From assembly GCF_000016185.1 (NCBI RefSeq), contig NC_011420.2, positions 764,501 to 828,500 of the forward strand: a DNA stretch of 64,000 bases. The letters are read 5' to 3'. The stretch is from Rhodospirillum centenum SW (GTDB taxonomy: Bacteria > Pseudomonadota > Alphaproteobacteria > Azospirillales > Azospirillaceae). Shown here one piece after another: positions 1 through 64,000 of this stretch. Made by a program: the position numbers and the translations under genes. Position 1 is the first letter of the stretch. Every line of letters begins with the position of its first letter. The notes beneath the pieces were generated by a model. The model saw only the letters and a list, made by a program, of their open reading frames with translations. It was not told the DNA's origin and did no database searches.

Positions 1-229
1 CCAGGCCAACGTCGTGATCGGCAAGGCCGGCCGCAACCGCTGGCTCGGGCGTCGCCCGTCCGTCCGCGGCGTGGTCATGAACCCGATCGACCACCCGCAC
101 GGCGGCGGCGAAGGCCGCACGTCCGGCGGCCGCCACCCGGTCACCCCGTGGGGCAAGCCGACCAAGGGTAAGAAGACGCGTCAAAACAAGGCGACGGACA
201 AGTTCATCATCCGTCGTCGTGCGAAGTAA
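1..229 (+). CDS. rplB: 50S ribosomal protein L2, C-terminal part
   Basis: The open frame enters from the left edge, so only the last 75 codons are present. The visible protein carries the L2 C-terminal signatures [10 protein letters not shown], the HPHGGGEGR loop near the peptidyl transferase centre and a basic tail. L2 binds 23S rRNA and is needed for subunit association and peptidyl transfer. Its position directly before rpsS is the usual S10-operon order. The true start lies outside the window. Confidence 0.97.
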
Positions 230-240
230 GGAGTGGAGCC

Positions 241-519
241 GTGACCCGTTCCGTCTGGAAGGGGCCGTTCGTTGACGGCTACCTGTTGAAGAAGGCAGAG
301 AAGGCGCGCGCGTCGGGCCGCAACGAGATCATCAAGATCTGGTCGCGCCGCTCCACCATCCTGCCGCAGTTCGTGGGCCTCACCTTCGGGGTGTACAACG
401 GCCAGAAGTTCCTGCCGGTGCTGGTGACCGAGAACATGATCGGTCACAAGTTCGGAGAGTTCTCGCCGACGCGGACGTTCTACGGCCACGCGGCCGACAA
501 GAAGGCGAAGAGGAAGTAA
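241..519 (+). CDS. rpsS: 30S ribosomal protein S19
   Basis: A 92-residue protein opening [15 protein letters not shown], the classic S19 N-terminus, with the basic KIWSRRSTI stretch and a lysine-rich tail. S19 sits in the head of the 30S subunit with S13 and contacts tRNA. The start is a GTG, supported by an AAGGAG ribosome-binding site at 228-233, seven bases upstream, which overlaps the rplB stop codon. Full family length. Confidence 0.98.
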
Positions 520-520
520 C

Positions 521-919
521 ATGGGCAAGCCAGCGGCAGAGCGGCGCCTCTCCGAAAACGAGGCCCAGGCCTTCGCCCGGTTGATCCGGTCGAGCCCGCG
601 TAAGCTGAACCTGGTCGCGCAGCTGATCCGGGGAAAGGCGGCCGGTGAGGCGCTGGCCCTGCTCACCTTCTCCAAGCGGCGTGTCGCCGGCGAGGTGAAG
701 AAGGTGTTGCAGTCGGCCATCGCCAACGCCGAAAACAACCATCAGCTCGACGTCGACCGGCTGTACGTGTCCCACGCCACCGTGGGCCGTGCCCTGGTGA
801 TGAAGCGCTTCCACGCCCGGGCCCGCGGTCGCGGCGCCCGCGTCGAGAAGTGGTTCAGCAATCTCACCGTGGTGGTGCGTGAGCGCGCCGACGAGCCGGT
901 CCAGGAGGCCGCCGAGTAA
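521..919 (+). CDS. rplV: 50S ribosomal protein L22
   Basis: 132 residues with the L22 core [20 protein letters not shown] followed by the conserved C-terminal hairpin that lines the exit tunnel ([17 protein letters not shown]). It has an acidic C-terminal extension beyond the core. The ATG begins one base after the rpsS stop, and the TAA overlaps the rpsC ATG by one base, so translation is likely coupled. Confidence 0.98.
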
Positions 920-1596
920 TGGGTCAGAAAGTCAATCCCGTCGGGCTGCGGCTCGGCATCAACCGGACCTGGGACAGCCGCTGGTTCGCCGCGCGCGACT
1001 ATGCGGTGCTGCTGCACCAGGATCTGAAGCTGCGCAAGTTCCTGCAGGGCAAGCTGCAGGCTGCCGGCGTGTCCCGCATCGTCATCGAGCGGCCGGCCAA
1101 GAAGGCCCGCGTCACCATCCACACGGCCCGTCCGGGTGTGGTGATCGGCAAGAAGGGCGCCGACATCGAGAAGCTGCGCGGTACGCTGGGCACCATGGCC
1201 GGCGGTGAGGTCAGCCTGAACATCGTCGAGATCCGCAAGCCGGAACTCGACGCCCGGCTGATCGCCGAGAACATCGCCAGCCAGCTCGAGCGCCGTGTCG
1301 CCTTCCGTCGCGCCATGAAGCGCGCCGTGCAGTCGGCCATGCGTCTGGGCGCCCAGGGCATCCGGATCAACTGCTCCGGCCGTCTGGGCGGGGCGGAGAT
1401 CGCGCGTCTGGAGTGGTACCGCGAAGGCCGCGTGCCGCTGCACACCCTCCGCGCCGACATCGACTACGGGACGGCCACGGCCAAGACCACCTACGGCACC
1501 TGCGGCGTGAAGGTCTGGGTGTTCAAGGGTGAGATCCTGGCGCACGACCCCATGGCGCAGGACAAGCGCGCCATGGAGCAGGCGCCGGCCCGCTGA
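919..1596 (+). CDS. rpsC: 30S ribosomal protein S3
   Basis: 225 residues opening [14 protein letters not shown], the S3 N-terminus. A KH RNA-binding domain carries [13 protein letters not shown] around residues 74-86, followed by the S3 C-terminal domain with [11 protein letters not shown]3 forms part of the mRNA entry channel and its helicase. The start overlaps the rplV stop. A 38-base gap with GATACGAAAGG precedes rplP. Confidence 0.98.
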
Positions 1597-1634
1597 CCGG
1601 TCGGATACTGGCAGGGATACGAAAGGCGATTGCC

Positions 1635-2060
1635 ATGCTGAGTCCGAAGCGTACCAAGTACCGCAAGGCCCACAAGGGCCGTATCCACGGCACGGCCAAG
1701 GGCGGTACCTCCCTCAATTTCGGTGCCTACGGCCTGAAGGCCGTGGAGCCGATGCGCGTCACCGCGCGCCAGATCGAGAGCGCGCGCCGGGCCATCACCC
1801 GCCACCTGAAGCGTCAGGGGCGGGTCTGGATCCGGATTTTCCCCGACCTCCCGGTCTCGACCAAGCCGGCCGAAGTCCGAATGGGCTCCGGTAAGGGTTC
1901 GCCCGAATTCTGGGCGGCCCGGGTGCATCCGGGTCGTATCATGTTCGAGGTCGACGGCGTTCCGCTCGACCTCGCCAAGCGCGCCTTCGAGCTGGCGGCT
2001 GCCAAGCTGCCGATCAAGACGCGGTTCATCACCCGCCTGGGTGAGGGAGGTGAGGCATGA
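1635..2060 (+). CDS. rplP: 50S ribosomal protein L16
   Basis: 141 residues opening [16 protein letters not shown], the invariant L16 start, with [18 protein letters not shown] and [11 protein letters not shown] signatures. L16 organises the A site of the 50S subunit. The stop overlaps the rpmC start as ATGA, indicating translational coupling. Confidence 0.98.
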
Positions 2061-2266
2061 CGAAGGCCACCGACATTCGCACCAAGAGCGCGGATGAGCT
2101 GAACGAGCAGCTCCTCCAGCTCAAGAAGGAGCAGTTCAACCTGCGCTTCCAGCGCGCCTCCGGGCAGTTGGAGAACACGGCGCGGGTCCGGGAGGTGCGT
2201 CGCGACATCGCGCGCATCAAGACCATCCTGGGCGAGCGGACCCGGTCCGCTCAGCCCGCGTCCTGA
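2057..2266 (+). CDS. rpmC: 50S ribosomal protein L29
   Basis: 69 residues forming the expected two-helix hairpin: [22 protein letters not shown], then [21 protein letters not shown]29 lies at the peptide exit near L23 and helps dock trigger factor and SRP. The ATG lies within the last codons of rplP (ATGA overlap). Confidence 0.97.
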
Positions 2267-2282
2267 GTAGGGGGAGCCTGTT

Positions 2283-2540
2283 ATGCCCCGGCGTATTTTG
2301 CAGGGCACGGTGGTGAGCGACAAGGGCGACAAGACGGTCATCGTCTTGGTAGAACGCCGCGTCATGCACCCCGTCTATAAGAAGTTCATCAAGCAGTCCA
2401 AGAAGTATGCCGCCCACGACGAGGCGAACGCGTTCAAGATCGGCGATGTCGTCCAGATCGAGGAATGCCGTCCGATCTCCAAGCGGAAGCGGTGGACCGT
2501 GGTTACCGGCGCGGCCGCCGAGGCCGGCGCTGCAAGCTGA
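2283..2540 (+). CDS. rpsQ: 30S ribosomal protein S17
   Basis: 85 residues with the S17 OB-fold signature [19 protein letters not shown], then [19 protein letters not shown] and the conserved [13 protein letters not shown] motif. It binds 16S rRNA in the body of the 30S subunit. The ATG follows a GGGGGAG ribosome-binding site in the short gap after rpmC. The small Ala/Glu C-terminal tail varies between species. Confidence 0.98.
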
Positions 2541-2558
2541 GCATAAGGAAATCATCCC

Positions 2559-2927
2559 ATGATCCAGATGCAAACCAACCTGGAGGTCGCGGACAACAGC
2601 GGCGCGCGCCGGGTGCAGTGCATCAAGGTGCTGGGCGGCGCGGGTCGCCGGTTCGCCTCCGTCGGCGACATCATCGTCGTCTCGGTGAAGGAGGCGATCC
2701 CGCGCGGCCGCGTGAAGAAGGGTGACGTGCATCGCGCCGTCATCGTCCGCACCGCCAAGGAGATCCGTCGTGAAGACGGCTCCTGCATCCGCTTCGACCG
2801 CAACGCGGCCGTGCTCATCAACAAGCAGGGCGAGCCGATCGGCACCCGCATCTTCGGGCCGGTGACGCGTGAGCTGCGCGCCAAGAAGTACATGAAGATC
2901 ATTTCCCTGGCGCCGGAGGTGTTGTGA
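2559..2927 (+). CDS. rplN: 50S ribosomal protein L14
   Basis: 122 residues opening [19 protein letters not shown], a diagnostic L14 start, with [15 protein letters not shown] and the C-terminal FGPVTRELR motif. L14 contributes to subunit bridges with 16S rRNA. TAAGGAAATC before the ATG serves as ribosome-binding site. The TGA overlaps the rplX ATG. Confidence 0.98.
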
Positions 2928-3244
2928 TGGCCGCGAAGATCCGCAAGAACGACCGCGTGGTCGTCCTCACCGGCAAGGACAAGGGAAAGACGGGTGAGGT
3001 CATCGAGGTCCTGCCGAAGGAGAACCGGGTCAAGGTGCGGGGCGTCAATCTGGTGAAGAAGCACCAGCGCCCGACCCCGACCCAGCAGGGCGGCATTGTC
3101 GAGATCGAGGCGGCGCTGCACGTGTCCAACGTGGCGCACATCGACCCGAAGACCAGCAAGCCGACCCGCGTGGGGTTCAAGACGCTCGAAGACGGCCGCA
3201 AGGTGCGCGTCGCCAAGGCGTCCGGCGAAATCATCGACCTGTGA
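2927..3244 (+). CDS. rplX: 50S ribosomal protein L24
   Basis: 105 residues with the KOW motif near the N-terminus ([21 protein letters not shown]), followed by [11 protein letters not shown]24 is an assembly initiator of the 50S subunit. I chose the ATG at 2927 rather than the GTG one codon earlier, because it sits at normal distance from GGAGG within the rplN C-terminal codons and overlaps the rplN TGA by one base. Confidence 0.97.
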
Positions 3245-3252
3245 GGCGGACC

Positions 3253-3795
3253 ATGGCTGCCCGACTGAAAGAGCGTTACGACACCGTGGTCCGGCCGAGT
3301 CTGAAGGCGGAGTTCAACTACGCCAACGACATGGAAGTGCCGCGCATCGAGAAGATCGTCATCAACATGGGCGTCGGCGAAGCGGCCGGCGACGGCAAGA
3401 AGATCCAGTCCGCCGTTGCCGATCTGACCGCGATCACCGGCCAGAAGCCCGTTGTGACGCGCGCCCGCAAGTCCATCGCCCAGTTCAAGCTGCGCGAGAA
3501 CATGCCGATCGGCTGCAAGGTCACCCTGCGCCGCGACCGCATGTACGAGTTCCTCGACCGTCTGGTGACGATCGCCCTGCCGCGTGTCCGCGACTTCCGC
3601 GGCATCCCCGGCAACAGCTTCGATGGCCGTGGCAACTACGCCATGGGCCTGAAGGAGCAGTTGATCTTCCCGGAAATCGACTACGACAAGGTCGACGAGG
3701 TCCGGGGCATGGACATCATCATCGTGACGACGGCGAAGACCGACAAGGAGGCCAAGGCGCTCCTGAAGGGCTTCGACATGCCGTTCAGCAACTGA
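3253..3795 (+). CDS. rplE: 50S ribosomal protein L5
   Basis: 180 residues with the L5 signatures [33 protein letters not shown] and [13 protein letters not shown]5 binds 5S rRNA and contacts P-site tRNA. The frame is open from 3241, but the ATG at 3253 follows a GAGGCGGA ribosome-binding site and gives the family N-terminus MAARLKERY. Confidence 0.98.
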
Positions 3796-3812
3796 GCGGC
3801 GGGAGCGAGACC

Positions 3813-4118
3813 ATGGCTAAGAAGAGCTCTGTCGAGAAGAACAAGCGCCGCCGCAAGATGGTGGCGCAGCAGGCGCCGAAGCGCGAAGCGCTGCGTGCCA
3901 TCGCCCGCGACCGCACCCTCCCCCCGGAGGAGCGGTTCCAGGCGGTCCTGAAGCTGGCCGAGATGCCGCGCAACGGCAGCAAGGTCCGCATCCGGAACCG
4001 CTGCGAGCTGACGGGGCGCCCGCGCGCCTACTATCGCAAGTTCCGTCTCTCCCGCGTCACGCTGCGTGAGCTGGCCTCTACGGGCCAGATCCCCGGCATG
4101 ACCAAGTCGAGCTGGTAA
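3813..4118 (+). CDS. rpsN: 30S ribosomal protein S14, zinc-free type
   Basis: 101 residues: the long S14 form that lacks the CxxC zinc ribbon, ending [16 protein letters not shown] and [11 protein letters not shown]. It binds the head of the 30S subunit. The ATG follows GGGAGCGAGACC. The reading frame extends far upstream through rplE, but only this start makes S14. Confidence 0.97.
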
Positions 4119-4131
4119 GGAGGGTCGGGTA

Positions 4132-4530
4132 ATGAACCTGAGCGATCCCCTGGGCGATATGCTGACCCGTATCCGGAACGGTCAGAAGGCCCGTATGTCG
4201 GTCATCACGAGCCCGGCCTCGAAGCTGCGCACGAATGTCCTGGAAGTGCTGAAGCGTGAGGGCTACATCCGCGGCTACAATGTCGAGGACGTCCGTCCCG
4301 GTGTGCGCAATCTGCGCATCGAGCTGAAGTACCATGAAGGCGAGCCTGTGATTAAGGAGATCCACCGCGTCTCCAAGCCGGGCCGCCGCATCTACTCGAA
4401 GATCGCCGACCTGCCCCGTGTCTACAACGGGCTGGGTATTGCGATCCTGTCGACGCCGCGGGGCGTCATGTCCGATGCGGAGGCCCGCGCTGCCAATGTC
4501 GGCGGCGAGGTCCTCTGCAAGGTGTTCTAA
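4132..4530 (+). CDS. rpsH: 30S ribosomal protein S8
   Basis: 132 residues opening [18 protein letters not shown], with a C-terminal [17 protein letters not shown] motif that is the S8 family signature. S8 is a primary 16S rRNA binder and, in E. coli, the translational repressor of the spc operon. AAGGAGGGTCGGGTA before the ATG is a strong ribosome-binding site. Confidence 0.98.
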
Positions 4531-4541
4531 GGAGAACGGAC

Positions 4542-5075
4542 ATGTCGCGTATCGGCAAGCATCCGGTTCCGGTGCCGGCCGGTGTGACCGTCACGGTCGC
4601 CGGCCAGAACCTCACCGCCAAGGGCAAGCTGGGTCAGCTCAGCCTGTCCCTCATCGACGACATCGCCGTCTCCATGGAGGATGGCAAGGTCGTCGTGCAG
4701 CCCCGCACCGAGACCAAGCGCGCCCGCCAGAACTGGGCCACCGCGCGGACCCTGGTGTTCAATCTGGTGAAGGGCGTCAATGACGGCTTCACCAAGAACC
4801 TCGAGATCAACGGCGTCGGCTACAAGGCTGCCGTCCAGGGCAAGGACCTGGTCCTGAACCTGGGCTACAGCCATGAGATCCGGTACCCCATCCCCGAGGG
4901 GATCACGATCAAGTGCGATAAGCCGACTTCGGTGTCGGTGAGTGGCACGGACAAGCAGCAGGTCGGCCAGGTGGCCGCGGAGATCCGCGCGTTCCGTGGG
5001 CCCGAGCCCTACAAGGGCAAGGGTGTGAAGTACGAGAACGAGGTGATCATCCGTAAGGAAGGCAAGAAGAAGTAG
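4542..5075 (+). CDS. rplF: 50S ribosomal protein L6
   Basis: 177 residues opening [15 protein letters not shown], with the duplicated L6 fold and the C-terminal signature [17 protein letters not shown]6 lies near the sarcin-ricin loop. AAGGAGA precedes the start by six bases. The lysine-rich end is typical. Confidence 0.98.
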
Positions 5076-5086
5076 GGGCGCGGGAC

Positions 5087-5449
5087 ATGAGCAAGCAAAA
5101 CGAACTCAACGCGCGGCGCAAGCAGCGCGTCCGGGCCCGGATCAAGAAGTACGGCAGCGGCCGTCCGCGTCTGTCCGTGTTCCGCTCCAGCAAGCACATC
5201 TATGCCCAGATCATCGACGACACGGCGGGCCATACGCTCGCCGCGGCGTCGAGCCTGGACAAGGATCTGCGCGAAGGCCTCAAGACGGGTGCCGATATCG
5301 ACGCGGCCAAGGCGGTGGGCAAGCTCATCGCCGAGCGCGCCACGGCGAAGGGCGTCACCGCGGTCGTCTTCGACCGTGGCGCCTACCTGTTCCATGGCCG
5401 GGTGAAGGCTCTGGCCGACGCCGCGCGCGAAGCCGGCCTGCAGTTCTAA
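5087..5449 (+). CDS. rplR: 50S ribosomal protein L18
   Basis: 120 residues with [20 protein letters not shown] and the C-terminal [19 protein letters not shown] motif. L18 delivers 5S rRNA to the 50S subunit together with L5. The gene is separated from rplF by 11 bases that contain a weak purine-rich site. Confidence 0.98.
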
Positions 5450-5461
5450 GGGGTATCGACC

Positions 5462-6094
5462 ATGGCACGTAACGAGTCTGAAGCCGCGGGCGGCGAGCGG
5501 GAACGCCGGGGTCGTGACCGCGGCGAACGGCGCGAGCGCGGCGGCGACCGCGCCGAGCGGCGGGAGGATGGTGAGGAGCTTGTCGAAAAGCTCGTCGGCA
5601 TCAACCGCGTGGCGAAGGTGGTGAAGGGCGGCCGGCGCTTCGGCTTCGCTGCCCTGGTGGTCGTGGGCGACGCGAAGGGCCGCGTTGGCGTCGGCGCCGG
5701 CAAGGCGCGCGAGGTTCCGGAGGCCATCCGCAAGGCCACCGATCAGGCCAAGCGCTCCATGATCCGCGTCCCCCTGCGGGAAGGCCGGACCCTGCATCAT
5801 GACGTGTACGGCCACTTCGGTGCCGGCCGGGTCGTGCTGCGGGCCGCTCCTCCGGGCACCGGCATCATCGCCGGCGGTCCGATGCGCGCGATCCTCGAGG
5901 CGCTGGGCGTGGCCGACGTGGTGACCAAGTCGGTCGGCACGTCGAACCCGCACAACATGATCAAGGCGACGTTCGACGCGCTGAGCCGCTGCGTCAGCCC
6001 GCGGGCCGTCGCTGCCCGCCGCGGCCGCCGCGTCAGCGACATCCTCGGCAAGCGCGAGACGGGCGCTGGCGAGAGCAAGGAGGCCGCGGCATGA
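5462..6094 (+). CDS. rpsE: 30S ribosomal protein S5 with charged N-terminal extension
   Basis: 210 residues, longer than the E. coli protein (about 166). The core begins near residue 38 ([19 protein letters not shown]) and has the S5 signature and the [17 protein letters not shown] motif. S5 helps form the mRNA entry and decoding fidelity region. The first ~37 residues are almost entirely Arg, Glu, Gly and Asp, a low-complexity extension also known in other alphaproteobacteria. The stop overlaps the rpmD start (ATGA). Confidence 0.97.
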
Positions 6095-6282
6095 GCGAGA
6101 AGAACACCATCGTCGTCACACAGATCGGCAGCCCGATCGGTCGGAAGTCCGACCAGCGGGCCACTCTGGTCGGCCTCGGCCTGAACAAGCTGCACCGGAC
6201 GCGCGAGCTGGAGGATACTCCGGCCGTGCGGGGCATGATCGCCAAGGTGCATCACCTCGTGCGCGTCGAGAAGGCCTCCTGA
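6091..6282 (+). CDS. rpmD: 50S ribosomal protein L30
   Basis: 63 residues with [20 protein letters not shown] and [21 protein letters not shown], the bacterial L30 fold. The start lies inside the last codons of rpsE. L30 is dispensable in some bacteria but its place between rpsE and rplO is standard. Confidence 0.97.
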
Positions 6283-6315
6283 GGCCTTCCCGATACGGCT
6301 TGAAGGAACGCTCCC

Positions 6316-6798
6316 ATGAAGTTGAATGAACTGAAGGACAACCCCGGCGCCCGCAAAGAGCGGATGCGCGTGGGGCGCGGTATCGGGTCCGGCAAGGGCA
6401 AGACCGGTGGCCGCGGCGTGAAGGGTCAGAAGTCCCGTACCGGCGTGTCGATCAAGGGGTTCGAGGGCGGTCAGATGCCCTTGCACCGCCGGCTGCCGAA
6501 GCGCGGCTTCCGCAACATCTTCGCCAAGGACTACGCGGTGGTGAACCTGGGCAAGATCCAGGCCGCCATCGAGGCGGGCCGTCTGGAGACGGGCGCCCCG
6601 GTCACGGTGGACGTGCTGCGCGCGGCCGGGCTGGTGAAGGCATCGCGTGACGGTGTCCGCCTGCTGGCGAAGGGCACCCTCACCGCTGCCGTCACCTTCG
6701 AGGTGGCGGGGGCTTCTGCCGCCGCCGTCGAGGCGGTCGAGAAGGCGGGTGGCAAGGTCGTCGTAATCGGCGCAGAGCCGGCGGCTGCGGCCGAGTGA
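6316..6798 (+). CDS. rplO: 50S ribosomal protein L15
   Basis: 160 residues with the glycine-rich N-terminus [20 protein letters not shown] and the [12 protein letters not shown] motif. The globular C-terminal half ends in an Ala-rich tail. L15 is a late-assembling 50S protein. TTGAAGGAACG supplies the ribosome-binding site. A hairpin terminator follows within ten bases, so rplO closes a transcription unit. Confidence 0.98.
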
Positions 6799-6803
6799 TC
6801 CGG

Positions 6804-6837
6804 AAGGCCGGCGCCTGTCGCCGGCCTTTCCGTTTCC
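6804..6837 (+). terminator. Hairpin terminator after rplO
   Basis: A perfect 10-bp stem pairs AAGGCCGGCG (6804-6813) with CGCCGGCCTT (6819-6828) across a five-base loop and is followed by TCCGTTT. It begins six bases after the rplO stop. It would separate the spc ribosomal genes from secY at least partially. Confidence 0.75.
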
Positions 6838-7148
6838 AGGGTTCCCCCCGGCCTGAAGGGCTGGGCGGGAACCGACCGGCCCCGGACGCTCCGGCCCCGG
6901 ACGCTCCGGACTGCCGGCCTCTCATCGGAACCGATCCGTCGGCCGCAGGGCCGGCATCCCGCGCCATCACGGCAACCCGGCGCGCCCGCTGCCGGAAGCC
7001 GGGGGGCGGCTTGATCCGCTGGACGCCACCGGCCATATCCGTCGGGTCACTGCGGCTCCGGGATCGCCGCATGCGCAGGACAACCGACGCTCACCGTTGA
7101 TTCCTGTCGGCAGCATCCCTGTCGACACGACGCCGCGGTCGATGGATG
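6838..7148. other. Intergenic region between rplO and secY
   Basis: No convincing gene. It contains a 15-bp direct repeat GGCCCCGGACGCTCC at about 6879-6908 (two copies) and leads into the proposed secY promoter. Open frames here lack a ribosome-binding site and any recognisable protein. Confidence 0.6.
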
Positions 7149-7177
7149 TTGTCTGTCAACGTCGGGATCGCTACCTT
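7149..7177 (+). promoter_or_regulatory. Putative sigma-70 promoter of secY-adk
   Basis: TTGTCT (7149-7154) and TACCTT (7172-7177) are separated by 17 bases, about 43 bases before the secY ATG. The site lies downstream of the rplO terminator, where a promoter would be needed. The -10 element is only a moderate match, so this is an inference. Confidence 0.45.
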
Positions 7178-7219
7178 TCCCGCGCGTCCGTCGGGCACTC
7201 TGAATTCAAGGGACTGAGA

Positions 7220-8566
7220 ATGGCATCCGCCGCCGAGCAGCTTGCCGCCAACATCAATTTCGGTGCCTTCGCCAAGGCCACCGAGTTGAAGAAGCGCCTC
7301 TGGTTCACCCTGGGCGCCCTCCTCGTCTATCGGTTGGGCACCTACGTCCCGCTGCCCGGCATCAACGCCCAGGCCTTCGCCGACATCTTCAGCCAGGCGT
7401 CGGGCGGCATCCTGGGCATGTTCAACATGTTCGCGGGCGGCGCCATCGAGCGCATGAGCATCTTTGCCCTGAACATCATGCCGTACATCTCGGCGTCGAT
7501 CATCATCCAGCTCATGACGGCCGTGTCGCCGTCGCTGGAGGCGCTGAAGAAGGAAGGCGAATCGGGCCGCAAGAAGCTGAACGAATACACCCGCTACCTG
7601 ACCGTGGCGCTCGCCATCTTCCAGTCCTACGGCCTTGCGGCCGGTCTGGAAGGGCTCAGCACCAGCGCCGGCATCGGCGCGGTGCGGGACCCCGGCGTGT
7701 TCTTCCAGCTCAGCACCGTCATCACCATGGTGGGCGGTACCATGTTCCTGATGTGGCTGGGCGAGCAGATCACGGCGCGCGGCGTGGGCAACGGCATCTC
7801 GCTGATCATCTTCGCCGGCATCGTGGCGGCCCTGCCCGGTGCGCTGGCGCAGCTTCTGGAACTGGGCCGCACCGGGGCCATCGAGACCTGGTTCATCATC
7901 TTCATGATCGTGATGGCGGTTGCAGTCGTGACCTTCATCGTCTTCATGGAGCGGGCGCAGCGCCGCCTGATCGTCCAGTATCCGAAGCGTCAGGTCGGCA
8001 ACAAGATGTTCGGCGGCGAGTCTTCGCACCTGCCGCTGAAGCTCAACACCTCGGGCGTCATCCCGCCGATCTTCGCGTCCTCGCTGCTGCTGCTGCCGCT
8101 GACGGCGGTGGGCTTCAGCGGTGGCCAGGGGCCGGAATGGCTGCGCACCCTGTCGGCCTATCTCGGCCATGGAACGCCCCTCTACATGTCGCTCTATGCG
8201 GCGCTGATCATCTTCTTCTGCTTCTTCTATACCGCCATCGTCTTCAACCCGACGGAGACGGCGGATAATCTGAAGAAGTATGGCGGGTTCATTCCGGGTA
8301 TCCGTCCGGGCAAGAACACCGCCGACTATCTTGATTTCGTGCTGACGCGACTGACGGTGATCGGTGCGGCTTATCTCACCGTGGTCTGCCTGCTGCCGGA
8401 ATTCCTGATCTCGCGGTATTCGATGCCCTTCTACTTCGGCGGCACCAGCCTGCTGATCGTCGTTACCGTCACCATGGACACCGTGGCGCAGATCCATTCC
8501 CACCTGTTGGCTCACCAGTACGAAGGCCTTATCAAGAAGGCCAAGCTTCGGGGGAGAAAGGGATGA
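7220..8566 (+). CDS. secY: Preprotein translocase subunit SecY
   Basis: 448 residues with about ten membrane segments. Signatures are [12 protein letters not shown]-like [12 protein letters not shown], the plug region, [12 protein letters not shown] and the cytoplasmic loop [12 protein letters not shown], which contacts SecA and the ribosome. SecY forms the protein-conducting channel of the inner membrane with SecE and SecG. The frame is open from 7097, but the ATG at 7220 gives the usual short N-terminus ([11 protein letters not shown]). The stop overlaps the adk start (ATGA). Confidence 0.98.
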
Positions 8567-9210
8567 ATCTGATCCTGTTGGGGCCGCCGGGCGCCGGGAA
8601 GGGGACCCAGGCGCAGCGGCTCGAACGTACGCGGGGCATGGTCCAGCTTTCGACGGGCGACATGCTGCGGGCCCTGGTCCGCAGCGGCTCGCCTCTGGGC
8701 CAGCGGGCGGACGCGATCATGAAGGCGGGCCAGCTCGTGCCCGACGAGGTCATGATCGAGATGATCTCCGACCGTATCGAGCAGCCGGACTGTGCCAAAG
8801 GCTTTATCCTGGACGGCTTCCCCCGCACCGTGGTGCAGGCGGAGGCGCTGGACCGGATGCTGGCGGAGAAGGGCCTGCGCCTCGACCACGTGATCGAGAT
8901 GGTGGTGGACGATGCCGCGCTGACCGAGCGCATCACCGGCCGCTTCACCTGCGCCAAGTGCGGCACGGGTTATCACGACACCTTCAAGCGTCCGGCCCAG
9001 GACGGGGTGTGCGATGTCTGTGGCTCGACGGAGTTCACCCGCCGGGCCGACGACAATGCCGAGACCGTGGGCAAGCGCCTGGAGGCCTATCACCGCCAGA
9101 CCGCACCGATCCTGCCTTACTACGCCGACCGCGGCGTGCTGAAGAAGGTGGATGGCATGGCGGACATTGCGGAAGTCGCGCGCCAGATCGAGGCGATCAT
9201 CGCCGGCTGA
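8563..9210 (+). CDS. adk: Adenylate kinase
   Basis: 215 residues of the long-lid type. The P-loop [10 protein letters not shown] is at residues 7-16, the signature FILDGFPRT around 83-91, and the lid holds a four-cysteine zinc site (CAKCG about residues 128-132 and CDVCG about 148-152). It interconverts ATP plus AMP with two ADP. It is translationally coupled to secY, the common alphaproteobacterial arrangement. Confidence 0.98.
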
Positions 9211-9242
9211 TCCGGGGGAGTCTCCGTTCTGCTGCAAGCACC

Positions 9243-9277
9243 GGGGCCGGGGCGGAAACGCTGCCGGCCCCTTTCTT
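9243..9277 (+). terminator. Hairpin terminator after adk
   Basis: GGGGCCGG (9243-9250) pairs with CCGGCCCC (9264-9271) around a 13-base loop and is followed by TTTCTTCGT. It lies 33 bases after the adk stop and immediately before the rpsM promoter, so it probably ends the secY-adk transcript. Confidence 0.7.
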
Positions 9278-9327
9278 CGTCCGGGATCCGGGCAGGTGCG
9301 GCGGTGGGGTGCCGTGGGGGGAATGTG

Positions 9328-9355
9328 TTGACACGATGCACCCCGCGCGTATACT
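9328..9355 (+). promoter_or_regulatory. Strong sigma-70 promoter of rpsM-rpsK-rpoA
   Basis: TTGACA (9328-9333) is a perfect -35 hexamer. Sixteen bases later comes TATACT (9350-9355), one base from the -10 consensus. This is the best promoter-like sequence I see in the window. It implies a leader of roughly 250 nucleotides before rpsM, in which I see no gene. Confidence 0.8.
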
Positions 9356-9612
9356 CGCGCGCCTTACGGATGCTGGCGGCGACGCCGCACCGTATGAGGT
9401 GGTGTCACCGGGCCGCAGCCGATCCAGCGCATCCTTTGATGGGGCGCGGGATGGCGTGCGGTCATCTTTGATTTGGGAATCCTGACACCCTCAGGGTTTC
9501 TTCGGATGAGATGCTCCGCCGCATCGCCCCGGTACGGGGTCGCGGCAGGCGGGGTGTGGACGAAGATCGCCCGACCTCTGCGGGAGGCGGGCAGGAGACG
9601 AGGAGAGAGCGC
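9356..9612 (+). other. Long leader before rpsM
   Basis: About 250 bases separate the promoter from the rpsM start. Open frames exist but none has a ribosome-binding site or a recognisable product. The length would allow an autoregulatory leader, such as the S4-type control known in E. coli, but I did not identify a specific fold. Confidence 0.5.
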
Positions 9613-9981
9613 GTGGCGCGTATCGCTGGCGTCAATATTCCCACGCAGAAGCGCGTGGAGATCGCCCTTCAGTACATCCATGGTATCGGTGCGGCCAAGG
9701 CCAAGGAGATCTGCGGCAAGGTCGGCATCCCGGTCGAGCGCCGGGTGCACCAGCTCACCGATGACGAAGTGCTGCGCATCCGCGAAGTGATCGACAGCGA
9801 CTACAAGGTCGAAGGCGATCTGCGGCGCGAAGTCGCGATGAACATCAAGCGCCTGATGGACATGGCCTGCTACCGCGGCCTGCGCCACCGCAAGGGCCTG
9901 CCGGTCCGCGGTCAGCGCACGCACACGAATGCGCGGACCCGCAAGGGGCCGGCCAAGCCGATCGCCGGCAAGAAGAAGTAA
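9613..9981 (+). CDS. rpsM: 30S ribosomal protein S13
   Basis: 122 residues opening [19 protein letters not shown], with the C-terminal [19 protein letters not shown] signature. S13 lies in the 30S head and contacts P-site tRNA and L5. The frame extends upstream to 9511, but the GTG at 9613 gives the exact family start and follows GAGGAGAGAGC. Confidence 0.97.
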
Positions 9982-10002
9982 TCGCGAGAGCAGGATCAGA
10001 CC

Positions 10003-10401
10003 ATGGCCAAGCCTTCAGCCTCCGCCGCGCGCCTGCGTCGCCGTGAGCGCAAGAACATCACCGCCGGTGTTGCGCATGTGAATGCGAGCTTCAACAACAC
10101 CATGATCACGATCACCGATGCACAGGGCAACGCCATTGCCTGGTCGTCGGCCGGGACCATGGGGTTCAAGGGTTCGCGCAAGTCCACCCCGTATGCTGCC
10201 CAGGTGGCCGCCGAGGACGCCGGCCGCAAGGCGCAGGAGCACGGGATGAAGACCCTCGAGGTCGAGGTCAAGGGGCCGGGTTCGGGCCGCGAGTCCGCCC
10301 TGCGCGCGCTCCAGTCCATCGGCTTCCAGATCACGTCGATCCGCGACGTGACGCCGATCCCGCACAACGGCGTGCGTCCGCCGAAGAAGCGCCGCGTCTG
10401 A
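10003..10401 (+). CDS. rpsK: 30S ribosomal protein S11
   Basis: 132 residues with [18 protein letters not shown] and the C-terminal [17 protein letters not shown], the near-universal S11 ending. S11 forms part of the platform of the 30S subunit. The N-terminus carries a short basic extension (RLRRRERKN). The gene lies 21 bases after rpsM. Confidence 0.98.
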
Positions 10402-10421
10402 CCGGCGCCCGCTGAAGCACT

Positions 10422-10500
10422 CCGGACACACCTCGCCCCGGGACAGACGGCCGCATGCCATCGCGGCCGTCCAAGCATTGGGGCGGGGTTCCGTGTCCGG
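10422..10500 (+). ncRNA. Nested long hairpin in the rpsK-rpoA spacer
   Basis: Three perfectly complementary segment pairs are nested: CCGGACAC (10422-10429) with GTGTCCGG (10493-10500), CGCCCC (10434-10439) with GGGGCG (10480-10485), and GACGGCCGC (10446-10454) with GCGGCCGTC (10463-10471). Together they would form one elongated stem occupying most of the 133-base spacer. No U-run follows, so it is unlikely to be a simple terminator. An RNA-processing or regulatory element is possible. Confidence 0.55.
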
Positions 10501-10534
10501 GGATGCCCGTCCCCCGATGGCATGAGGTTATCCC

Positions 10535-11551
10535 GTGATCCAGAAGAACTGGCAGACCCTCGAAAAGCCCAGCAAGCTCGACATCACCCCGGGTTCCGAT
10601 CCGAAGCGCGAGGCGACCATCGTCGCCGGTCCGCTGGAGCGGGGCTTCGGTCTGACGCTGGGCAACGCGATCCGTCGCGTGCTGCTGTCCTCGCTTCAGG
10701 GCGCCGCCGTCACCTCGATCCACATCGACGGTGTGCTGCACGAATTCTCCTCGATTCCCGGCGTGCGCGAGGACGTGACCGACATCGTCCTCAACATCAA
10801 GGCCATGGCGCTGAAGATGGGCGCCGAGGGCCCGCGCCGCATGCGCCTGCGGGCCGAGGGGCCGTGCGAGGTGACCGCCGGCATGATCGAGACCGGCGCG
10901 GATATCGAGGTGCTGGACCCCGGCCATGTCATCTGCACGCTGGATTCCGGCGCGCGGCTGAACATGGAACTGACGGTCGCCATGGGTAAGGGCTATGTCC
11001 CGGCCAGCCAGAACCGTCCGGAGGACGCGCCGATCGGGCTGATCCCGGTGGACGCGATCTTCTCTCCGGTCCGCAAGGTCGCCTACAAGGTGGAGAACAC
11101 CCGCGTCGGCCAGACCACGGACTACGACAAGCTGCTGCTGAACGTGGAGACGAACGGGGCCGTCAGCCCGGAGGACGCGGTGGCCATCGCCGCCCGTATC
11201 CTCCAGGACCAGCTCCAGATGTTCATCAACTTCGAGGAGCCGCAGGCGGCCGTCGCCGAGACGAAGGCGGACGAGATCCCCTTCAACAAGAACCTGCTGC
11301 GCAAGGTGGACGAGCTGGAACTGTCGGTCCGCTCGGCCAACTGCCTCAAGAACGACAACATCGTCTATATCGGCGATCTGGTGCAGAAGACCGAGGCGGA
11401 GATGCTCCGGACCCCGAACTTCGGCCGCAAGTCGCTGAACGAGATCAAGGAAGTGCTGGCCCAGATGGGGCTGCACCTCGGTATGGAAATCCCGAACTGG
11501 CCGCCCGAGAACATCGAGGATCTGGCCAAGCGTCTGGAAGAGCCGTACTGA
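10535..11551 (+). CDS. rpoA: RNA polymerase alpha subunit
   Basis: 338 residues, the normal length. The N-terminal assembly domain has [27 protein letters not shown]-type sequence, and the C-terminal DNA-binding domain has [13 protein letters not shown] and [14 protein letters not shown]. It scaffolds beta and beta-prime and contacts UP elements and activators. The start is GTG, with GAGG eight bases before it and the structured spacer upstream. Confidence 0.99.
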
Positions 11552-11565
11552 GCCATACTTTCCAC

Positions 11566-11600
11566 CGGCCCCCGGGAGCTTCTCCCGGGGGCCGTTCCCT
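11566..11600 (+). terminator. Perfect hairpin between rpoA and rplQ
   Basis: A perfect 13-bp stem pairs 11566-11578 with 11582-11594 across a three-base loop (CTT), followed by TTCCCT. It begins 15 bases after the rpoA stop and lies before rplQ, so it may attenuate or terminate transcription inside the alpha operon. The T-run is weak. Confidence 0.7.
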
Positions 11601-11704
11601 CCGGGCCGTCCGGGCCCGCCTCCGCCGTGCAGACCGTCAGGTCAGGGCGCGCGGGGATCACCATCGGGGACCTGCGGGGCCCCAAGCCATGAAGGAGAGC
11701 CGCC

Positions 11705-12124
11705 ATGCGTCACGGTATCGCCGGGCGTAAGTTCAACCGCACCACCTCCCACCGCCTGGCCATGTTCTCCAACATGGCCAATGCGCTGATCAAGCACGAG
11801 CAGATCAAGACGACCCTGCCGAAGGCGAAGGACCTGCGTCCGATCGTCGAGCGTCTGATCACGCTGGGCAAGAAGGGCGGCCTCGCCAACAAGCGCCTCG
11901 CCTATGCCGAACTGCGCGACCACGACATGGTCGAGAAGCTGTTCACCACCCTGGCCGAGCGCTACAAGGGCCGCCCCGGCGGCTACACCCGCGTGCTGAA
12001 GGCCGGCTTTCGCTACGGCGACGCCGCCCCGATGGGCGTGATCGAGCTGGTGGACCGCGATCCGGAGGCCAAGGGCCAGGACAGCGGCCCGGTCGAGATC
12101 AAGGACGAGTCCGAGGAAGGCTGA
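11705..12124 (+). CDS. rplQ: 50S ribosomal protein L17
   Basis: 139 residues opening [17 protein letters not shown], with the [23 protein letters not shown] signature. L17 sits near the peptide exit. It has a short acidic C-terminal extension. AAGGAGAGCCGCC precedes the ATG. The 153-base gap from rpoA contains a strong hairpin, so rplQ may have partly independent expression. Confidence 0.98.
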
Positions 12125-12150
12125 GCCTTTCCGGTCACGAACGGTTCTGG

Positions 12151-12179
12151 AAGGGCGGCCCCGGCGGGCCGCCCTTTCT
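12151..12179 (+). terminator. Terminator of the ribosomal superoperon
   Basis: AAGGGCGGCCC (12151-12161) pairs perfectly with GGGCCGCCCTT (12166-12176) across a four-base loop and runs into TTCT. It lies 27 bases after the rplQ stop and closes the ribosomal region before the minus-strand genes. Confidence 0.8.
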
Positions 12180-12303
12180 GCTTGAGGGACACGGTGGCCG
12201 TTTCCGCTCTGGGGTTGTTTCCGCCCGGCTCACTCCGGACGCGGAACGGGCGGCCGAAGCCGCCCGTCCTTCCTGCGTGCCGTCTTGGTCCGCAATGCGC
12301 GGA

Positions 12304-12675
12304 TCACGGCTGCCCGTCGGGCTTGTCCGGCACGGTCCGGATGGCCTCGTCGGTCTGTTCCAGGGCCCCTTCGACCGGCTGGTCGGACGGCCCCGGTGTC
12401 GCCCCCGGCGGGGTCGGGGTGACCGGCTCCTCCTGCAATCCGACCTCCGGCTCCGTCTCGCCGCCCGCGGGCGGGGTGGTCGTCGTATCGGAGGCCGTGC
12501 CCGACGGAGGCACCGTGGTCGTGGTGCCCGGCTCCGCCGTCCCTGTGGTGGTCGGGGGCTGCTGCCCGGCCGGCTCCTGGGCGGACTGCTGGTCGTCGCC
12601 GCAGGCCGCCAGCAGGGGCAGGGCGACGGCGGTCACGGCAGCCAGCCGCAGCAGACGCGACGTTTCGTAGGTCAT
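12304..12675 (-). CDS. Small Thr/Pro-rich lipoprotein, function unknown
   Basis: 123 residues. A signal peptide ends in a lipobox (LPLLAACGDDQQ), so the mature protein should be lipid-anchored at Cys about 24. The remainder is low complexity, rich in Thr, Pro, Gly and Glu (TTTTVPPSG, TTTTPPAGG), and would be an extended linker. The start at 12675 follows AGAGGGAG; an upstream ATG at 12720 would bury the signal peptide. It is the last gene of a minus-strand run of exported proteins. I do not recognise a family. Confidence 0.7.
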   Translation of the reverse strand: MTYETSRLLRLAAVTAVALPLLAACGDDQQSAQEPAGQQPPTTTGTAEPGTTTTVPPSGTASDTTTTPPAGGETEPEVGLQEEPVTPTPPGATPGPSDQPVEGALEQTDEAIRTVPDKPDGQP

Positions 12676-12766
12676 GCTCGGTCTCCCTCTGTTCGGTATG
12701 CCGGGGCCCACCGGAGGCACGCCGCCGCCGGGGGGCCTGATCGTTCGGCGGGAACGTGGCCGGGCT

Positions 12767-13489
12767 CTACTGCCCCTGGCCGGGCTGCTGTCCCTGAGCG
12801 GGCGGCTGCCCGGCGGAGGGCCGCTTCTCGCGTTCCTCGTCCGGGCCCAGCATCACCTGCCGCTGCCCGTCATAGCTGAAGTCGGGTGAGTCCCGAAGCG
12901 TCTCCGCGGACAGGGGCAGCCGCACCTGATCGCCGTCCGGACCGACGCGGACCGTGTTGAAGGGCACCGCCACCAGCCGTTCGTTCATGCCCAGGAAGCC
13001 CGTGCTGGTCTGCACGACCAGGCTTTCGATGCTGCCGCTTTTCGCCAGAACCAGGTCATGGACCTCGCCGACATCGTCGCCGCCCTGATCCACGACATCG
13101 AGACCGATCAGCTTCTGGCGGTCCAGCCCGGCGTCGTAGAGCGACGCCTCGTGCCGGTTCATGCGTTCGATCCGGACCTGCGGCTTCTCCTGGGCCTGTT
13201 CGACGACGACCTGGGGTTCCGCCGTCTCGACCTGGATGTTGGCCTCGGCCCGGCGGATCTGGATGTTCGCCTGTCCGCTCTGTGTCTCGGCCTTGACCGG
13301 CCCGCCGGGGGGCGGGGCGACCTGGACCTGCGGCTGCGGTTGCCGCACCTGGATCTCGGTTTCCTGCTGCGCCCGTGTCACGGTCTGGTTGCCCTGTCCC
13401 TGGTCCTGCGTGCGGTCCTGGGCGAAGGCCGCCGTGCCGGGCAGGGCCAGCAGCAGGGCGGCAGCGATGGGAAGTCTGGCCATGGTCAT
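12767..13489 (-). CDS. Exported PRC-barrel protein with nine-residue repeats
   Basis: 240 residues. A signal peptide (LPIAAALLLALPGTAAFA) is followed by about five units of a nine-residue pattern such as ANIQIRRAE, ANIQVETAE and PQVVVEQAQ at roughly residues 45-110. A PRC-barrel-like domain follows at about 120-215 (LIGLDVVDQGGDDVGEVHDL). The C-terminus is Gln/Pro-rich. PRC barrels are small beta domains found in RimM and photosynthetic reaction centre H subunits; here a periplasmic or surface role is an inference. It shares its architecture with the next upstream gene and is probably its paralogue. Confidence 0.75.
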   Translation of the reverse strand: MTMARLPIAAALLLALPGTAAFAQDRTQDQGQGNQTVTRAQQETEIQVRQPQPQVQVAPPPGGPVKAETQSGQANIQIRRAEANIQVETAEPQVVVEQAQEKPQVRIERMNRHEASLYDAGLDRQKLIGLDVVDQGGDDVGEVHDLVLAKSGSIESLVVQTSTGFLGMNERLVAVPFNTVRVGPDGDQVRLPLSAETLRDSPDFSYDGQRQVMLGPDEEREKRPSAGQPPAQGQQPGQGQ

Positions 13490-13515
13490 CTCGCTCCTCC
13501 TGTCCTGGCGCCCGC

Positions 13516-15372
13516 TCAGCGGGTCTGTCCGGCGGGTTCTGCCGTGGCTCGCTGCGTGCCGGTGAAGGCCGGGGCGTTCATCACCTCGTCCCGCGGCATC
13601 GGCAGGACGATCTCTTCCGCCTGGGGGTCGATCCGGGTGCCGGAGAAGGGGACCCGCACCAGGCGGCTGTCCTCCTCCAGCGCGATCACCAGTGCCTCGA
13701 CGCCGCTGCCGTCCTGCGACAGCAGCACGTCGCGCACGGTGCCGACGCTCGTGCCCTGCGGGTCCACCGCCGCCCGTCCCACGATCCGGTGCATGGCACC
13801 GGTCATCGAGGTCGCGGCCATGCCGCCGGGCTGGTCGCCCTGCGCGACGGGCAGGGTCGAAGGCTCGCGCTGCGCCGAGCGCGGCACGGCCCCGACCTGG
13901 GCGCTGGGCGGGGGATCGATCCGGCGCGTCGGCGAGATCTGATCCGGCCCCGTGGCAGGGGCCTGGAGGGTTCCCTGCGGCTGCCCCTCCATTGCCGCCT
14001 TCTGCTGCGACTGGGGCTGCTGTCCGCCCGCCGCCTGCTGCCGGGGTTGCGCCTGCGGCTGTTCCTGCTGCGGCTGTTCCTGCTGCGTCTGTTGCCGGGC
14101 CTGCTGCTGTCCGCCCGCCGCCTGCTGCTGCGATCGCGTCTGCTGCGACTGATCCTGCCGGACCTGCTCGGGCTGCTCCTGCCGGGAGGTCCCGGTGGCT
14201 TCTGCCGACGGCGGCTGAGCCGACTGGGCCTGATCCGTCTGGGCCTGAGCCGACTGGACCTGATCCGTCTGGGCCTGAGCCGACTGGACCTGATCCGTCT
14301 GGGCCGGAGCTGGAGTCGGGGTCGGTGCCGGCAGCGTGGACGGAGCGCGCTGGGCCGACCGCGGCACGGTCCCGACCTGGGCGCTCGGCGGCGGTTCGTT
14401 CCGGGCCGGGGTGGCTTCCTGCGCGGGGGCCGGGCCGGCGGTTGCCTGCGACTGCGGTTGCGGGGTCTCCGGCGCCGTCGTGGCCTGTTCCGAGGGCTGT
14501 GTGGTCTGGACCCGCGGCTCCGGCTGGGCCACCTGGACCTGCGGTTCGGGCTGCCGCACGGTCACCTGCGGCGGGGCCTGCTGCACCTGGACCTCCGGCC
14601 GGGCCTGCTGCACCGCGACGCGGGGCTCGGCCTGCTGGATGGAGACCTCCGGATCGGGCTGCTCGATCGTCACCTCGGGGTCGCGCTGGCGGATGATGAT
14701 TTCCGGCTCGAACTGGCGGACGGTGACCTCGGGCGGGAAGTAGCGGACAACGATGCGCGGCGGGTTCTGCGTCACCGTGACCTCCGGCGGCGCCTGCTCG
14801 ACGACGACCTGCGGCGCCGGCTGCTGCACGCTGACCTCGGGCCTGACCTGCTGCACCTGAACTTCCGGCGCGCCCTGGTTCACGGCGACGGTGGCGGGTG
14901 GCTGCTCGGCCTGCACCTCCAGACCCGTGGCCTGCTGAATACCCCGGAAGGCGGCGAAGCTCTCCCTGTCGTCGTTCGCACCGGGACCCGAGAGGGCGAG
15001 CAGCGCCTCTTCGACCCGCTGGCCCGCTTCGGAGAAGGCGCGTCTGGCATCGGAGTCGCTCTGGATCGCCGGCAGTGCCTGGGCGCGGGCCAGGGACTGG
15101 CGCAACGCGGCCAGGGCGCGGTGGGTCTGGCGCCGGGCTTCGCCCAGTGCCCGCGGATCGTTCTGGCCACGGGCCTGCTGCAAGGAGCGGTAGGCCTCGC
15201 TCGCCGCCTGCTGGTGGCTGCGGAGTTCGGCCATCACCTGCTGCCGGGCGCCCTCGGGGCCTTTCGGCTGCTGCGCCTCCGTCTGCTCCTGCTGGAGCTG
15301 CTGGGCCACGGAATAACCGGGAACGGCCATGACCGTGAGCGCCACGGCCGCCGTCAACAGGTTCGCTCGCAT
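13516..15372 (-). CDS. Large exported PRC-barrel protein with tandem nonapeptide repeats
   Basis: 618 residues from the ATG at 15372, which follows GAGGGAGAA; the frame stays open upstream without a signal peptide. Order: signal peptide (1-24), helical Gln/Ala-rich region (about 25-145), sixteen tandem nine-residue units of pattern P-E-V-x-V-x-Q-x-x (151-294), a low-complexity Ala/Gln/Pro region holding three decapeptides AQTDQVQSAQ (357-386), and a PRC-barrel domain (about 525-597, with VGTVRDVLLSQDGSGVEALV). A 25-residue segment occurs twice (327-351 and 487-511). The beta-strand-like alternation of the repeats suggests a fibrous or solenoid structure. Function unknown; envelope location inferred. 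Confidence 0.75.
   Translation of the reverse strand: MRANLLTAAVALTVMAVPGYSVAQQLQQEQTEAQQPKGPEGARQQVMAELRSHQQAASEAYRSLQQARGQNDPRALGEARRQTHRALAALRQSLARAQALPAIQSDSDARRAFSEAGQRVEEALLALSGPGANDDRESFAAFRGIQQATGLEVQAEQPPATVAVNQGAPEVQVQQVRPEVSVQQPAPQVVVEQAPPEVTVTQNPPRIVVRYFPPEVTVRQFEPEIIIRQRDPEVTIEQPDPEVSIQQAEPRVAVQQARPEVQVQQAPPQVTVRQPEPQVQVAQPEPRVQTTQPSEQATTAPETPQPQSQATAGPAPAQEATPARNEPPPSAQVGTVPRSAQRAPSTLPAPTPTPAPAQTDQVQSAQAQTDQVQSAQAQTDQAQSAQPPSAEATGTSRQEQPEQVRQDQSQQTRSQQQAAGGQQQARQQTQQEQPQQEQPQAQPRQQAAGGQQPQSQQKAAMEGQPQGTLQAPATGPDQISPTRRIDPPPSAQVGAVPRSAQREPSTLPVAQGDQPGGMAATSMTGAMHRIVGRAAVDPQGTSVGTVRDVLLSQDGSGVEALVIALEEDSRLVRVPFSGTRIDPQAEEIVLPMPRDEVMNAPAFTGTQRATAEPAGQTR
14215..14304 (-). repeat. 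Three 30-bp tandem repeats (AQTDQVQSAQ)
   Basis: Residues 357-386 of the large PRC-barrel protein are three copies of a decapeptide: two identical AQTDQVQSAQ and one AQTDQAQSAQ. The DNA copies are nearly identical, so this expansion is more recent than the nonapeptide array. Confidence 0.85.
14491..14922 (-). repeat. Sixteen 27-bp units encoding nonapeptide repeats
   Basis: Residues 151-294 of the large PRC-barrel protein fall into sixteen consecutive nine-residue units, for example PEVQVQQVR, PEVSVQQPA, PEVTVTQNP, PEVTVRQFE and PEVTIEQPD. Pro or Ala usually opens a unit, hydrophobics sit at positions 3 and 5, and Gln dominates position 7. The DNA period is 27 bp but the units have diverged, so this is an old expansion. 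Confidence 0.85.
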
Positions 15373-15442
15373 CGACGATTCTCCCTCGTCTCGACGGGTG
15401 CCGGGATGCTGCCGATCGCCGGTCCCGTCCTTCCGGTCCGCC

Positions 15443-15796
15443 TCAGGGGGTTCGCTGTTCAAACCCGAGAAAGGGGGAGGCGTTCCGGGGGCGAATGGAT
15501 ATAACCGACGGGTCCTCCGGTGGACCGGCGCTGCCGGACCTGCTCCATCGGCCGGATACGCGGGCAGGAGGGCCGACACCAGGACGGGCTCCGCGCCGGC
15601 TCGCCAGACGCTCCGGTCGGGGTGGGGGCTCCTGCGGCGGGACCGGAATGGGGGCCGGCGGCTCCTCGATCGGGGGAGGGGCATCCGGGTCCGGGGGCGG
15701 TCGGTCGGGCTGCGGCTGGGGTGGCGTCGGATAGGGGCCGGCACGGCCCGGCCTGATGCCGGCCGGGGGCTCCCGGGCGGGGATCGCCGTGATCAT
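15443..15796 (-). CDS. Small proline-rich protein, hypothetical
   Basis: 117 residues opening MITAIPAREPPAGI, with the middle about one-third proline (PPPDPDAPPPIEEPPAP). AAGGAA lies four bases before the ATG. No signal peptide or known domain is visible. A 15-bp tandem repeat lies just upstream. The length and the separate 64-residue proline-rich gene nearby argue for a real small gene, but GC-rich DNA makes such frames by chance. Confidence 0.35.
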   Translation of the reverse strand: MITAIPAREPPAGIRPGRAGPYPTPPQPQPDRPPPDPDAPPPIEEPPAPIPVPPQEPPPRPERLASRRGARPGVGPPARVSGRWSRSGSAGPPEDPSVISIRPRNASPFLGFEQRTP

Positions 15797-15808
15797 GGTG
15801 TTCCTTCC

Positions 15809-15838
15809 GGTTACTGTCGGGCCGGTTACTGTCGGGCC
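15809..15838. repeat. 15-bp tandem repeat
   Basis: GGTTACTGTCGGGCC occurs twice in perfect tandem (15809-15823 and 15824-15838), followed by a degenerate third copy. It lies just upstream of the small minus-strand proline-rich frame, in its likely promoter region. Confidence 0.75.
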
Positions 15839-16025
15839 GGTTGCCTTCGGGTCCGATGCCGTGACGCGCCGTCCCGAAGGGCAACGTCTGTCGCCCCGCC
15901 CGGTGTTCCGGACGCCGGGCGGGGCACGCTCAGCCTCTTCGCTGGCATGGTGGACCGGAAGCGTCGGGGGCAGGGCACCTGCCTGCCGGACGCTTCCGGT
16001 CGCCGGTGCGGGTATCAGCGACGCG

Positions 16026-16679
16026 TCAGAAGCGGTAGCCGAGCGTGGCGACCAGCTCGTGTGCGCTCAGGTCCTCGTCGAGGGCGCCGGTGGTGGAGGT
16101 GAGCTGCACCTTCCCCAGGTCCACGTAGCGGTAGCCCAGGTCGAAGAACAGGCCGTTGCCGGTCTCCACCTGCGCGCCGGCCATGAGCTGCCAGGAGAAC
16201 TGGTCGTCGTCGCTGCCGAAGAACCGCTCCAGCCGGTTCTGGTCGGCGATGATCACGTCCACGTCGTCCACCTTGGTGGTGGACAGGCCGATTCCGGCCC
16301 CCAGATAGGGCCGCACCTGCTGGCGGTTGCCCATCAGATCGAAGGCACCGAAGTCGTAGTAGGCGTTGACCATCAGGGTCCGGTTATCGACCTCGCTGTT
16401 GATCGGCAGGCCACCTGCGGCGAAGCCGCGGCCGCCCTCGACAATGTAACGGTCGCGCCAGTCGGCGGTCAGATCGACGCGCAGGTTGGGATTGATCCGG
16501 TAGCCCGCGCCGATGCCCCAGAGCGGCGAATAGTCGATCTCGTCCTCCGAGGACCAGGAATAGCCCAGACTGCCGCGGATGTAGGGACCGCTGTCCCCGC
16601 TGCGGGTGCCCTGGGCGAGCGCCGGGACCGTGGCGACGAGAAGGACGAGTGCCGTAGCGCCGGCGAGACGATGCTTCAT
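16026..16679 (-). CDS. Outer-membrane beta-barrel protein
   Basis: 217 residues. A clear signal peptide (MKHRLAGATALVLLVATVPALAQ) is followed by alternating amphipathic strands (YIRGSLGYSW, WGIGAGYRIN, RPYLGAGIGLS, FFDLGYRYVDLG) and a terminal GYRF ending in Phe, the hallmark recognised by the Bam machinery. Length and pattern fit an eight-stranded barrel of the OmpA-like or OmpW-like superfamily. It is monocistronic on the minus strand among other envelope genes. The specific function is not evident. Confidence 0.85.
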   Translation of the reverse strand: MKHRLAGATALVLLVATVPALAQGTRSGDSGPYIRGSLGYSWSSEDEIDYSPLWGIGAGYRINPNLRVDLTADWRDRYIVEGGRGFAAGGLPINSEVDNRTLMVNAYYDFGAFDLMGNRQQVRPYLGAGIGLSTTKVDDVDVIIADQNRLERFFGSDDDQFSWQLMAGAQVETGNGLFFDLGYRYVDLGKVQLTSTTGALDEDLSAHELVATLGYRF

Positions 16680-16848
16680 CGGATATCTCCGTGTTGTTGC
16701 GTGCCACGACGCCCCAACACTGCAGCGCAGCGAATCTGCATCCCCCGCCGGCCGGCCGGTCCCGGTTACCTATGTCTGTTGCCGATCTGCACCACTTCTA
16801 TCGTTGCGACACAGAATGTCCCGACGCCTGCGACGGGCAGCGCGTCCG

Positions 16849-17043
16849 TCAGGCACGGAAAGTGCCGGGCGGCGGGCGCCGCGGCGGAGGGACGGGCTGC
16901 GGCTCCCCGGGCTGGGGCGGGATGTCCTGACCCGGCAGGTCGCGGCCCGGCACGTCCCGCCCCGGTCCGGGGATGCCCTGGCCGGGCAGGTCCTCGTTCG
17001 GCAGGGGCGGGTTGGTCGGGGGGATCGGTTGCGGCTGGTTCAT
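16849..17043 (-). CDS. Small proline/glycine-rich protein, hypothetical
   Basis: 64 residues opening MNQPQPIPPTNPPLP, with loose repeats GQGIPGPGRD and GRDLPGQDIPP. A good ribosome-binding site (AGGAG, seven bases before the ATG) supports this start within a longer open frame. There is no signal peptide or membrane segment. It sits just downstream of the DUF1080 gene and may be co-transcribed with it. Unknown function. Confidence 0.5.
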   Translation of the reverse strand: MNQPQPIPPTNPPLPNEDLPGQGIPGPGRDVPGRDLPGQDIPPQPGEPQPVPPPRRPPPGTFRA

Positions 17044-17090
17044 GGGAGCGCTCCTGTGGGACCAGGGGGGGGCGGAAAGGAAGCCGGCCG

Positions 17091-17693
17091 TCACAGCCGG
17101 GCGATGCGCAGGTTGCGGAACTGGACCCGGGAGCCCGGGTGGTGGGCCTGCAGCCCGACATGGCCCTCCGGCCGGCGGTTGCCGCGGTCGAGCCGGCTGA
17201 CCGGCGCACCGTTCAGCCAGACGCACAGGGTCGGGCCGCGGAAGGTGATGTCGAAGCGGTTCCATGCGCCCACGGGGCGGGACAGGCGCCCCTGGGCGGG
17301 GGCCTGCCGGTAGACCGCCCCCGTCAGGTGCAGCGGGCAGTCGGAGCGGTTCGCCTCCGGATCGATGCCGCGGTCGTCGATCTGCACCTCGTAGCCCAGC
17401 CGGAGGGCGGGGCCGAGATCGTGCGCCAGGGGCGGGAGGCGCAGGAAGACGCCGGAATTGTCCTCCGGCGTCCGGGTCCGCCAGTCTACCCGCAGCAGGA
17501 AGTCGGCATAGACCGAGTCGGCATACCAGAAGATGCCCGGCCCGCCCTCGCTCTCCAGGATGCCGTCAGCGGCCCAGAAGAAGCGGCCCTGGCCGGCCAT
17601 CTGCCAGCCGTCCAGATCGGCCGCCAGCAGCGGCTCCAGATCGCTATCCGTGACCGGCGACGGGGCCGCGGCAGGTGAAATTTCCTCGGCCAT
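17091..17693 (-). CDS. DUF1080 / 3-keto-disaccharide hydrolase-like domain protein
   Basis: 200 residues with the concanavalin-like beta-sandwich of the DUF1080 family: FFWAADGILESEGGPG, DFLLRVDWRT, NSGVFLRLP, GYEVQIDDRG, WNRFDITFRG and GHVGLQAHHPGSRVQFRNLRI. Members bind or hydrolyse modified sugars. Most are exported, but no signal peptide is visible here. AAGGAG five bases before 17693 favours that start over 17726. Confidence 0.8.
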   Translation of the reverse strand: MAEEISPAAAPSPVTDSDLEPLLAADLDGWQMAGQGRFFWAADGILESEGGPGIFWYADSVYADFLLRVDWRTRTPEDNSGVFLRLPPLAHDLGPALRLGYEVQIDDRGIDPEANRSDCPLHLTGAVYRQAPAQGRLSRPVGAWNRFDITFRGPTLCVWLNGAPVSRLDRGNRRPEGHVGLQAHHPGSRVQFRNLRIARL

Positions 17694-17771
17694 GCGGACT
17701 CCTTCCGTTCCGACATGGCCGGACAACCGGAAAGGGACCGCAACGGTTCCTGACGGGGCGGCTTCCTGGCG

Positions 17772-18635
17772 TCAGTCGTAGTCGGGGATGTCGGGGAACT
17801 GGGCGGGGTCGCTGCGCCCGTCGCGGATCAGGCCGTTGCGCTGCTGCCGGTACAGCGACCGGCGGGCAGCGTAATAGTCGAAGCTGTTGGCCCGCAGATC
17901 GTCCACCACCTCAATGTAGCTGGCGCGGGCATCGATGGCGACCAGCCCGATACGGGTATAGTTGATCCATTCGCGGTCGGTGCCGTCGGCCAGACGCGCC
18001 ACCGGATCAGCCCAGGACTCGGCGAACAGGGCCGGGCCGTCCCGCAGGGAGGACGGGCCCAGCAGCGGCAGCACGATGTAGGGTCCCTCCGGCAGGCCCC
18101 AGACGGCCAGCGTCTGGTCGAAACTCTCATACTCGTAGGGAAGCCCGTTCTTCGCCGCCACGTCGATCAGCCCGGCCAGCCCCACCGTGCTGTTGATGAC
18201 GAACCGCTTGGTGACGGTGCCCGCCCCGTCCCAGTCGCCTTGCAGGATCTGGTTGGTCAGGTCCAGCGGGGCGCGCAGGTTCTGGAGCACGTTGCGCACG
18301 CCGACCTGCATCGGGTCCGGCACCACCGCCCGGTAGATCTCGGCCAGCGGCCGGAACAGAACCACGTCGAACGCCTCGTTGAACCAGAAGATGCCCCGGT
18401 TCAGCGGCTCCAGCGGATCGTTCACATCCTCCTCGGCCCCGACCGGCGCCATGCCGGCAGGAGGAACCGGCGCCGTCGGCACCGGCACGATCGGGGAGGT
18501 GCGAGGTGCCCACTGTTCGGCCTGCGCGGTGCCGTCGGGGCAGGGGGCCGCGGCCAGGAGAACCCCCAGGGCGGAGGCGAGGAGAGCGGAACGGAGCGCA
18601 GTGCGGAGGGAGGGCACGGAGGGAACCTCGGACAT
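17772..18635 (-). CDS. mlaA: MlaA/VacJ-family phospholipid transport protein
   Basis: 287 residues. An N-terminal signal peptide is followed by the MlaA domain from about residue 70 (VNDPLEPLNRGIFWFNEAFD, then INSTVGLAGLIDVA, FDQTLAVWGLPEGPYIVLPLLGPSSLRDG). MlaA resides in the outer membrane with porins and removes mislocalised phospholipids from the outer leaflet. The expected lipobox is poor (APC at the cleavage site), so lipidation is uncertain. The partner mla genes are not next to it. A CRP-type inverted repeat lies about 100 bases upstream. Confidence 0.9.
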   Translation of the reverse strand: MSEVPSVPSLRTALRSALLASALGVLLAAAPCPDGTAQAEQWAPRTSPIVPVPTAPVPPAGMAPVGAEEDVNDPLEPLNRGIFWFNEAFDVVLFRPLAEIYRAVVPDPMQVGVRNVLQNLRAPLDLTNQILQGDWDGAGTVTKRFVINSTVGLAGLIDVAAKNGLPYEYESFDQTLAVWGLPEGPYIVLPLLGPSSLRDGPALFAESWADPVARLADGTDREWINYTRIGLVAIDARASYIEVVDDLRANSFDYYAARRSLYRQQRNGLIRDGRSDPAQFPDIPDYD

Positions 18636-18737
18636 GTCTGGCGGACGCGGGCGGTCCGGCGGGAACGGCGCTGCCGACCGGAGCGCAGGCAGACCTTCTT
18701 CTCAGGATAGAAGTAGAATGCAGCAGAAACGCGAAAA

Positions 18738-18751
18738 GTGACATGGGTCAC
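18738..18751. promoter_or_regulatory. CRP-type inverted repeat between mlaA and flippase
   Basis: GTGACATGGGTCAC is a GTGA-N6-TCAC palindrome with flanking A on both sides, close to the CRP-superfamily core. It lies between the divergent mlaA and flippase genes. On the minus strand, TATCCT at 18704-18709 is placed so that the site would be centred about 45 bases upstream of a start. The same motif recurs before the ceramide ACP gene. Confidence 0.5.
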
Positions 18752-18851
18752 AAGGCGCGCTTCCGGCGGTCAGCCCTTCGTCCGGTGCAGGCCCGGGGCC
18801 GGGTCCGCGGTCCTCTGGCGGCGGTTGCGGCTTCCTGCTAGGTGATCCGCG

Positions 18852-20219
18852 ATGACTACGCCCCCCGGTTCCGGTCCCTCCCCGTCCCATGGAAGCTGGC
18901 TGCGCGACACGCTGCTGCGCCGGTTGCTCGCCAACGCCTCAAAGCTGCTGGGCGGCAAGGCGCTGAACGCCGTCTTCGGGCTGGGCGCCCTGGCGGTGGC
19001 GGCGCGCGGGCTGGGGGTGGAACAGTTCGGGGTGCTGGTGCTGATCCACACCTTCACCCAGGCGGTGGGGGAGATCGCCAAATTCCAGTCCTGGCAGGCC
19101 GTGCTGCGCTACGGCACCCCGGCCCTGCGGGAGGAGAGGCGGGGCGACTTCCAGCGCCTGCTCCGCTTCACGGTGCTGCTGGACGGGATCAGCGCCGTGC
19201 TGGGCATGGCGCTGGCGGTGGCCGTGGCGGGGCTTGCGGGGCCGGCCTTCGGCTGGCCGGCCGAGACGGTGCCGGCGGCGATGCTGTACGTCACCTCCTG
19301 CCTGTTCATGGTGACGGCGACGCCGACGGGGGTGCTGCGCCTGGTCGACCGCTTCGACCTGCTGGCCTGGCAGAGCACGGTGGGCGCCGCCGTGCGCTGC
19401 CTGGCCGGAGCCCTGGTCTGGGCGGCGGGCGGGGGACTCGGCGCCTTCCTGGTGGCCTGGTATCTGGCGACCGCCGCGGCCGGCATCTTCCTGATTGCCG
19501 CAGGCTGGCGCGAGCTGTCCCGCGGCGGCCTGCTGGCGGGCTGGCGCTGGCGGGGCGGCGGGCTGACGGCGGGCTTCCCCGGCATCTGGGGCTTCGTCTG
19601 GACGACGAACCTGAACACGACGCTGGAGCTGGCCTTCACCCACATGGGCACGCTGGCGGCCGGCGCCTTCCTGGGCACGCGGGAGGCGGCGCTGTTCCGC
19701 ATCGCGCGGCAGTTCGCCGACGCCCTGGCCAAGCCCGCAAAGCTGCTGGTGCCGGCCATCTACCCGGAACTGGCCCGGCTCTACGCCGCCGGCGACGTCG
19801 CCAGCATCCGGCGGCTGATGCAGCGGTCGGCCCTGCTGGCCGGGCTGGTGGCGACCGCCATGATGGCGGCGGTCTGGCTGCTGGGCGAATGGGTGCTGCG
19901 GGTCATCGTGGGGGCGGAGTTCGTGGCCGCGTTCCCGGTCATGCTCTGGCTGGTGGCGGGGGCGGTGGTCGGCATCTGGGCCTTCCCGCTGGAGCCGTTG
20001 CTGATCTCCACCGGCCATGCCGGCGCCGCCCTGCGGGTGCGGCTCTGGTCCACCGCGCTCTATGTGCCGCTGCTGCTGCTGCTGCTGGACACGGCGGGGC
20101 TGATCGGTGCCGGCTGGGCGGCGCTGGCGGCCTCCCTCTTCATCTTCGTCGCGCTGCTGCTGCCGGTCATCCGCTGGTTCGACCGCAGCGGCGGGCCGCC
20201 CGGGCAGCCGCGGTCCTGA
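18852..20219 (+). CDS. Lipopolysaccharide/polysaccharide flippase-like membrane protein
   Basis: 455 residues with about twelve hydrophobic segments, typical of Wzx-like MATE/MVF exporters. The N-terminal half (LLGGKALNAVFGLGALAVAARGLGVEQFG) matches the family opening, and the centre has KPAKLLVPAIYPELARLYAAG. Such proteins flip undecaprenyl-linked or lipid-linked sugars across the inner membrane. It converges with a GT4 glycosyltransferase and the last 53 bases of the two genes overlap. The substrate is unknown; adjacency to the ceramide locus leaves open a lipid-glycan. Confidence 0.85.
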   Translation: MTTPPGSGPSPSHGSWLRDTLLRRLLANASKLLGGKALNAVFGLGALAVAARGLGVEQFGVLVLIHTFTQAVGEIAKFQSWQAVLRYGTPALREERRGDFQRLLRFTVLLDGISAVLGMALAVAVAGLAGPAFGWPAETVPAAMLYVTSCLFMVTATPTGVLRLVDRFDLLAWQSTVGAAVRCLAGALVWAAGGGLGAFLVAWYLATAAAGIFLIAAGWRELSRGGLLAGWRWRGGGLTAGFPGIWGFVWTTNLNTTLELAFTHMGTLAAGAFLGTREAALFRIARQFADALAKPAKLLVPAIYPELARLYAAGDVASIRRLMQRSALLAGLVATAMMAAVWLLGEWVLRVIVGAEFVAAFPVMLWLVAGAVVGIWAFPLEPLLISTGHAGAALRVRLWSTALYVPLLLLLLDTAGLIGAGWAALAASLFIFVALLLPVIRWFDRSGGPPGQPRS

Positions 20220-21360
20220 GCGCGTCGCGGTAGGCGAGGGCGGCACCGGCGACGGAGAAGTCCCGCGCCCGCGCCATCAGCGCCCCCCGGTCCGCCGGGC
20301 GGTCCAGCAGCGTCTCGATCGCCTGGGCCAGCGCCAGATCGTCGCCCACCGGCACCAGCGGCCCGAGCCGCCCGTCCTCCAGGATCTCCCGGCTGCCGCC
20401 GGGGCAGTCCGTGCTGGCGACGGGGCAGCCGACGGCCATCGCTTCGATCAGGGCGCCGGGCATGCCCTCCCAGCGGGAGGACAGCACGAACCCCGCCGCT
20501 CCCGCCAGGGCGGGGAAGGGGTTCGGCACGAAGCCCGGCAGGGCCACGCTGCCGGCGATGCCGAGATCGTCCGCCAACCGGGTGAGCCAGCCGCGTTCCT
20601 CCCCTTCGCCCAGGATCAGCAGGCGCACCGGGCGCCGTGCCCAGACCCGGGCAACGGCGCGCAGCAGGGTGGGGAAGTCCTTCTGCCGGACCAGCCGGCC
20701 CAGCCCCAGGATCACCGGCGGGCCGCCGTCGGCCAGCCAGGGATGCGGCGGTGGCAGCGCCGCCCGCGCCGCCACGTCGTCCTCCACCACCGGGTTGGGG
20801 ATCGCTGTCACGCGGTCCGCCAGCGCCGGCACCAGGGCCGCCGTCTCCCGCGCCAGATCGGCGGAGACGCAGAGGGCCGCGTCCACGGCGCCGTAGGTCC
20901 GGCGCACGGCCCAGCGCCGCAGCCGGTCGCGCAGGCGTTTGCGCCCGCCGACCATGGCGTTGCTGACCCGCACCGCCAGCGCCGTGCCGGGCACGCCGGC
21001 CAGCCGGTAGGCCAGCACGGTGGCCAGCGCCGAATGGTTGGCCGCGGCCATCAGCACGTCCGGCCGCTCCCGCCGGACCCAGGCGGCCAGGGCGGGAATC
21101 GCCGCGGCCATGCGCAGGGACCGGGCCGGCAGGCGGGCCGCCGGGCCGCCGATCACCGTCAGCCGGACTGTCGGCGGCAGCTCCGCCCGCAGGGGGCCGT
21201 CGGCGCGCACCACTAGCAGGTCGATGCGCGCGCCCAGCCCGGCCAGGGCGCCGGCCAGGGCGAGGGTGCGGCGTTGCGCCCCGCCGGCCTCGAATCCATG
21301 CAGGACCAGGGCGATCCGTTCCGCGTAGGGGCTGTCGGGTCCTGTGGAATCCATGATCAT
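20167..21360 (-). CDS. Glycosyltransferase family 4
   Basis: 397 residues with a GT-B fold. The N-terminal domain opens IALVLHGFEAGGAQRRTLALA, and the C-terminal donor domain has ILGLGRLVRQKDFPTLLRA, ILGEGEER and the nucleotide-sugar signature LSSRWEGMPGALIEAMAVGCP. It would transfer a sugar from a nucleotide donor, probably at the inner face of the membrane. Starts at 21360 or 21354 are both possible. Its 3-prime end overlaps the convergent flippase, which suggests a shared pathway. Confidence 0.85.
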   Translation of the reverse strand: MIMDSTGPDSPYAERIALVLHGFEAGGAQRRTLALAGALAGLGARIDLLVVRADGPLRAELPPTVRLTVIGGPAARLPARSLRMAAAIPALAAWVRRERPDVLMAAANHSALATVLAYRLAGVPGTALAVRVSNAMVGGRKRLRDRLRRWAVRRTYGAVDAALCVSADLARETAALVPALADRVTAIPNPVVEDDVAARAALPPPHPWLADGGPPVILGLGRLVRQKDFPTLLRAVARVWARRPVRLLILGEGEERGWLTRLADDLGIAGSVALPGFVPNPFPALAGAAGFVLSSRWEGMPGALIEAMAVGCPVASTDCPGGSREILEDGRLGPLVPVGDDLALAQAIETLLDRPADRGALMARARDFSVAGAALAYRDALRTAAARAARRCGRTSG

Positions 21361-21504
21361 CGCTGGTCCGACGGTATGGCCCGGGCCGTTCCCCGGGTCG
21401 GCCGCGGGGACGACGATTGCCCGGCGCGGCGGTCGATGCTAACCAATCGCCTTCATCCTACGGGATCAACCCCTTTCCGCCTGCAAGGGCGGTGTGTTGC
21501 AGGC

Positions 21505-23274
21505 ATGCAGAGTCCGACCCCGTCCGAGAGCGCCCTCCCCGCCCTGCGTCTGGCCGACTTCGACACCGTGACGGAGGCGTTGGACTACGCCGCGCGGGGG
21601 CGGAGCGGTCTCAACTTCTATTCGGGCAAGGGGGAGCTGACCGAGGTCCTGCCCTATGCGCTGCTGCGCGAGCAGGCGACCGACCTTGCCCGGCGGATGC
21701 TGAACGCGGGCCTGCGGCCGGGCGACACGGTCGCCATGATCGCGGAGACGGACGGCGACTTCCTGCGCGCCTTCTATGCCTGCCAGTATGCCGGGCTGGT
21801 GCCGGCGCCGATGCCGCTGCCGGCGGCCTTCGGCGGCAAGGACGCCTACATCGACCATATCCGGCGGATGATCCAGAGTGCCGGTGCCGCCGCGGCCCTG
21901 GCGCCCGCTTTCCTGCTGGATTGGCTCAACGCCGCCGCGACCGGGCTGGACCTGAAGGCCGTGGGCACGCTGGCGCAGTTCGCGGACGTGCCGGCCGGCG
22001 GCGTGGACCTGCCGCGGGTCGAGCCCGGCGCCCTCTGCTATCTCCAGTTCTCGTCCGGCAGCACCCGCTTTCCTCTGGGCGTCGCGGTGACGCAGCGGGC
22101 GCTGATGGCGAACGCGGCGGGCATCACCCGGCATGGCCTTCAGGTCCGCCCCGGCGACCGCTGCATCTCCTGGCTGCCGCTCTACCACGACATGGGGCTG
22201 GTCGGATTCCTGCTGGCGCCGCTGACCAGCCAGCTCAGCGTGGATTTCCTGGCGACGCGCGAGTTCGCCCGCCGGCCGCTGCTGTGGCTGCAACTGATGA
22301 CGGACAACGGCGCCACCCTCTCCTACAGCCCCAGCTTCGGCTATGAACTGGCGGCCCGACGGGCGGAGACGGCCTCGACCGCGACGCTGGACCTGTCGCG
22401 CTGGCGGGTGGCCGGGATCGGCGGCGACATGGTGCGGCCGCGGGTGCTGTCCCGCTTCGCCGAGGCCTTCGCCCCGCGCGGCTTCCGGCGGGAGGCGTTC
22501 GTCGCCAGCTACGGCATGGCCGAGGCCACCCTGGCGCTCAGCTTCGCCCCCCTGGACCGCGGCATCGTCACCGACACGGCCGATCTCGACCGGCTGGAGA
22601 ATGACGGCGTCGCCGTGCCCTCCGGCTCAGAGGCGGCGCGGGCACGGGAGTTCGTGCTCTGCGGCCCCGCCCTGCCGGCGCACGAGATCCAGGTGCGCGG
22701 CGAGGACGGGACGGTCCTGCCCGAACGCCGCGTCGGCCGCATCTTCGCCCGCGGCCCGTCGCTGATGCGGGAATACCGCGACCGGCCGGAGGAAACGGCG
22801 CAGGTCCTGTCCGCCGACGGCTGGCTGGACACGGGCGATCTCGGCTACGTGGCGGACGGTCAGATCGTCATCACCGGCCGCGCCAAGGACCTGATCCTCG
22901 TCAACGGCCGCAACATCTGGCCGCAGGACCTGGAATGGACCGCGGAGACGGGGGTGCCGTCGCTGCGCAGCGGCGACACGGCCGCCTTCTCCGTGGACAG
23001 CGATGCCGGCGAGGCGGTGACGGTGCTGGTCCAGTGCCGGGCCACCGACCCCGAGGCGCGCGAGGATCTGCGCCGGGCCGTGGCCGGGGTGCTGCGCGCC
23101 GCCCACGGGCTGGAGGTGGCGGTCGTGCTGGTGCCGCCGCATTCGCTGCCGCAGACATCCTCGGGCAAGCTCAGCCGGTCGCGCGCCCGGCAGATGTTCC
23201 TGGCCGGCGCCTTCGCTGCTTCTGCCGCCCCGGCCGGTCCGGCCGCCGCGTCGGCACCCGGCCCCGCCGCCTGA
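21505..23274 (+). CDS. aasR: Fatty acyl-AMP ligase / acyl-ACP synthetase of the ceramide locus
   Basis: 589 residues of the fatty acyl-AMP ligase subgroup of ANL enzymes. ATP-binding LQFSSGSTRFPLGV is at about 180-193, then SWLPLYHDMGLVGF, YGMAEATLA, DTGDLGYV, GRAKDLILVNGRNIWP and a C-terminal SSGKLSR. It should activate a fatty acid as acyl-AMP and load it onto a carrier protein. The upstream 231 bases are also open, but this start gives the normal N-terminus; its ribosome-binding site is weak. With reductase, ACP and Spt following, it matches the Caulobacter acyl-ACP synthetase of ceramide synthesis. Functional assignment is by context. Confidence 0.8.
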   Translation: MQSPTPSESALPALRLADFDTVTEALDYAARGRSGLNFYSGKGELTEVLPYALLREQATDLARRMLNAGLRPGDTVAMIAETDGDFLRAFYACQYAGLVPAPMPLPAAFGGKDAYIDHIRRMIQSAGAAAALAPAFLLDWLNAAATGLDLKAVGTLAQFADVPAGGVDLPRVEPGALCYLQFSSGSTRFPLGVAVTQRALMANAAGITRHGLQVRPGDRCISWLPLYHDMGLVGFLLAPLTSQLSVDFLATREFARRPLLWLQLMTDNGATLSYSPSFGYELAARRAETASTATLDLSRWRVAGIGGDMVRPRVLSRFAEAFAPRGFRREAFVASYGMAEATLALSFAPLDRGIVTDTADLDRLENDGVAVPSGSEAARAREFVLCGPALPAHEIQVRGEDGTVLPERRVGRIFARGPSLMREYRDRPEETAQVLSADGWLDTGDLGYVADGQIVITGRAKDLILVNGRNIWPQDLEWTAETGVPSLRSGDTAAFSVDSDAGEAVTVLVQCRATDPEAREDLRRAVAGVLRAAHGLEVAVVLVPPHSLPQTSSGKLSRSRARQMFLAGAFAASAAPAGPAAASAPGPAA

Positions 23275-23285
23275 TCCCGCCGGGC

Positions 23286-24251
23286 ATGGACGGCCCGCTT
23301 CCTGTCGCCGCCGTTACCGGGGCCACCGGCTTCCTGGGCAGGTTCCTGGTCCGTGCGCTGCACCGCCAGGGCTTCCGGGTCCGCATCCTGGCGCGTCAGG
23401 ACCCGGTGCATCCGCTGTTCCGTGACATCCCGCTGGAGGTGGTGCCGGGCGACCTCGCCTGTGCGCCGGCGCTGGCGCGGCTGGTCTCCGGGGCGACATC
23501 CGTGGTGCATGCGGCCGGGCTCATCAAGGCAGCCTCGGCCGGGGAGTTCTTCGCCGTCAACGAGGGCGGGGCCGCCCGGGTGGGGGCGGCGCTGGCCGGC
23601 CATGCCGCGGGCGCCCGCCTGGTGGTTGTCTCCAGCCTTGCTGCGCGGGAGCCGGAGCTTTCCCCCTATGCCGCCAGCAAGCGGGCGGGGGAGGGGGCTG
23701 CCGTCTCCGCGGCGGCGACGGCGGACTGGTGCATCGTCCGGCCGCCGGCGGTCTACGGCCCCTGGGACCGGGAGACGCTGGCCCTGTTCAAGGCCGCGGC
23801 GGGGCCTGTCGTGCCCGTCCTGGGCGGCCCGGCGGCGCGGCTGGCGCTGATCCAGGTGGAGGAGGCGGCGGCCGCCGTGGCGGCGTTGGCCCGCCCCGGC
23901 GGACCGGCCGGAACCACGTTCGAACTGGCCGATCCGCGGCCCGCCGGCTACGGCTGGGACGACCTGCTGGACGCGGCGGCGGCGGCGGTAGGTCGGCGCG
24001 CAAGGCGCATCCTCCTGCCGAAATCGGGCTTGCACGTCCTTGGCCGTATGGGCAGCCTCCGCGCCCGGGTCACCGGCCGGCCGGTCATGCTGACGGTGGG
24101 CAAGGTCCGGGAGATCCTGCACGAGGACTGGTCGGTCCAGCCGGACCGGATGCCCCCGCCGGGGCTGTGGTCCCCCCGACTCGGGCTGGTCGAAGGGTTC
24201 GCGGCGACCGCCGCGTGGTACCGCGAGAGGGGCTGGCTGGCCGTCATCTAG
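23286..24251 (+). CDS. cerR: NAD-dependent epimerase/reductase, probable ceramide reductase
   Basis: 321 residues of the extended short-chain dehydrogenase family. The Rossmann motif TGATGFLG is at residues 11-18, VVHAAGL about 73-79, and the catalytic YxxxK at Tyr128-Lys132 (SPYAASKRAG). Caulobacter CerR reduces the 3-oxo group of the sphingoid intermediate. The start lies 11 bases after the ligase stop, so the two genes are co-transcribed. A reductase acting on another lipid cannot be excluded from sequence alone. Confidence 0.8.
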   Translation: MDGPLPVAAVTGATGFLGRFLVRALHRQGFRVRILARQDPVHPLFRDIPLEVVPGDLACAPALARLVSGATSVVHAAGLIKAASAGEFFAVNEGGAARVGAALAGHAAGARLVVVSSLAAREPELSPYAASKRAGEGAAVSAAATADWCIVRPPAVYGPWDRETLALFKAAAGPVVPVLGGPAARLALIQVEEAAAAVAALARPGGPAGTTFELADPRPAGYGWDDLLDAAAAAVGRRARRILLPKSGLHVLGRMGSLRARVTGRPVMLTVGKVREILHEDWSVQPDRMPPPGLWSPRLGLVEGFAATAAWYRERGWLAVI

Positions 24252-24394
24252 CGGGGTGTTGCTGATTTACAATCATTTTCCCGGCTCTCCGCGGGACGGG
24301 AAACGCCCTGGCAGGTTTCTGCTTGCATCAGCGGACGTTGCACTTACCTTACGGCGACGTGACCGATTTCTGATGCGGCGAGTTCACGGGTGGA

Positions 24395-24408
24395 GTGACC
24401 GCGGTCAC
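24395..24408. promoter_or_regulatory. CRP-type palindrome upstream of the ceramide ACP
   Basis: GTGACCGCGGTCAC is a perfect 14-bp palindrome of the GTGA-N6-TCAC type, flanked by A on both sides, 25 bases before the ACP start codon. Its closeness to the start is more consistent with repression or a roadblock than with a class II activator. It lies in a 182-base gap that is less GC-rich than its surroundings. Confidence 0.55.
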
Positions 24409-24433
24409 ATTGCAAACTTGACGGCATGACTAG

Positions 24434-24685
24434 ATGAACTCCGATACCGACGCCATCATTGAAGAGATTGTCCGTGCCCTCGGGCCAAACCTGACTCCGG
24501 GCGTCGTCATAACCCCTGAAACGAACATCACCCGCGATCTGGGGCTGGATTCGCTCGCGGTGATGAACTTCGTCATGGTTCTTGAAGACAAGTTCGACGT
24601 CTCAATCCCTCTCGACAAGATCGCGGAAGTGGAAACCGTGGGCGATCTTGCGAGAACCATCAATGAACTCCGGGGCGGCAACTAG
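24434..24685 (+). CDS. acpR: Dedicated acyl carrier protein of the ceramide locus
   Basis: 83 residues forming a four-helix ACP with the phosphopantetheine site DLGLDSLAVMNF; the modified serine is Ser40. It ends three bases before serine palmitoyltransferase. Caulobacter uses a dedicated ACP to deliver the acyl chain to Spt. Base composition and codon use are visibly less GC-biased than in the neighbouring genes. The short intergenic stretch upstream holds a CRP-type palindrome. Confidence 0.88.
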   Translation: MNSDTDAIIEEIVRALGPNLTPGVVITPETNITRDLGLDSLAVMNFVMVLEDKFDVSIPLDKIAEVETVGDLARTINELRGGN

Positions 24686-24688
24686 AAC

Positions 24689-25909
24689 ATGACCATACTC
24701 GCGAAATTCGCACCGCTGCGGGAGGCCTACGAGAAGCTCAGAGAGTTTGGTCACGATCCCTTCTCGGTCCAGTTCGACCGGATCGTTTCGCCGACTGAGG
24801 GCATTCTCGGGGGCCGCCGCACGATCCTGCTCGGGACCAACAACTATCTGGGGCTGACTTTCGACCAGAGCTGCATCGACAGGGCCGTGGAGGCCGTGGT
24901 CGAGCAGGGGACCGGCACGACCGGGTCCCGTATCGCGAATGGCAGCTATGCCGGCCACCGCGATCTGGAGGCCGCCCTCGCCCGCTTCTACGGGCGCCAG
25001 CACTGCATGGTCTTCACGACGGGCTATCAGGCGAACCTGGGCATCCTGTCCACGCTGGTGGGCAAGGACGACATCCTGGTGATCGACGCCGACAGCCACG
25101 CCAGCATCTATGACGCCTGCAAGATGGGGCAGGCGCAGGTCGTGCGCTTCCGCCACAACGACCCCGACGATCTCTACAAGCGGCTGAACCGTCTGTCCAC
25201 GCATCCGGGCAACAAGCTCGTGGTGGTGGAGGGCATCTATTCGATGCTCGGCGACACCGCGCCCCTGAAGGAGATCGCCCAGGTCAAGCGCGAGACGGGC
25301 GCCTTCCTGCTGGTGGACGAGGCGCACTCGATGGGTGTGCTCGGCGCGCACGGGCGCGGTCTGGCCGAGGCCGCGGGCGTGGAAGAGGATGTCGATTTCA
25401 TCGTCGGCACCTTCTCCAAGAGCCTGGGCGCCGTCGGCGGCTTCTGCGTCTCCGACCTGCCGGACTTCGACATCCTGCGCGTCGCCTGCCGGCCCTACAT
25501 GTTCACGGCCTCGCTGCCGCCGTCGGTCATCGCCTCCACCATGCAGGCGCTGCACCGCATGCAGGAGGAACCGGCCCTGCGCCTGCGGCTGACGGCCAAT
25601 GCCCGTCGCCTGTACGACGGGCTCAAGGGCCTGGGCTTCCGCGTCGGGCCGGAGGCGAACCCCATCGTCTCCATCGCCCTGCCCAGCCGGGAGATCGCCA
25701 TCGCCTTCTGGAACATGCTGCTGGACAGCGGCCTGTACCTGAATCTGGCGCTGCCGCCGGCCACGCCGGACAATCTCCCCCTGCTGCGCTCCAGCGTCAG
25801 CGCGGCGCACACGCCCCAGCAGATCGACACGGCCATCGGCCTGTTCGCCCAGATCGGCCGCAGCCTCGGGCTGCTGCCGGCCACCAAGGTGCATGCCGCC
25901 GCCGAGTGA
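24689..25909 (+). CDS. spt: Serine palmitoyltransferase
   Basis: 406 residues of the alpha-oxoamine synthase family (fold type I PLP enzymes). GTNNYLGL is at about 49-56, the cofactor-stacking His137 in DADSHASIYDA, Asp210 and His213 in LLVDEAHSMG, and the PLP lysine Lys244 in TFSKSLGAVGG. The reaction condenses L-serine with an acyl thioester to 3-oxo-sphinganine, the first step of sphingolipid synthesis. KBL, BioF and HemA are the alternatives; the adjacent ACP, reductase, ligase and, further on, bCerS-like gene favour Spt. A hairpin terminator follows. Confidence 0.88.
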   Translation: MTILAKFAPLREAYEKLREFGHDPFSVQFDRIVSPTEGILGGRRTILLGTNNYLGLTFDQSCIDRAVEAVVEQGTGTTGSRIANGSYAGHRDLEAALARFYGRQHCMVFTTGYQANLGILSTLVGKDDILVIDADSHASIYDACKMGQAQVVRFRHNDPDDLYKRLNRLSTHPGNKLVVVEGIYSMLGDTAPLKEIAQVKRETGAFLLVDEAHSMGVLGAHGRGLAEAAGVEEDVDFIVGTFSKSLGAVGGFCVSDLPDFDILRVACRPYMFTASLPPSVIASTMQALHRMQEEPALRLRLTANARRLYDGLKGLGFRVGPEANPIVSIALPSREIAIAFWNMLLDSGLYLNLALPPATPDNLPLLRSSVSAAHTPQQIDTAIGLFAQIGRSLGLLPATKVHAAAE

Positions 25910-25936
25910 CGGCGCGGGTATCTCGCAGGGTCCGGG

Positions 25937-25966
25937 AAGGGCGGGGGCGCAGGCTCCCGCCCTTTT
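25937..25966 (+). terminator. Terminator after spt
   Basis: AAGGGCGGG (25937-25945) pairs with CCCGCCCTT (25956-25964) around a ten-base loop and ends in TTTT. It lies 28 bases after the spt stop. The following minus-strand methyltransferase converges on it, so it may serve both directions. Confidence 0.75.
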
Positions 25967-25998
25967 CCGTTCAGGCTTTCCCGATCAGACTTTCCCGC

Positions 25999-26595
25999 TC
26001 AGGCTGCCCGGCGCCAGAGACCGGCCAGCCAGGTCTGCCGGCGGCGCGGCACGCCCGGCGGCCGGCGCCATTCCTCCACCGGGGCGAACCCCGCCCCGTG
26101 CAGCAGCCGGCGCGTCGTCTGCGGCCGCCGGAAGGACATCCAGCGGTCGCCGTCCCAGCCCTCCAGACCGTCGCCCGTGGGATCGCAGCAGTAGAGCACG
26201 CCGGCCGGGCGCAGCGCGCGGGCCAGCTCCGCCAGCAGCGGCTCCAGCAGCGGTGTCGGCACATGCATCAGCACGGCCTGGGCGAAGATGCCGTCGAAGC
26301 GCGCCGGCGGCAGGGTCAGGGCCAGCAGGTCCCGCTCCCAGACCTCGCAGCCGCTTTCCGCCCGGGCGCGTGCCGCCAGGGCCGGGCAGGCATCCAGCCC
26401 GACCGCCGCGTGGCCGGCTGCCGCGAAGGCCCGGAGATCGCGGCCCGGCCCGCAGCCGAGATCGAGGATCGCCGCCCGGGCGGGCAGCAGCGCCAGGAAG
26501 CGGGCGCGGCTGTCGCTGGTGTCGTGACTCAGCAGCGCCTCGGCATAGGCCTCGGCGTGCGCGACGTAGTGGCCGATGGAACCGGGTCCGGTCAT
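25999..26595 (-). CDS. SAM-dependent methyltransferase
   Basis: 198 residues of the class I fold. Motif I is LDLGCGPGRDLRAF at about residues 44-57, followed by VGLDACPALAARAR, FDGIFAQAVLMHV and LARALRPAGVLYC. The substrate is not evident. It is eight bases downstream of the nucleotidyltransferase-fold gene and on the same strand as the kinase and phosphatidyltransferase, so a role in modifying the sphingolipid headgroup is possible but unproven. Confidence 0.8.
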   Translation of the reverse strand: MTGPGSIGHYVAHAEAYAEALLSHDTSDSRARFLALLPARAAILDLGCGPGRDLRAFAAAGHAAVGLDACPALAARARAESGCEVWERDLLALTLPPARFDGIFAQAVLMHVPTPLLEPLLAELARALRPAGVLYCCDPTGDGLEGWDGDRWMSFRRPQTTRRLLHGAGFAPVEEWRRPPGVPRRRQTWLAGLWRRAA

Positions 26596-26602
26596 GGCGG
26601 GG

Positions 26603-27577
26603 TCAGCGGATGGCGCCGCGGCGCCAGAGGAACCAGAGCACGCCGGGCGCGGCCAGCAGCGGCCAGCGCCGCTGCCAGGGGGCCAGCGCCAGCCGCACGC
26701 CGGAATGCCGCTCCACCTTCCAGGCGATGTAATCGACCCCGTTGCGGAAGGTGAAGGCGGCCTTCACCAGCCGCGCGACGTTCAGCAGCTTGCCGGCGAC
26801 CTGCCGCCGCTGCCAGCGCCGCCGGGCCGCCTCCCGCTCGCCCGTGGCGAGGGCGGGGCGCAGGGTGCCGTCGCCGGACCCGGCGAAGCCGGTGCCGGCC
26901 AGGGCGAGGGCGGGGCGGAACAGGGCGGCGTAGCGGTCGGCGGCATGGCCGACGATGCCGCTGGCGCGGTCGGCCTTCTCCACCCGCAGCTCGGCGGCAT
27001 AGGTGTGGCGGAACAGGGCGTCCCAGTATCCGGCCGGGGGGCCGCTCTCCGGCCCCAGCCGCGCCGCCCACCAGGCCGCGGTGGCGACGGCGGCCGCGAC
27101 GGCCCCCGCCGCCCAGCGCCCGGCGTCGGCGTCGCGTGCATGGACAAGGCGGACCGGCTGGGCGAAGCGGGCCCAGATCGTCGTATCCAGGCTGTCCGGC
27201 CGCACCGCGCGCTCGAACTGGCGGCGGGACATCACCGCCACCTTGGCCCGCACTGTGCGGCCCTGCCAGTCGGATTCATGGAAGAAGACGTTGGGCGGCA
27301 GCAGCCGGTTCGCCAGCGCCTGCCAGGTCCCCCGGCCGTGCCAGCCGCTCAGGCTGTCCACGATCACGTAGAAGTCCAGCACCCCGTCCAGGTCGCCGGT
27401 GCGCAGCACGGAACCGTAGAAGAGGACGGCGGCGACGCTGTCGCCCCCATGCCGGACCAGATCCAGCGCCAGGGCGGTGGCGGCCGGCGCGACCGGCTCC
27501 GCCAGTTCCGCCGCGATCGCTCCGACCAGCGCCTCGGCAGCGCCGGCGGCCGGCGTGGCCGGGGCGGTCGGTGTCAT
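26603..27577 (-). CDS. Nucleotidyltransferase-fold protein, sphingolipid headgroup gene candidate
   Basis: 324 residues. The N-terminal part has FYGSVLRTGDLDGVLDFYVI at about 53-72, a variant of the GS...D-x-D motif of polymerase-beta-type nucleotidyltransferases. The C-terminal half is Arg/Ala/Trp-rich, ending in a hydrophobic stretch (PLLAAPGVLWFLWRRG) that may touch the membrane. It overlaps the kinase gene upstream by four bases. Caulobacter carries a comparable gene next to its ceramide kinase in the cpg set. The activity is unknown. Confidence 0.65.
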   Translation of the reverse strand: MTPTAPATPAAGAAEALVGAIAAELAEPVAPAATALALDLVRHGGDSVAAVLFYGSVLRTGDLDGVLDFYVIVDSLSGWHGRGTWQALANRLLPPNVFFHESDWQGRTVRAKVAVMSRRQFERAVRPDSLDTTIWARFAQPVRLVHARDADAGRWAAGAVAAAVATAAWWAARLGPESGPPAGYWDALFRHTYAAELRVEKADRASGIVGHAADRYAALFRPALALAGTGFAGSGDGTLRPALATGEREAARRRWQRRQVAGKLLNVARLVKAAFTFRNGVDYIAWKVERHSGVRLALAPWQRRWPLLAAPGVLWFLWRRGAIR

Positions 27578-28527
27578 GGGATCACGAAGTCCATGCTGCG
27601 GCCGGCGGACAGATGCACGGTGCCGCCGGGGCCGGGATCGAACATCTCGCCATCGACGACGAAGGGCGACCGGATGCCCAGCGTCAGCGTCTCCGCCACG
27701 CCGCTGCGGTAGCCGTCGGCCAGCATGAAGGGCTCGGGCCGGCCGCGCATCAGCGGCACCACCGCCCGGTGCAGCGATTCCGGGTGGGCGGAGATGTCCA
27801 GATAGCGGATCGGTTCCCGCCCCTCGCCCCAGAAGGGCCAGATCCCCAACACCAGCCGGTGCAGCGTCGTCGCCAGGAAGAGGAAGCGGTTCGCCTCCGG
27901 CCCGTTCGAGCCGTCCACGACGACGTTCATCGGCTCCCCGTCCAGCCAGCCGTCCTTGCCGCGCAGGGCCCGCGCCAGGGCGCCGGCGATGGTCAGCGCC
28001 ACCGCCGGACCCTGGTACAGACCGCGGGAATGAACCTTCTCCTGCGCCAGGGCCGTGCCGCGGGTGAAGGCGGCGGTGCCCATGAACATGCCGCGCACCG
28101 GCGGCCGCGAGCCGTCGGCCCAGGTTGCCTCCAGGACCGGGCGGCGCTGGATATGGCTGCCCAGATAGCCGCGCCGGGCCTCCTCCACCAGCCGGCAGAA
28201 GGCGCGCGTGCCGTGGCCGGTGGTGCCGACATCGGCGGCGATCAGGTTGGTCTTGCCCGAGGCCAGGATGGACAGCATGGGCTGCTGGTCACCATAGGCT
28301 TCGGGCAGGGCGGTCAGGACCTCCCGCACCGTGCCGTCGCCGCCGTCCACGACGATGATGCCGACCTCGTTCCGGGCGAAGTCGGCCAGCACCTCCGTCA
28401 ACTCGGCCGGGGTGGCGGGCTCGGCATAGAACAGGCCCAGCATCTCCGCCGCCCGCCCGGCCATGTCGCCGTGGCTGGAGCGGTTGCGCTGACTCCTCGG
28501 ATTGCGGATCAGGCCCAGGCGGATCAT
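27574..28527 (-). CDS. cpgB: Lipid kinase of the diacylglycerol/ceramide kinase family
   Basis: 317 residues. The kinase signature VVDGGDGTVREVL (GGDGT at 62-66) is preceded by IRNPRSQRN and followed by MFMGTAAFTRG and VDGEMFDPG. The family phosphorylates diacylglycerol, sphingosine or ceramide with ATP. In this locus ceramide is the likely substrate, as described for Caulobacter CpgB. The start overlaps the stop of the phosphatidyltransferase gene (ATGA) and the stop overlaps the next gene, so the three are translationally coupled. Confidence 0.78.
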   Translation of the reverse strand: MIRLGLIRNPRSQRNRSSHGDMAGRAAEMLGLFYAEPATPAELTEVLADFARNEVGIIVVDGGDGTVREVLTALPEAYGDQQPMLSILASGKTNLIAADVGTTGHGTRAFCRLVEEARRGYLGSHIQRRPVLEATWADGSRPPVRGMFMGTAAFTRGTALAQEKVHSRGLYQGPAVALTIAGALARALRGKDGWLDGEPMNVVVDGSNGPEANRFLFLATTLHRLVLGIWPFWGEGREPIRYLDISAHPESLHRAVVPLMRGRPEPFMLADGYRSGVAETLTLGIRSPFVVDGEMFDPGPGGTVHLSAGRSMDFVIP

Positions 28528-29774
28528 GGGGCCAGCCAGGACCGTACCGGACCGTGCCGCTTCGCCTCGAAGGCCTGGAGGATCTGCGCCGTGTGGACCA
28601 GGAAGCTCGCCGCCGTCCAGACGGTCACGGCCAGCATGCCCAGGTCCGGGCGGCCGAAGAGGGTGAAGGCCGTCAGCAGCAGCAGGTTCGGGTTGCGCCG
28701 CGCCGTGACCAGCCGGAACTGGCTGTCGAAGCGGCGCCAGATGTGGATCTCGATCTTGAACAGGGCAAGGAACAGACCCTCCTGGAGGCGCTGCGCCACG
28801 TAGCCGCCGACGAGGATGGCCAGCACCAGCGGCTCGTTCCCCAGCGGCATGCCGGCGGCTCCCAGCCCGACGACCCAGGCCCACCACCAGAAGGGCGGAT
28901 GCACGAGGTCGATGCCGTGGTCGAAGACGTTGCCCCACTTGGACGAGGTCAGCGTCACCCGCGCCAGCTTGCCGTCCACCGTGTCGAGGAAGGTCATCCC
29001 CCAGGCGAACAGCAGGCCGATCACGAACCAGCCCATCCAGAACGAGAGGAACGCCAGCACCACCAGCGCGGCCGACGCGGTCGTCACCTGGTTCGGCGTC
29101 ACCGCGTTCAGGGCGCACCATTTGGTGGCGGCCTGGGCCGGGCGCGGCCAGACATACTTGGTCACCAGATCGGTGACGCCCTTGTAGGAGCCGTCGAAGG
29201 TCCGCCGCTCGATGGCGGGGACCGTCTCCGGCGTCAGCCGCAGCAGGAAGGGCGGCTCCTTCTTGCGCAGGGCATTGTTGTAGTCGGAGGACAGCTCCCC
29301 CGGCCGGACGGTGCGCAGGGCCGGGAACTGCCCTTCCGGCAAGGCCTGCCCGGAGAGAAGGACTAAAGCCACGGCCGGGGCGTTCTCGGCATCGACATGG
29401 GCGGCCACCGCCTCACCCGAGACCGGATCGAGCAGCAGCGTGCCCGGCGCGCGGACCAGATCGCGCACCAGCACCTCGTCGAAGACGAAGTCGGCGCGCA
29501 GCAGGATCTGCGGGGCCGTTCCCGGATCGGGGGCCTCCGACCAGGAGCGCACGGCGGTCACGCCGGCCCGCACGAGCTGGCGGCGGAGGCGCTCGACGGA
29601 GGACATGCCCCAGATGTCGGCCGGGCTGTCGCCGATGATCGCTGCCTGTGGCAGGGCCGGGACGGTCCGGTTCTCGATGGCCTGGCTCTCCCCAGGCGAG
29701 GCATCGGGGGTGTCCGCAGCGGAGGTCGCAGCGCCGCTCGTCACAGTGTCGGTCAGGGAATCAGTCATTGTCAT
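28524..29774 (-). CDS. CDP-alcohol phosphatidyltransferase with N-terminal nucleotidyltransferase-like domain
   Basis: 416 residues. The C-terminal membrane domain has the complete D-x2-D-G-x2-A-R-x8-G-x3-D-x3-D motif at about 264-289 (DTVDGKLAR, then GNVFDHGID) and several membrane helices. The first ~200 residues are soluble and resemble a degenerate sugar-nucleotidyltransferase domain (AAIIGDSPADIWGMSSVERL), an arrangement known from bifunctional inositol-phosphate enzymes. It should transfer a phosphoalcohol between CDP-alcohol and a lipid acceptor. I chose the ATG at 29774, which follows AAGAAG; TTG 29777 and ATG 29768 are alternatives. Confidence 0.8.
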   Translation of the reverse strand: MTMTDSLTDTVTSGAATSAADTPDASPGESQAIENRTVPALPQAAIIGDSPADIWGMSSVERLRRQLVRAGVTAVRSWSEAPDPGTAPQILLRADFVFDEVLVRDLVRAPGTLLLDPVSGEAVAAHVDAENAPAVALVLLSGQALPEGQFPALRTVRPGELSSDYNNALRKKEPPFLLRLTPETVPAIERRTFDGSYKGVTDLVTKYVWPRPAQAATKWCALNAVTPNQVTTASAALVVLAFLSFWMGWFVIGLLFAWGMTFLDTVDGKLARVTLTSSKWGNVFDHGIDLVHPPFWWWAWVVGLGAAGMPLGNEPLVLAILVGGYVAQRLQEGLFLALFKIEIHIWRRFDSQFRLVTARRNPNLLLLTAFTLFGRPDLGMLAVTVWTAASFLVHTAQILQAFEAKRHGPVRSWLAP

Positions 29775-29895
29775 CAATGCTTCTTAACGCAATGTTTCGG
29801 GTTAGATAGCTGTTCGGGCGGGCGCTGCCTACGCACCGACTGGCCGCAACGCCTGATTTGGCGGTGATGTGACGGATTTCTTCAGCGGGTGTTGC

Positions 29896-30867
29896 ATGTT
29901 TGCCCTTCGTTTCGCGCATTTCACCGATCCGCACCTGCCACTGCCGCCGGCCGGCCCGGGCTGGACGGCACTGCTGTCCAAGCGGCTGTTCGGGTATCTG
30001 TCCTGGCGCCGCCGCCGGCACCGCATCCACCGGCCGGAGGTACTGGCCGCGCTGCTTGACGATATCCGCGCCCGGAAGCCGGACCACCTCGTCTGCACGG
30101 GGGACCTTGCGAACATCTCCCTGCCGGCGGAGTTCGAGCGTGCCCGGGTCTGGCTGGAGGCCACCGCGGCCCCGCGGGATCTGACGCTCGTCCCCGGCAA
30201 TCACGATGCCCTGGTGCCCGTTCCCTGGGTGCGGGGCCTGGGGCTTTGGGAACCGTGGATGCGGGGCGATCCCGGCACGGGGCCGGACGGCACCGCCGGC
30301 GGGGAGGGGCTGTTCCCGTCGCTGCGGGTGCGCGGCGCCGTCGCCTTCATCGGCCTCAGCTCGGCCGTGCCGACCGCGCCCCTGCTGGCCACCGGCCGCG
30401 TCGGCCAGACCCAGCTCCGGCGGCTGGAGGCGCTGCTGCAAGAGCAGGGCGCCGCCGGGCGCTACAGGGTCGTGCTGCTGCACCACCCCCTGGCCGACGG
30501 GACCGTCCGTGCCCGCAAGGCGCTGACCGACCGGGCCGCCGTGCGCGCGGTGCTGGCCCGCGCCGGGGCCGAGCTGGTGCTGCACGGGCATGCCCACTGC
30601 GCCCGTTTCGCGGCGCTGCCGGGACCGCTCGGGCCGATTCCGTCGCTGACCGCCCCCAGCGCGTCCGCCGTCGCCCATGGCCGCTACGATGCGGCGCGCT
30701 GGTCCCTGGTCGAGGTCCGGCGCACGCCCGACGGCTGGCGCACCGCGGTCACGGTGCGCGGCTGGGAGGCGTCGGCGGGAGCCTTCGGGACCCTGGGCCA
30801 TTACGACCTGCTGATGCCCGCGCAGACAGGCGCGGCGGGGGGAGGGGTGGCAGATCGCGCCGCCTGA
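29896..30867 (+). CDS. Calcineurin-like metallophosphoesterase
   Basis: 323 residues with all five family motifs: HFTDPHL near the start, GDLANI, GNHD, LLHHP and HGHAH. These bind a dinuclear metal centre and hydrolyse phosphodiesters or monoesters. UDP-diacylglucosamine hydrolases and lipid phosphatases belong here. It is divergent from the phosphatidyltransferase across about 120 bases and lies inside the ceramide region, so a lipid-phosphate or nucleotide-lipid substrate is plausible. A GTG at 29869 is an alternative start. Confidence 0.8.
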   Translation: MFALRFAHFTDPHLPLPPAGPGWTALLSKRLFGYLSWRRRRHRIHRPEVLAALLDDIRARKPDHLVCTGDLANISLPAEFERARVWLEATAAPRDLTLVPGNHDALVPVPWVRGLGLWEPWMRGDPGTGPDGTAGGEGLFPSLRVRGAVAFIGLSSAVPTAPLLATGRVGQTQLRRLEALLQEQGAAGRYRVVLLHHPLADGTVRARKALTDRAAVRAVLARAGAELVLHGHAHCARFAALPGPLGPIPSLTAPSASAVAHGRYDAARWSLVEVRRTPDGWRTAVTVRGWEASAGAFGTLGHYDLLMPAQTGAAGGGVADRAA

Positions 30868-30996
30868 CAGGAAGCCGGAAGAACCGCCGGGGCGCGGGCC
30901 AGTGACGGTTTGCGCCCGCGGCCTTCCATCACTAGAGTACGCGCCCATCGCCGAGGCGCTGTGCCCGCCGTCACTCCGCCGTGCAGGGATTCCCAG

Positions 30997-31461
30997 ATGT
31001 CCGCCGTTCCCACCGCGACCATGACGAAGTTCGGCTATCCGCGCACGCTGGTGGCGGAGACACCGCACTGGGCGGTGCTGGTGCGCCCGAAGCAGCCGAC
31101 GCTGGGATCGCTGGTCGTGGCGGCCCGGCAGCCGGCGACCGCGTTCGGCCAGCTCGGCGTGGATGCCTTCGCCGGCCTGCAGCCGGTGGTGGCCCGGGTG
31201 GAGGCGGTGTTGCGCGAGGTCGTGGGCTATGAACGCATCAACCATCTGATGCTGATGATGGTGGACCCCGACGTGCATTTCCATGTCATCCCCCGCTATG
31301 AGGGCTCGCGGGCGTTCGAAGGGGTGACGTTCCCCGATGCCGGCTGGCCGGGGCCGCCCGCCCTGGGCGACGCCGTCGATCCCGATCCGGCCGTGCTGGA
31401 CCGGCTGATCGCCCGGTTGCGCGCCGCCTGGGATGCCGAGGCGACGGGAACCGGCGCGTGA
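30997..31461 (+). CDS. HIT-family protein
   Basis: 154 residues with the histidine-triad region DVHFHVIPRYEGS at about 85-97; the H-x-H core is present, but the third His of the triad is not obvious. HIT proteins hydrolyse nucleoside phosphoramidates or diadenosine polyphosphates. The stop overlaps the LptF-like gene (GTGACC), so it is the first gene of that operon. A nucleotide-handling role with the CDP-activated intermediates is only a guess. Confidence 0.75.
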   Translation: MSAVPTATMTKFGYPRTLVAETPHWAVLVRPKQPTLGSLVVAARQPATAFGQLGVDAFAGLQPVVARVEAVLREVVGYERINHLMLMMVDPDVHFHVIPRYEGSRAFEGVTFPDAGWPGPPALGDAVDPDPAVLDRLIARLRAAWDAEATGTGA

Positions 31462-32702
31462 CCGAGGTCGCCAACAGCGCCGCGGGAATGGACCGGACCC
31501 GGATTCCCTTCGGGACCCGGCTGATCGACCGCTACATCCTGACCGAGACGGCGAAGCCGCTGGCCCTGTCGCTGGTCGTCGTCATGCTGGCCCTGTTGCT
31601 GGAGCGCATCCTGCGCCTGTTCGACCTGCTGGCGAACCATGGCGGGCCGTTCCAGCTCGTGCTGCGCATGGCGGCCAATCTGGTGCCGCACTATCTCGGC
31701 CTCGCCCTGCCCGCCGCCTTCTTCATCAGCATGTTCGTCGTCGTCGCCAGGTTCGGGGACGAGAACGAGCTGGACGCGCTCCAGTCCAGCGGCCTGTCCG
31801 TGCCGCGGATCACCCGGCCCTTCCTCTGGCTGGGGACGGGGCTGATGGTGTTCAGCGTGCTTCTGTTCGGGTTCATCCAGCCCTACAGCCGCTACGCCTA
31901 TCAGGCGATCCACTACGCCGTCGTCAACGCCGCCTGGGACGCGACCGTGCCCCAGTCAGCCTTCGTCGATGCGGGGCAGGGGGTGACGATCACGGCCGAC
32001 ATGGTCGATCCCACCGGCCGCAACCTGGAGCGGGTCTTCGTGCAGCAGCTCCGCGACGGGGAGGAATGGGTGACGACGGCCGAATCCGGCCGGCTGGGCG
32101 TCAGCGACGACCGCAAGCGCATTCTGCTGACGCTCGACAACGGCGTGCAGGTGCGGACCCGGCCGGACGCCACCGTGGAGGTGGTGCGCTTCGGCCGCCT
32201 GACGCTGGACCGCGAATTCACGCTGGAGGCGCCGCCCTTCCGCCCGCGCGGCGGCAGCGAGCGCGAGCTGACCCTGGTCGAGCTGTGGCAGGAGATGCAC
32301 CAGCCCATCACCCTGGTCCCGCGCGGCACGCTGGAGGCCGAGTTCCATGCCCGGCTGGTGCGGGCGGTGTCGCTGCCGTTGATGCCGCTGCTGGCCCTGC
32401 CGATGGGCATGGCGGCCAAGCGGGCGCGGCGCGGGCTGGGCATCGCCCTGGCCGCGGCGATCCTCGTCCTCTACCACCATTCCATCCAGATGGGCGAAAG
32501 CCTGGCCGACATCGGGCGCGTGCCCGCCGCCCTGGGGATCTGGGTTCCGTTCGTCGTCTTCGCGCTGCTCTGCGGCTGGCTGTTCTACCGTACCCAGGAC
32601 CGGCCGGGCGAGAACCCGTTCGCCCATGCCTTCGACCGCCTTGATGCCGTGCTGCACGGCGTCATCCGGCTGCTGCCCCGTCGCCGCAAGGAGCGGCCAT
32701 GA
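31458..32702 (+). CDS. lptF: LptF-like ABC-transporter permease (YjgP/YjgQ family)
   Basis: 414 residues. Three N-terminal membrane segments (about 35-130) are followed by a periplasmic beta-jellyroll domain (about 140-290) and three C-terminal helices (RAVSLPLMPLLALPMGMAA onwards). LptF and LptG form the inner-membrane part of the LPS exporter with LptB. The start overlaps the HIT gene and the end overlaps lptG by four bases. Position inside the ceramide locus rather than next to lptD suggests either the housekeeping copy or a sphingolipid-specific paralogue. Confidence 0.85.
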   Translation: MTEVANSAAGMDRTRIPFGTRLIDRYILTETAKPLALSLVVVMLALLLERILRLFDLLANHGGPFQLVLRMAANLVPHYLGLALPAAFFISMFVVVARFGDENELDALQSSGLSVPRITRPFLWLGTGLMVFSVLLFGFIQPYSRYAYQAIHYAVVNAAWDATVPQSAFVDAGQGVTITADMVDPTGRNLERVFVQQLRDGEEWVTTAESGRLGVSDDRKRILLTLDNGVQVRTRPDATVEVVRFGRLTLDREFTLEAPPFRPRGGSERELTLVELWQEMHQPITLVPRGTLEAEFHARLVRAVSLPLMPLLALPMGMAAKRARRGLGIALAAAILVLYHHSIQMGESLADIGRVPAALGIWVPFVVFALLCGWLFYRTQDRPGENPFAHAFDRLDAVLHGVIRLLPRRRKERP

Positions 32703-33778
32703 CCGGAACCCTCGCCCGCTATCTGTCGCGCCAGTTCCTGGTGCGCAGCCTTGCCGTGCTGGTGGCGCTGACGGCGCTGCTCCAGCTTCTGGACCTGCTG
32801 GATGCCGCCAGCCGCGTGCTGGAGCGGGGGGGCGCTCTGGGGGATCTCGGCACCTACGCGCTGCTGCGGCTGCCCTCCATCGTCGAGCGGCTGGTGCCGC
32901 TGGCGGTGCTGGTCGGCTCGCTGACGACGCTCTACGGGCTGGTCCAGAACAACGAGATCGTCGCCATGCGGTCGGCCGGGCTGACGCCCTACCAGTTGCT
33001 GGCGACATTGATGCCGGCGGCCGTCGCCATCGCCGTCTTCCATCTGATCCTCTCCGACCAGATCGCGCCACGGGCGGAACGCGCCTTCCTCACCTGGTGG
33101 GCGGAGACCGAGCCGCCGACGGACGACGACCTTCCCCTGGCGGAGAAGAAGCTCTGGCTGCGGGTCGGGAACACCATCGTCGCCGCCGAACGGGTGCTTG
33201 AGCGCGGCGCCCGGCTGGAGCAGGTCAGCCTCTATCCCCGCGACGACCAGGGCCGCGTGACGGAACGGACCCGGGCCGCGGCGGCCGTCTACGGTGACGG
33301 GAACTGGACCCTGCTGGACGGCACCCGGCTCGACCTGACCCGGGGCGATTTCAAGGCCGAGCCGTTCGCGCGGGCGCCCTGGCCGGTGCGGCTGCATCCC
33401 GCCAACGTGGTCGAGGTGTTGCAGCCGACGGAGAACATCCCGCTGCTGCGGCTGCGCAGCATCCTGCGCGGCGACTGGGCCGGCCGGCAGAGTCCTGCCT
33501 ATTACGAGACGCGCCTGCACGAAACCTATGCCGGGCCGCTCGCCACGCTGATCATGGTGCTGCTGGCGGCGCCGGTGGCGCACGGCATGCGCCGCAGCGG
33601 AGCCGTGGGCGGCAGCATGGCCCTGGGGATCGGCATCGGGCTGACCTACCTGCTGGCGGACGGCATGCTGGCGGCGCTGGGGGAGGCGGGTGCCATGCCG
33701 GCCGTCATCGCCGCCTGGGCGCCGACGGTCTTCTTCGCCGCGGTGGGCGGTGCCATCCTGGTGCATGTGGAGGGGTAG
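32699..33778 (+). CDS. lptG: LptG-like ABC-transporter permease
   Basis: 359 residues opening LARYLSRQFLVRSLAVLVALTALLQLLDLLD, with the family motifs LPSIVERLVPLAVLVGSLTTL and NNEIVAMRSAGLTPYQLL, a periplasmic domain and a C-terminal membrane bundle ending in a cytosolic tail. It pairs with LptF to extract lipid from the inner membrane. Start and lptF stop overlap as ATGA. No lptB, lptC or lptA is nearby. Confidence 0.87.
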   Translation: MTGTLARYLSRQFLVRSLAVLVALTALLQLLDLLDAASRVLERGGALGDLGTYALLRLPSIVERLVPLAVLVGSLTTLYGLVQNNEIVAMRSAGLTPYQLLATLMPAAVAIAVFHLILSDQIAPRAERAFLTWWAETEPPTDDDLPLAEKKLWLRVGNTIVAAERVLERGARLEQVSLYPRDDQGRVTERTRAAAAVYGDGNWTLLDGTRLDLTRGDFKAEPFARAPWPVRLHPANVVEVLQPTENIPLLRLRSILRGDWAGRQSPAYYETRLHETYAGPLATLIMVLLAAPVAHGMRRSGAVGGSMALGIGIGLTYLLADGMLAALGEAGAMPAVIAAWAPTVFFAAVGGAILVHVEG

Positions 33779-33819
33779 GCACGCATCCGGGCAGGCAGGC
33801 GCCTTTCCACGGCCCTGGT

Positions 33820-33833
33820 GTGACGGCGGTCGC
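33820..33833 (+). promoter_or_regulatory. CRP-type site, one mismatch, before the hydroxylase
   Basis: GTGACGGCGGTCGC differs by one base from the GTGA-N6-TCAC pattern. It directly abuts the proposed -35 hexamer, so it would be centred about 42 bases upstream of transcription start, the position of class II activators. The evidence is the motif and its spacing only. Confidence 0.4.
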
Positions 33834-33862
33834 TTGATGCCGTCCGCCGGCGGTCCTACCTT
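33834..33862 (+). promoter_or_regulatory. Putative promoter of the hydroxylase-bCerS-nucleotidyltransferase operon
   Basis: TTGATG (33834-33839) and TACCTT (33857-33862) are separated by 17 bases, 35 bases before the ATG. The -10 hexamer is identical to the one proposed for secY. This is a moderate match in a non-coding gap of about 118 bases. Confidence 0.45.
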
Positions 33863-33896
33863 CCCGGCGGCTCGGTGGAGGAACAGGAGATCGCGC

Positions 33897-34685
33897 ATGT
33901 GGGGCGAAGCCTGGCGGGGGCGGAGCTACGATCTCGGGCGGATGACGCTGCGGGATCTCACGGTCGCCTACTGGACCTATCCGGCGATCCAGGTCTACAC
34001 GGCCCTGGCGCTGCTCAGCGCCGGGCTGGCCCTCGCCTGGGCCGGCGACCCGGCCGCCCTTGTGCTGACCGTCCTGGTGGCGTCCGCCGTCTATCCGCTG
34101 GCGTGGTACGTGATCCACCGCTTCATCCTGCACGGTCGCTGGCTCTACCGGATGCCCTGGACGGCGGCGCTGTGGAAGCGCATCCATTTCGACCATCATC
34201 AGGACCCGCACCGGCTGGAGGTGCTGTTCGGCAGTCTCGCCAACACGCTGCCCACCATCGCCCTGGTGACGCTGCCGGTCGGCTGGGCCATCGACGGTCG
34301 GGCCGGGGCGGCGGCGGCGCTGGCGACGGGGCTGGTCACCACCTGCGTCTACGAGTTCTTCCACTGCATCCAGCATCTGAACTACAAACCCCGCTGGGCC
34401 TGGGTGGCGCGGATCAAGCAGCTCCATCTGGCCCACCATTTCCATGATGAAGACGGGAATTACGGCATCGTGAGCTTCCTGCCCGACAGGCTGTTCGGCA
34501 CCTACTATGCGGAGGCGCGGCAGCGGCCACGCTCGCGGCACGTCTTCAACCTGGGCTACGACCTGGAGGAAGCGAGGCGCTATCCCTGGGTCATGGAGCT
34601 GACCGGCGCACCGCCGCGCGACCGGCCGGAGGGGGCGGGCCGGCGCGGTGGCGAGACGCCGGCCGGCGGGAGGGCTTGCCTGTGA
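33897..34685 (+). CDS. Fatty acid hydroxylase / sterol desaturase family membrane enzyme
   Basis: 262 residues with the eight-histidine di-iron signature: HRFILH (His74, His79), HFDHH (97-101), HCIQH, and HLAHH. Four hydrophobic stretches flank these. The superfamily includes sphingolipid C4-hydroxylases, ceramide fatty acid 2-hydroxylases and sterol desaturases. In this locus hydroxylation of the long-chain base or amide-linked acyl chain is the likely role. CAGGAGA precedes the ATG by six bases. Its stop overlaps the bCerS-like gene start by four bases (GTGA). Confidence 0.85.
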   Translation: MWGEAWRGRSYDLGRMTLRDLTVAYWTYPAIQVYTALALLSAGLALAWAGDPAALVLTVLVASAVYPLAWYVIHRFILHGRWLYRMPWTAALWKRIHFDHHQDPHRLEVLFGSLANTLPTIALVTLPVGWAIDGRAGAAAALATGLVTTCVYEFFHCIQHLNYKPRWAWVARIKQLHLAHHFHDEDGNYGIVSFLPDRLFGTYYAEARQRPRSRHVFNLGYDLEEARRYPWVMELTGAPPRDRPEGAGRRGGETPAGGRACL

Positions 34686-35845
34686 GCGCGGCAGAACTGC
34701 TGGAGCCCGCCGGGGCCGGGGTGGAGATCGTGCCGGTGACGACGCCGGCCGAGATGGACCGCTTCATCCGCCTGCCGTACCGGCTGCACGCCGGCCACGC
34801 GCACTGGGTTCCGCCGCTGCTGCTGGAACGGCGGGAGACGCTGGACCCGAAGAAGAACCCGTTCTTCCAGTACGCCGAGGTCGCCTTCTTCCTGGCCGTG
34901 CGGAACGGGCGGGATGTCGGTCGCATCAGCGCACAGGTGGACCGCCAGCGCCTGTCGCTGCGGCCGGACGGGGTCGGCCATTTCGGCCTGATCGACGGGG
35001 AGGACGACCCGGCCATCTTCGCCGCGCTGACCGCCGCGGCCGAGGACTGGCTGCGCCGGCACGGCATGACCTATGTCATGGGACCGTTCGACCTGTCCAT
35101 CAACGAGCAGATGGGCCTCTTGGTCGATGGCTTCGACACGCCGCCGATGCTGCTGATGGCGCACGACTTCCCTTATGTCGCCCCGCGGCTGGAAGCGCTG
35201 GGCTACGGCAAGGAGAAGGACGTCTACGCCTACTACTACGACATCCGTGACGAGTTTCCGAAGGCGGTCCGGCGCATGCTGGACCGGCCGCTGCCGCCCG
35301 GCACCGTGCTGCGCCCTGTGGACATGTCCCGCTTCCTGGAAGAGATCCGGTCGCTGACGGAGATCTTCAACGAGGCCTGGTTCGACAACTGGGGTTTCGC
35401 GCCGCTGACCCCCACGGACACCGATTATCTCGCCAGCTCGATCCGCCCGCTGATCGAGAAGGACCTCGTCTGGTTCATCGAGATCGGAGGGGAGCCCGCG
35501 GCCTTCATCGTCGTCCTGCCCAACCTGAACGAGGCCATCGCGGACCTGGACGGAAAGCTGCTGCCCTTCGGCTGGGCCAAGCTGCTGTGGCGGCTGAAGG
35601 TGCGCGGCCTGAAGACGGCCCGGGTGCCGCTGATGGGCGTCAAGCGCAAGTTCGCCAAGGGGCTCTCGGGTGGCCAGTTCTCCTGGCTGCTGATCGACGC
35701 CTGCCGCAGATCCTGCCTGAAGCGGGGTGTCCAGACCTTCGAGCTGGGCTGGATCCTGGAGGAGAACGGCCCCATGCGGCGGATGCTGGAGAACATCAAC
35801 GCCCGTATCTACAAGACCTACCGCATCTATGGAAAGCCGCTGTGA
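34682..35845 (+). CDS. bcerS: bCerS-like bacterial ceramide synthase (GNAT-type N-acyltransferase)
   Basis: 387 residues. The N-terminal part opens with IVPVTTPAEMDRFIRLPYRL and GHAHWVPPLLLERRE; the C-terminal part has IFNEAWFDNWGFAPLT and the conserved ending LGWILEENGPMRRMLENINA. This family (often mis-annotated as ATP pyrophosphohydrolase or GNAT) contains the Caulobacter ceramide synthase, which attaches an acyl group to the sphingoid amine and is unrelated to eukaryotic CerS. The GTG start follows GGGAGG and overlaps the hydroxylase stop. Its presence with spt and acpR argues that the window holds a full ceramide route. Confidence 0.75.
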   Translation: MSAAELLEPAGAGVEIVPVTTPAEMDRFIRLPYRLHAGHAHWVPPLLLERRETLDPKKNPFFQYAEVAFFLAVRNGRDVGRISAQVDRQRLSLRPDGVGHFGLIDGEDDPAIFAALTAAAEDWLRRHGMTYVMGPFDLSINEQMGLLVDGFDTPPMLLMAHDFPYVAPRLEALGYGKEKDVYAYYYDIRDEFPKAVRRMLDRPLPPGTVLRPVDMSRFLEEIRSLTEIFNEAWFDNWGFAPLTPTDTDYLASSIRPLIEKDLVWFIEIGGEPAAFIVVLPNLNEAIADLDGKLLPFGWAKLLWRLKVRGLKTARVPLMGVKRKFAKGLSGGQFSWLLIDACRRSCLKRGVQTFELGWILEENGPMRRMLENINARIYKTYRIYGKPL

Positions 35846-36645
35846 GCGACACTGCGACACTGCCGGACCCCGGCCGGGTGACGGCCCTGGTGCTCGCCGG
35901 CTCCCGTGGGCCGGGCGATCCGGTGGCGCTGGCCGCCGGTGTCAGCCACAAGGCGATGGCCCCGGTGGCGGGAATTCCCATGCTGGTCCGCGTCGTCCGC
36001 ACGCTGCTGGCGGTGCCCTTCGTCGGGCGCATCGCCGTGGCGATCGAGGATGCCGGCGTCGTGCGGGCGGAGCCGGAGCTGGCTGCCCTGGCCGACAGCG
36101 GACGGCTGGAGCTGCTGCCCACGGCACCGTCGCCCGCCCGCACGGTGGGGGAGGCGCTGGAACGCCTGGGCACCCCGCTGCTGGTGACGACGGGCGACCA
36201 TCCGCTGCTGCGCCCGGACTGGGTTTCGCATTTCTGGACGCACCTGCCCCCCGATGCCGACGTGGCCGTCGGGCTCGCCCGCTCGGAGACGGTGCTGGCC
36301 GCCGTGCCGGAGACGCAGCGGACCTGGATCCGCTTCTCCGACGCGGCCTATTCGGGCTGCAACCTGTTCGCCTTCCGCACCCCGGCGTCGGCCCGCGTGG
36401 CCGAGCTGTGGCGGACGGTGGAGACGGAGCGCAAGAATCCGCTGAAGCTGATCGGCCTGCTCGGTCCCGTCGCCGTCGCCCGTTTCGCCCTGGGCCGGCT
36501 CTCCTCGACGGCGGCGCTGGCCCGGCTGGAGAGGATGTCCGGGGTGCGCGGCGCCTTCGTCGAGATGCCCTGGGGGGAGGCGGCGGTGGACGTGGACAAG
36601 GCCGCCGACCTTGTCCTGGCCGAGCGGCTGCTGCGCGCGGCCTAA
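35842..36645 (+). CDS. Nucleotidyltransferase (GT-A fold, MobA-like)
   Basis: 267 residues. The N-terminal nucleotide-binding segment is ALVLAGSRGPGDPVALAAG, followed by HKAMAPVAGIPMLVRVV and VTTGDHPLLRPDW; the C-terminal end has WGEAAVDVDKAADL. The fold activates a phosphoalcohol or sugar phosphate with CTP or another NTP. The GTG start overlaps the bCerS-like stop (GTGA), and it ends by overlapping the convergent Lrp gene by four bases. It is the best candidate to make the CDP-alcohol used by the phosphatidyltransferase in this locus. Confidence 0.72.
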   Translation: MSDTATLPDPGRVTALVLAGSRGPGDPVALAAGVSHKAMAPVAGIPMLVRVVRTLLAVPFVGRIAVAIEDAGVVRAEPELAALADSGRLELLPTAPSPARTVGEALERLGTPLLVTTGDHPLLRPDWVSHFWTHLPPDADVAVGLARSETVLAAVPETQRTWIRFSDAAYSGCNLFAFRTPASARVAELWRTVETERKNPLKLIGLLGPVAVARFALGRLSSTAALARLERMSGVRGAFVEMPWGEAAVDVDKAADLVLAERLLRAA

Positions 36646-37112
36646 TCCGTCGGGATCGCCGTGCGCTTGGCGACCGTGCGCAGGGTGAAGCTGGAGCGCA
36701 CCCGCGCCACACCGGGCAGGCGGGTCAGCATCTGGGTGTGCAGCCGCTCATAATCGGCGCCGTCCTGCACCAGCACGCGCAGCAGATAGTCGCTGTCGCC
36801 CGCCATCAGGTAGCACTCCATCACCTCGGGGCATTCCCGGACCTTCGCCTCGAACGCGGCGAGGTCCTGTTCCTGCTGCCGGTCCAGCGTGATCGAGACG
36901 AAGACGGACATGCCGCGGCCCAGCACGCCGCCGTTCAGCAGCGCGACATAGCCTTCCACCACGCCCTCCTCCTCCAGCCGGCGCAGACGCCGGTGGCAGG
37001 CCGAGGGCGAGAGGCCGACCCGGTCGGCGAGGTCGGCGTTGCTGATCCGTCCGTCCGCCTGGACGGTGTCCAGGATGCGGCGATCCATCGTGTCGAGGTC
37101 GATCTTGCGCAT
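36642..37112 (-). CDS. Lrp/AsnC-family transcriptional regulator
   Basis: 156 residues. A winged helix-turn-helix (LDTMDRRILDTVQADGRISNADLADRVGLS) is at about 5-35 and a RAM ligand domain follows (VMECYLMAGDSDYLLRV). It is divergently transcribed from alanine dehydrogenase, like AldR or other Lrp-type activators that respond to alanine or leucine. Starts upstream of 37112 are possible but only this one gives the family N-terminus (MRKIDLDTMD). Confidence 0.9.
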   Translation of the reverse strand: MRKIDLDTMDRRILDTVQADGRISNADLADRVGLSPSACHRRLRRLEEEGVVEGYVALLNGGVLGRGMSVFVSITLDRQQEQDLAAFEAKVRECPEVMECYLMAGDSDYLLRVLVQDGADYERLHTQMLTRLPGVARVRSSFTLRTVAKRTAIPTD

Positions 37113-37130
37113 TGCAGCATCAGGGGCCGA

Positions 37131-37168
37131 AGGATCTGCGCGCCGGACAGCGTTGCGCGCACGATCCT
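37131..37168. promoter_or_regulatory. Inverted repeat between lrp-type gene and ald
   Basis: AGGATCTGCGCGC (37131-37143) is repeated in inverse orientation as GCGCGCACGATCCT (37155-37168), with one inserted base in the second arm. It lies between the divergent regulator and ald, where an Lrp-type operator is expected. It could also be a chance GC-rich palindrome. Confidence 0.45.
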
Positions 37169-37261
37169 GCGGATAGGAGCCACGCCGTTGCCCCCCTTTG
37201 CAAGGACATTCCGGCCCCGGCCCGACTATCATCCGCGACCGTTCCGGACAGGGAGGATGTC

Positions 37262-38374
37262 ATGCTCGTCGGCGTGCCGAAGGAGATCAAGAATCACGAG
37301 TACCGGGTCGGCCTGACCCCGGGCAATGTGCGCCAGCTCGTGGCGCACGGCCATCAGGTCATCGTCCAGCGCGGCGCCGGCACCGCCATCGGCCTGACCG
37401 ACGAGCTGTACACCGCGGCCGGGGCCACCCTGGTGGACGAGCCGCAGGAGATCTTCGCCCGCGCCGAGATGATCGTGAAGGTCAAGGAGCCGCAGCCGCA
37501 CGAATGCTGCATGCTGCGCCCCGGCCAGATCCTGTTCACCTACCTGCATCTCGCCCCCGATCCGGAGCAGACCCGGCTGTTGCAGCAGTCCGGCGCCGTC
37601 TGCATCGCCTATGAGACGGTGACCGACCGCAACGGCGGCCTGCCGCTGCTGGCGCCGATGAGCGAGGTCGCCGGCCGCATGTCCATCCAGGCCGGTGCCC
37701 ACTGCCTGGAGAAGAGCTACGGCGGCATCGGCATCCTGCTGGGTGGCGTGCCCGGCACCCCGCCGGCCAAGGTCGCCGTCATCGGCGGCGGCGTCGTCGG
37801 CACCAATGCCGCCCGCATGGCCATCGGGCTGGAAGCCTATGTCACGGTGCTGGACAAGTCGCTGGACCGGCTGCGCCAGCTCGACATGCAGTTCGGCCGC
37901 CGTCTGAACACCGTCTATTCCAACGACGAGACGGTGGAGCAGGCGGTGCTGGAGGCCGATCTCGTGATCGGTGCGGTGCTGGTGCCCGGCGCCTCGGCCC
38001 CCAAGGTCGTCAGCCGTGAGATGGTGCGGCGGATGAAGCCCGGCTCCGTGCTGGTGGACGTCGCCATCGATCAGGGCGGCTGCTTCGAGACCTCGCACGC
38101 CACCACCCACGACAACCCGACCTATGTGGTTGACGGCGTGATCCACTACTGCGTCGCCAACATGCCCGGTGCTGTCGCCCGCACCAGCACCTTCGCGCTG
38201 AACAACGCCACGGCGCCCTTCGTGCTGGCGCTGGCGGACAAGGGCTGGCGCACGGCGCTGACGGACGATGTCCACCTGCTGAACGGCCTCAACGTGTTCG
38301 AGGGCCGGCTGACCCATCCGGGTCTGGCGCATCTCGGCGACGTGGTGCCCGCCGGGACGGCGATCGGGGCCTGA
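37262..38374 (+). CDS. ald: Alanine dehydrogenase
   Basis: 370 residues, the family length. [20 protein letters not shown] opens the protein, with the substrate-binding KVKEPQPHE, the Rossmann motif [15 protein letters not shown] at about 173-187, and [17 protein letters not shown]. It catalyses reversible NAD-dependent deamination of L-alanine to pyruvate and ammonia. GGGAGG before the ATG. The divergent Lrp-family gene probably regulates it. Confidence 0.97.
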
Positions 38375-38419
38375 CGCCCGCACGGGCGGGGTCCGCAGGG
38401 GCAGGGGATCGGTCGGCCG

Positions 38420-39346
38420 TCACGAGCGGACGGCCGGTCGCACCTCCACCCGGTCGAAGTCCTTCGCCACCATGACCGGCTCGAAGCGGGCGCGGGCTTC
38501 CGCCTCCACTTCGGCCGGGTCGTAGCGGTCGGACTGGTGCGTCAGCACCAGCCGGCCGACACCGGCTGCCTGCGCCAGCCGGCAGGCATCCGCTACCGTC
38601 AGGTGGCTGCGGCTGCGCGCCGTCGCCTCGTCGGCGGTGCGGTAGGTCGCCTCGATCACCAGCAGGTCCACCCCGCGCACCGACTCCACCAGGGCGTCGG
38701 CGTCGCCACAGTCGCCCACCACGGCCAGACTGGTCCCCCGCTCGGCCGGGCCCAGCGCGTCCTCCCGCCGGACGGTCCGGCCATCCGCCAGCGTCACGGC
38801 GCCGGCATGGGCCAGCTCATGCCGTTCGCGCCCCTCCGGAACGCCCAGCGCGTCCAGCCGGGCGCCGTCCAGCGGCCGGTGCTCCGTCTCCTCGAAGCGG
38901 AAGCCGAAGCTCTGCGTCTCGTGATGGCACACCGGAAAGGCAGTGACGGCGACCCCGCCGGTCTCGCAGAAGCGGCCCGGCTTCAGGGTGGCGTAGATCA
39001 CGTCCAGCCCGGGATGGTCGTCGGGCCAGACCACCTGATCCAGCAGGACCCGGGCGATGTGCAGCGCCTCCTCCGAGCCGTAGAGCGTCAGCCTGTCGGC
39101 CTGATCCCAGAGATCGAGTGTCCCGACCAGGGAGGCGAGGCCGAGGATGTGGTCCAGATGACCGTGGGTCAGCAGGATCCTGTCCAGCCGGCGGACGCCG
39201 ACGCCGCCCTGGCGGATCTGCCGCAGGGTGCCCTCGCCGCAATCCACCAGGAAGCGGTCGGTCTCATGCTCCACCAGAAGGGCGGAGAGGCCGCGCCGGG
39301 CCGAGGGCACGGTCGCCCCGGTGCCGAGGAAGGTGAGCTGGAACAT
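38420..39346 (-). CDS. rnz: Ribonuclease Z (tRNA 3-prime endonuclease)
   Basis: 308 residues of the metallo-beta-lactamase fold. [14 protein letters not shown] opens the protein; the zinc motif [13 protein letters not shown] is at about 58-70, and later [18 protein letters not shown] and [10 protein letters not shown]. It removes 3-prime trailers of tRNA precursors. It is transcribed towards ald and separated from it by 45 bases. Confidence 0.92.
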
Positions 39347-39364
39347 GCGCCGTCCGTGATCGGG

Positions 39365-39634
39365 TCATCCGGTCCGGTCTGCCGGGGACTCGGCCGGCGC
39401 TGCGGGCGCGGCGGTTCCGGCGGACCGTTCCAGCACCTTACGCACTTCCGCGAGTTCCGTCCCGATCCCCTCCAGGGCCGCGGCGATCCGGGCCAGGGTA
39501 TCCTGGCCCGCCTCCTGCGGACCGCCGGGGGGATCGTCGCTGTAGAAGCCGCCGGGCGGCTCGACGACGCTGCCGTCGTCCCGCGTCGGCACGTCGGTTT
39601 CGACCTCGCGGCCCAGGATGGTGCGCTTGCTCAT
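39365..39634 (-). CDS. Small conserved-type hypothetical protein
   Basis: 89 residues: MSKRTILGREVETDVPTRDD, a Pro/Gly segment (EPPGGFYSDDPPGG), a predicted amphipathic helix (TLARIAAALEGIGTELAEVRK) and an Ala/Pro tail. No signal peptide. It lies 18 bases upstream of rnz on the same strand and may be co-transcribed with it. Family not recognised. Confidence 0.55.
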   Translation of the reverse strand: MSKRTILGREVETDVPTRDDGSVVEPPGGFYSDDPPGGPQEAGQDTLARIAAALEGIGTELAEVRKVLERSAGTAAPAAPAESPADRTG

Positions 39635-39756
39635 GGCCGGCGGCCCCCGTCATCGTTCTCCGGAAGGGCGAACAGGCGGGGGCAAGGGGCGTTCCGGGCC
39701 GGCGTGATGCGGCGGCCCTGATGCGGCCGAACGACCTTTCGCCGTCCCAACCTTTA

Positions 39757-39770
39757 TTGATCAAGGTCAA
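39757..39770. promoter_or_regulatory. FNR/FixK-type anaerobox
   Basis: TTGATCAAGGTCAA matches the FNR-family consensus TTGAT-N4-ATCAA with one mismatch (GTCAA in the second arm). It lies 68 bases before the MarR-type start and 123 bases before the divergent small gene, so either could be its target. FnrL or FixK regulators in alphaproteobacteria use this motif for oxygen control. Confidence 0.6.
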
Positions 39771-39837
39771 TGTCGCCGGGTCCTGCCCCATGCAGGATCG
39801 TTACAGGTCGTTTTCTCTCCTTCAGGTGAGTCACCCC

Positions 39838-40347
39838 ATGCCGGACAGCCTGTTTCGCTTCAGGGCCGAGGACGCCGTCGCCCTGTGCCTCGTCGATGTC
39901 GCGAACGCCCTGTCGCGGCAGAGCGAGGCCATCCTGGAACAGGCCGGCCTTACCGCGCCGCAGTGGACCGTTCTCCTGAACGTCGCCGGCGACGCCAATT
40001 TCCATGACGAGACGAAGATGACCGGCAGCATCTTCTCGTCGGAGATCGCGGCCGCGCGCGGCCTGTCGCGCCCGCACATCAGCGCCACCGTGACCGAGCT
40101 GATCCGCAAGGGCCTGATCCGTCAGGACGACGATCCGCAGGACCGTCGCCGCAAGCTCTTGTCCGTCACCGGCCAGGGACTGGCCGTGCTGCGCCGCTTG
40201 CAGCCGCTGCGCCAGTCCGTGAACGACATGCTGCTGGCCGATCTCAGCCCGACCGAGTGTGAGCGTCTGCTGCACACGCTGCTGACCCTGCGCCAGCGCG
40301 CCCGGGCCGCCGACCATGTGGCCCCGGCCCTGAAGCAGGCCTCCTAG
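39838..40347 (+). CDS. MarR-family transcriptional regulator
   Basis: 169 residues with a winged helix-turn-helix (SRPHISATVTELIRKGLIRQDDDPQDRRRKLLSVTGQGL at about 80-118), including the DPxDRR wing typical of MarR. It is preceded by an FNR-type box. I chose the ATG at 39838; an in-frame ATG at 39790 is possible. The target genes are not evident from context. Confidence 0.85.
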   Translation: MPDSLFRFRAEDAVALCLVDVANALSRQSEAILEQAGLTAPQWTVLLNVAGDANFHDETKMTGSIFSSEIAAARGLSRPHISATVTELIRKGLIRQDDDPQDRRRKLLSVTGQGLAVLRRLQPLRQSVNDMLLADLSPTECERLLHTLLTLRQRARAADHVAPALKQAS

Positions 40348-40451
40348 GAGGGCGGGGTCTCCCCGGCCGATCGGGTGACCGGCCGCCCCCTGGCGCGGGG
40401 CCGGGCTGTGGAGTAGCCTGGATGTCCGATCCGCAGTCCGGAGGCGACGCG

Positions 40452-40898
40452 ATGGACCTCAAGGCCCGCCAGTTGGAAGACACCGTCTTCACCGCCCCGC
40501 AGATCAGCGAGGATGACATCGCCGAGGCTGCCCGGCAGGGCTTCAAGGCGATCATCAACAACCGTCCCGACGGTGAGGAGCCGGGCCAGCTCGACCATGA
40601 GCGGGCGGCCACGGCCGCGGCGCGGCACGGTCTCGCCTACGCCTATGTTCCGGTGGATGCCCGGACCATGGGACCGGCCGTGGTGGACGCCTTCGCGCGC
40701 GCCCTCGCCGCGGTGGAGGGACCCGTGCTGCTGCACTGCCGTACCGGCACCCGCTCCACCCATCTCTGGGCCATGGCGGCGACACGGGACGGTCGCTTCA
40801 CGCCGGACGAGGTGACCGCCCGCGCGGCCCGCGCCGGCTACGATCTGGAGCCGCTGCGGCCCGTCCTCGCCGGCTACGCCAGCGGCGCCGGGCGCTGA
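40452..40898 (+). CDS. DUF442 / TIGR01244-type phosphatase-like protein
   Basis: 148 residues with FKAIINNRPDGEEPGQLDHE and the P-loop phosphatase motif LLHCRTGTRSTHLWA (HCxxGxRS). The family, fused to sulfide-related enzymes in some bacteria, is related to dual-specificity phosphatases. The ATG at 40452 has GGAGG seven bases upstream; an ATG at 40422 would add ten residues. It stands alone between the MarR gene and an AT-rich gap. Confidence 0.82.
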   Translation: MDLKARQLEDTVFTAPQISEDDIAEAARQGFKAIINNRPDGEEPGQLDHERAATAAARHGLAYAYVPVDARTMGPAVVDAFARALAAVEGPVLLHCRTGTRSTHLWAMAATRDGRFTPDEVTARAARAGYDLEPLRPVLAGYASGAGR

Positions 40899-41266
40899 TC
40901 CCCGGACCTGCCGGTTTCATCCCGTTCCCCTGTGTGCCGATGCGGAACGCGGCAGCGCCGACGTGCGCCTGCTGTAGGGGCTGTGCCTGACCTGAACGGG
41001 AAGAGGTGATACGGGAACGGAGATGTCCCGGAACAGAGATGCCGTTGCATTCCACCCGGATGAATCTGGAATTCAAGATACGGGCTTGGTATTTTGCGAA
41101 TGAATCTTCATCCTGCTCTTTGTTTTTCTGAAGTTTTTGAAAATTTTAAACGAAAATATCAATGATAATGGACGGGTTATTCCATGGGCGGGGTCATCGA
41201 CCTGACCTGACCTGACCTGACCCGACCCGTTCCGCCGCACGGTCCGCAACCCCGGAGCCGATCGCC
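40899..41266. other. Intergenic region with an AT-rich island
   Basis: No gene is supported. The stretch from about 41070 to 41180 is strikingly AT-rich for this genome (runs such as TTTTTGAAAATTTTAAACG) and contains several possible -10-like hexamers, for example GATAAT at 41164. It is followed by a CCTGA repeat and the DUF2336 gene. It is probably the promoter region of that gene; I could not choose one promoter. Confidence 0.6.
41201..41229 (+). repeat. Pentanucleotide tandem repeat CCTGA
   Basis: CCTGA is repeated four times exactly (41201-41220) and continues as CCCGACCCG. The array ends 37 bases before the DUF2336 start codon, in the probable 5-prime untranslated region, where a change in copy number would alter spacing. 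Confidence 0.85.
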
Positions 41267-42490
41267 ATGAGCAGAACCCCGACCGCCGAGACGCCCCGCC
41301 CGGGCACGCGCGCCCTGTCCGCCGGTGACGTCAGGAAGCTGCTGGCCGACCGCTCGGCCCAGGCGCGGATCGACACCATGTCCAAGGTCGTCGTGGAACT
41401 GTCCGAGGACCGGCTGGAACCGCGGGAGGCGGAACTGGCGCGCGAGGTGCTGCTGCGCTTCGCCCGCGATGCCGAGGTGGCCGTGCGCGAGGCCGTGGCC
41501 TGGCAGATCCACAACAGCCCGGTCCTGACCGACGATCTGGCGCGCACCCTGGCGGCGGATGTCGGCCGTGTGGCTTTTCCGGTGCTGCGCTTCGCCAGGC
41601 TGGCGGACGACTTCCTGCTGGAGGTGCTGAGCGGCCGGGATGCGGAGAAGCATGTCGCCATCGCCGGTCGCGCCCGGGTCTCCCCCGTCGTGGCCGACGC
41701 CATCGTGGAGACGGCGACCCTGCCCGCCATCGGGACGCTGCTGCGCAACGACGGGGCGGAAATCCCCACCCCGACCCTGGAACGGGTGGCGGACCGCTAC
41801 GGCGATGTGGCGATGGTGGCGGACCCCCTGGCCGACCGGCCGGACCTGCCGCCGACGGTAGTGGAGAAGCTGATCCACCGTGTTTCGGAGGATCTGCGCC
41901 GGACCCTGGTCGAACGCTACCAGGTGCCCCCGTCGGTGGTGGCGGAACTGGTCGGGCGCGGGCGCGAGGCCGCGACCATGCTCCTGCTGGCGCCGCTGAC
42001 GCGCGACGGCACGGATGTCGAGCTGCTGGCCCGGCACCTGCATGTCAACGGCCGCCTTACACCGACCCTGCTGTTCCGGGCGCTGTGCGCCGGCGATCTG
42101 GCGCTGTTCACGGCCGGCATGGCGGTGCGCGCCGGGATCGCCGTCGCCAATGCCGGCATCCTGCTGGCCGACGACGGGCCGCTGGGGCTCCGCTCGCTGT
42201 TCGAGCGGGCGCAGATCCACTCGCACCTGACGCCACCCTTCCGCTCCGCCCTGAAGGTCGTGCGGGAGACGGGCTACGAGGGTGGGGAAGCGGACCGGCG
42301 CGCCTTCCAGCTTGCCGTGCTGGCCCGCGTCCATGCCGAGTGCGGCCATATCGAGGAGCATGCGGTGGACGAACTGCTGATGCAGCTCTTCGACGGCAAG
42401 AGCGAGGAGGAGATCGACCGGGCCATGGAGATGGCGGGCCTGCCCTTCCTGCCGCTCCGGGCCAGCGACGACCGACGCTCCGGCGCCTGA
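41267..42490 (+). CDS. DUF2336 alpha-helical repeat protein
   Basis: 407 residues, nearly all helical, with HEAT-like features ([52 protein letters not shown]). DUF2336 proteins are widespread in Alphaproteobacteria, usually soluble, and of unknown function. GGAG lies nine bases before the ATG. An AT-rich island and a CCTGA repeat precede it. I see no partner gene that hints at its role. Confidence 0.85.
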
Positions 42491-42624
42491 CCCCCCGTCC
42501 GGCCGCTGTGGCCGGCACTGCCCCGAACGAACGTAAGTGGGAACAAGCGGGGCCGGTGGTCGTTGAGCCCAGGGCAGGTGGGGCGCGGCCGGTCGCGCCC
42601 CTGCGGGACGGGGCGGAGCGGATC

Positions 42625-43743
42625 GTGGTGGCACGGGCGGTCAAGGCGGAACCCAGGGTCCGGATCGCGCTGGCGGGGGTGGGCAACTGCGCTTCGTCGC
42701 TGATCCAGGGCATCGCGTTCTACCGGGGCGCCGGGGACAACGACGCCGTGCCCGGCCTGATGAATGTCCGCCTGGGCGGCTATCATGTCGGGGATGTGGA
42801 GGTCGCGGCGGCCTTCGACGTCGCCCACGCCAAGGTCGGTCTCGACCTGTCGGAGGCGATGGTCGCCCCGCCGAACAACACCCGGCGTTTCGCCGAGGTG
42901 CCCCGGCTGGACGTGCCGGTCCGCCGCGGCCCGACGCTGGACGGGCTGGGCAGCTACCTGCGCGACCGCGTGCCGGAGTCCGAGGCGCCGCCCGTGGACG
43001 TCGCCGCGGTGCTGCGCGACACCGGCACGGACGTCCTGGTCTCCTACCTGCCGGTCGGATCGCAGCGGGCGACGGAATACTATGCCGAACAGGCGCTGAA
43101 GGCCGGCTGCGCCTTCGTCAACTGCATCCCGGTCTTCATCGCCAGCCGGCCGGAGTGGCGCCGCCGCTTCGAGGAGGCGGGGCTGCCCCTGATCGGCGAC
43201 GACATCAAGTCCCAGGTCGGCGCCACCATCGTCCACCGCATGCTCGCCAACCTGTTCCGCGAGCGCGGCGTCCGGCTGGACCGGACCTACCAGCTCAATT
43301 TCGGGGGCAACGCCGATTTCCTGAACATGCTGGAGCGGGAGCGGCTGGAATCCAAGAAGCAGTCGAAGACCCAGTCGGTGGTCAGCCAGCTCGACCGTCC
43401 GTTGGCGAACGACGACGCCCATGTCGGGCCGAGCGACTTCGTGCCGTGGCTGACCGATCGGAAATGGTGCTACATCCGGATGGAGGGGACCGGCTTCGGC
43501 GACGTTCCCCTGAACCTGGAGCTGAAGCTGGAGGTCTGGGACAGCCCCAATTCCGCCGGCGTGGTGATCGATGCGGTGCGCTGCGCCAAGCTGGCGCTGG
43601 ACCGCGGCATCGGCGGGGCGCTCGACGGACCCAGCAGCTATTTCATGAAGTCGCCGCCGCACCAGTGTACCGACGCGGAGGCGCGGCAGCGCACGCGCGA
43701 CTTCATCGACGGCAGGGACCCCGGGACCGGCGGGGTGGCATGA
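42625..43743 (+). CDS. ino1: Myo-inositol-phosphate synthase
   Basis: 372 residues of the short prokaryotic Ino1 type. The NAD-binding segment is [17 protein letters not shown] near the N-terminus, then [56 protein letters not shown] and [17 protein letters not shown]. It converts glucose 6-phosphate to inositol phosphate. The GTG at 42625 has GGAG six bases upstream (42628 also possible). Its stop overlaps the histidine phosphatase (ATGA). This commits the operon to an inositol phosphate. Confidence 0.9.
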
Positions 43744-44345
43744 CCCGGTTCCTGCTGGTCCGGCACGCGCCGCACGCTCAACAGGGGCGGACGCTGGTCG
43801 GCCGCACCGATGTGCCCCTGTCCGACGAGGGGACACCGCTGGCCGCCGCGCTGGCCGAGCGGCTGGCGGGAGAGCCGCTGGCGGCGGTGCAGGCCAGCCC
43901 CCGCCTGCGCACCCGGTCCACCGCCGCGATGATCGCCGACCGCCACGGGCTGGCGGTGGAGACGGCGGCGGACCTCGACGAGATCGACTTCGGCGCCTGG
44001 ACCGGCAAGGACTTTGACGCCCTTGAGCCCGATCCCGGCTGGCGCTCCTGGAACGCCTGGCGCACCGGCTCCCGGCCGCCCGGAGGTGAAACGATGCTGG
44101 AGGTCCAGGGGCGGATGCTGCGGCACCTGGAGGGGGTGCGCGCACGCCGGCCCGACGGCACCGTCGCGCTCGTCTCCCACGGCGATCCGATCCGCGCCGT
44201 GCTCGCCTTCTGGCTGGGCATTCCGCTGGACCTCGCGCACCGGCTGGAGGTCGATCCCGCCTCGGTCAGCCGGGTGGAACTGTCCCCCTGGGGACCGCGG
44301 GTCCTGTCGGTCAACGAGACGCTGCGGCCGGGGGCGGGCGTATGA
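43740..44345 (+). CDS. Histidine phosphatase family protein
   Basis: 201 residues with the catalytic LLVRHAPHA (His9 region), the second-shell [11 protein letters not shown], and the C-terminal [14 protein letters not shown]. Members are broad phosphomonoesterases. Directly coupled to ino1, it might dephosphorylate inositol phosphate, though canonical inositol monophosphatases belong to another family. It overlaps both neighbours by four bases. Confidence 0.85.
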
Positions 44346-45427
44346 GGCTGGTCGTCTTCGGGCTAACCATCTCATCCTCCTGGGGGAACGGGCACGCCAC
44401 GCTCTGGCGTGGTCTCTGCGCCGCCCTGGCCCGGGCCGGCCACCGCGTCACCTTCTTCGAGCGTGACCAGGACTGGTACGCGGAGACCCGCGACTGCCAC
44501 GACATCCCCGGCGGCGCGCTGGTGCTCTACCGCGACTGGGCCGAGGCGCTGCCGCAGGCCCGCGCGGCGCTGGAGGGGGCCGACGCCGCCATGGTCACCA
44601 GCTACTGCCCCGACGGCATCGCCGCCAACGACCTGGTGCTGGAGGAGGGACGGGGCGTGAGGGTGTTCTACGACCTGGACACCCCGGTGACGCTGGCCCG
44701 GCTGGAAGCCGGCGAACCGCTGGGTTACATCGGTCCGCACGGGCTGCGCGGCTTCGACCTGGTGCTGAGCTACACCGGCGGCCGTGCCCTGGACGCGCTG
44801 CGGACCCGGCTGGGCGCGGAACGGGTGGCGCCGCTCTACGGCCATGTCGATCCGGCCGTCCACCGGCCGGTGCCGCCGCAGCCGCAGTACCGCGCCGACC
44901 TCTCCTACCTGGGGACCTACGCCGCCGACCGGCAGCGGGCGCTGGAGATTCTGCTGGTCGAGCCGGCGCGCCGCCTGCCGCGGCGCCGTTTCGTGATCGG
45001 CGGGGCGCAGTACCCGGCGGACTTTCCCTGGACGGAGAACATCTGGTTCGTCCGCCACCTGCCGCCGCCGGAGCACCCGGCCTTCTTCAGCGCCTCCCGC
45101 CTGACGCTGAACGTGACGCGCGCCGCCATGGCCGCCATGGGCTGGTGCCCCTCGGGCCGGCTGTTCGAGGCGGCCGCCTGCGGCACGCCCATCCTCTCGG
45201 ACCGCTGGGAGGGGCTGGACGCCTTCTTCACGCCGGGGCGGGAGATCCTGGTCGCCGGCACGACGGAGGAGGCGGTGGCGGCCATCGAGCGTGACAACGC
45301 CGACCTGGACCGCATCGCCGCTGCCGCGCGGGAGCGCGTGCTGGCCGAGCACACGGCCGACCGCCGGGCGGCCGACCTTCTGGCCCACCTGGAGCAGGCC
45401 CGCCGCCCGGCGCGGGCCGTTCTCTGA
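44342..45427 (+). CDS. CgeB-type glycosyltransferase
   Basis: 361 residues of the CgeB family (GT-B-like). The N-terminus is LVVFGLTISSSWGNGHATLW, followed by FYDLDTPVTLARL, LSYTGGRALDALRTRLGA, and the donor-domain signature GRLFEAAACGTPILSDRWEGL. Spore-coat CgeB relatives occur in saccharide clusters. It starts within the histidine phosphatase stop codon, confirming the operon. Confidence 0.8.
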   Translation: MRLVVFGLTISSSWGNGHATLWRGLCAALARAGHRVTFFERDQDWYAETRDCHDIPGGALVLYRDWAEALPQARAALEGADAAMVTSYCPDGIAANDLVLEEGRGVRVFYDLDTPVTLARLEAGEPLGYIGPHGLRGFDLVLSYTGGRALDALRTRLGAERVAPLYGHVDPAVHRPVPPQPQYRADLSYLGTYAADRQRALEILLVEPARRLPRRRFVIGGAQYPADFPWTENIWFVRHLPPPEHPAFFSASRLTLNVTRAAMAAMGWCPSGRLFEAAACGTPILSDRWEGLDAFFTPGREILVAGTTEEAVAAIERDNADLDRIAAAARERVLAEHTADRRAADLLAHLEQARRPARAVL

Positions 45428-45451
45428 CGGATCGAGAAGGGGGAGGCGCCG

Positions 45452-46225
45452 ATGTGGGGCATCGTACCGGCCGCGGGAAACGGCACGCGCATCCAGCCGC
45501 TGGCCTTCTCCAAGGAGCTGCTGCCCGTCGGCAGCCGCCTGGACGGGGAGACGGAGCGGCCGCGGGCGGTCAGCGAGTATCTGCTGGAACGCATGGTGCT
45601 GGGCGGGGCGGACAAGCTCTGCATGGTGATCTCCCCCGGCAAGTCCGACATCCTGGAATATTACGGCGGCAGCTACGGCACCGCCGCCATCGCCTATGTC
45701 GTGCAGCCGCGTCCGGGCGGGCTCTGCGATGCCCTGTTCCGGGCGCTGCCGCTGGTCGGTCCGGACGAGCCGGTGATCGTCGGCCTGCCGGACACGGTCT
45801 GGTTCCCCGAACATGCCCTGCGCGCACTGCCGGAGGACGATCTCTCGTTCCTGCTGTTTCCGGTGGACAGGCCGGAGCTGTTCGATGCCGTGGTGCTGAC
45901 CCCGGAGGGCGTGGTGCAGGAGATCCAGGTGAAGCGCGCCGACGCCGCCAGCCGCTGGATCTGGGGGGCGTTCAGGATGCCGGGCCGGGTCTTCCGGGAG
46001 CTGCACCAGCTCTGGCGGGAGCGCGACCGCCGCGACGAGTATGTCGGCACCCTGGTCAATGCCTGGATCGCCCGCGGCGGCCGCGCCCTGGGGGTCAGAG
46101 CCGGGGAGGCGTATGTCGATGTCGGCACCGTCCACGGTTACCGGGCCGCCATCGGCCTGCTGGCCGGGCAGGGCGACGGACGGGGCTCAGGTCTGCCACC
46201 GCGCGAACGGACGGAGGCGGAATGA
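45452..46225 (+). CDS. Sugar-phosphate nucleotidyltransferase
   Basis: 257 residues of the glucose-1-phosphate thymidylyl/uridylyltransferase fold. GIVPAAGNGTRIQPLAFSKE carries the GxGTR signature and catalytic Lys; then VISPGKSDILEYYGGSYG and YVDVGTVHGY. It would make the activated sugar donor for the neighbouring glycosyltransferases. It is shorter than full-length RmlA-type enzymes by about 30 residues. The stop overlaps the methyltransferase start. Confidence 0.85.
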   Translation: MWGIVPAAGNGTRIQPLAFSKELLPVGSRLDGETERPRAVSEYLLERMVLGGADKLCMVISPGKSDILEYYGGSYGTAAIAYVVQPRPGGLCDALFRALPLVGPDEPVIVGLPDTVWFPEHALRALPEDDLSFLLFPVDRPELFDAVVLTPEGVVQEIQVKRADAASRWIWGAFRMPGRVFRELHQLWRERDRRDEYVGTLVNAWIARGGRALGVRAGEAYVDVGTVHGYRAAIGLLAGQGDGRGSGLPPRERTEAE

Positions 46226-47058
46226 CGGATGTGACGGACCGGGCGGGGCCGGCGGATGCGGATGCTATCCGCCGCCACGCCGAGGCGCTGGGGCCCTGGT
46301 TCCACAACATGGACCTGCGCGGGGTGCGGACGGCGCCGGAGCACTTCCTGGGCGACTATCCGGCGGTCAAGTGGCGCTCCTTCGCGGACGCCCTGCCGGC
46401 CGACCTGCGCGGGCGCAGCGTGCTGGACATCGGCTGCAACGCCGGCTTCTACGCCATCGAGATGAAGCGCCGGGGCGCCGCGCATGTCCTGGGCATCGAC
46501 AGCGATCCCCGTTACCTGGGGCAGGCCCGCTTCGCCGCCGAGGTTCTGGGTCTGCGCGACATCGAGTTCCGCGAGCTGTCCGTCTACGACGTGGCGCGGC
46601 TGGGCCGCCGCTTCGACCTCGTGCTGTTCATGGGGGTTCTCTACCACCTGCGCCACCCGCTGCTGGCGCTGGACCTGATCCATGAGCACGTCGCGGGCGA
46701 CCTGCTGGTCTTCCAGTCCATGCAGCGCGGCAGCCCCGAGATCGAGCCGGTGGCGGAGAACTACCCCTTCGCGGAGACGGCAGCCTTCGACCGGCCGGGC
46801 TATCCGCGGCTGCACTTCATAGAGCGGCGCTACGCCGACGACCATACCAACTGGTGGGTTCCCAACAGGGCCTGCGCCGAGGCCATGCTGAGGAGTGCGG
46901 GCTTCGAGATCCTGGGCAACCCGGAACAGGAGGTCTTCGTCTGCCGCCGCGGCCCCCGGCCGCCGGGCGAGATGGCGGCCTATCCGGCCCGCGCCCCGGT
47001 TGACGTCGGCCGCACCGATTCACAGGGAGGGGAGGACGCATGCTCGACAGCGTCATGA
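46222..47058 (+). CDS. SAM-dependent methyltransferase of saccharide clusters (TIGR04290-like)
   Basis: 278 residues. WFHNMDLRGVRTAPEHFLGDYP is followed by motif I SVLDIGCNAGFYAIEMKRRG, VLGIDSDPRYLGQAR, FDLVLFMGVLYHLRHPLLALD and TNWWVPNRACAEAML. The architecture matches the tRNA-cmo5U-like and TIGR04290 methyltransferases that accompany GH39-like, PIG-L and glycosyltransferase genes in other alphaproteobacteria. Its last 19 bases overlap the next gene. Confidence 0.8.
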   Translation: MTDVTDRAGPADADAIRRHAEALGPWFHNMDLRGVRTAPEHFLGDYPAVKWRSFADALPADLRGRSVLDIGCNAGFYAIEMKRRGAAHVLGIDSDPRYLGQARFAAEVLGLRDIEFRELSVYDVARLGRRFDLVLFMGVLYHLRHPLLALDLIHEHVAGDLLVFQSMQRGSPEIEPVAENYPFAETAAFDRPGYPRLHFIERRYADDHTNWWVPNRACAEAMLRSAGFEILGNPEQEVFVCRRGPRPPGEMAAYPARAPVDVGRTDSQGGEDACSTAS

Positions 47059-47975
47059 TCTGGAACGAGCCGAACAACAAGTCCCACTGGGACATCGAGC
47101 TCGACAGCGACTGGGCGCTGTTCGCCGGGATGGCGCGGCTGACCGGGCAGGCCCTGCGCGAGGCGTGCCCCGGCGTGCCGCGGGTCCTGGGCGGCATCTC
47201 CCCCATTGATCCCGGCTTCCTGCGCAACATGCAGGGCCGCGGCGTGCTGGACGAGGTGGACGCGGTCGCGGTCCACGGCTTTCCGCTGGACTGGAACCAC
47301 TGGCAGATCCACGAGTGGCCGGACAAGCTGGAGGAGATCCGGCAGGTCACCTCCAAGGATCTCTGGGTGTCGGAGGTCGGCATCTCCACCTTCGGGGCGG
47401 AGGAGGTGCAGGAGTTCGGCCTGCACCGCACGGCCGACCTGCTGATCGGCCGCGTTCCCCGCATCCACTGGTACAGCCTGTTCGACCTGCCCAAGGCGTG
47501 GCCGGCCACGACCCGCCACCGCGAAGCGGAGGGGTCCAGCTACTACCGCCACTTCTACATGGGGCTGGTGCGCGAGGACGGAACGCCCAAGCGCGCCTTC
47601 CACGACTTCGCCCGCTACACCCCGGAGATGGGGTTCTGCCAGTGGTTCCATTTCCAGGACCACCGGCTGGACGATGCCGTGCGACTGATGAAGGACCTCG
47701 GCGTCACCTATCTGCGCACCGGCCTCTCCTGGGCCGACTACTACCGTCCCGGCGCGCTGGACTGGTTCGACCGGCAGATGGAGGCGTTGCGGGATTTCGA
47801 CGTCACCGTCACCTACTGCTTCACACCCGAGCACAAGGGGGTCCAGCCGCACCACACGAGCCCGCCGCAGGCGGCGGAGGAGTTCGCGCAGTTCTGCGTG
47901 GAGATGACCCGCCGCTATTCCGGCCAGGCGGGAGCGGCGCGGGCCGACCAGCGGCTGGCGCCGGCCGGGGCGTGA
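47040..47975 (+). CDS. GH39-like / beta-xylosidase-type protein
   Basis: 311 residues of a TIM-barrel glycosidase fold. IWNEPNNKSHWDIE holds the N-E-P acid/base motif and LWVSEVGISTFG the second glutamate. The C-terminal part (WFHFQDHRLDDAVRLMKDLGVTYLRTGL) looks like the beginning of a second barrel. No signal peptide is seen, so it would act in the cytoplasm, or be a transferase-like enzyme in saccharide assembly. It is linked by overlaps on both sides. Confidence 0.78.
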   Translation: MLDSVMIWNEPNNKSHWDIELDSDWALFAGMARLTGQALREACPGVPRVLGGISPIDPGFLRNMQGRGVLDEVDAVAVHGFPLDWNHWQIHEWPDKLEEIRQVTSKDLWVSEVGISTFGAEEVQEFGLHRTADLLIGRVPRIHWYSLFDLPKAWPATTRHREAEGSSYYRHFYMGLVREDGTPKRAFHDFARYTPEMGFCQWFHFQDHRLDDAVRLMKDLGVTYLRTGLSWADYYRPGALDWFDRQMEALRDFDVTVTYCFTPEHKGVQPHHTSPPQAAEEFAQFCVEMTRRYSGQAGAARADQRLAPAGA

Positions 47976-48874
47976 GCCCCGGCGGACCCGGTCCGCTCGG
48001 TCGGGCGCTGCGGGGACCGGCGCGCGGCACGCCGTTCGTGGAGGCGTTCCTGCGGGAGCTGCGCCGGCCGGAGGTGACGGTCCTGGATGCCCGCCGTATC
48101 GCCCTGGTCGCCGCCCACCCCGACGACGAGACGGTGGGGCTGGGGGCGCAGCTTCCGCGGCTGGCCGGCCTGCGCATCGTCCATGTCACCGACGGCGCCC
48201 CCGCCGACATGCGCGACGCCCGCGAGCACGGTTTCGCCAGCCGCGAGGACTATGCCGCCGCCCGGCGGGAGGAGCTGGAGACGGCCATGGCCGTGGCCGG
48301 CATCCCTCCGGTGCGTCTGGTCGGCCTGGGCGTGGCCGATCAGGAGGCCAGCCATGTCATGACGGGGCTGGCGCGCCGGCTGGCCGACCTGTTCGACGCC
48401 CAGGGCGTGGCGCTCGCCATCACCCACCCCTACGAGGGCGGACACCCCGACCACGACGCCGCCTGCTTCGCCGTCCACGCGGCGGCGCGGCTGCTGGCGC
48501 GCCAGGGCCGGCCGGCCCCGGCCGTTCTGGAGATGGCAAGCTATCACGCCGGGCCGGACGGCAATCTGGTGACCAACCGCTTCCTATGGCGGCCGGACTG
48601 TCCGGAGGTGGAATTGCCTCTGGACGAACAGGCGCGCATCCTGAAGAGACGCCTTCTCGCATGCCACCACACCCAGCAGGCGGTCCTGGCGCAGTTCCAC
48701 CTCGGCTGCGAACGGGTGCGTCCCGCACCCGCCTACGACTTCCTGAGCCCGCCCCACGAGGGGCCGCCCTGGTACGAGAACTTCCGCTGGGGCGGGCTGG
48801 ACGGTGCGGGCTGGCGTGCCTTGGCGGCCGGGGCGATCGGCGCGCTGGAACTGGAGGCTCCGCCATGGCGCTGA
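47972..48874 (+). CDS. PIG-L family deacetylase
   Basis: 300 residues of the LmbE-like fold. The zinc motif VAAHPDDETVGLGAQ is at about 45-59, and THPYEGGHPDHDA at about 151-163 supplies further ligands. The family removes N-acetyl groups from GlcNAc-inositol, GlcNAc-phosphatidylinositol or related sugars. Occurrence in the same operon as ino1 is notable, because GlcNAc-inositol is the classical substrate of MshB. Start GTG overlaps the upstream stop. Confidence 0.85.
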   Translation: MSPGGPGPLGRALRGPARGTPFVEAFLRELRRPEVTVLDARRIALVAAHPDDETVGLGAQLPRLAGLRIVHVTDGAPADMRDAREHGFASREDYAAARREELETAMAVAGIPPVRLVGLGVADQEASHVMTGLARRLADLFDAQGVALAITHPYEGGHPDHDAACFAVHAAARLLARQGRPAPAVLEMASYHAGPDGNLVTNRFLWRPDCPEVELPLDEQARILKRRLLACHHTQQAVLAQFHLGCERVRPAPAYDFLSPPHEGPPWYENFRWGGLDGAGWRALAAGAIGALELEAPPWR

Positions 48875-49941
48875 CCGTGTTGCAGGTCGCTTACCCGCTG
48901 GCCCCCGTGAGTGCAGACGCCGTGGGCGGGGCGGAACAGATCCTGGCCTGGCTCGACCACGGTCTGGTCGAACGCGGCCACCGCTCGCTGGTGATCGCCT
49001 GCGAGGGCTCGACCGTCGCCGGCGAGCTGCGGACGATCCCGGCCGAGACGGGCGTGCTGGACGAGGCGGCCCGACAGCGCGCCCAGGCGCGGATGCGCGA
49101 GGCGATCCGGGACGTGCTCGACCGCCATCCCGTCGATCTCGTCCACCTGCACGGCGTGGACGCCATGGCCTATCTGCCGCCGCCGGGCGTGCCTGCGCTG
49201 CTCACCCTTCACCTGCCGCCCAACTGGTATCCCGATCTGCTCTGGCGGCTGGAGCGGCCGGACACCTGGCTGGTGCCCGTCTCCGAGACACAGGCGCGCG
49301 CCTGCCCGGGCGGGACCGCGGCCCTGCTGCCCCCGGTGCTGAACGGCGTGCCGGTGGAGGCGTTCGGGCGCGTCACCCGCCGGCGCCCGGTCGCCGCCGC
49401 CCTGGGCCGAATCTGCCCGGAGAAGGGCTTCGAGCACGCGCTCGGGGCCGCGACCCTGGCCCGGATGCCGCTGCTGCTGGCCGGGCAGGTCTATGCCTAT
49501 GAGGCGCACCGGCGCTACTTCGACGATGTGCTGCGGCCGCGTCTGGTGCGGCCGCACCGCTGGCTGGGTCCGCTGGGCTTCCGGGCCAAACGGCACCTTC
49601 TGTCGCTGGCCCAGTGCGTGGCCGTGCCCAGCCTGTGCGATGAGACGAGTTCGCTTGTCGCCATCGAGGCGATGGCCTGCGGCACGCCCGTGGTGGCCTT
49701 CCCGCGCGGCGCCCTCCCGGAGGTGGTGACGGAGGGGGTCACGGGATTCCTGGTGCCGGACGTGGACTGCATGGCGGAGGCGATGCAGGGCGCGCGCTTC
49801 ATCGACCCCGACGCCTGCCGCGCCGCGGCCCGCGCCCGTTTCGGCCTGGACGCCATGGTGGAGGGCTATCTCGCCCGCTACCGGACGGCCTTGCGGTCCC
49901 GTCGGGACGGGGCGGACCGGTCCCGCGCCATGGCCGGCTGA
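48865..49941 (+). CDS. Glycosyltransferase family 4
   Basis: 358 residues. The acceptor domain has VLQVAYPLAPVSADAVGGAEQI and LVHLHGVDAMAYL; the donor domain has LGRICPEKGFEHALGAA and the E-x7-E motif CDETSSLVAIEAMACGTP. MshA-like enzymes that join GlcNAc to inositol phosphate are GT4 members, but this protein is not specifically identified. The ATG lies within the last codons of the PIG-L gene. Confidence 0.85.
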   Translation: MALTVLQVAYPLAPVSADAVGGAEQILAWLDHGLVERGHRSLVIACEGSTVAGELRTIPAETGVLDEAARQRAQARMREAIRDVLDRHPVDLVHLHGVDAMAYLPPPGVPALLTLHLPPNWYPDLLWRLERPDTWLVPVSETQARACPGGTAALLPPVLNGVPVEAFGRVTRRRPVAAALGRICPEKGFEHALGAATLARMPLLLAGQVYAYEAHRRYFDDVLRPRLVRPHRWLGPLGFRAKRHLLSLAQCVAVPSLCDETSSLVAIEAMACGTPVVAFPRGALPEVVTEGVTGFLVPDVDCMAEAMQGARFIDPDACRAAARARFGLDAMVEGYLARYRTALRSRRDGADRSRAMAG

Positions 49942-49944
49942 ACG

Positions 49945-50919
49945 GTGCGGGTGGCGGAGGAGGTCCGGGGCGCCGATGCCCTGGCGGCATTGGCCCTGGA
50001 CTGGGAGCGCCTGTGGCGGGACGATCCCGCGGCCACGCCCTTCCACCACCCGGCCTGGCTGGTGCCCTGGGCGCAGACCTTCCAGCCGGACCGCTGCCGT
50101 GCCCTGACTCTACGCGACGGCGGGCGGCTGCTGGCGCTCTGGCCGCTGTTCCTTCTGGGGGACCGGCTGCTGCCGCTGGGCTGCGGCACGACGGACTGGC
50201 TCGGTCCCGTGGTCGCACCGGGCCTGACGGGCGCCGATCTGGCGCCGCTGTTCGCGCGGCTGGAGCGGGACCCGGACTGGCGCTCGTGCGAGGCCGACCG
50301 GCTGCCGCCGGACTCCCCGCTCGTCCTGGCCGCCGCACCCTGGCCGGGCGAGGACGGGGAGGGGGAACCCGCCCCGGCGCTGGACCTGCCCGCTCCCCTT
50401 TCCCGTGCCCGGCGCCAGAACCTGCGGACCGGCTGGAACCGGCTGCGGCGGCTCGGCCTGCCGGCCGTGCGGCGGGTCCGGGGCGGGGCGGTGGCGGCGG
50501 CGTTCGACGCGCTCTCTTCCCTGCACGCGGCGCGCTGGCGGGAGCGGGAGGAGGCGGGCGTGTTGGCCGCCCCGGAGGTGGAGGCGTTCCACCGGCTGGC
50601 CGTGCCGGCGCTGGAAGCGGCGGGGCTGCTGCGGCTGCTGTCGCTCGACCTCGACGGCCGTCCGGTGGCCGTGCTCTACGGGCTCCAGGCCAAAGGGTGC
50701 TTCCACTACTATCTCGGCGGCTTCGATCCGGCGCTGGCCGAGGCCGGTCCGGGCACGCTTCTGGTCGGGGAGGCGATCGGCGCGGCGGCGGCGGAGGGTT
50801 GCACCCTGTTCGACTTCCTGCGCGGCCGCGAACCCTACAAGTACCGCTGGGGCGCCGTGGACCGACCCTGCCGCACCCGCCGCTTCTTCCGTGACGGACA
50901 CCGGGGAGACCGCCCATGA
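49945..50919 (+). CDS. BioF2/CelD-type N-acyltransferase
   Basis: 324 residues of the GNAT superfamily as found in polysaccharide clusters (BioF2-like). The N-terminus has ATPFHHPAWLVPWAQTF, the centre LSRARRQNLRTGWNRL, and the C-terminus FHYYLGGFDPALAEAGPGT and FDFLRGREPYKYRWG, the family's most conserved ending. It probably acylates an amino sugar. GTG start; a GTG two codons later is equally possible. Confidence 0.8.
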   Translation: MRVAEEVRGADALAALALDWERLWRDDPAATPFHHPAWLVPWAQTFQPDRCRALTLRDGGRLLALWPLFLLGDRLLPLGCGTTDWLGPVVAPGLTGADLAPLFARLERDPDWRSCEADRLPPDSPLVLAAAPWPGEDGEGEPAPALDLPAPLSRARRQNLRTGWNRLRRLGLPAVRRVRGGAVAAAFDALSSLHAARWREREEAGVLAAPEVEAFHRLAVPALEAAGLLRLLSLDLDGRPVAVLYGLQAKGCFHYYLGGFDPALAEAGPGTLLVGEAIGAAAAEGCTLFDFLRGREPYKYRWGAVDRPCRTRRFFRDGHRGDRP

Positions 50920-51719
50920 CCCCTCTGCCCCCCCTGGGCCTGCGCTGGACCGTGGGCGATGTCAGCGCGCGCGGGTTCCGCGCCCTGCGCCTGTCGTTAC
51001 TCGGCGCCCGGCGTGTCTTCGGCCCCGCGGCCGACCTCGCCGTGGTGGTCAATTCGCTTCCACCGGAAGAGGCGCGGCGGAGGACCGGCGCCGTGCCGGC
51101 GGAGGTGCGCTGGCTGCCGGCCGGCGATCTGCCGGAGGGGCTGCGGGCGCATCTCGACGCCGGCATGGCCGAGGGCGTGGCCTGGAAGCTGGCGCCCTTG
51201 CGCCTCTTCCCCGACCGCTGGGAACTGGCCTTCGACAACGACCTGATCCTCTGGTCCCTGCCGGACTCCCTGCGCGGCTGGTTGGCGTCGCGCGACGCTG
51301 GCCGCTGCGTTCTGGCGGCGGATGTGGAGCGGGCGCTGGGCGCCTTCGACACCCTCTGCGGTCCGCTCGCGCTCAACACCGGCATCCGCGGCTTCCCGCC
51401 GGGATACGACCTGGAGGCGGCGCTGCTGGCGGTGCTGGCCCGCAACCCGGTGCCGTTGCGCAGCGAACTGGACGAGCAAGGGCTCCAGGTCGCGGCGATG
51501 CAGGCGGCCGCCGATCCCGTCGTCGTCGGGGTGGAGGAGGTGTCGATCTGCTCCCCGTTCTGGCCGAAGCGGCCCGAACTGGGGACGGCCGGCGCCCATT
51601 TCGTCGGGCTGAACGCCCGCAACCTGCCCTGGGACTGGTACGGCCGCCCGGCCAGCGACTGCCAGAACGGGAATTTCGACCGCTGGGAGCCGGTGATGGC
51701 GGCCCGCGTCGGGGCGTGA
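50916..51719 (+). CDS. Unknown protein, GT-A-like features
   Basis: 267 residues. ADLAVVVNSLPPEEAR and WELAFDNDLILWSLPDSLRG contain a D-x-D-like motif and suggest a nucleotide-sugar-binding fold, and the C-terminal region has FVGLNARNLPWDWYGRPAS. The start overlaps the acyltransferase stop. It ends the saccharide operon. I do not recognise the family; a glycosyltransferase is a reasonable guess. Confidence 0.65.
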   Translation: MTPLPPLGLRWTVGDVSARGFRALRLSLLGARRVFGPAADLAVVVNSLPPEEARRRTGAVPAEVRWLPAGDLPEGLRAHLDAGMAEGVAWKLAPLRLFPDRWELAFDNDLILWSLPDSLRGWLASRDAGRCVLAADVERALGAFDTLCGPLALNTGIRGFPPGYDLEAALLAVLARNPVPLRSELDEQGLQVAAMQAAADPVVVGVEEVSICSPFWPKRPELGTAGAHFVGLNARNLPWDWYGRPASDCQNGNFDRWEPVMAARVGA

Positions 51720-51855
51720 CCGTCGGGACGAGACGGGGCTCGCCTTTATGCCGTCCTCACCCGGCAGCGCAGCACCTCCGCCACGCTCCATGCCTGGGCG
51801 ACGCAGCCGCGTTTCCATCGGGACGGGAACGGCGCGCCGGGCGTTCTTTACCGTC

Positions 51856-53001
51856 ATGACTCCTTCCAAGCCGTTCCGCTGGCCTGCCTGCCTGTCGCTG
51901 GCGGTCTTCCACCTGCTTGCCGGTCTTCTGCTTGGAGGTTGCGCCGGGCCGCACCCGCAGGAAGCCCCGCTGCCGCAGACGGCCGTGGCCCGGGAGCCGG
52001 CGATCGGGACCGATCCGGTTACCGGCGAGCGCAGCGTCGAGCTGAGCGTGCTGATCTACAATGTTCACGGTCTGCCCTGGCCGTTCCGGCGGACTCCGGG
52101 GCAGGCGCTCGACCGTATCGGGCAGGAGCTGGCGGGGATGCGTGCGGCCGGGCGGGAGCCCGACATCGTGCTGCTGCAGGAGGCCTTCATCCCGAGGGCC
52201 GCACGGATCGGCGAGCGGGCCGGCTATCCCAACCGGGTGCGCGGCCCCCGCCGCCGCGACCCGTCGCCGCCGGCCTCCCCCGACATCGACCCGGAGTTCC
52301 TGGATTCCCGCCGTTTCCTGAAGGGCGAGCGGGCGGGCAAGGTCGTCTCCAGCGGCCTCTACGCGCTCAGCAACTATCCGATCCTGGAAAAGGCGCAGCG
52401 GCCGTTCAAACAGTACGAATGTGCCGGCTACGACTGTCTGGCGAACAAGGGCGTGCTGCTGGTGCGGGTGCAGGTCCCCGGCGTGCCGGTGCCGGTGGAC
52501 CTCATGACGACGCACCTCAACGCGCAGCGCGCCTCGGGCGTCTCGCTGAAACGGGCCCTCTATGCCCACAACCGCCAGATCGACGAGATCGACGACTTCC
52601 TCGACAGCCACCGCGATCCCCGCAATCCGCTGATCTTCGGCGGCGACTTCAACATGCGGGGGGCGCGGGAACGTCTCGACTACGCCATGTCCAGGCGCCC
52701 CTATCCCTTCGTCCGCTACTACTGCACCGTCACCGCCAATGACTGCGACATCCGGATGTCCTGGGACGGGGACGAACCCTGGCTGGCGACGCAGGACCTT
52801 CAGGGCTTCGATGACGGTGCCTGCGTCGCGGTCCGTCCCGTCCGGGTCGCCGCCCTGTTCGACGCGCCGGTGCCCGATACCCCCGACGAACCCGCAGCCC
52901 TGCGTGGCCGGTTGCTCTCCGATCATGACGGATATCTGGTCGTCTACCGGCTGAGCTGGCCCGCGCCCGGAGTGATGCCGGCAGGCTGTCCGCCGGCCTG
53001 A
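51856..53001 (+). CDS. Lipoprotein of the endonuclease/exonuclease/phosphatase family
   Basis: 381 residues. The signal peptide has a good lipobox (GLLLGGC), so it is an exported lipoprotein. The EEP fold follows: LIYNVHGLPWPF, IVLLQEAFIPRA, MTTHLNAQRA, FGGDFNMRGA and LLSDHDGYLVVYR. Exported members include neutral sphingomyelinase-type phospholipases. With a ceramide-phosphate locus 15 kb away, cleavage of a sphingolipid headgroup is an attractive but unproven idea. The start at 51856 is chosen for the signal peptide. Confidence 0.8.
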   Translation: MTPSKPFRWPACLSLAVFHLLAGLLLGGCAGPHPQEAPLPQTAVAREPAIGTDPVTGERSVELSVLIYNVHGLPWPFRRTPGQALDRIGQELAGMRAAGREPDIVLLQEAFIPRAARIGERAGYPNRVRGPRRRDPSPPASPDIDPEFLDSRRFLKGERAGKVVSSGLYALSNYPILEKAQRPFKQYECAGYDCLANKGVLLVRVQVPGVPVPVDLMTTHLNAQRASGVSLKRALYAHNRQIDEIDDFLDSHRDPRNPLIFGGDFNMRGARERLDYAMSRRPYPFVRYYCTVTANDCDIRMSWDGDEPWLATQDLQGFDDGACVAVRPVRVAALFDAPVPDTPDEPAALRGRLLSDHDGYLVVYRLSWPAPGVMPAGCPPA

Positions 53002-53144
53002 GACGTCGCTCCGGCCCCGTCAGGTCCGGCGTGTCCTGCGGGGCGCCGGCGCGACGCGGCGGTCCTTGCGCCCGTTCCGGGGCTGGGCAACAAAGGCATC
53101 CCAGACCTGCGGCCCGGACCGGGCCCGATGCCGACGAGCCCGCC

Positions 53145-54140
53145 ATGGATGCCGCTGCCCTGCCGACGCTTCCCACCGCCGCCGACGTGGAGGACGCCGC
53201 CCGCCGGCTGGCCGGTCAGGCGGTCGTCACGCCGCTCCTGCGCCATGCGGAACTGGACCGTCTGACCGGCGCCACCGTGCTGGTGAAGCCGGAGGTGTTG
53301 CAGGTCACCGGCTCCTTCAAGTTCCGGGGCGCCTTCAACCGGCTCTCGCGCATCCCGGCGGCGGAGCGGTCGCGCGGCGTCGTCGCCTGGTCGTCCGGCA
53401 ACCATGCCCAGGGCGTGGCGGAGGCCGCGCGGCGGCTGGGCATGCCGGCCACCATCGTCATGCCGGCCGACGCGCCGGCGCGGAAGATCGCCAACACCCG
53501 CGCGCTCGGCGTTTCGGTCGTCCTCTACGACCGCGCGACGGAGAGCCGGGAGGCGATCGGCGGCCGCATCGCGGCGGAACGGGGCGCGACCATCGTGCCG
53601 CCCTTCGACGATGTCCACATCATCGCGGGGCAGGGCACGGTCGGGCTGGAGATCGGCCGGCAGGCACGCGAGCTGGGCGTCGCGGCGGTGGACCACTGTC
53701 TTGTCTGCTGCTCCGGTGGCGGGCTTGCCACCGGCACGGCGCTGGGCCTGCACCTGAGCCACCCCGGCGCCCGTGTCCATACGGTGGAGCCCGTGGGCTT
53801 CGACGATTTCGCCCGTTCCCTCGCCAGCGGCCGCAAGGAGCGCAACGACAGCAGTACCGGCTCGGCCTGCGACGCGCTGATGGTGCAGACGCCGGGCGAC
53901 ATCACCCTCGCCCTGGCCCGCCGCGAGCTGGCGGAGGGGCTGGCGGTCAGCGACGGGGAGGCGTTCGCCGCCATGCGCTTCGCCTTCGACCATCTGAAGC
54001 TGGTGGTGGAGCCGGGCGGGGCCGTGGCGCTGGCCGCCCTGCTGAGCGGCCGCCTGCCGGTCGCGGGCCGCACCGTGGCGGTCGTGCTGTCCGGCGGCAA
54101 TGTGGACGCGGCGCTCTTCGCCCGGGTGCTGGCGGGCTGA
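53145..54140 (+). CDS. PLP-dependent serine/threonine dehydratase-like enzyme
   Basis: 331 residues of fold type II. The PLP lysine is in TGSFKFRGAFNRLS (Lys about 55), the asparagine loop in SSGNHAQGVAEA, and the phosphate-binding glycines in CCSGGGLATG. The family includes catabolic threonine deaminase, serine racemase and hydroxyaspartate dehydratase; this length lacks the ACT regulatory domain. The exact substrate cannot be read from sequence. Confidence 0.88.
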   Translation: MDAAALPTLPTAADVEDAARRLAGQAVVTPLLRHAELDRLTGATVLVKPEVLQVTGSFKFRGAFNRLSRIPAAERSRGVVAWSSGNHAQGVAEAARRLGMPATIVMPADAPARKIANTRALGVSVVLYDRATESREAIGGRIAAERGATIVPPFDDVHIIAGQGTVGLEIGRQARELGVAAVDHCLVCCSGGGLATGTALGLHLSHPGARVHTVEPVGFDDFARSLASGRKERNDSSTGSACDALMVQTPGDITLALARRELAEGLAVSDGEAFAAMRFAFDHLKLVVEPGGAVALAALLSGRLPVAGRTVAVVLSGGNVDAALFARVLAG

Positions 54141-54291
54141 CCGCGGCAGCCCTGCCGGACCCGCACTCTCCGAAATAGACGGCGTCCTCTCCGGGCATAT
54201 TCCCGAGCGGCAGTGTTCTCCCAGCGGGACCCGGCCGTCAGGCCGGTCGCGCGCCCCGAGCCAGGGAGCCCGCAGCCAGGGAGTAGGATGC

Positions 54292-56935
<2,644 letters not shown>

Positions 56936-56966
56936 GCCGGGTCATCAGGACAGATCGGGCAAGGGA

Positions 56967-56998
56967 AAAGGCCGTCCGGGGTGACCCGGGCGGCCTTT
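56967..56998 (+). terminator. Terminator after coxA
   Basis: A 14-bp stem with one G-T pair joins 56967-56980 and 56985-56998 around a four-base loop (GTGA); the arms are AAAGGCCGTCCGGG and CCCGGGCGGCCTTT. It begins 31 bases after the coxA stop and closes the two-gene cox unit. Confidence 0.8.
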
Positions 56999-57080
56999 CT
57001 CCGTCTGCCGGTGCCGCGCGGATGGTTGGCCCGGGCCGGCCGGGTGCGCTACATCAGGGGAGGCATCGCAGGGGAAGGTC

Positions 57081-57323
57081 ATGAAGCTTGAGGACAGGCT
57101 GGCGGTGAAACTCCTCGCCCAGGCGCAGTCCGCCCTGGGCAAGGCGGTCAACGAGACCCTGTGCACCGAGCCCGACCGGCGCATCGTGCGCGCCATGGTC
57201 GCGGAGGCGGCGGAGCTGATCCGCGAGTTCAACGAGCAGTATTTCGATCTGTCCGCCGCGGAGACGGGCCGCGGCCCGGGAGGGCCTCCTGCGGGGGAGG
57301 CGGGGATGCGCCGGAAGCCCTGA
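57081..57323 (+). CDS. Small hypothetical protein
   Basis: 80 residues: an acidic/basic helical part (LEDRLAVKLLAQAQSALGKAV, DRRIVRAMVAEAAELIREFNEQYF) and a Gly/Pro tail. GGGGAAGG precedes the ATG. No membrane segment or signal peptide. No family recognised; the helical composition looks like a real small protein rather than a chance frame. Confidence 0.6.
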   Translation: MKLEDRLAVKLLAQAQSALGKAVNETLCTEPDRRIVRAMVAEAAELIREFNEQYFDLSAAETGRGPGGPPAGEAGMRRKP

Positions 57324-57364
57324 CGCCCCCGCCGACCCTGTACCTGTCCGCGCCGCGGGTTCCC

Positions 57365-57622
57365 TCAGGCCACCATGCCGCAGCAGGCGCCGAAGCTGCG
57401 GAACACCTGACCCCGGCTGTCCTGGCGGCGGCCACCGTTGCCGGCCAGCGACGCCTCGCGCTGCCGGGCGGCCCGTTCGGCCGCGGCGATGCTGGCGAAG
57501 CGGCGGCCTTCCAGCGTGCCGTAGCACGGGTGGGAGGCGAAGAAGCGGTACCCGTCGCCATCGGCAACGGCGATGCCGGCGGTGGTGTTCGCGGTTTCGA
57601 TCACAAAGGCGGTAGCTGACAT
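57365..57622 (-). CDS. Small hypothetical protein with C-terminal cysteines
   Basis: 85 residues: MSATAFVIETANTTAGIAVAD, GYRFFASHPCYGTLEGRRFAS, an Ala/Arg-rich helix, and an end with paired cysteines (FGACCGMVA). GGGAGG eight bases before the ATG is a strong ribosome-binding site. Not recognised; possibly a conserved alphaproteobacterial small protein. Confidence 0.65.
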   Translation of the reverse strand: MSATAFVIETANTTAGIAVADGDGYRFFASHPCYGTLEGRRFASIAAAERAARQREASLAGNGGRRQDSRGQVFRSFGACCGMVA

Positions 57623-58067
57623 GAAAAATACCTCCCGCGGGCAGCGGCGCCGCCCGCGTATCAGACGTTCTATCGTTCGGGGGACCCGTCAATGCCGCGG
57701 TCGCGGCGTCCGGGTCGTGGACCTCAACAGGTCAGCAGGCCGGCATTCGGCTGCGACACATACACCTGCCGACGGCGGGCATGGCCCAGGCGGCGGTGTG
57801 CGGGACCCGGGTGCGTAAACGCACGGACCCTTGGTAAAAATCCAGGGAAAGGGGATGCGGGGAGGCGATGCCCATGGTGGCCATGGTGCCCTTCCTTTCT
57901 CTCCATCGAGAGCCACGAAGGGTCTTCGTGGCGCTTTAGCGTTTGGTGACGCGGCGCAAGCTGCTTCGATCAAATGCCCGCGGGCCCTGCTGCCGGGCCA
58001 GGCGTGAACCCCCCGTGGGGCTCGCTCACAGAGTTAGGCATGGCCGCGCGGATGTCAACCGTCGAAG
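57623..58067. other. Intergenic region with several hairpins
   Basis: No supported gene in about 445 bases. It holds GTGCGTAAACGCAC (57811-57824), CTCTCCATCGAGAG (57898-57911) and directly after it a perfect nine-base-pair hairpin GCCACGAAG-GGT-CTTCGTGGC (57912-57932) followed by GCTTT. The last may be a terminator. An insertion sequence ends the region. Confidence 0.55.
57912..57932 (+). terminator. Perfect 9-bp hairpin, possible terminator
   Basis: GCCACGAAG (57912-57920) pairs exactly with CTTCGTGGC (57924-57932) across a GGT loop. A short CTTT follows two bases later. No obvious gene ends just before it, so it may instead be part of a structured RNA or terminate transcripts towards the insertion sequence. 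Confidence 0.4.
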
Positions 58068-58077
58068 AACAACAGGG
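58068..58077. repeat. Target-site duplication, left copy
   Basis: AACAACAGGG directly abuts the left inverted repeat of the insertion sequence and is identical to 59290-59299 on the other side. Ten base pairs fits the ISAs1 family. Confidence 0.9.
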
Positions 58078-59289
58078 CACGGCTATCGCATTTGCCCGAG
58101 GATGGTTCGGGCATAGTCGTCGGACCATCCGGCGCGTTTTCTGCGGAGGCGGATGGAATCCTGGTTGTTGGCGGAGCGGACGACGTTGAGTGCGAGTTTT
58201 CGGAGTGTGGCGAGGTTTTCCGGGCCATGGTCCTTGCGGTTACGGGCGCGGTCTTCGTCGAAGGAGGTGTCGAGCACCCAATGGACGGCGGCCTCGATGC
58301 TCCAGTGGGCGCGGACGGCGCGGGCGAGCGTCTTGGGCTCCAGCGCGGCGGAGGAGAGATAGAGGGTTCGGGTGGCGGTAGTGCGGCCGTCGGGGCTCGT
58401 GACCGTGCGTTCGACCAGGCCCAGGATCTTCAGGCCCGGCAGTACGGCCTCGTCGGGGAAACGTCGGTCGGAGGCGAGCCAGGCCACGTCGTGGCTTACC
58501 CAGTGGCGGCGCACCTCGATACGACCGTGGTCGGCATCGGTGGTGACATGGGGCACGGCCAGAACCGTTGCCGGGTCCGCGAAGTAGCGCTCAACCTCGG
58601 CCCGTAGCGCAGGGCGGTTGTCTTTCAGCGGAAAAAGCCAGTCGCCGCCCCGCTCCAGGATGGTCTGCGCCGTCCGCTCCTGCGCGTGCAGAGCGTCACC
58701 GGTTACCAGCACACCCTTGAGATCGAACAGTTCCAGCAACGCCCGCGCCGCCACGATCTCGTTCTCGCCCGCGGCCACCGCCCGCTGCCCCACGATCATC
58801 CGCGCGCCGGACGCAAACGCGCTCACCACATGTAGAGCCGAACGCCCCGCCGCCCGGTCGAAGGAGCGCCGTAGCGTCTTGCCGTCAATGGCCAGGACCC
58901 CGGCCCCATCCTCCCCCAGATGATCAAGGAACTGCTGGAAACAGCGGGAAAACGCCACCGGGTCCAGAAGCCGGAATACCCGTGAAAACGTGTCGTGGCT
59001 GGGCAGCCCGCCGGGAAGCTCGAGGAACTCCTCGAACAAGGCCCGCCGGTCCCGCGCGAAGGTCGCAAAGTCCACGCAGCTTTCCGCCCCGCAGATCGAC
59101 GCCGTCAACGCAATCGTCAGAACATCCAGAAGAGCGTGACGCCGCGCATTCCCTGTCCGCGGATCGGGAAGACCTTGAAACGAAATCCGAAAAATTCCAG
59201 CCATCGACCCCTCCCATAGATCAGGGCCGACATACAGAATCCATTTCCCAACACCGCGCTACAAAACTTTCCCTAATGCGATTCCCGTG
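58078..59289 (-). mobile_element. Insertion sequence of the ISAs1 type, complete, 1212 bp
   Basis: The element is bounded by imperfect inverted repeats: left CACGGCTATCGCATT (58078-58092) and, read from the right end, CACGGGAATCGCATT (59275-59289), matching at 13 of 15 positions. It is flanked by a perfect 10-bp direct repeat AACAACAGGG at 58068-58077 and 59290-59299, the target-site duplication. One intact transposase gene fills it. Insertion lies between genes, 33 bases past the DUF3422 stop. Confidence 0.92.
58083..59204 (-). CDS. ISAs1-family transposase (H-repeat type)
   Basis: 373 residues with the family layout: FQGLPDPRTGNARRHALLDVL at the N-terminus, the first catalytic Asp in VLAIDGKTLRRS, the second in VLVTGDALHAQ, and the C-terminal Glu region in HWSIEAAVHWVLDTSFDEDRAR. 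The product cuts and rejoins DNA through a DDE active site. GGGAGGGG precedes the ATG. No frameshift or stop is present, so it appears functional. Confidence 0.93.
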   Translation of the reverse strand: MAGIFRISFQGLPDPRTGNARRHALLDVLTIALTASICGAESCVDFATFARDRRALFEEFLELPGGLPSHDTFSRVFRLLDPVAFSRCFQQFLDHLGEDGAGVLAIDGKTLRRSFDRAAGRSALHVVSAFASGARMIVGQRAVAAGENEIVAARALLELFDLKGVLVTGDALHAQERTAQTILERGGDWLFPLKDNRPALRAEVERYFADPATVLAVPHVTTDADHGRIEVRRHWVSHDVAWLASDRRFPDEAVLPGLKILGLVERTVTSPDGRTTATRTLYLSSAALEPKTLARAVRAHWSIEAAVHWVLDTSFDEDRARNRKDHGPENLATLRKLALNVVRSANNQDSIRLRRKRAGWSDDYARTILGQMR

Positions 59290-59299
59290 AACAACAGGG
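59290..59299. repeat. Target-site duplication, right copy
   Basis: AACAACAGGG directly follows the right inverted repeat and matches the left copy exactly, which shows the element moved here by transposition without later rearrangement. Confidence 0.9.
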
Positions 59300-59322
59300 C
59301 GGGAAGGCGGTCCTCCGGCGCG

Positions 59323-60618
59323 TCATCCTTTCGCCATCAGCGCCTCTTTCAGACGGCGGACCGCCAACCAGACCGCAGCGACCACGGCGGGGGCGGCGAT
59401 GGCCGCGAACAGCTCCTTGGAGACAGGGATGCCCAGCGCCGGCAACCCGTCCACCACGTATTTCAGGAGCCCCACCGCATAATAGCTGATGGCGAAGACG
59501 GACAGCCCCTCCACCGTCTGCTGGATGCGGAGCTGCGCCTTCGTCCGCCGGTCCATCGAGCGCAGCACGCCGGCATTCTGCTCCGCCAGCCGCACGTCCA
59601 CCCGGGTGCGCAGCATGCCGCTGGCACGGGCAAGGCCTTTGCCCAGTTCGGCCTGCCGCCGGCCGACCGCCTCGCAGGTGCGCACGGCCGGGAAGAAACG
59701 GCGCGACAGGAAGGAGCCGATCCGCTGCAGGCCGCCGATCCGCTCCTCCCGCAGCTCTTCCAGCCGGCGGGAGATCAGCTCGGCATAGGCGGTGGTGGCG
59801 CTGAAGCGGTAGCGGGTGCGCGAGGCGAGCGCCTCCGCCTCGGCCGCCAGCAGGGTCAGCTCGTCCAGCAGCCCGTGCTCGGCATCGGGGGTCAGGGCCT
59901 TGGCGGTGCTGCTGACGATCTCGGACAGGCGGTGCTCCATGGCGGAGAGCTGGCCGCCCACCTCCTGCGCCAGCGGCAGGGAGAGCAGCGCCATCATGCG
60001 GTACGTCTCCAGCTCCACCAGCCGCTGCACCAGCCGGCCCGTCCTGTCCGGGGTCAGCAGCCGGACGTCGCGCAGCAGCATCCGGCTGAACCCGTCCGGG
60101 CGGATGCGGAAGTCCGTCCAGGCCAGCGCGTCGCCGGCATAGACGGAAGAGCCGACCGCCTCCCCGCTGGGAAACAGGATGGAGATGCGCTCCTGCCAGT
60201 GGGCCTGACCCGCCCCCGGTTCCACCCGCACATGGACGGCGACCAGCCGCTCCCCGGGCAGCCGGTCGGCCCAGGCCTCCAGCTCCGGGTCCAGGGCCGA
60301 CCAGTCGTCGTCGCCCGCCAGCCCGTCCGCCGCGACGGTGATCGAGGTGAACTCCGTATGCCGTTCCCATTTGAGCTGGCGGGTGCCGATCCGCGCCAGC
60401 ATGTGGCGGTCGCCCGGCCCCGGCGGGGGGGCGCCGTGCCGGCGGCACAGCTCCGCCACCATCTCCCGCTCCAGCGATGCAGGCTCTCCCGTCAGGATGG
60501 CGAGGTGGGTCACCCGCGACGGTGTGCGGACATAGAGGCTCGGCCGGGCATGTACCTCGTCGTTGAGGCGGCGGCGTTGGGGATGGTGCTGCGCCACGGG
60601 CTGGACCTGAACGTCCAT
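59323..60618 (-). CDS. DUF3422 membrane protein
   Basis: 431 residues. LNDEVHARPSLYVRTPSRVTHLA opens the domain, a long helical coiled-coil-like region follows, and two membrane segments sit at the C-terminus (LSVFAISYYAVGLLKYVVDG and LFAAIAAPAVVAAVWLAV). DUF3422 occurs in proteobacteria with unknown function. AGGAG six bases before 60618 fixes the start; the frame is open upstream to 60738. Confidence 0.85.
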   Translation of the reverse strand: MDVQVQPVAQHHPQRRRLNDEVHARPSLYVRTPSRVTHLAILTGEPASLEREMVAELCRRHGAPPPGPGDRHMLARIGTRQLKWERHTEFTSITVAADGLAGDDDWSALDPELEAWADRLPGERLVAVHVRVEPGAGQAHWQERISILFPSGEAVGSSVYAGDALAWTDFRIRPDGFSRMLLRDVRLLTPDRTGRLVQRLVELETYRMMALLSLPLAQEVGGQLSAMEHRLSEIVSSTAKALTPDAEHGLLDELTLLAAEAEALASRTRYRFSATTAYAELISRRLEELREERIGGLQRIGSFLSRRFFPAVRTCEAVGRRQAELGKGLARASGMLRTRVDVRLAEQNAGVLRSMDRRTKAQLRIQQTVEGLSVFAISYYAVGLLKYVVDGLPALGIPVSKELFAAIAAPAVVAAVWLAVRRLKEALMAKG

Positions 60619-60894
60619 GCGGGTCTCCTGGGGGTGGGGCGTCGATCGGAACAGGATGGCGGGGCTCTCAACGCTCCCCCCGGGGCTTCCCCGGGGCTCC
60701 CCCGGGCCGGTGCCCCTGCCGGCCGGGGGAAGGCGCATCTTTAGATAGGTCGGTTCAACACCTTAGAAAGGACCCTGACGCAGATCCGCGGCTGCCGTTC
60801 CGGCAGAGCCGGCATGTCGATCTGTCCGATTGGCAGCCGCGGCCCTGGCGGAGAGGATGGCACCGGTTTCGCCGAATGCGCCATCGACTTCCGC

Positions 60895-60946
60895 GGTCTG
60901 CCATCCAAGTCTGCCACCCAGGTCCGCCGCCCAGGTCTGCCATCTG
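60895..60946. repeat. Four 13-bp tandem repeats
   Basis: GGTCTGCCATCCA, AGTCTGCCACCCA, GGTCCGCCGCCCA and GGTCTGCCATCTG stand in tandem. The array lies upstream of moeA in the gap after the divergent DUF3422 gene, so it falls in the probable regulatory region. Confidence 0.8.
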
Positions 60947-61006
60947 CGATGCCGCCCGCCCCGCCGACGGGCCGGGCCGTTTCCGAGTCTTGCCACGAGG
61001 TGCCCC

Positions 61007-62269
61007 TTGGCCCCGCTTCCCGACGACCGCTCCGCTTCCGCCGGGCCGCTGCTGCCCGTTGCCGGGGCGGAGGAACTGCTGCGCGACCGGTTCACCCCCG
61101 TGGCGCCGATCGAGCGCGTGCCGCTGCCGGCTGCGCTCGACCGTGTGCTGGCGGAGGAGGTCGTCGCCGCCCTGGACGTTCCCCCGCAGGACAGCGCCGC
61201 CGTGGACGGCTATGCCGTCCGCCATGCCGACCTGGAAGCAGGCGCCGAGACCACGCTGCCGCTGGTCGCGCGGATTGCCGCCGGGCATCCGGCTGCGGCG
61301 GCCGGGGAGAAGGTGGCGGTGCGGATCTTCACCGGTGCCCGCCTGCCGGCGGGGTTCGATACCGTGGTGATGCAGGAGGACGCGCGGGCCGAGGGCGACA
61401 GCGTCGTCCTGCCCGCCGGGATCGAGCCGGGCGCCAACCGCCGCCGGGCCGGGGAGGATGTGGGCAAGGGAACGGCCATTCTGCGGCCTGGACGCCGGTT
61501 GCGCCCGCAGGACATCGGACTGGCGGCCTCCGTCGGGGCGACGCGGCTGGCCGTGCGCAGCCCGCTGCGCGTGGCGGTCCTGTCCACCGGGGACGAGATC
61601 GTGGACCCGGCCTCCCTTGCCGGCCGGCCGCCGCCGCCGGCCGCGGTCTTCGACAGCAACCGCTACACGGTCACGGCCCTGCTGCGCCGTCTGGGCTGCG
61701 ACGTGACCGACCTGGGGATCGTGCCGGACTCCGCGCCCGCCATGCGCGAGGCGCTGACCGCCGCGGCCCGCCGCCACGACCTGGTGGTCAGCAGCGGCGG
61801 TGTCTCGGAGGGAGAGGAGGACCATCTCTGTGGTGCCCTCCAGGCCGCGGGCCGTCTGGATTTCCGGGGGCTGGCGATCAAGCCCGGCCGGCCGGTCGCC
61901 CTGGGCCGGATCGGGGAGACGCCGGTGGTCGGGCTGCCCGGCAGCCCGGTGGCGGCGATGATCGCCTTCCTGAAGCTGGTGCGCCCCCTGGTCCACCGGC
62001 TGCAGGGCTGCGACGCGGCGGACCCGCCGCCGTTCCCCGTGCGCGCCGCCTTCGCCTACGCCAAGAAGCCGGACCGCCGGGACTATCTGCGGGTGACGCT
62101 GGTCCGCGCGGCGGACGGGATGCTGGAGGCACGCCGGCTGTCGCGGGACGGATCGGCCGTCCTCTCCGCCATGGTCGAGGCCGACGGGCTGATCGAGCTG
62201 GGCGAGGCGGTGACGGCCGTGGCGGAGGGCGATCTGGTGCCCTGCCTGCCGCTCGGCAGCCTGTTCTGA
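61007..62269 (+). CDS. moeA: Molybdopterin molybdenumtransferase MoeA
   Basis: 420 residues from a TTG start (GAGGTG four bases upstream). The MoeA core is clear: DSAAVDGYAVRHADL, VRIFTGARLPAGFDTVVMQED, VAVLSTGDEIVDPAS, SSGGVSEGEEDHL, GLAIKPGRPVALGRIG and GLPGSPVAAMI. It inserts molybdate into adenylylated molybdopterin. The frame is open for another 59 codons upstream (to 60830), but those residues do not look like MoeA, so the TTG is preferred. The start is the uncertain part. Confidence 0.9.
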   Translation: MAPLPDDRSASAGPLLPVAGAEELLRDRFTPVAPIERVPLPAALDRVLAEEVVAALDVPPQDSAAVDGYAVRHADLEAGAETTLPLVARIAAGHPAAAAGEKVAVRIFTGARLPAGFDTVVMQEDARAEGDSVVLPAGIEPGANRRRAGEDVGKGTAILRPGRRLRPQDIGLAASVGATRLAVRSPLRVAVLSTGDEIVDPASLAGRPPPPAAVFDSNRYTVTALLRRLGCDVTDLGIVPDSAPAMREALTAAARRHDLVVSSGGVSEGEEDHLCGALQAAGRLDFRGLAIKPGRPVALGRIGETPVVGLPGSPVAAMIAFLKLVRPLVHRLQGCDAADPPPFPVRAAFAYAKKPDRRDYLRVTLVRAADGMLEARRLSRDGSAVLSAMVEADGLIELGEAVTAVAEGDLVPCLPLGSLF

Positions 62270-62287
62270 GGGCGGGCCGGGTTCCGG

Positions 62288-64000
62288 TCAGGCGCGCACG
62301 GTCCCGCCGGGGCCGCCGCCGCGGCGGATGGTGATCCAGCCATGCGCGCCGGTCCGGAAGCCGAGGCTACCGGCATAGCCGAACAGCTCCAGGCTCTCCC
62401 GGAACAGGGCATTCAGGTCGCGGGTCATGGCGGCCGGCAGCAGGTCGCGCGTCCGGACCAGAAGGTCGAGCTGGCGCGGCCGCACCAGCCCGTCGAGCTG
62501 CATCGGTCCGAAGCGGCTGAACTCCACCTCCAGCAGGAAACGGGTGGCGCCGGGCCGGCCGCGGCCCCCCGGCGCCGCGGATCCGTCTTCCCCCTGGCGG
62601 AGATAGAGCTGGAGGCGGCCCGGCCGCTCCGCCTCCCCGAAGGGCACCGTCCAGGCACGCCAGCCGTCCGGCAGCGGCTCCTGCGCCTGCCGCGACAGGG
62701 TACGGAAATCCTCCGTCAGACGGTGCAGCAGCTCGCCCCGGCCGCTGCCCTCCAGAGCCGAGACGGCGGCGTCCCCCAGCCAGCCGGCGGCGTCACCGCC
62801 CCGGATGGCCGAGAGGAAGAACAGCAGGTTGGCCGCCAGCCGGCGGTTCGGCTGCGGCAGCACCGCCGCGGCCACGGCGCGGGCCAGGGTCGGGTCGCTG
62901 GCGGCCAGCGTCTCCATCACCTCACGCAGGGCGGGCCAGTCATTGCCGGCGGCCGGATCCAGGCGTGTCGGGGGCGCCGGGCGGGCGGCCGGCGCCTCCA
63001 GGGACAGCAGCAGCTCCGATCCCGCGGGCAGGCCCGCGCGCGCCTGCAACAGCAGCGTCCCGTGTGGCGTGGTGACGACCGCCAGCCCGCCGGAGGTGCT
63101 GCCGGTCAATGTCCCGACGATCCCGCCGGGCGGCCGGGCGCCCGGGTCTGCGTTCACGGGGGCGTTCACGGTGGCGGGCGCATCGGCGGGGAGCGGACCG
63201 GCGGGGGCTGGCGGAGCGATGGAGGCCGTGTCGGTCGCCAGGATGCGGACCAGCAGACTCTGCCCCGGCATCAGTTGCTGCGATGCCGCCTGTCGCGGCG
63301 GGGGGAGGAGCGGCGCCCCGGCCCCCTCCGCGGCTCCTTCCGCCTCGATCGGAACCGGCGGGTTGCCCGCCAGTGGGGGAGGGGCGGGCGGACGTGGCGG
63401 CCCGGCGGCCTCCGGAGCGGCCCCGTGCGGCCCGGCGGGTGCGGCGGTCAGGGGAGGACGGGCCGGTGCCGCGAGACCGGGTGTTCCGCCGTCCTCCGGT
63501 TCCGGCGGGCCGGTGAGACGGTCAAGGGGGGCTGCGGATGCTCCCGGATCTGGATCTGTCGGGCCAGGGGCTGCCTGACTGTGCGATGGCGCGGGCATCC
63601 CGGCGGGAGCGCCGGGTCCCCCCAGGGAAGTCGCCGCTGCCGGACCGGAGAGGGCCGGACCGGAGAGGGCCGGTCCGGCGGAGGGCGGGGCGGGGCGGGA
63701 CAAGGCCACCCCGTCTCCCGGCGCTCCCTCTCCCGGCAGCCCGGTTCCTGCCAGCGGTCCTCCCCCTTGCGGCGATGCTCCGCCTGCCGGCGTCGGGAAC
63801 GGCATCACTTCCGGGATGGGCGGAAGAACGGGGAGTGTCGGCAGGGGCGGGACCGGCGGCAGCGGTACGGTCGGAAGGGGGACGACAGGCAGCGGGGGCA
63901 GGGCTGTGAGTGCAGGAAACCCTGCCGCCATGCCGGCTGCCGTCATGCCCCCGGCCACAGGCAGTCCTGCCATCGGGAGCCCCGCCGTCGGGAGTCTCAC
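62288..64000 (-). CDS. Proline-rich protein with FliK-like C-terminus, partial
   Basis: At least 570 residues; the frame reaches the right edge, so the N-terminus is probably outside. The first ~240 visible residues are Pro/Gly/Ala low complexity. The C-terminal ~200 are globular, with SALEGSGRGELLHRLTEDFR, FLLEVEFSRFGPMQLDGLV and LNALFRESLELFGYAGSLGF. That pattern is reminiscent of the flagellar hook-length control (FliK) C-terminal domain, but it is weak. It is convergent with moeA, 18 bases apart. Confidence 0.55.
   Translation of the reverse strand: MRLPTAGLPMAGLPVAGGMTAAGMAAGFPALTALPPLPVVPLPTVPLPPVPPLPTLPVLPPIPEVMPFPTPAGGASPQGGGPLAGTGLPGEGAPGDGVALSRPAPPSAGPALSGPALSGPAAATSLGGPGAPAGMPAPSHSQAAPGPTDPDPGASAAPLDRLTGPPEPEDGGTPGLAAPARPPLTAAPAGPHGAAPEAAGPPRPPAPPPLAGNPPVPIEAEGAAEGAGAPLLPPPRQAASQQLMPGQSLLVRILATDTASIAPPAPAGPLPADAPATVNAPVNADPGARPPGGIVGTLTGSTSGGLAVVTTPHGTLLLQARAGLPAGSELLLSLEAPAARPAPPTRLDPAAGNDWPALREVMETLAASDPTLARAVAAAVLPQPNRRLAANLLFFLSAIRGGDAAGWLGDAAVSALEGSGRGELLHRLTEDFRTLSRQAQEPLPDGWRAWTVPFGEAERPGRLQLYLRQGEDGSAAPGGRGRPGATRFLLEVEFSRFGPMQLDGLVRPRQLDLLVRTRDLLPAAMTRDLNALFRESLELFGYAGSLGFRTGAHGWITIRRGGGPGGTVRA

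Follow-up and report, generated by a model that had tools for sequence, protein, structure and literature searches.

A second LptF/LptG permease pair in the ceramide gene cluster of Rhodospirillum centenum: a probable sphingolipid exporter on a shared Lpt line

The route by which bacterial sphingolipids reach the outer membrane has been stated to be unknown (PMC11324152; PMC11087976). A gene cluster of Rhodospirillum centenum SW raises this question in a concrete form: within the window, i.e. the whole stretch of 64,000 nucleotides analysed, two permeases of the LptF/LptG type are embedded among genes of ceramide synthesis. A sequence-only reading of the window had proposed either that the housekeeping pair, which extracts LPS from the inner membrane, had been relocated here, or that a second pair is dedicated to moving sphingolipids to the outer membrane. 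The comparisons described below argue for the latter: the second copy of this pump would very probably carry sphingolipids to the cell surface.

The pair consists of lptF2 (31458..32702, forward strand; 414 amino acids, GTG start) and lptG2 (32699..33778, forward strand; 359 amino acids), which overlap by 4 bp. Both were assigned to the family through their PF03739 matches, together with the NCBIfam LptG model for LptG2, and to a ceramide-linked clade through the LptF and LptG trees. A gene for a HIT-like protein (30997..31461, forward strand) lies directly upstream of lptF2, to which it is translationally coupled through another 4-bp overlap. This protein scores 17 bits against the Pfam HIT family (PF01230), under the 21.5 cut-off, and was recognized by its motif DPDVHFHVIPRY, in which Asp replaces the first His of the HIT motif, and by neighbour conservation. 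The motif D-P-[D/H]-V-H-x-H-V-x-P-R-Y is conserved in the homologues that precede lptF at 11 other loci, and such a gene adjoins lptF2 in 12 of the 40 ceramide-linked loci, the window counted. The coupled arrangement of the HIT gene and the two overlapping permeases, as described in the sequence-only reading, could thus be confirmed in its coordinates, overlaps and family matches.

The family assignments of the neighbouring genes also agree with a position of the pair between headgroup genes and bCerS genes. Upstream are found a CerR-like epimerase/reductase (23346..24251, forward strand; PF01370, start uncertain), which accompanies spt in relatives, the serine palmitoyltransferase gene spt itself (24689..25909, forward strand; NF047599, 693 bits for a cut-off of 500), and three genes on the reverse strand: a conserved cluster protein with no Pfam match (26603..27577), of which a homologue occurs in most ceramide-linked lptFG loci, a DAGK-like lipid kinase (27574..28530; PF00781), which is a candidate CpgB-like ceramide kinase, and a CDP-alcohol phosphatidyltransferase (28524..29777; PF01066), a candidate headgroup transferase. 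A calcineurin-like phosphoesterase of the cluster (29869..30867, forward strand; PF00149) follows. Downstream of the pair, all on the forward strand, lie a fatty acid hydroxylase (33942..34685; PF04116, start uncertain), a bCerS-type bacterial ceramide synthase (34676..35845) and a MobA-like NTP transferase (35842..36645; PF12804, 43 bits), the putative CpgD-like phosphoglycerate cytidylyltransferase. The bCerS protein has no Pfam match and was identified from the sequence-only reading and its conserved position, a bCerS homologue being a conserved neighbour in most ceramide-linked loci. Further upstream, a Wzx-type polysaccharide_synt flippase (18852..20219, forward strand; PF13440, 28.3 bits) is a candidate sphingolipid flippase; the Caulobacter cluster also lists a potential flippase (PMC11324152). 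Enzymes of this kind make ceramide phosphoglycerates in Caulobacter, where the function of CpgD has been described (PMC12275187). By analogy with these enzymes, the product of the window cluster is likely to be a lipid of the ceramide phosphoglycerate type.

Both permeases match PF03739 over their full length, with 235.6 bits for LptF2 and 251.5 bits for LptG2 (cut-off 27.9). The best NCBIfam model for LptG2 is LptG (TIGR04408; 284.9 bits, above the 240 cut-off), and that for LptF2 is LptF (TIGR04407), with a score of 216.5 bits lying just below the equivalog cut-off of 230. The AlphaFold model of LptF2 (pLDDT 82) displays the transmembrane helices flanking a periplasmic beta domain that characterize the family, and its best PDB matches by Foldseek are LptF/LptG chains.

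The R. centenum genome is complete, as a single contig of 4.36 Mb, and a search through it revealed the other lptF-lptG pair that the sequence-only reading had proposed to look for. This pair (1611213-1613395), 0.8 Mb away from the window pair, lies in a canonical cluster with the gene order pepA, lptF, lptG, surA, pdxA, rsmA. No SurA, PdxA or RsmA homologue is present in the window; lptD is found at 1.419 Mb of the same contig, and lptC, lptA and lptB near 3.296-3.298 Mb, so that the described lack of Lpt-partner and pdxA/rsmA genes near the window pair holds. There is only one true LptB in the genome (376 bits, the next ABC protein scoring 156), which rules out an LptB of its own for the second pair; among the genomes compared, a second LptB-like match was seen in one only. 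Profile searches likewise gave one LptD and one LptC, no second LptC being found beyond this single PF06835 match, a search that a very divergent LptC2 could escape. With a single copy of each of LptB, LptC and LptD in the genome, the two permease pairs would have to share these partners.

The evolutionary position of the window pair was analysed in separate LptF and LptG trees. About 60 alphaproteobacterial genomes, some with spt and others lacking it, contributed their pairs, and a GTDB scan supplied 20 further named loci. All 36 copies linked to pepA/surA fall on one side of a branch with SH-aLRT values, from a quick tree search, of 98 for LptF and 99 for LptG. The window pair does not branch with them and groups in both trees with the copies of Niveispirillum and other ceramide-linked copies. 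The named anchors of this ceramide-linked clade include Stella, Dongia, Magnetospirillum, Gluconacetobacter and Hydrocarboniphaga in addition to Niveispirillum, and no named Caulobacter or Sphingomonas copies appeared among the best 80 matches of the GTDB scan. Sisterhood of the window proteins with the canonical proteins of the same genome is rejected (p-AU 2e-4 for LptF and 7e-7 for LptG). A position of the window copy as first branch beside the canonical clade is rejected for LptF (p-AU 0.010), and not for LptG (0.27). The phylogenetic placement suggested in the sequence-only reading therefore sets the window pair, which is not the sole copy in its genome, outside the clade of canonical LPS exporters.

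The two clades share the residues expected to contact the ATPase. In E. coli, LptF E84 and LptG E88 couple the permeases to LptB (PMC5082905). Their counterparts, Glu104 of LptF2 (31767..31769, forward strand) and Glu86 of LptG2 (32954..32956, forward strand), were located by alignment and are invariant in LptF (57/57 ceramide-type and 36/36 canonical sequences) as well as in LptG (58/58 and 36/36). This conservation across the two clades leads us to expect that LptF2G2 works with the only LptB of the cell. The TM1 segment of LptF is different: comparison of alignment columns between the 57 ceramide-type and 36 canonical sequences gives LL.ER..RL in the former and mostly IW[LM][TS]QSLRL in canonical alphaproteobacterial copies, the window motif being LLLERILRL (residues 46-54; 31593..31619, forward strand). 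At LptG positions 40 and 41, E. coli has basic residues, as do nearly all of the canonical alphaproteobacterial copies, whereas most ceramide-linked ones have non-basic residues there. We take LptG residues K34, K40 and K41 to be LPS contacts, and the clade-differing positions in LptF TM1 and at LptG 40/41 presumably face the LPS cavity.

LptFG copy number follows lipid class, in terms of lipid A and Spt. In a survey of 115 alphaproteobacteria (completeness of 95% or more, most families being represented by a single genome) in which PF03739, Spt and LpxC were compared, the relation 'LptFG genes = 2 x (LpxC + Spt)' fits 106 genomes, with Spt called by one model, LptFG counts resting on Pfam, and many of the genomes being drafts or MAGs; five LptFG matches in one genome, including one gene split across contigs, were counted as four. 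Two pairs are found in 5 of the 6 Spt-positive genomes among those of this set with LpxC, against 1 of the 92 Spt-negative ones (p = 5e-7). Among 45 Spt-positive genomes, two pairs occur in 16 of 17 with LpxC and in 1 of 28 without it (p = 4e-10). These 28 genomes comprise 23 with one pair (one of them with a lone extra gene), one with two pairs, both of the ceramide type, and four with none. Three drafts lacking both LpxC and Spt still carry a pair. In five families, the Spt-positive members have two pairs and the Spt-negative members examined have one, which shows that the copy-number link does not just reflect deep ancestry. Missed lipid A genes do not account for the LpxC gaps either: the presence or absence of LpxK is identical to that of LpxC in all 46 genomes searched, and the loss of lipid A is thus not a search gap.

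The genomes devoid of lipid A genes, defined by the absence of both LpxC and LpxK, are particularly informative about which pair is retained. In all 24 of the LpxC-negative Spt-positive genomes with LptFG, the pair is of the ceramide type, one of them being typed by LptG alone because a contig end truncates its LptF. The bit scores to the window LptF2 range from 153 to 369 in those lipid-A-less genomes scored for LptF, versus 41 to 98 in canonical copies. The retained pair usually adjoins bCerS, and often spt. All 24 genomes have also kept one LptD and an LptB, and next to lptB Pfam recognized 9 of 10 candidate LptC and 10 of 10 candidate LptA proteins. Loss of LPS is accompanied by loss of the LPS-type permease, while the ceramide-type pair persists alongside the sphingolipid, together with the remaining Lpt components. 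This retention, unlike the behaviour expected of a canonical LptFG, lends support to the earlier idea of a second pair dedicated to sphingolipids, the transport itself being its putative part. For two of the lipid-A-less genomes, identical proteins are found in Dongia mobilis and Desertibaculum subflavum. LptD in lipid-A-less genomes could be retained for some other lipid.

The neighbourhood of spt points to the headgroup as a further correlate. In a comparison local to the spt and lptFG loci of few genomes, headgroup genes accompany 32 of the 40 loci carrying a ceramide-type pair. The second pair is lacking in five Spt-positive genomes, four of which (G057, which has LpxC, G048, G206 and G266) contain ceramide genes, with headgroup genes absent next to spt. 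The fifth (G377) is an exception, with spt, headgroup genes, LptB and LptD present, but no LptFG. A third, strongly diverged LptFG lineage was detected in three genomes, where it is accompanied by a CDP-alcohol transferase at all three loci and by a myo-inositol-1-phosphate synthase and an NTP transferase at two of them. A fourth divergent pair, in an Spt-less genome, shares its cluster with genes coding for alpha-oxoamine synthase, inositol phosphate synthase and CDP-alcohol transferase. The inositol-gene neighbourhood of the third lineage suggests headgroup-specific permeases, as a lead from three loci.

LptF2G2 is thus most probably a substrate-specific second Lpt exporter, which would load sphingolipids that carry a headgroup onto the Lpt bridge used by both pairs. 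In the proposed mechanism, the sphingolipid would be flipped beforehand by the candidate Wzx-type flippase. LptF2G2, forming the membrane part of another Lpt ABC exporter with specificity for headgrouped sphingolipids, would then work with the single LptB ATPase of the cell via the invariant coupling glutamates, and would hand its substrate to the shared LptC/LptA bridge, from which it would leave through LptD. What we infer here is which lipid is carried, that it travels over the shared bridge and that it exits through LptD. We also lean, with less assurance, towards a more general scheme for alphaproteobacteria, in which each class of surface lipid would have its own LptFG pair on a shared LptB-LptC-LptA-LptD line, with permease lineages adapted to the respective headgroup (that of LPS, of phosphoglycerate-type sphingolipid or of inositol-type sphingolipid), several families having lost lipid A and running Lpt on sphingolipids alone.

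Other roles of the pair have to be weighed against this dedicated export through the shared bridge. Relocation or recent duplication of the housekeeping pair into the ceramide region, to which LptF/LptG family membership alone speaks, can be considered as refuted by the presence of the canonical pair elsewhere in the genome and by the p-AU tests given above for both trees. It is also very improbable that LptF2G2 represents a spare or condition-specific LPS exporter found in the ceramide region by chance. R. centenum does have LPS genes, and the pair belongs to the same protein family with the same LptB contacts; however, its type is the only one retained in genomes without LpxC and LpxK, and 91 of the 92 Spt-less genomes with LpxC do without any second pair.

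Two further possibilities keep a sphingolipid as substrate. The pair could serve sphingolipid synthesis, for instance by flipping ceramide or presenting it so that a headgroup can be added, which would fit its place next to headgroup genes and its absence where spt loci hold ceramide genes only. Such a role is extremely improbable given that the LptF/LptG family extracts lipids outward to a bridge, and that the whole bridge, including LptD, is kept in lipid-A-less genomes. Other intermembrane carriers exist in alphaproteobacteria, and LptF2G2 might extract sphingolipids and pass them to one of these in the periplasm, or to an LptC-like partner of its own, instead of LptA/LptD. A separate LptC2 has indeed been proposed in the Caulobacter cluster (PMC11324152). 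This variant looks unlikely since the R. centenum genome shows a single LptC-family match, and since the retention of LptD, LptB and LptA/LptC in LpxC-negative genomes is hard to explain if the bridge is unused.

If LptF2G2 moves sphingolipids, Lpt would not be confined to LPS but would be a common line on which substrate-specific heads can be exchanged, which would help to explain how some lineages could abandon LPS and cover their surface with sphingolipid. The natural contrasts in sequence and gene content described here could be used to find the determinants of Lpt substrate choice. Among the open-access papers searched, no report was found of the copy-number rule, of the retention of a ceramide-type pair with the Lpt line in lipid-A-less genomes, of the clade motif or of the inositol-linked lineage, and nothing beyond PMC11324152 was found that makes this point by linking Sphingomonas, LptD and sphingolipids. 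The text of PMC11324152 was not found to contain the lipid-A-loss test, the clade split, the TM1 motif or the inositol lineage.

The idea of a sphingolipid-dedicated LptFG is already in print for Caulobacter crescentus, where CC_1168, CC_1156 and CC_1155 were named LptC2, LptF2 and LptG2 and proposed in 2024 to transport phosphosphingolipids to the outer membrane (PMC11324152). That proposal rests on gene position and mutant cofitness, transport being explicitly outside the study, and beta- and gammaproteobacterial clusters are without CC_1168 orthologues (PMC11324152). The Caulobacter cluster and the window have in common a second LptFG pair within a ceramide/phosphosphingolipid cluster, next to cerS/bCerS, but the former lists LptC2 (CC_1168) whereas the R. 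centenum genome shows a single LptC. With the canonical LptB2FG LPS exporter of E. coli, Acinetobacter and others, the window pair shares family, fold and LptB-coupling glutamates; it differs by its separate clade, its LptF TM1 motif and its gene neighbourhood, and the equivalents of LptG K40/K41, typical of canonical LptB2FG, are lost in most members of the ceramide clade. A more distant parallel is provided by Borrelia burgdorferi, which lacks LPS and has kept Lpt parts, with glycolipids proposed as cargo (PMC10353723). It is a spirochaete with a single pair, a different lipid and no coexisting LPS-type pair, but like the lipid-A-less alphaproteobacteria it maintains Lpt without LPS, another amphiphilic lipid being the proposed cargo.

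A diverged third LptFG lineage is encountered at three of the compared loci (L080:7989-12951, L119 and L110), where it is adjoined by serine palmitoyltransferase (spt)/AMP-ligase genes and by inositol-type headgroup genes. A CDP-alcohol transferase is encoded at all three, and MIPS together with an NTP transferase at two of them. This gene neighborhood suggests that the third lineage is a candidate inositol-phosphosphingolipid exporter. In the window, genes for myo-inositol-1-phosphate synthase, a glycosyltransferase and a nucleotidyltransferase lie at 42625-46225, about 9 kb past the lptF2/lptG2 pair, and possibly represent a separate locus for an inositol lipid or a glycan. G015, an Spt-less genome containing LpxC, has a very divergent LptFG pair within a cluster (L133:3225-13597) that also encodes an alpha-oxoamine synthase, a DUF4833 protein, a myo-inositol-1-phosphate synthase, an SDR, a glycosyltransferase, an FGGY kinase and a CDP-alcohol transferase. 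This cluster could possibly correspond to another surface lipid having its own permease.

The lipid-A-less genome G254 carries two LptFG pairs of the ceramide type (L117 and L118), each one adjoined by bacterial ceramide synthase and fatty acid hydroxylase genes, the second pair being fast-evolving. LpxC, LpxK, LptB, LptD and LptFG are all absent from three Spt-containing genomes (G048, G206 and G266; loci L253, L254 and L257), in which ceramide genes are present and headgroup genes were not found beside spt. G377 (L135) has two tandem Spt copies, headgroup genes, LptB and LptD, and lacks both LptFG and the lipid A genes; its missing LptFG reflects either an assembly gap or the use of a different permease.

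A HIT-like gene (30997-31461) is coupled to lptF2 in the window, and this adjacency is also seen in distant relatives. In some of these HIT-like proteins, Asp takes the place of the HIT motif's first His. In Caulobacter, the gene immediately preceding lptF2 is CC_1157, described in the literature as probably unrelated, but a role is suggested by the fact that the adjacency recurs.
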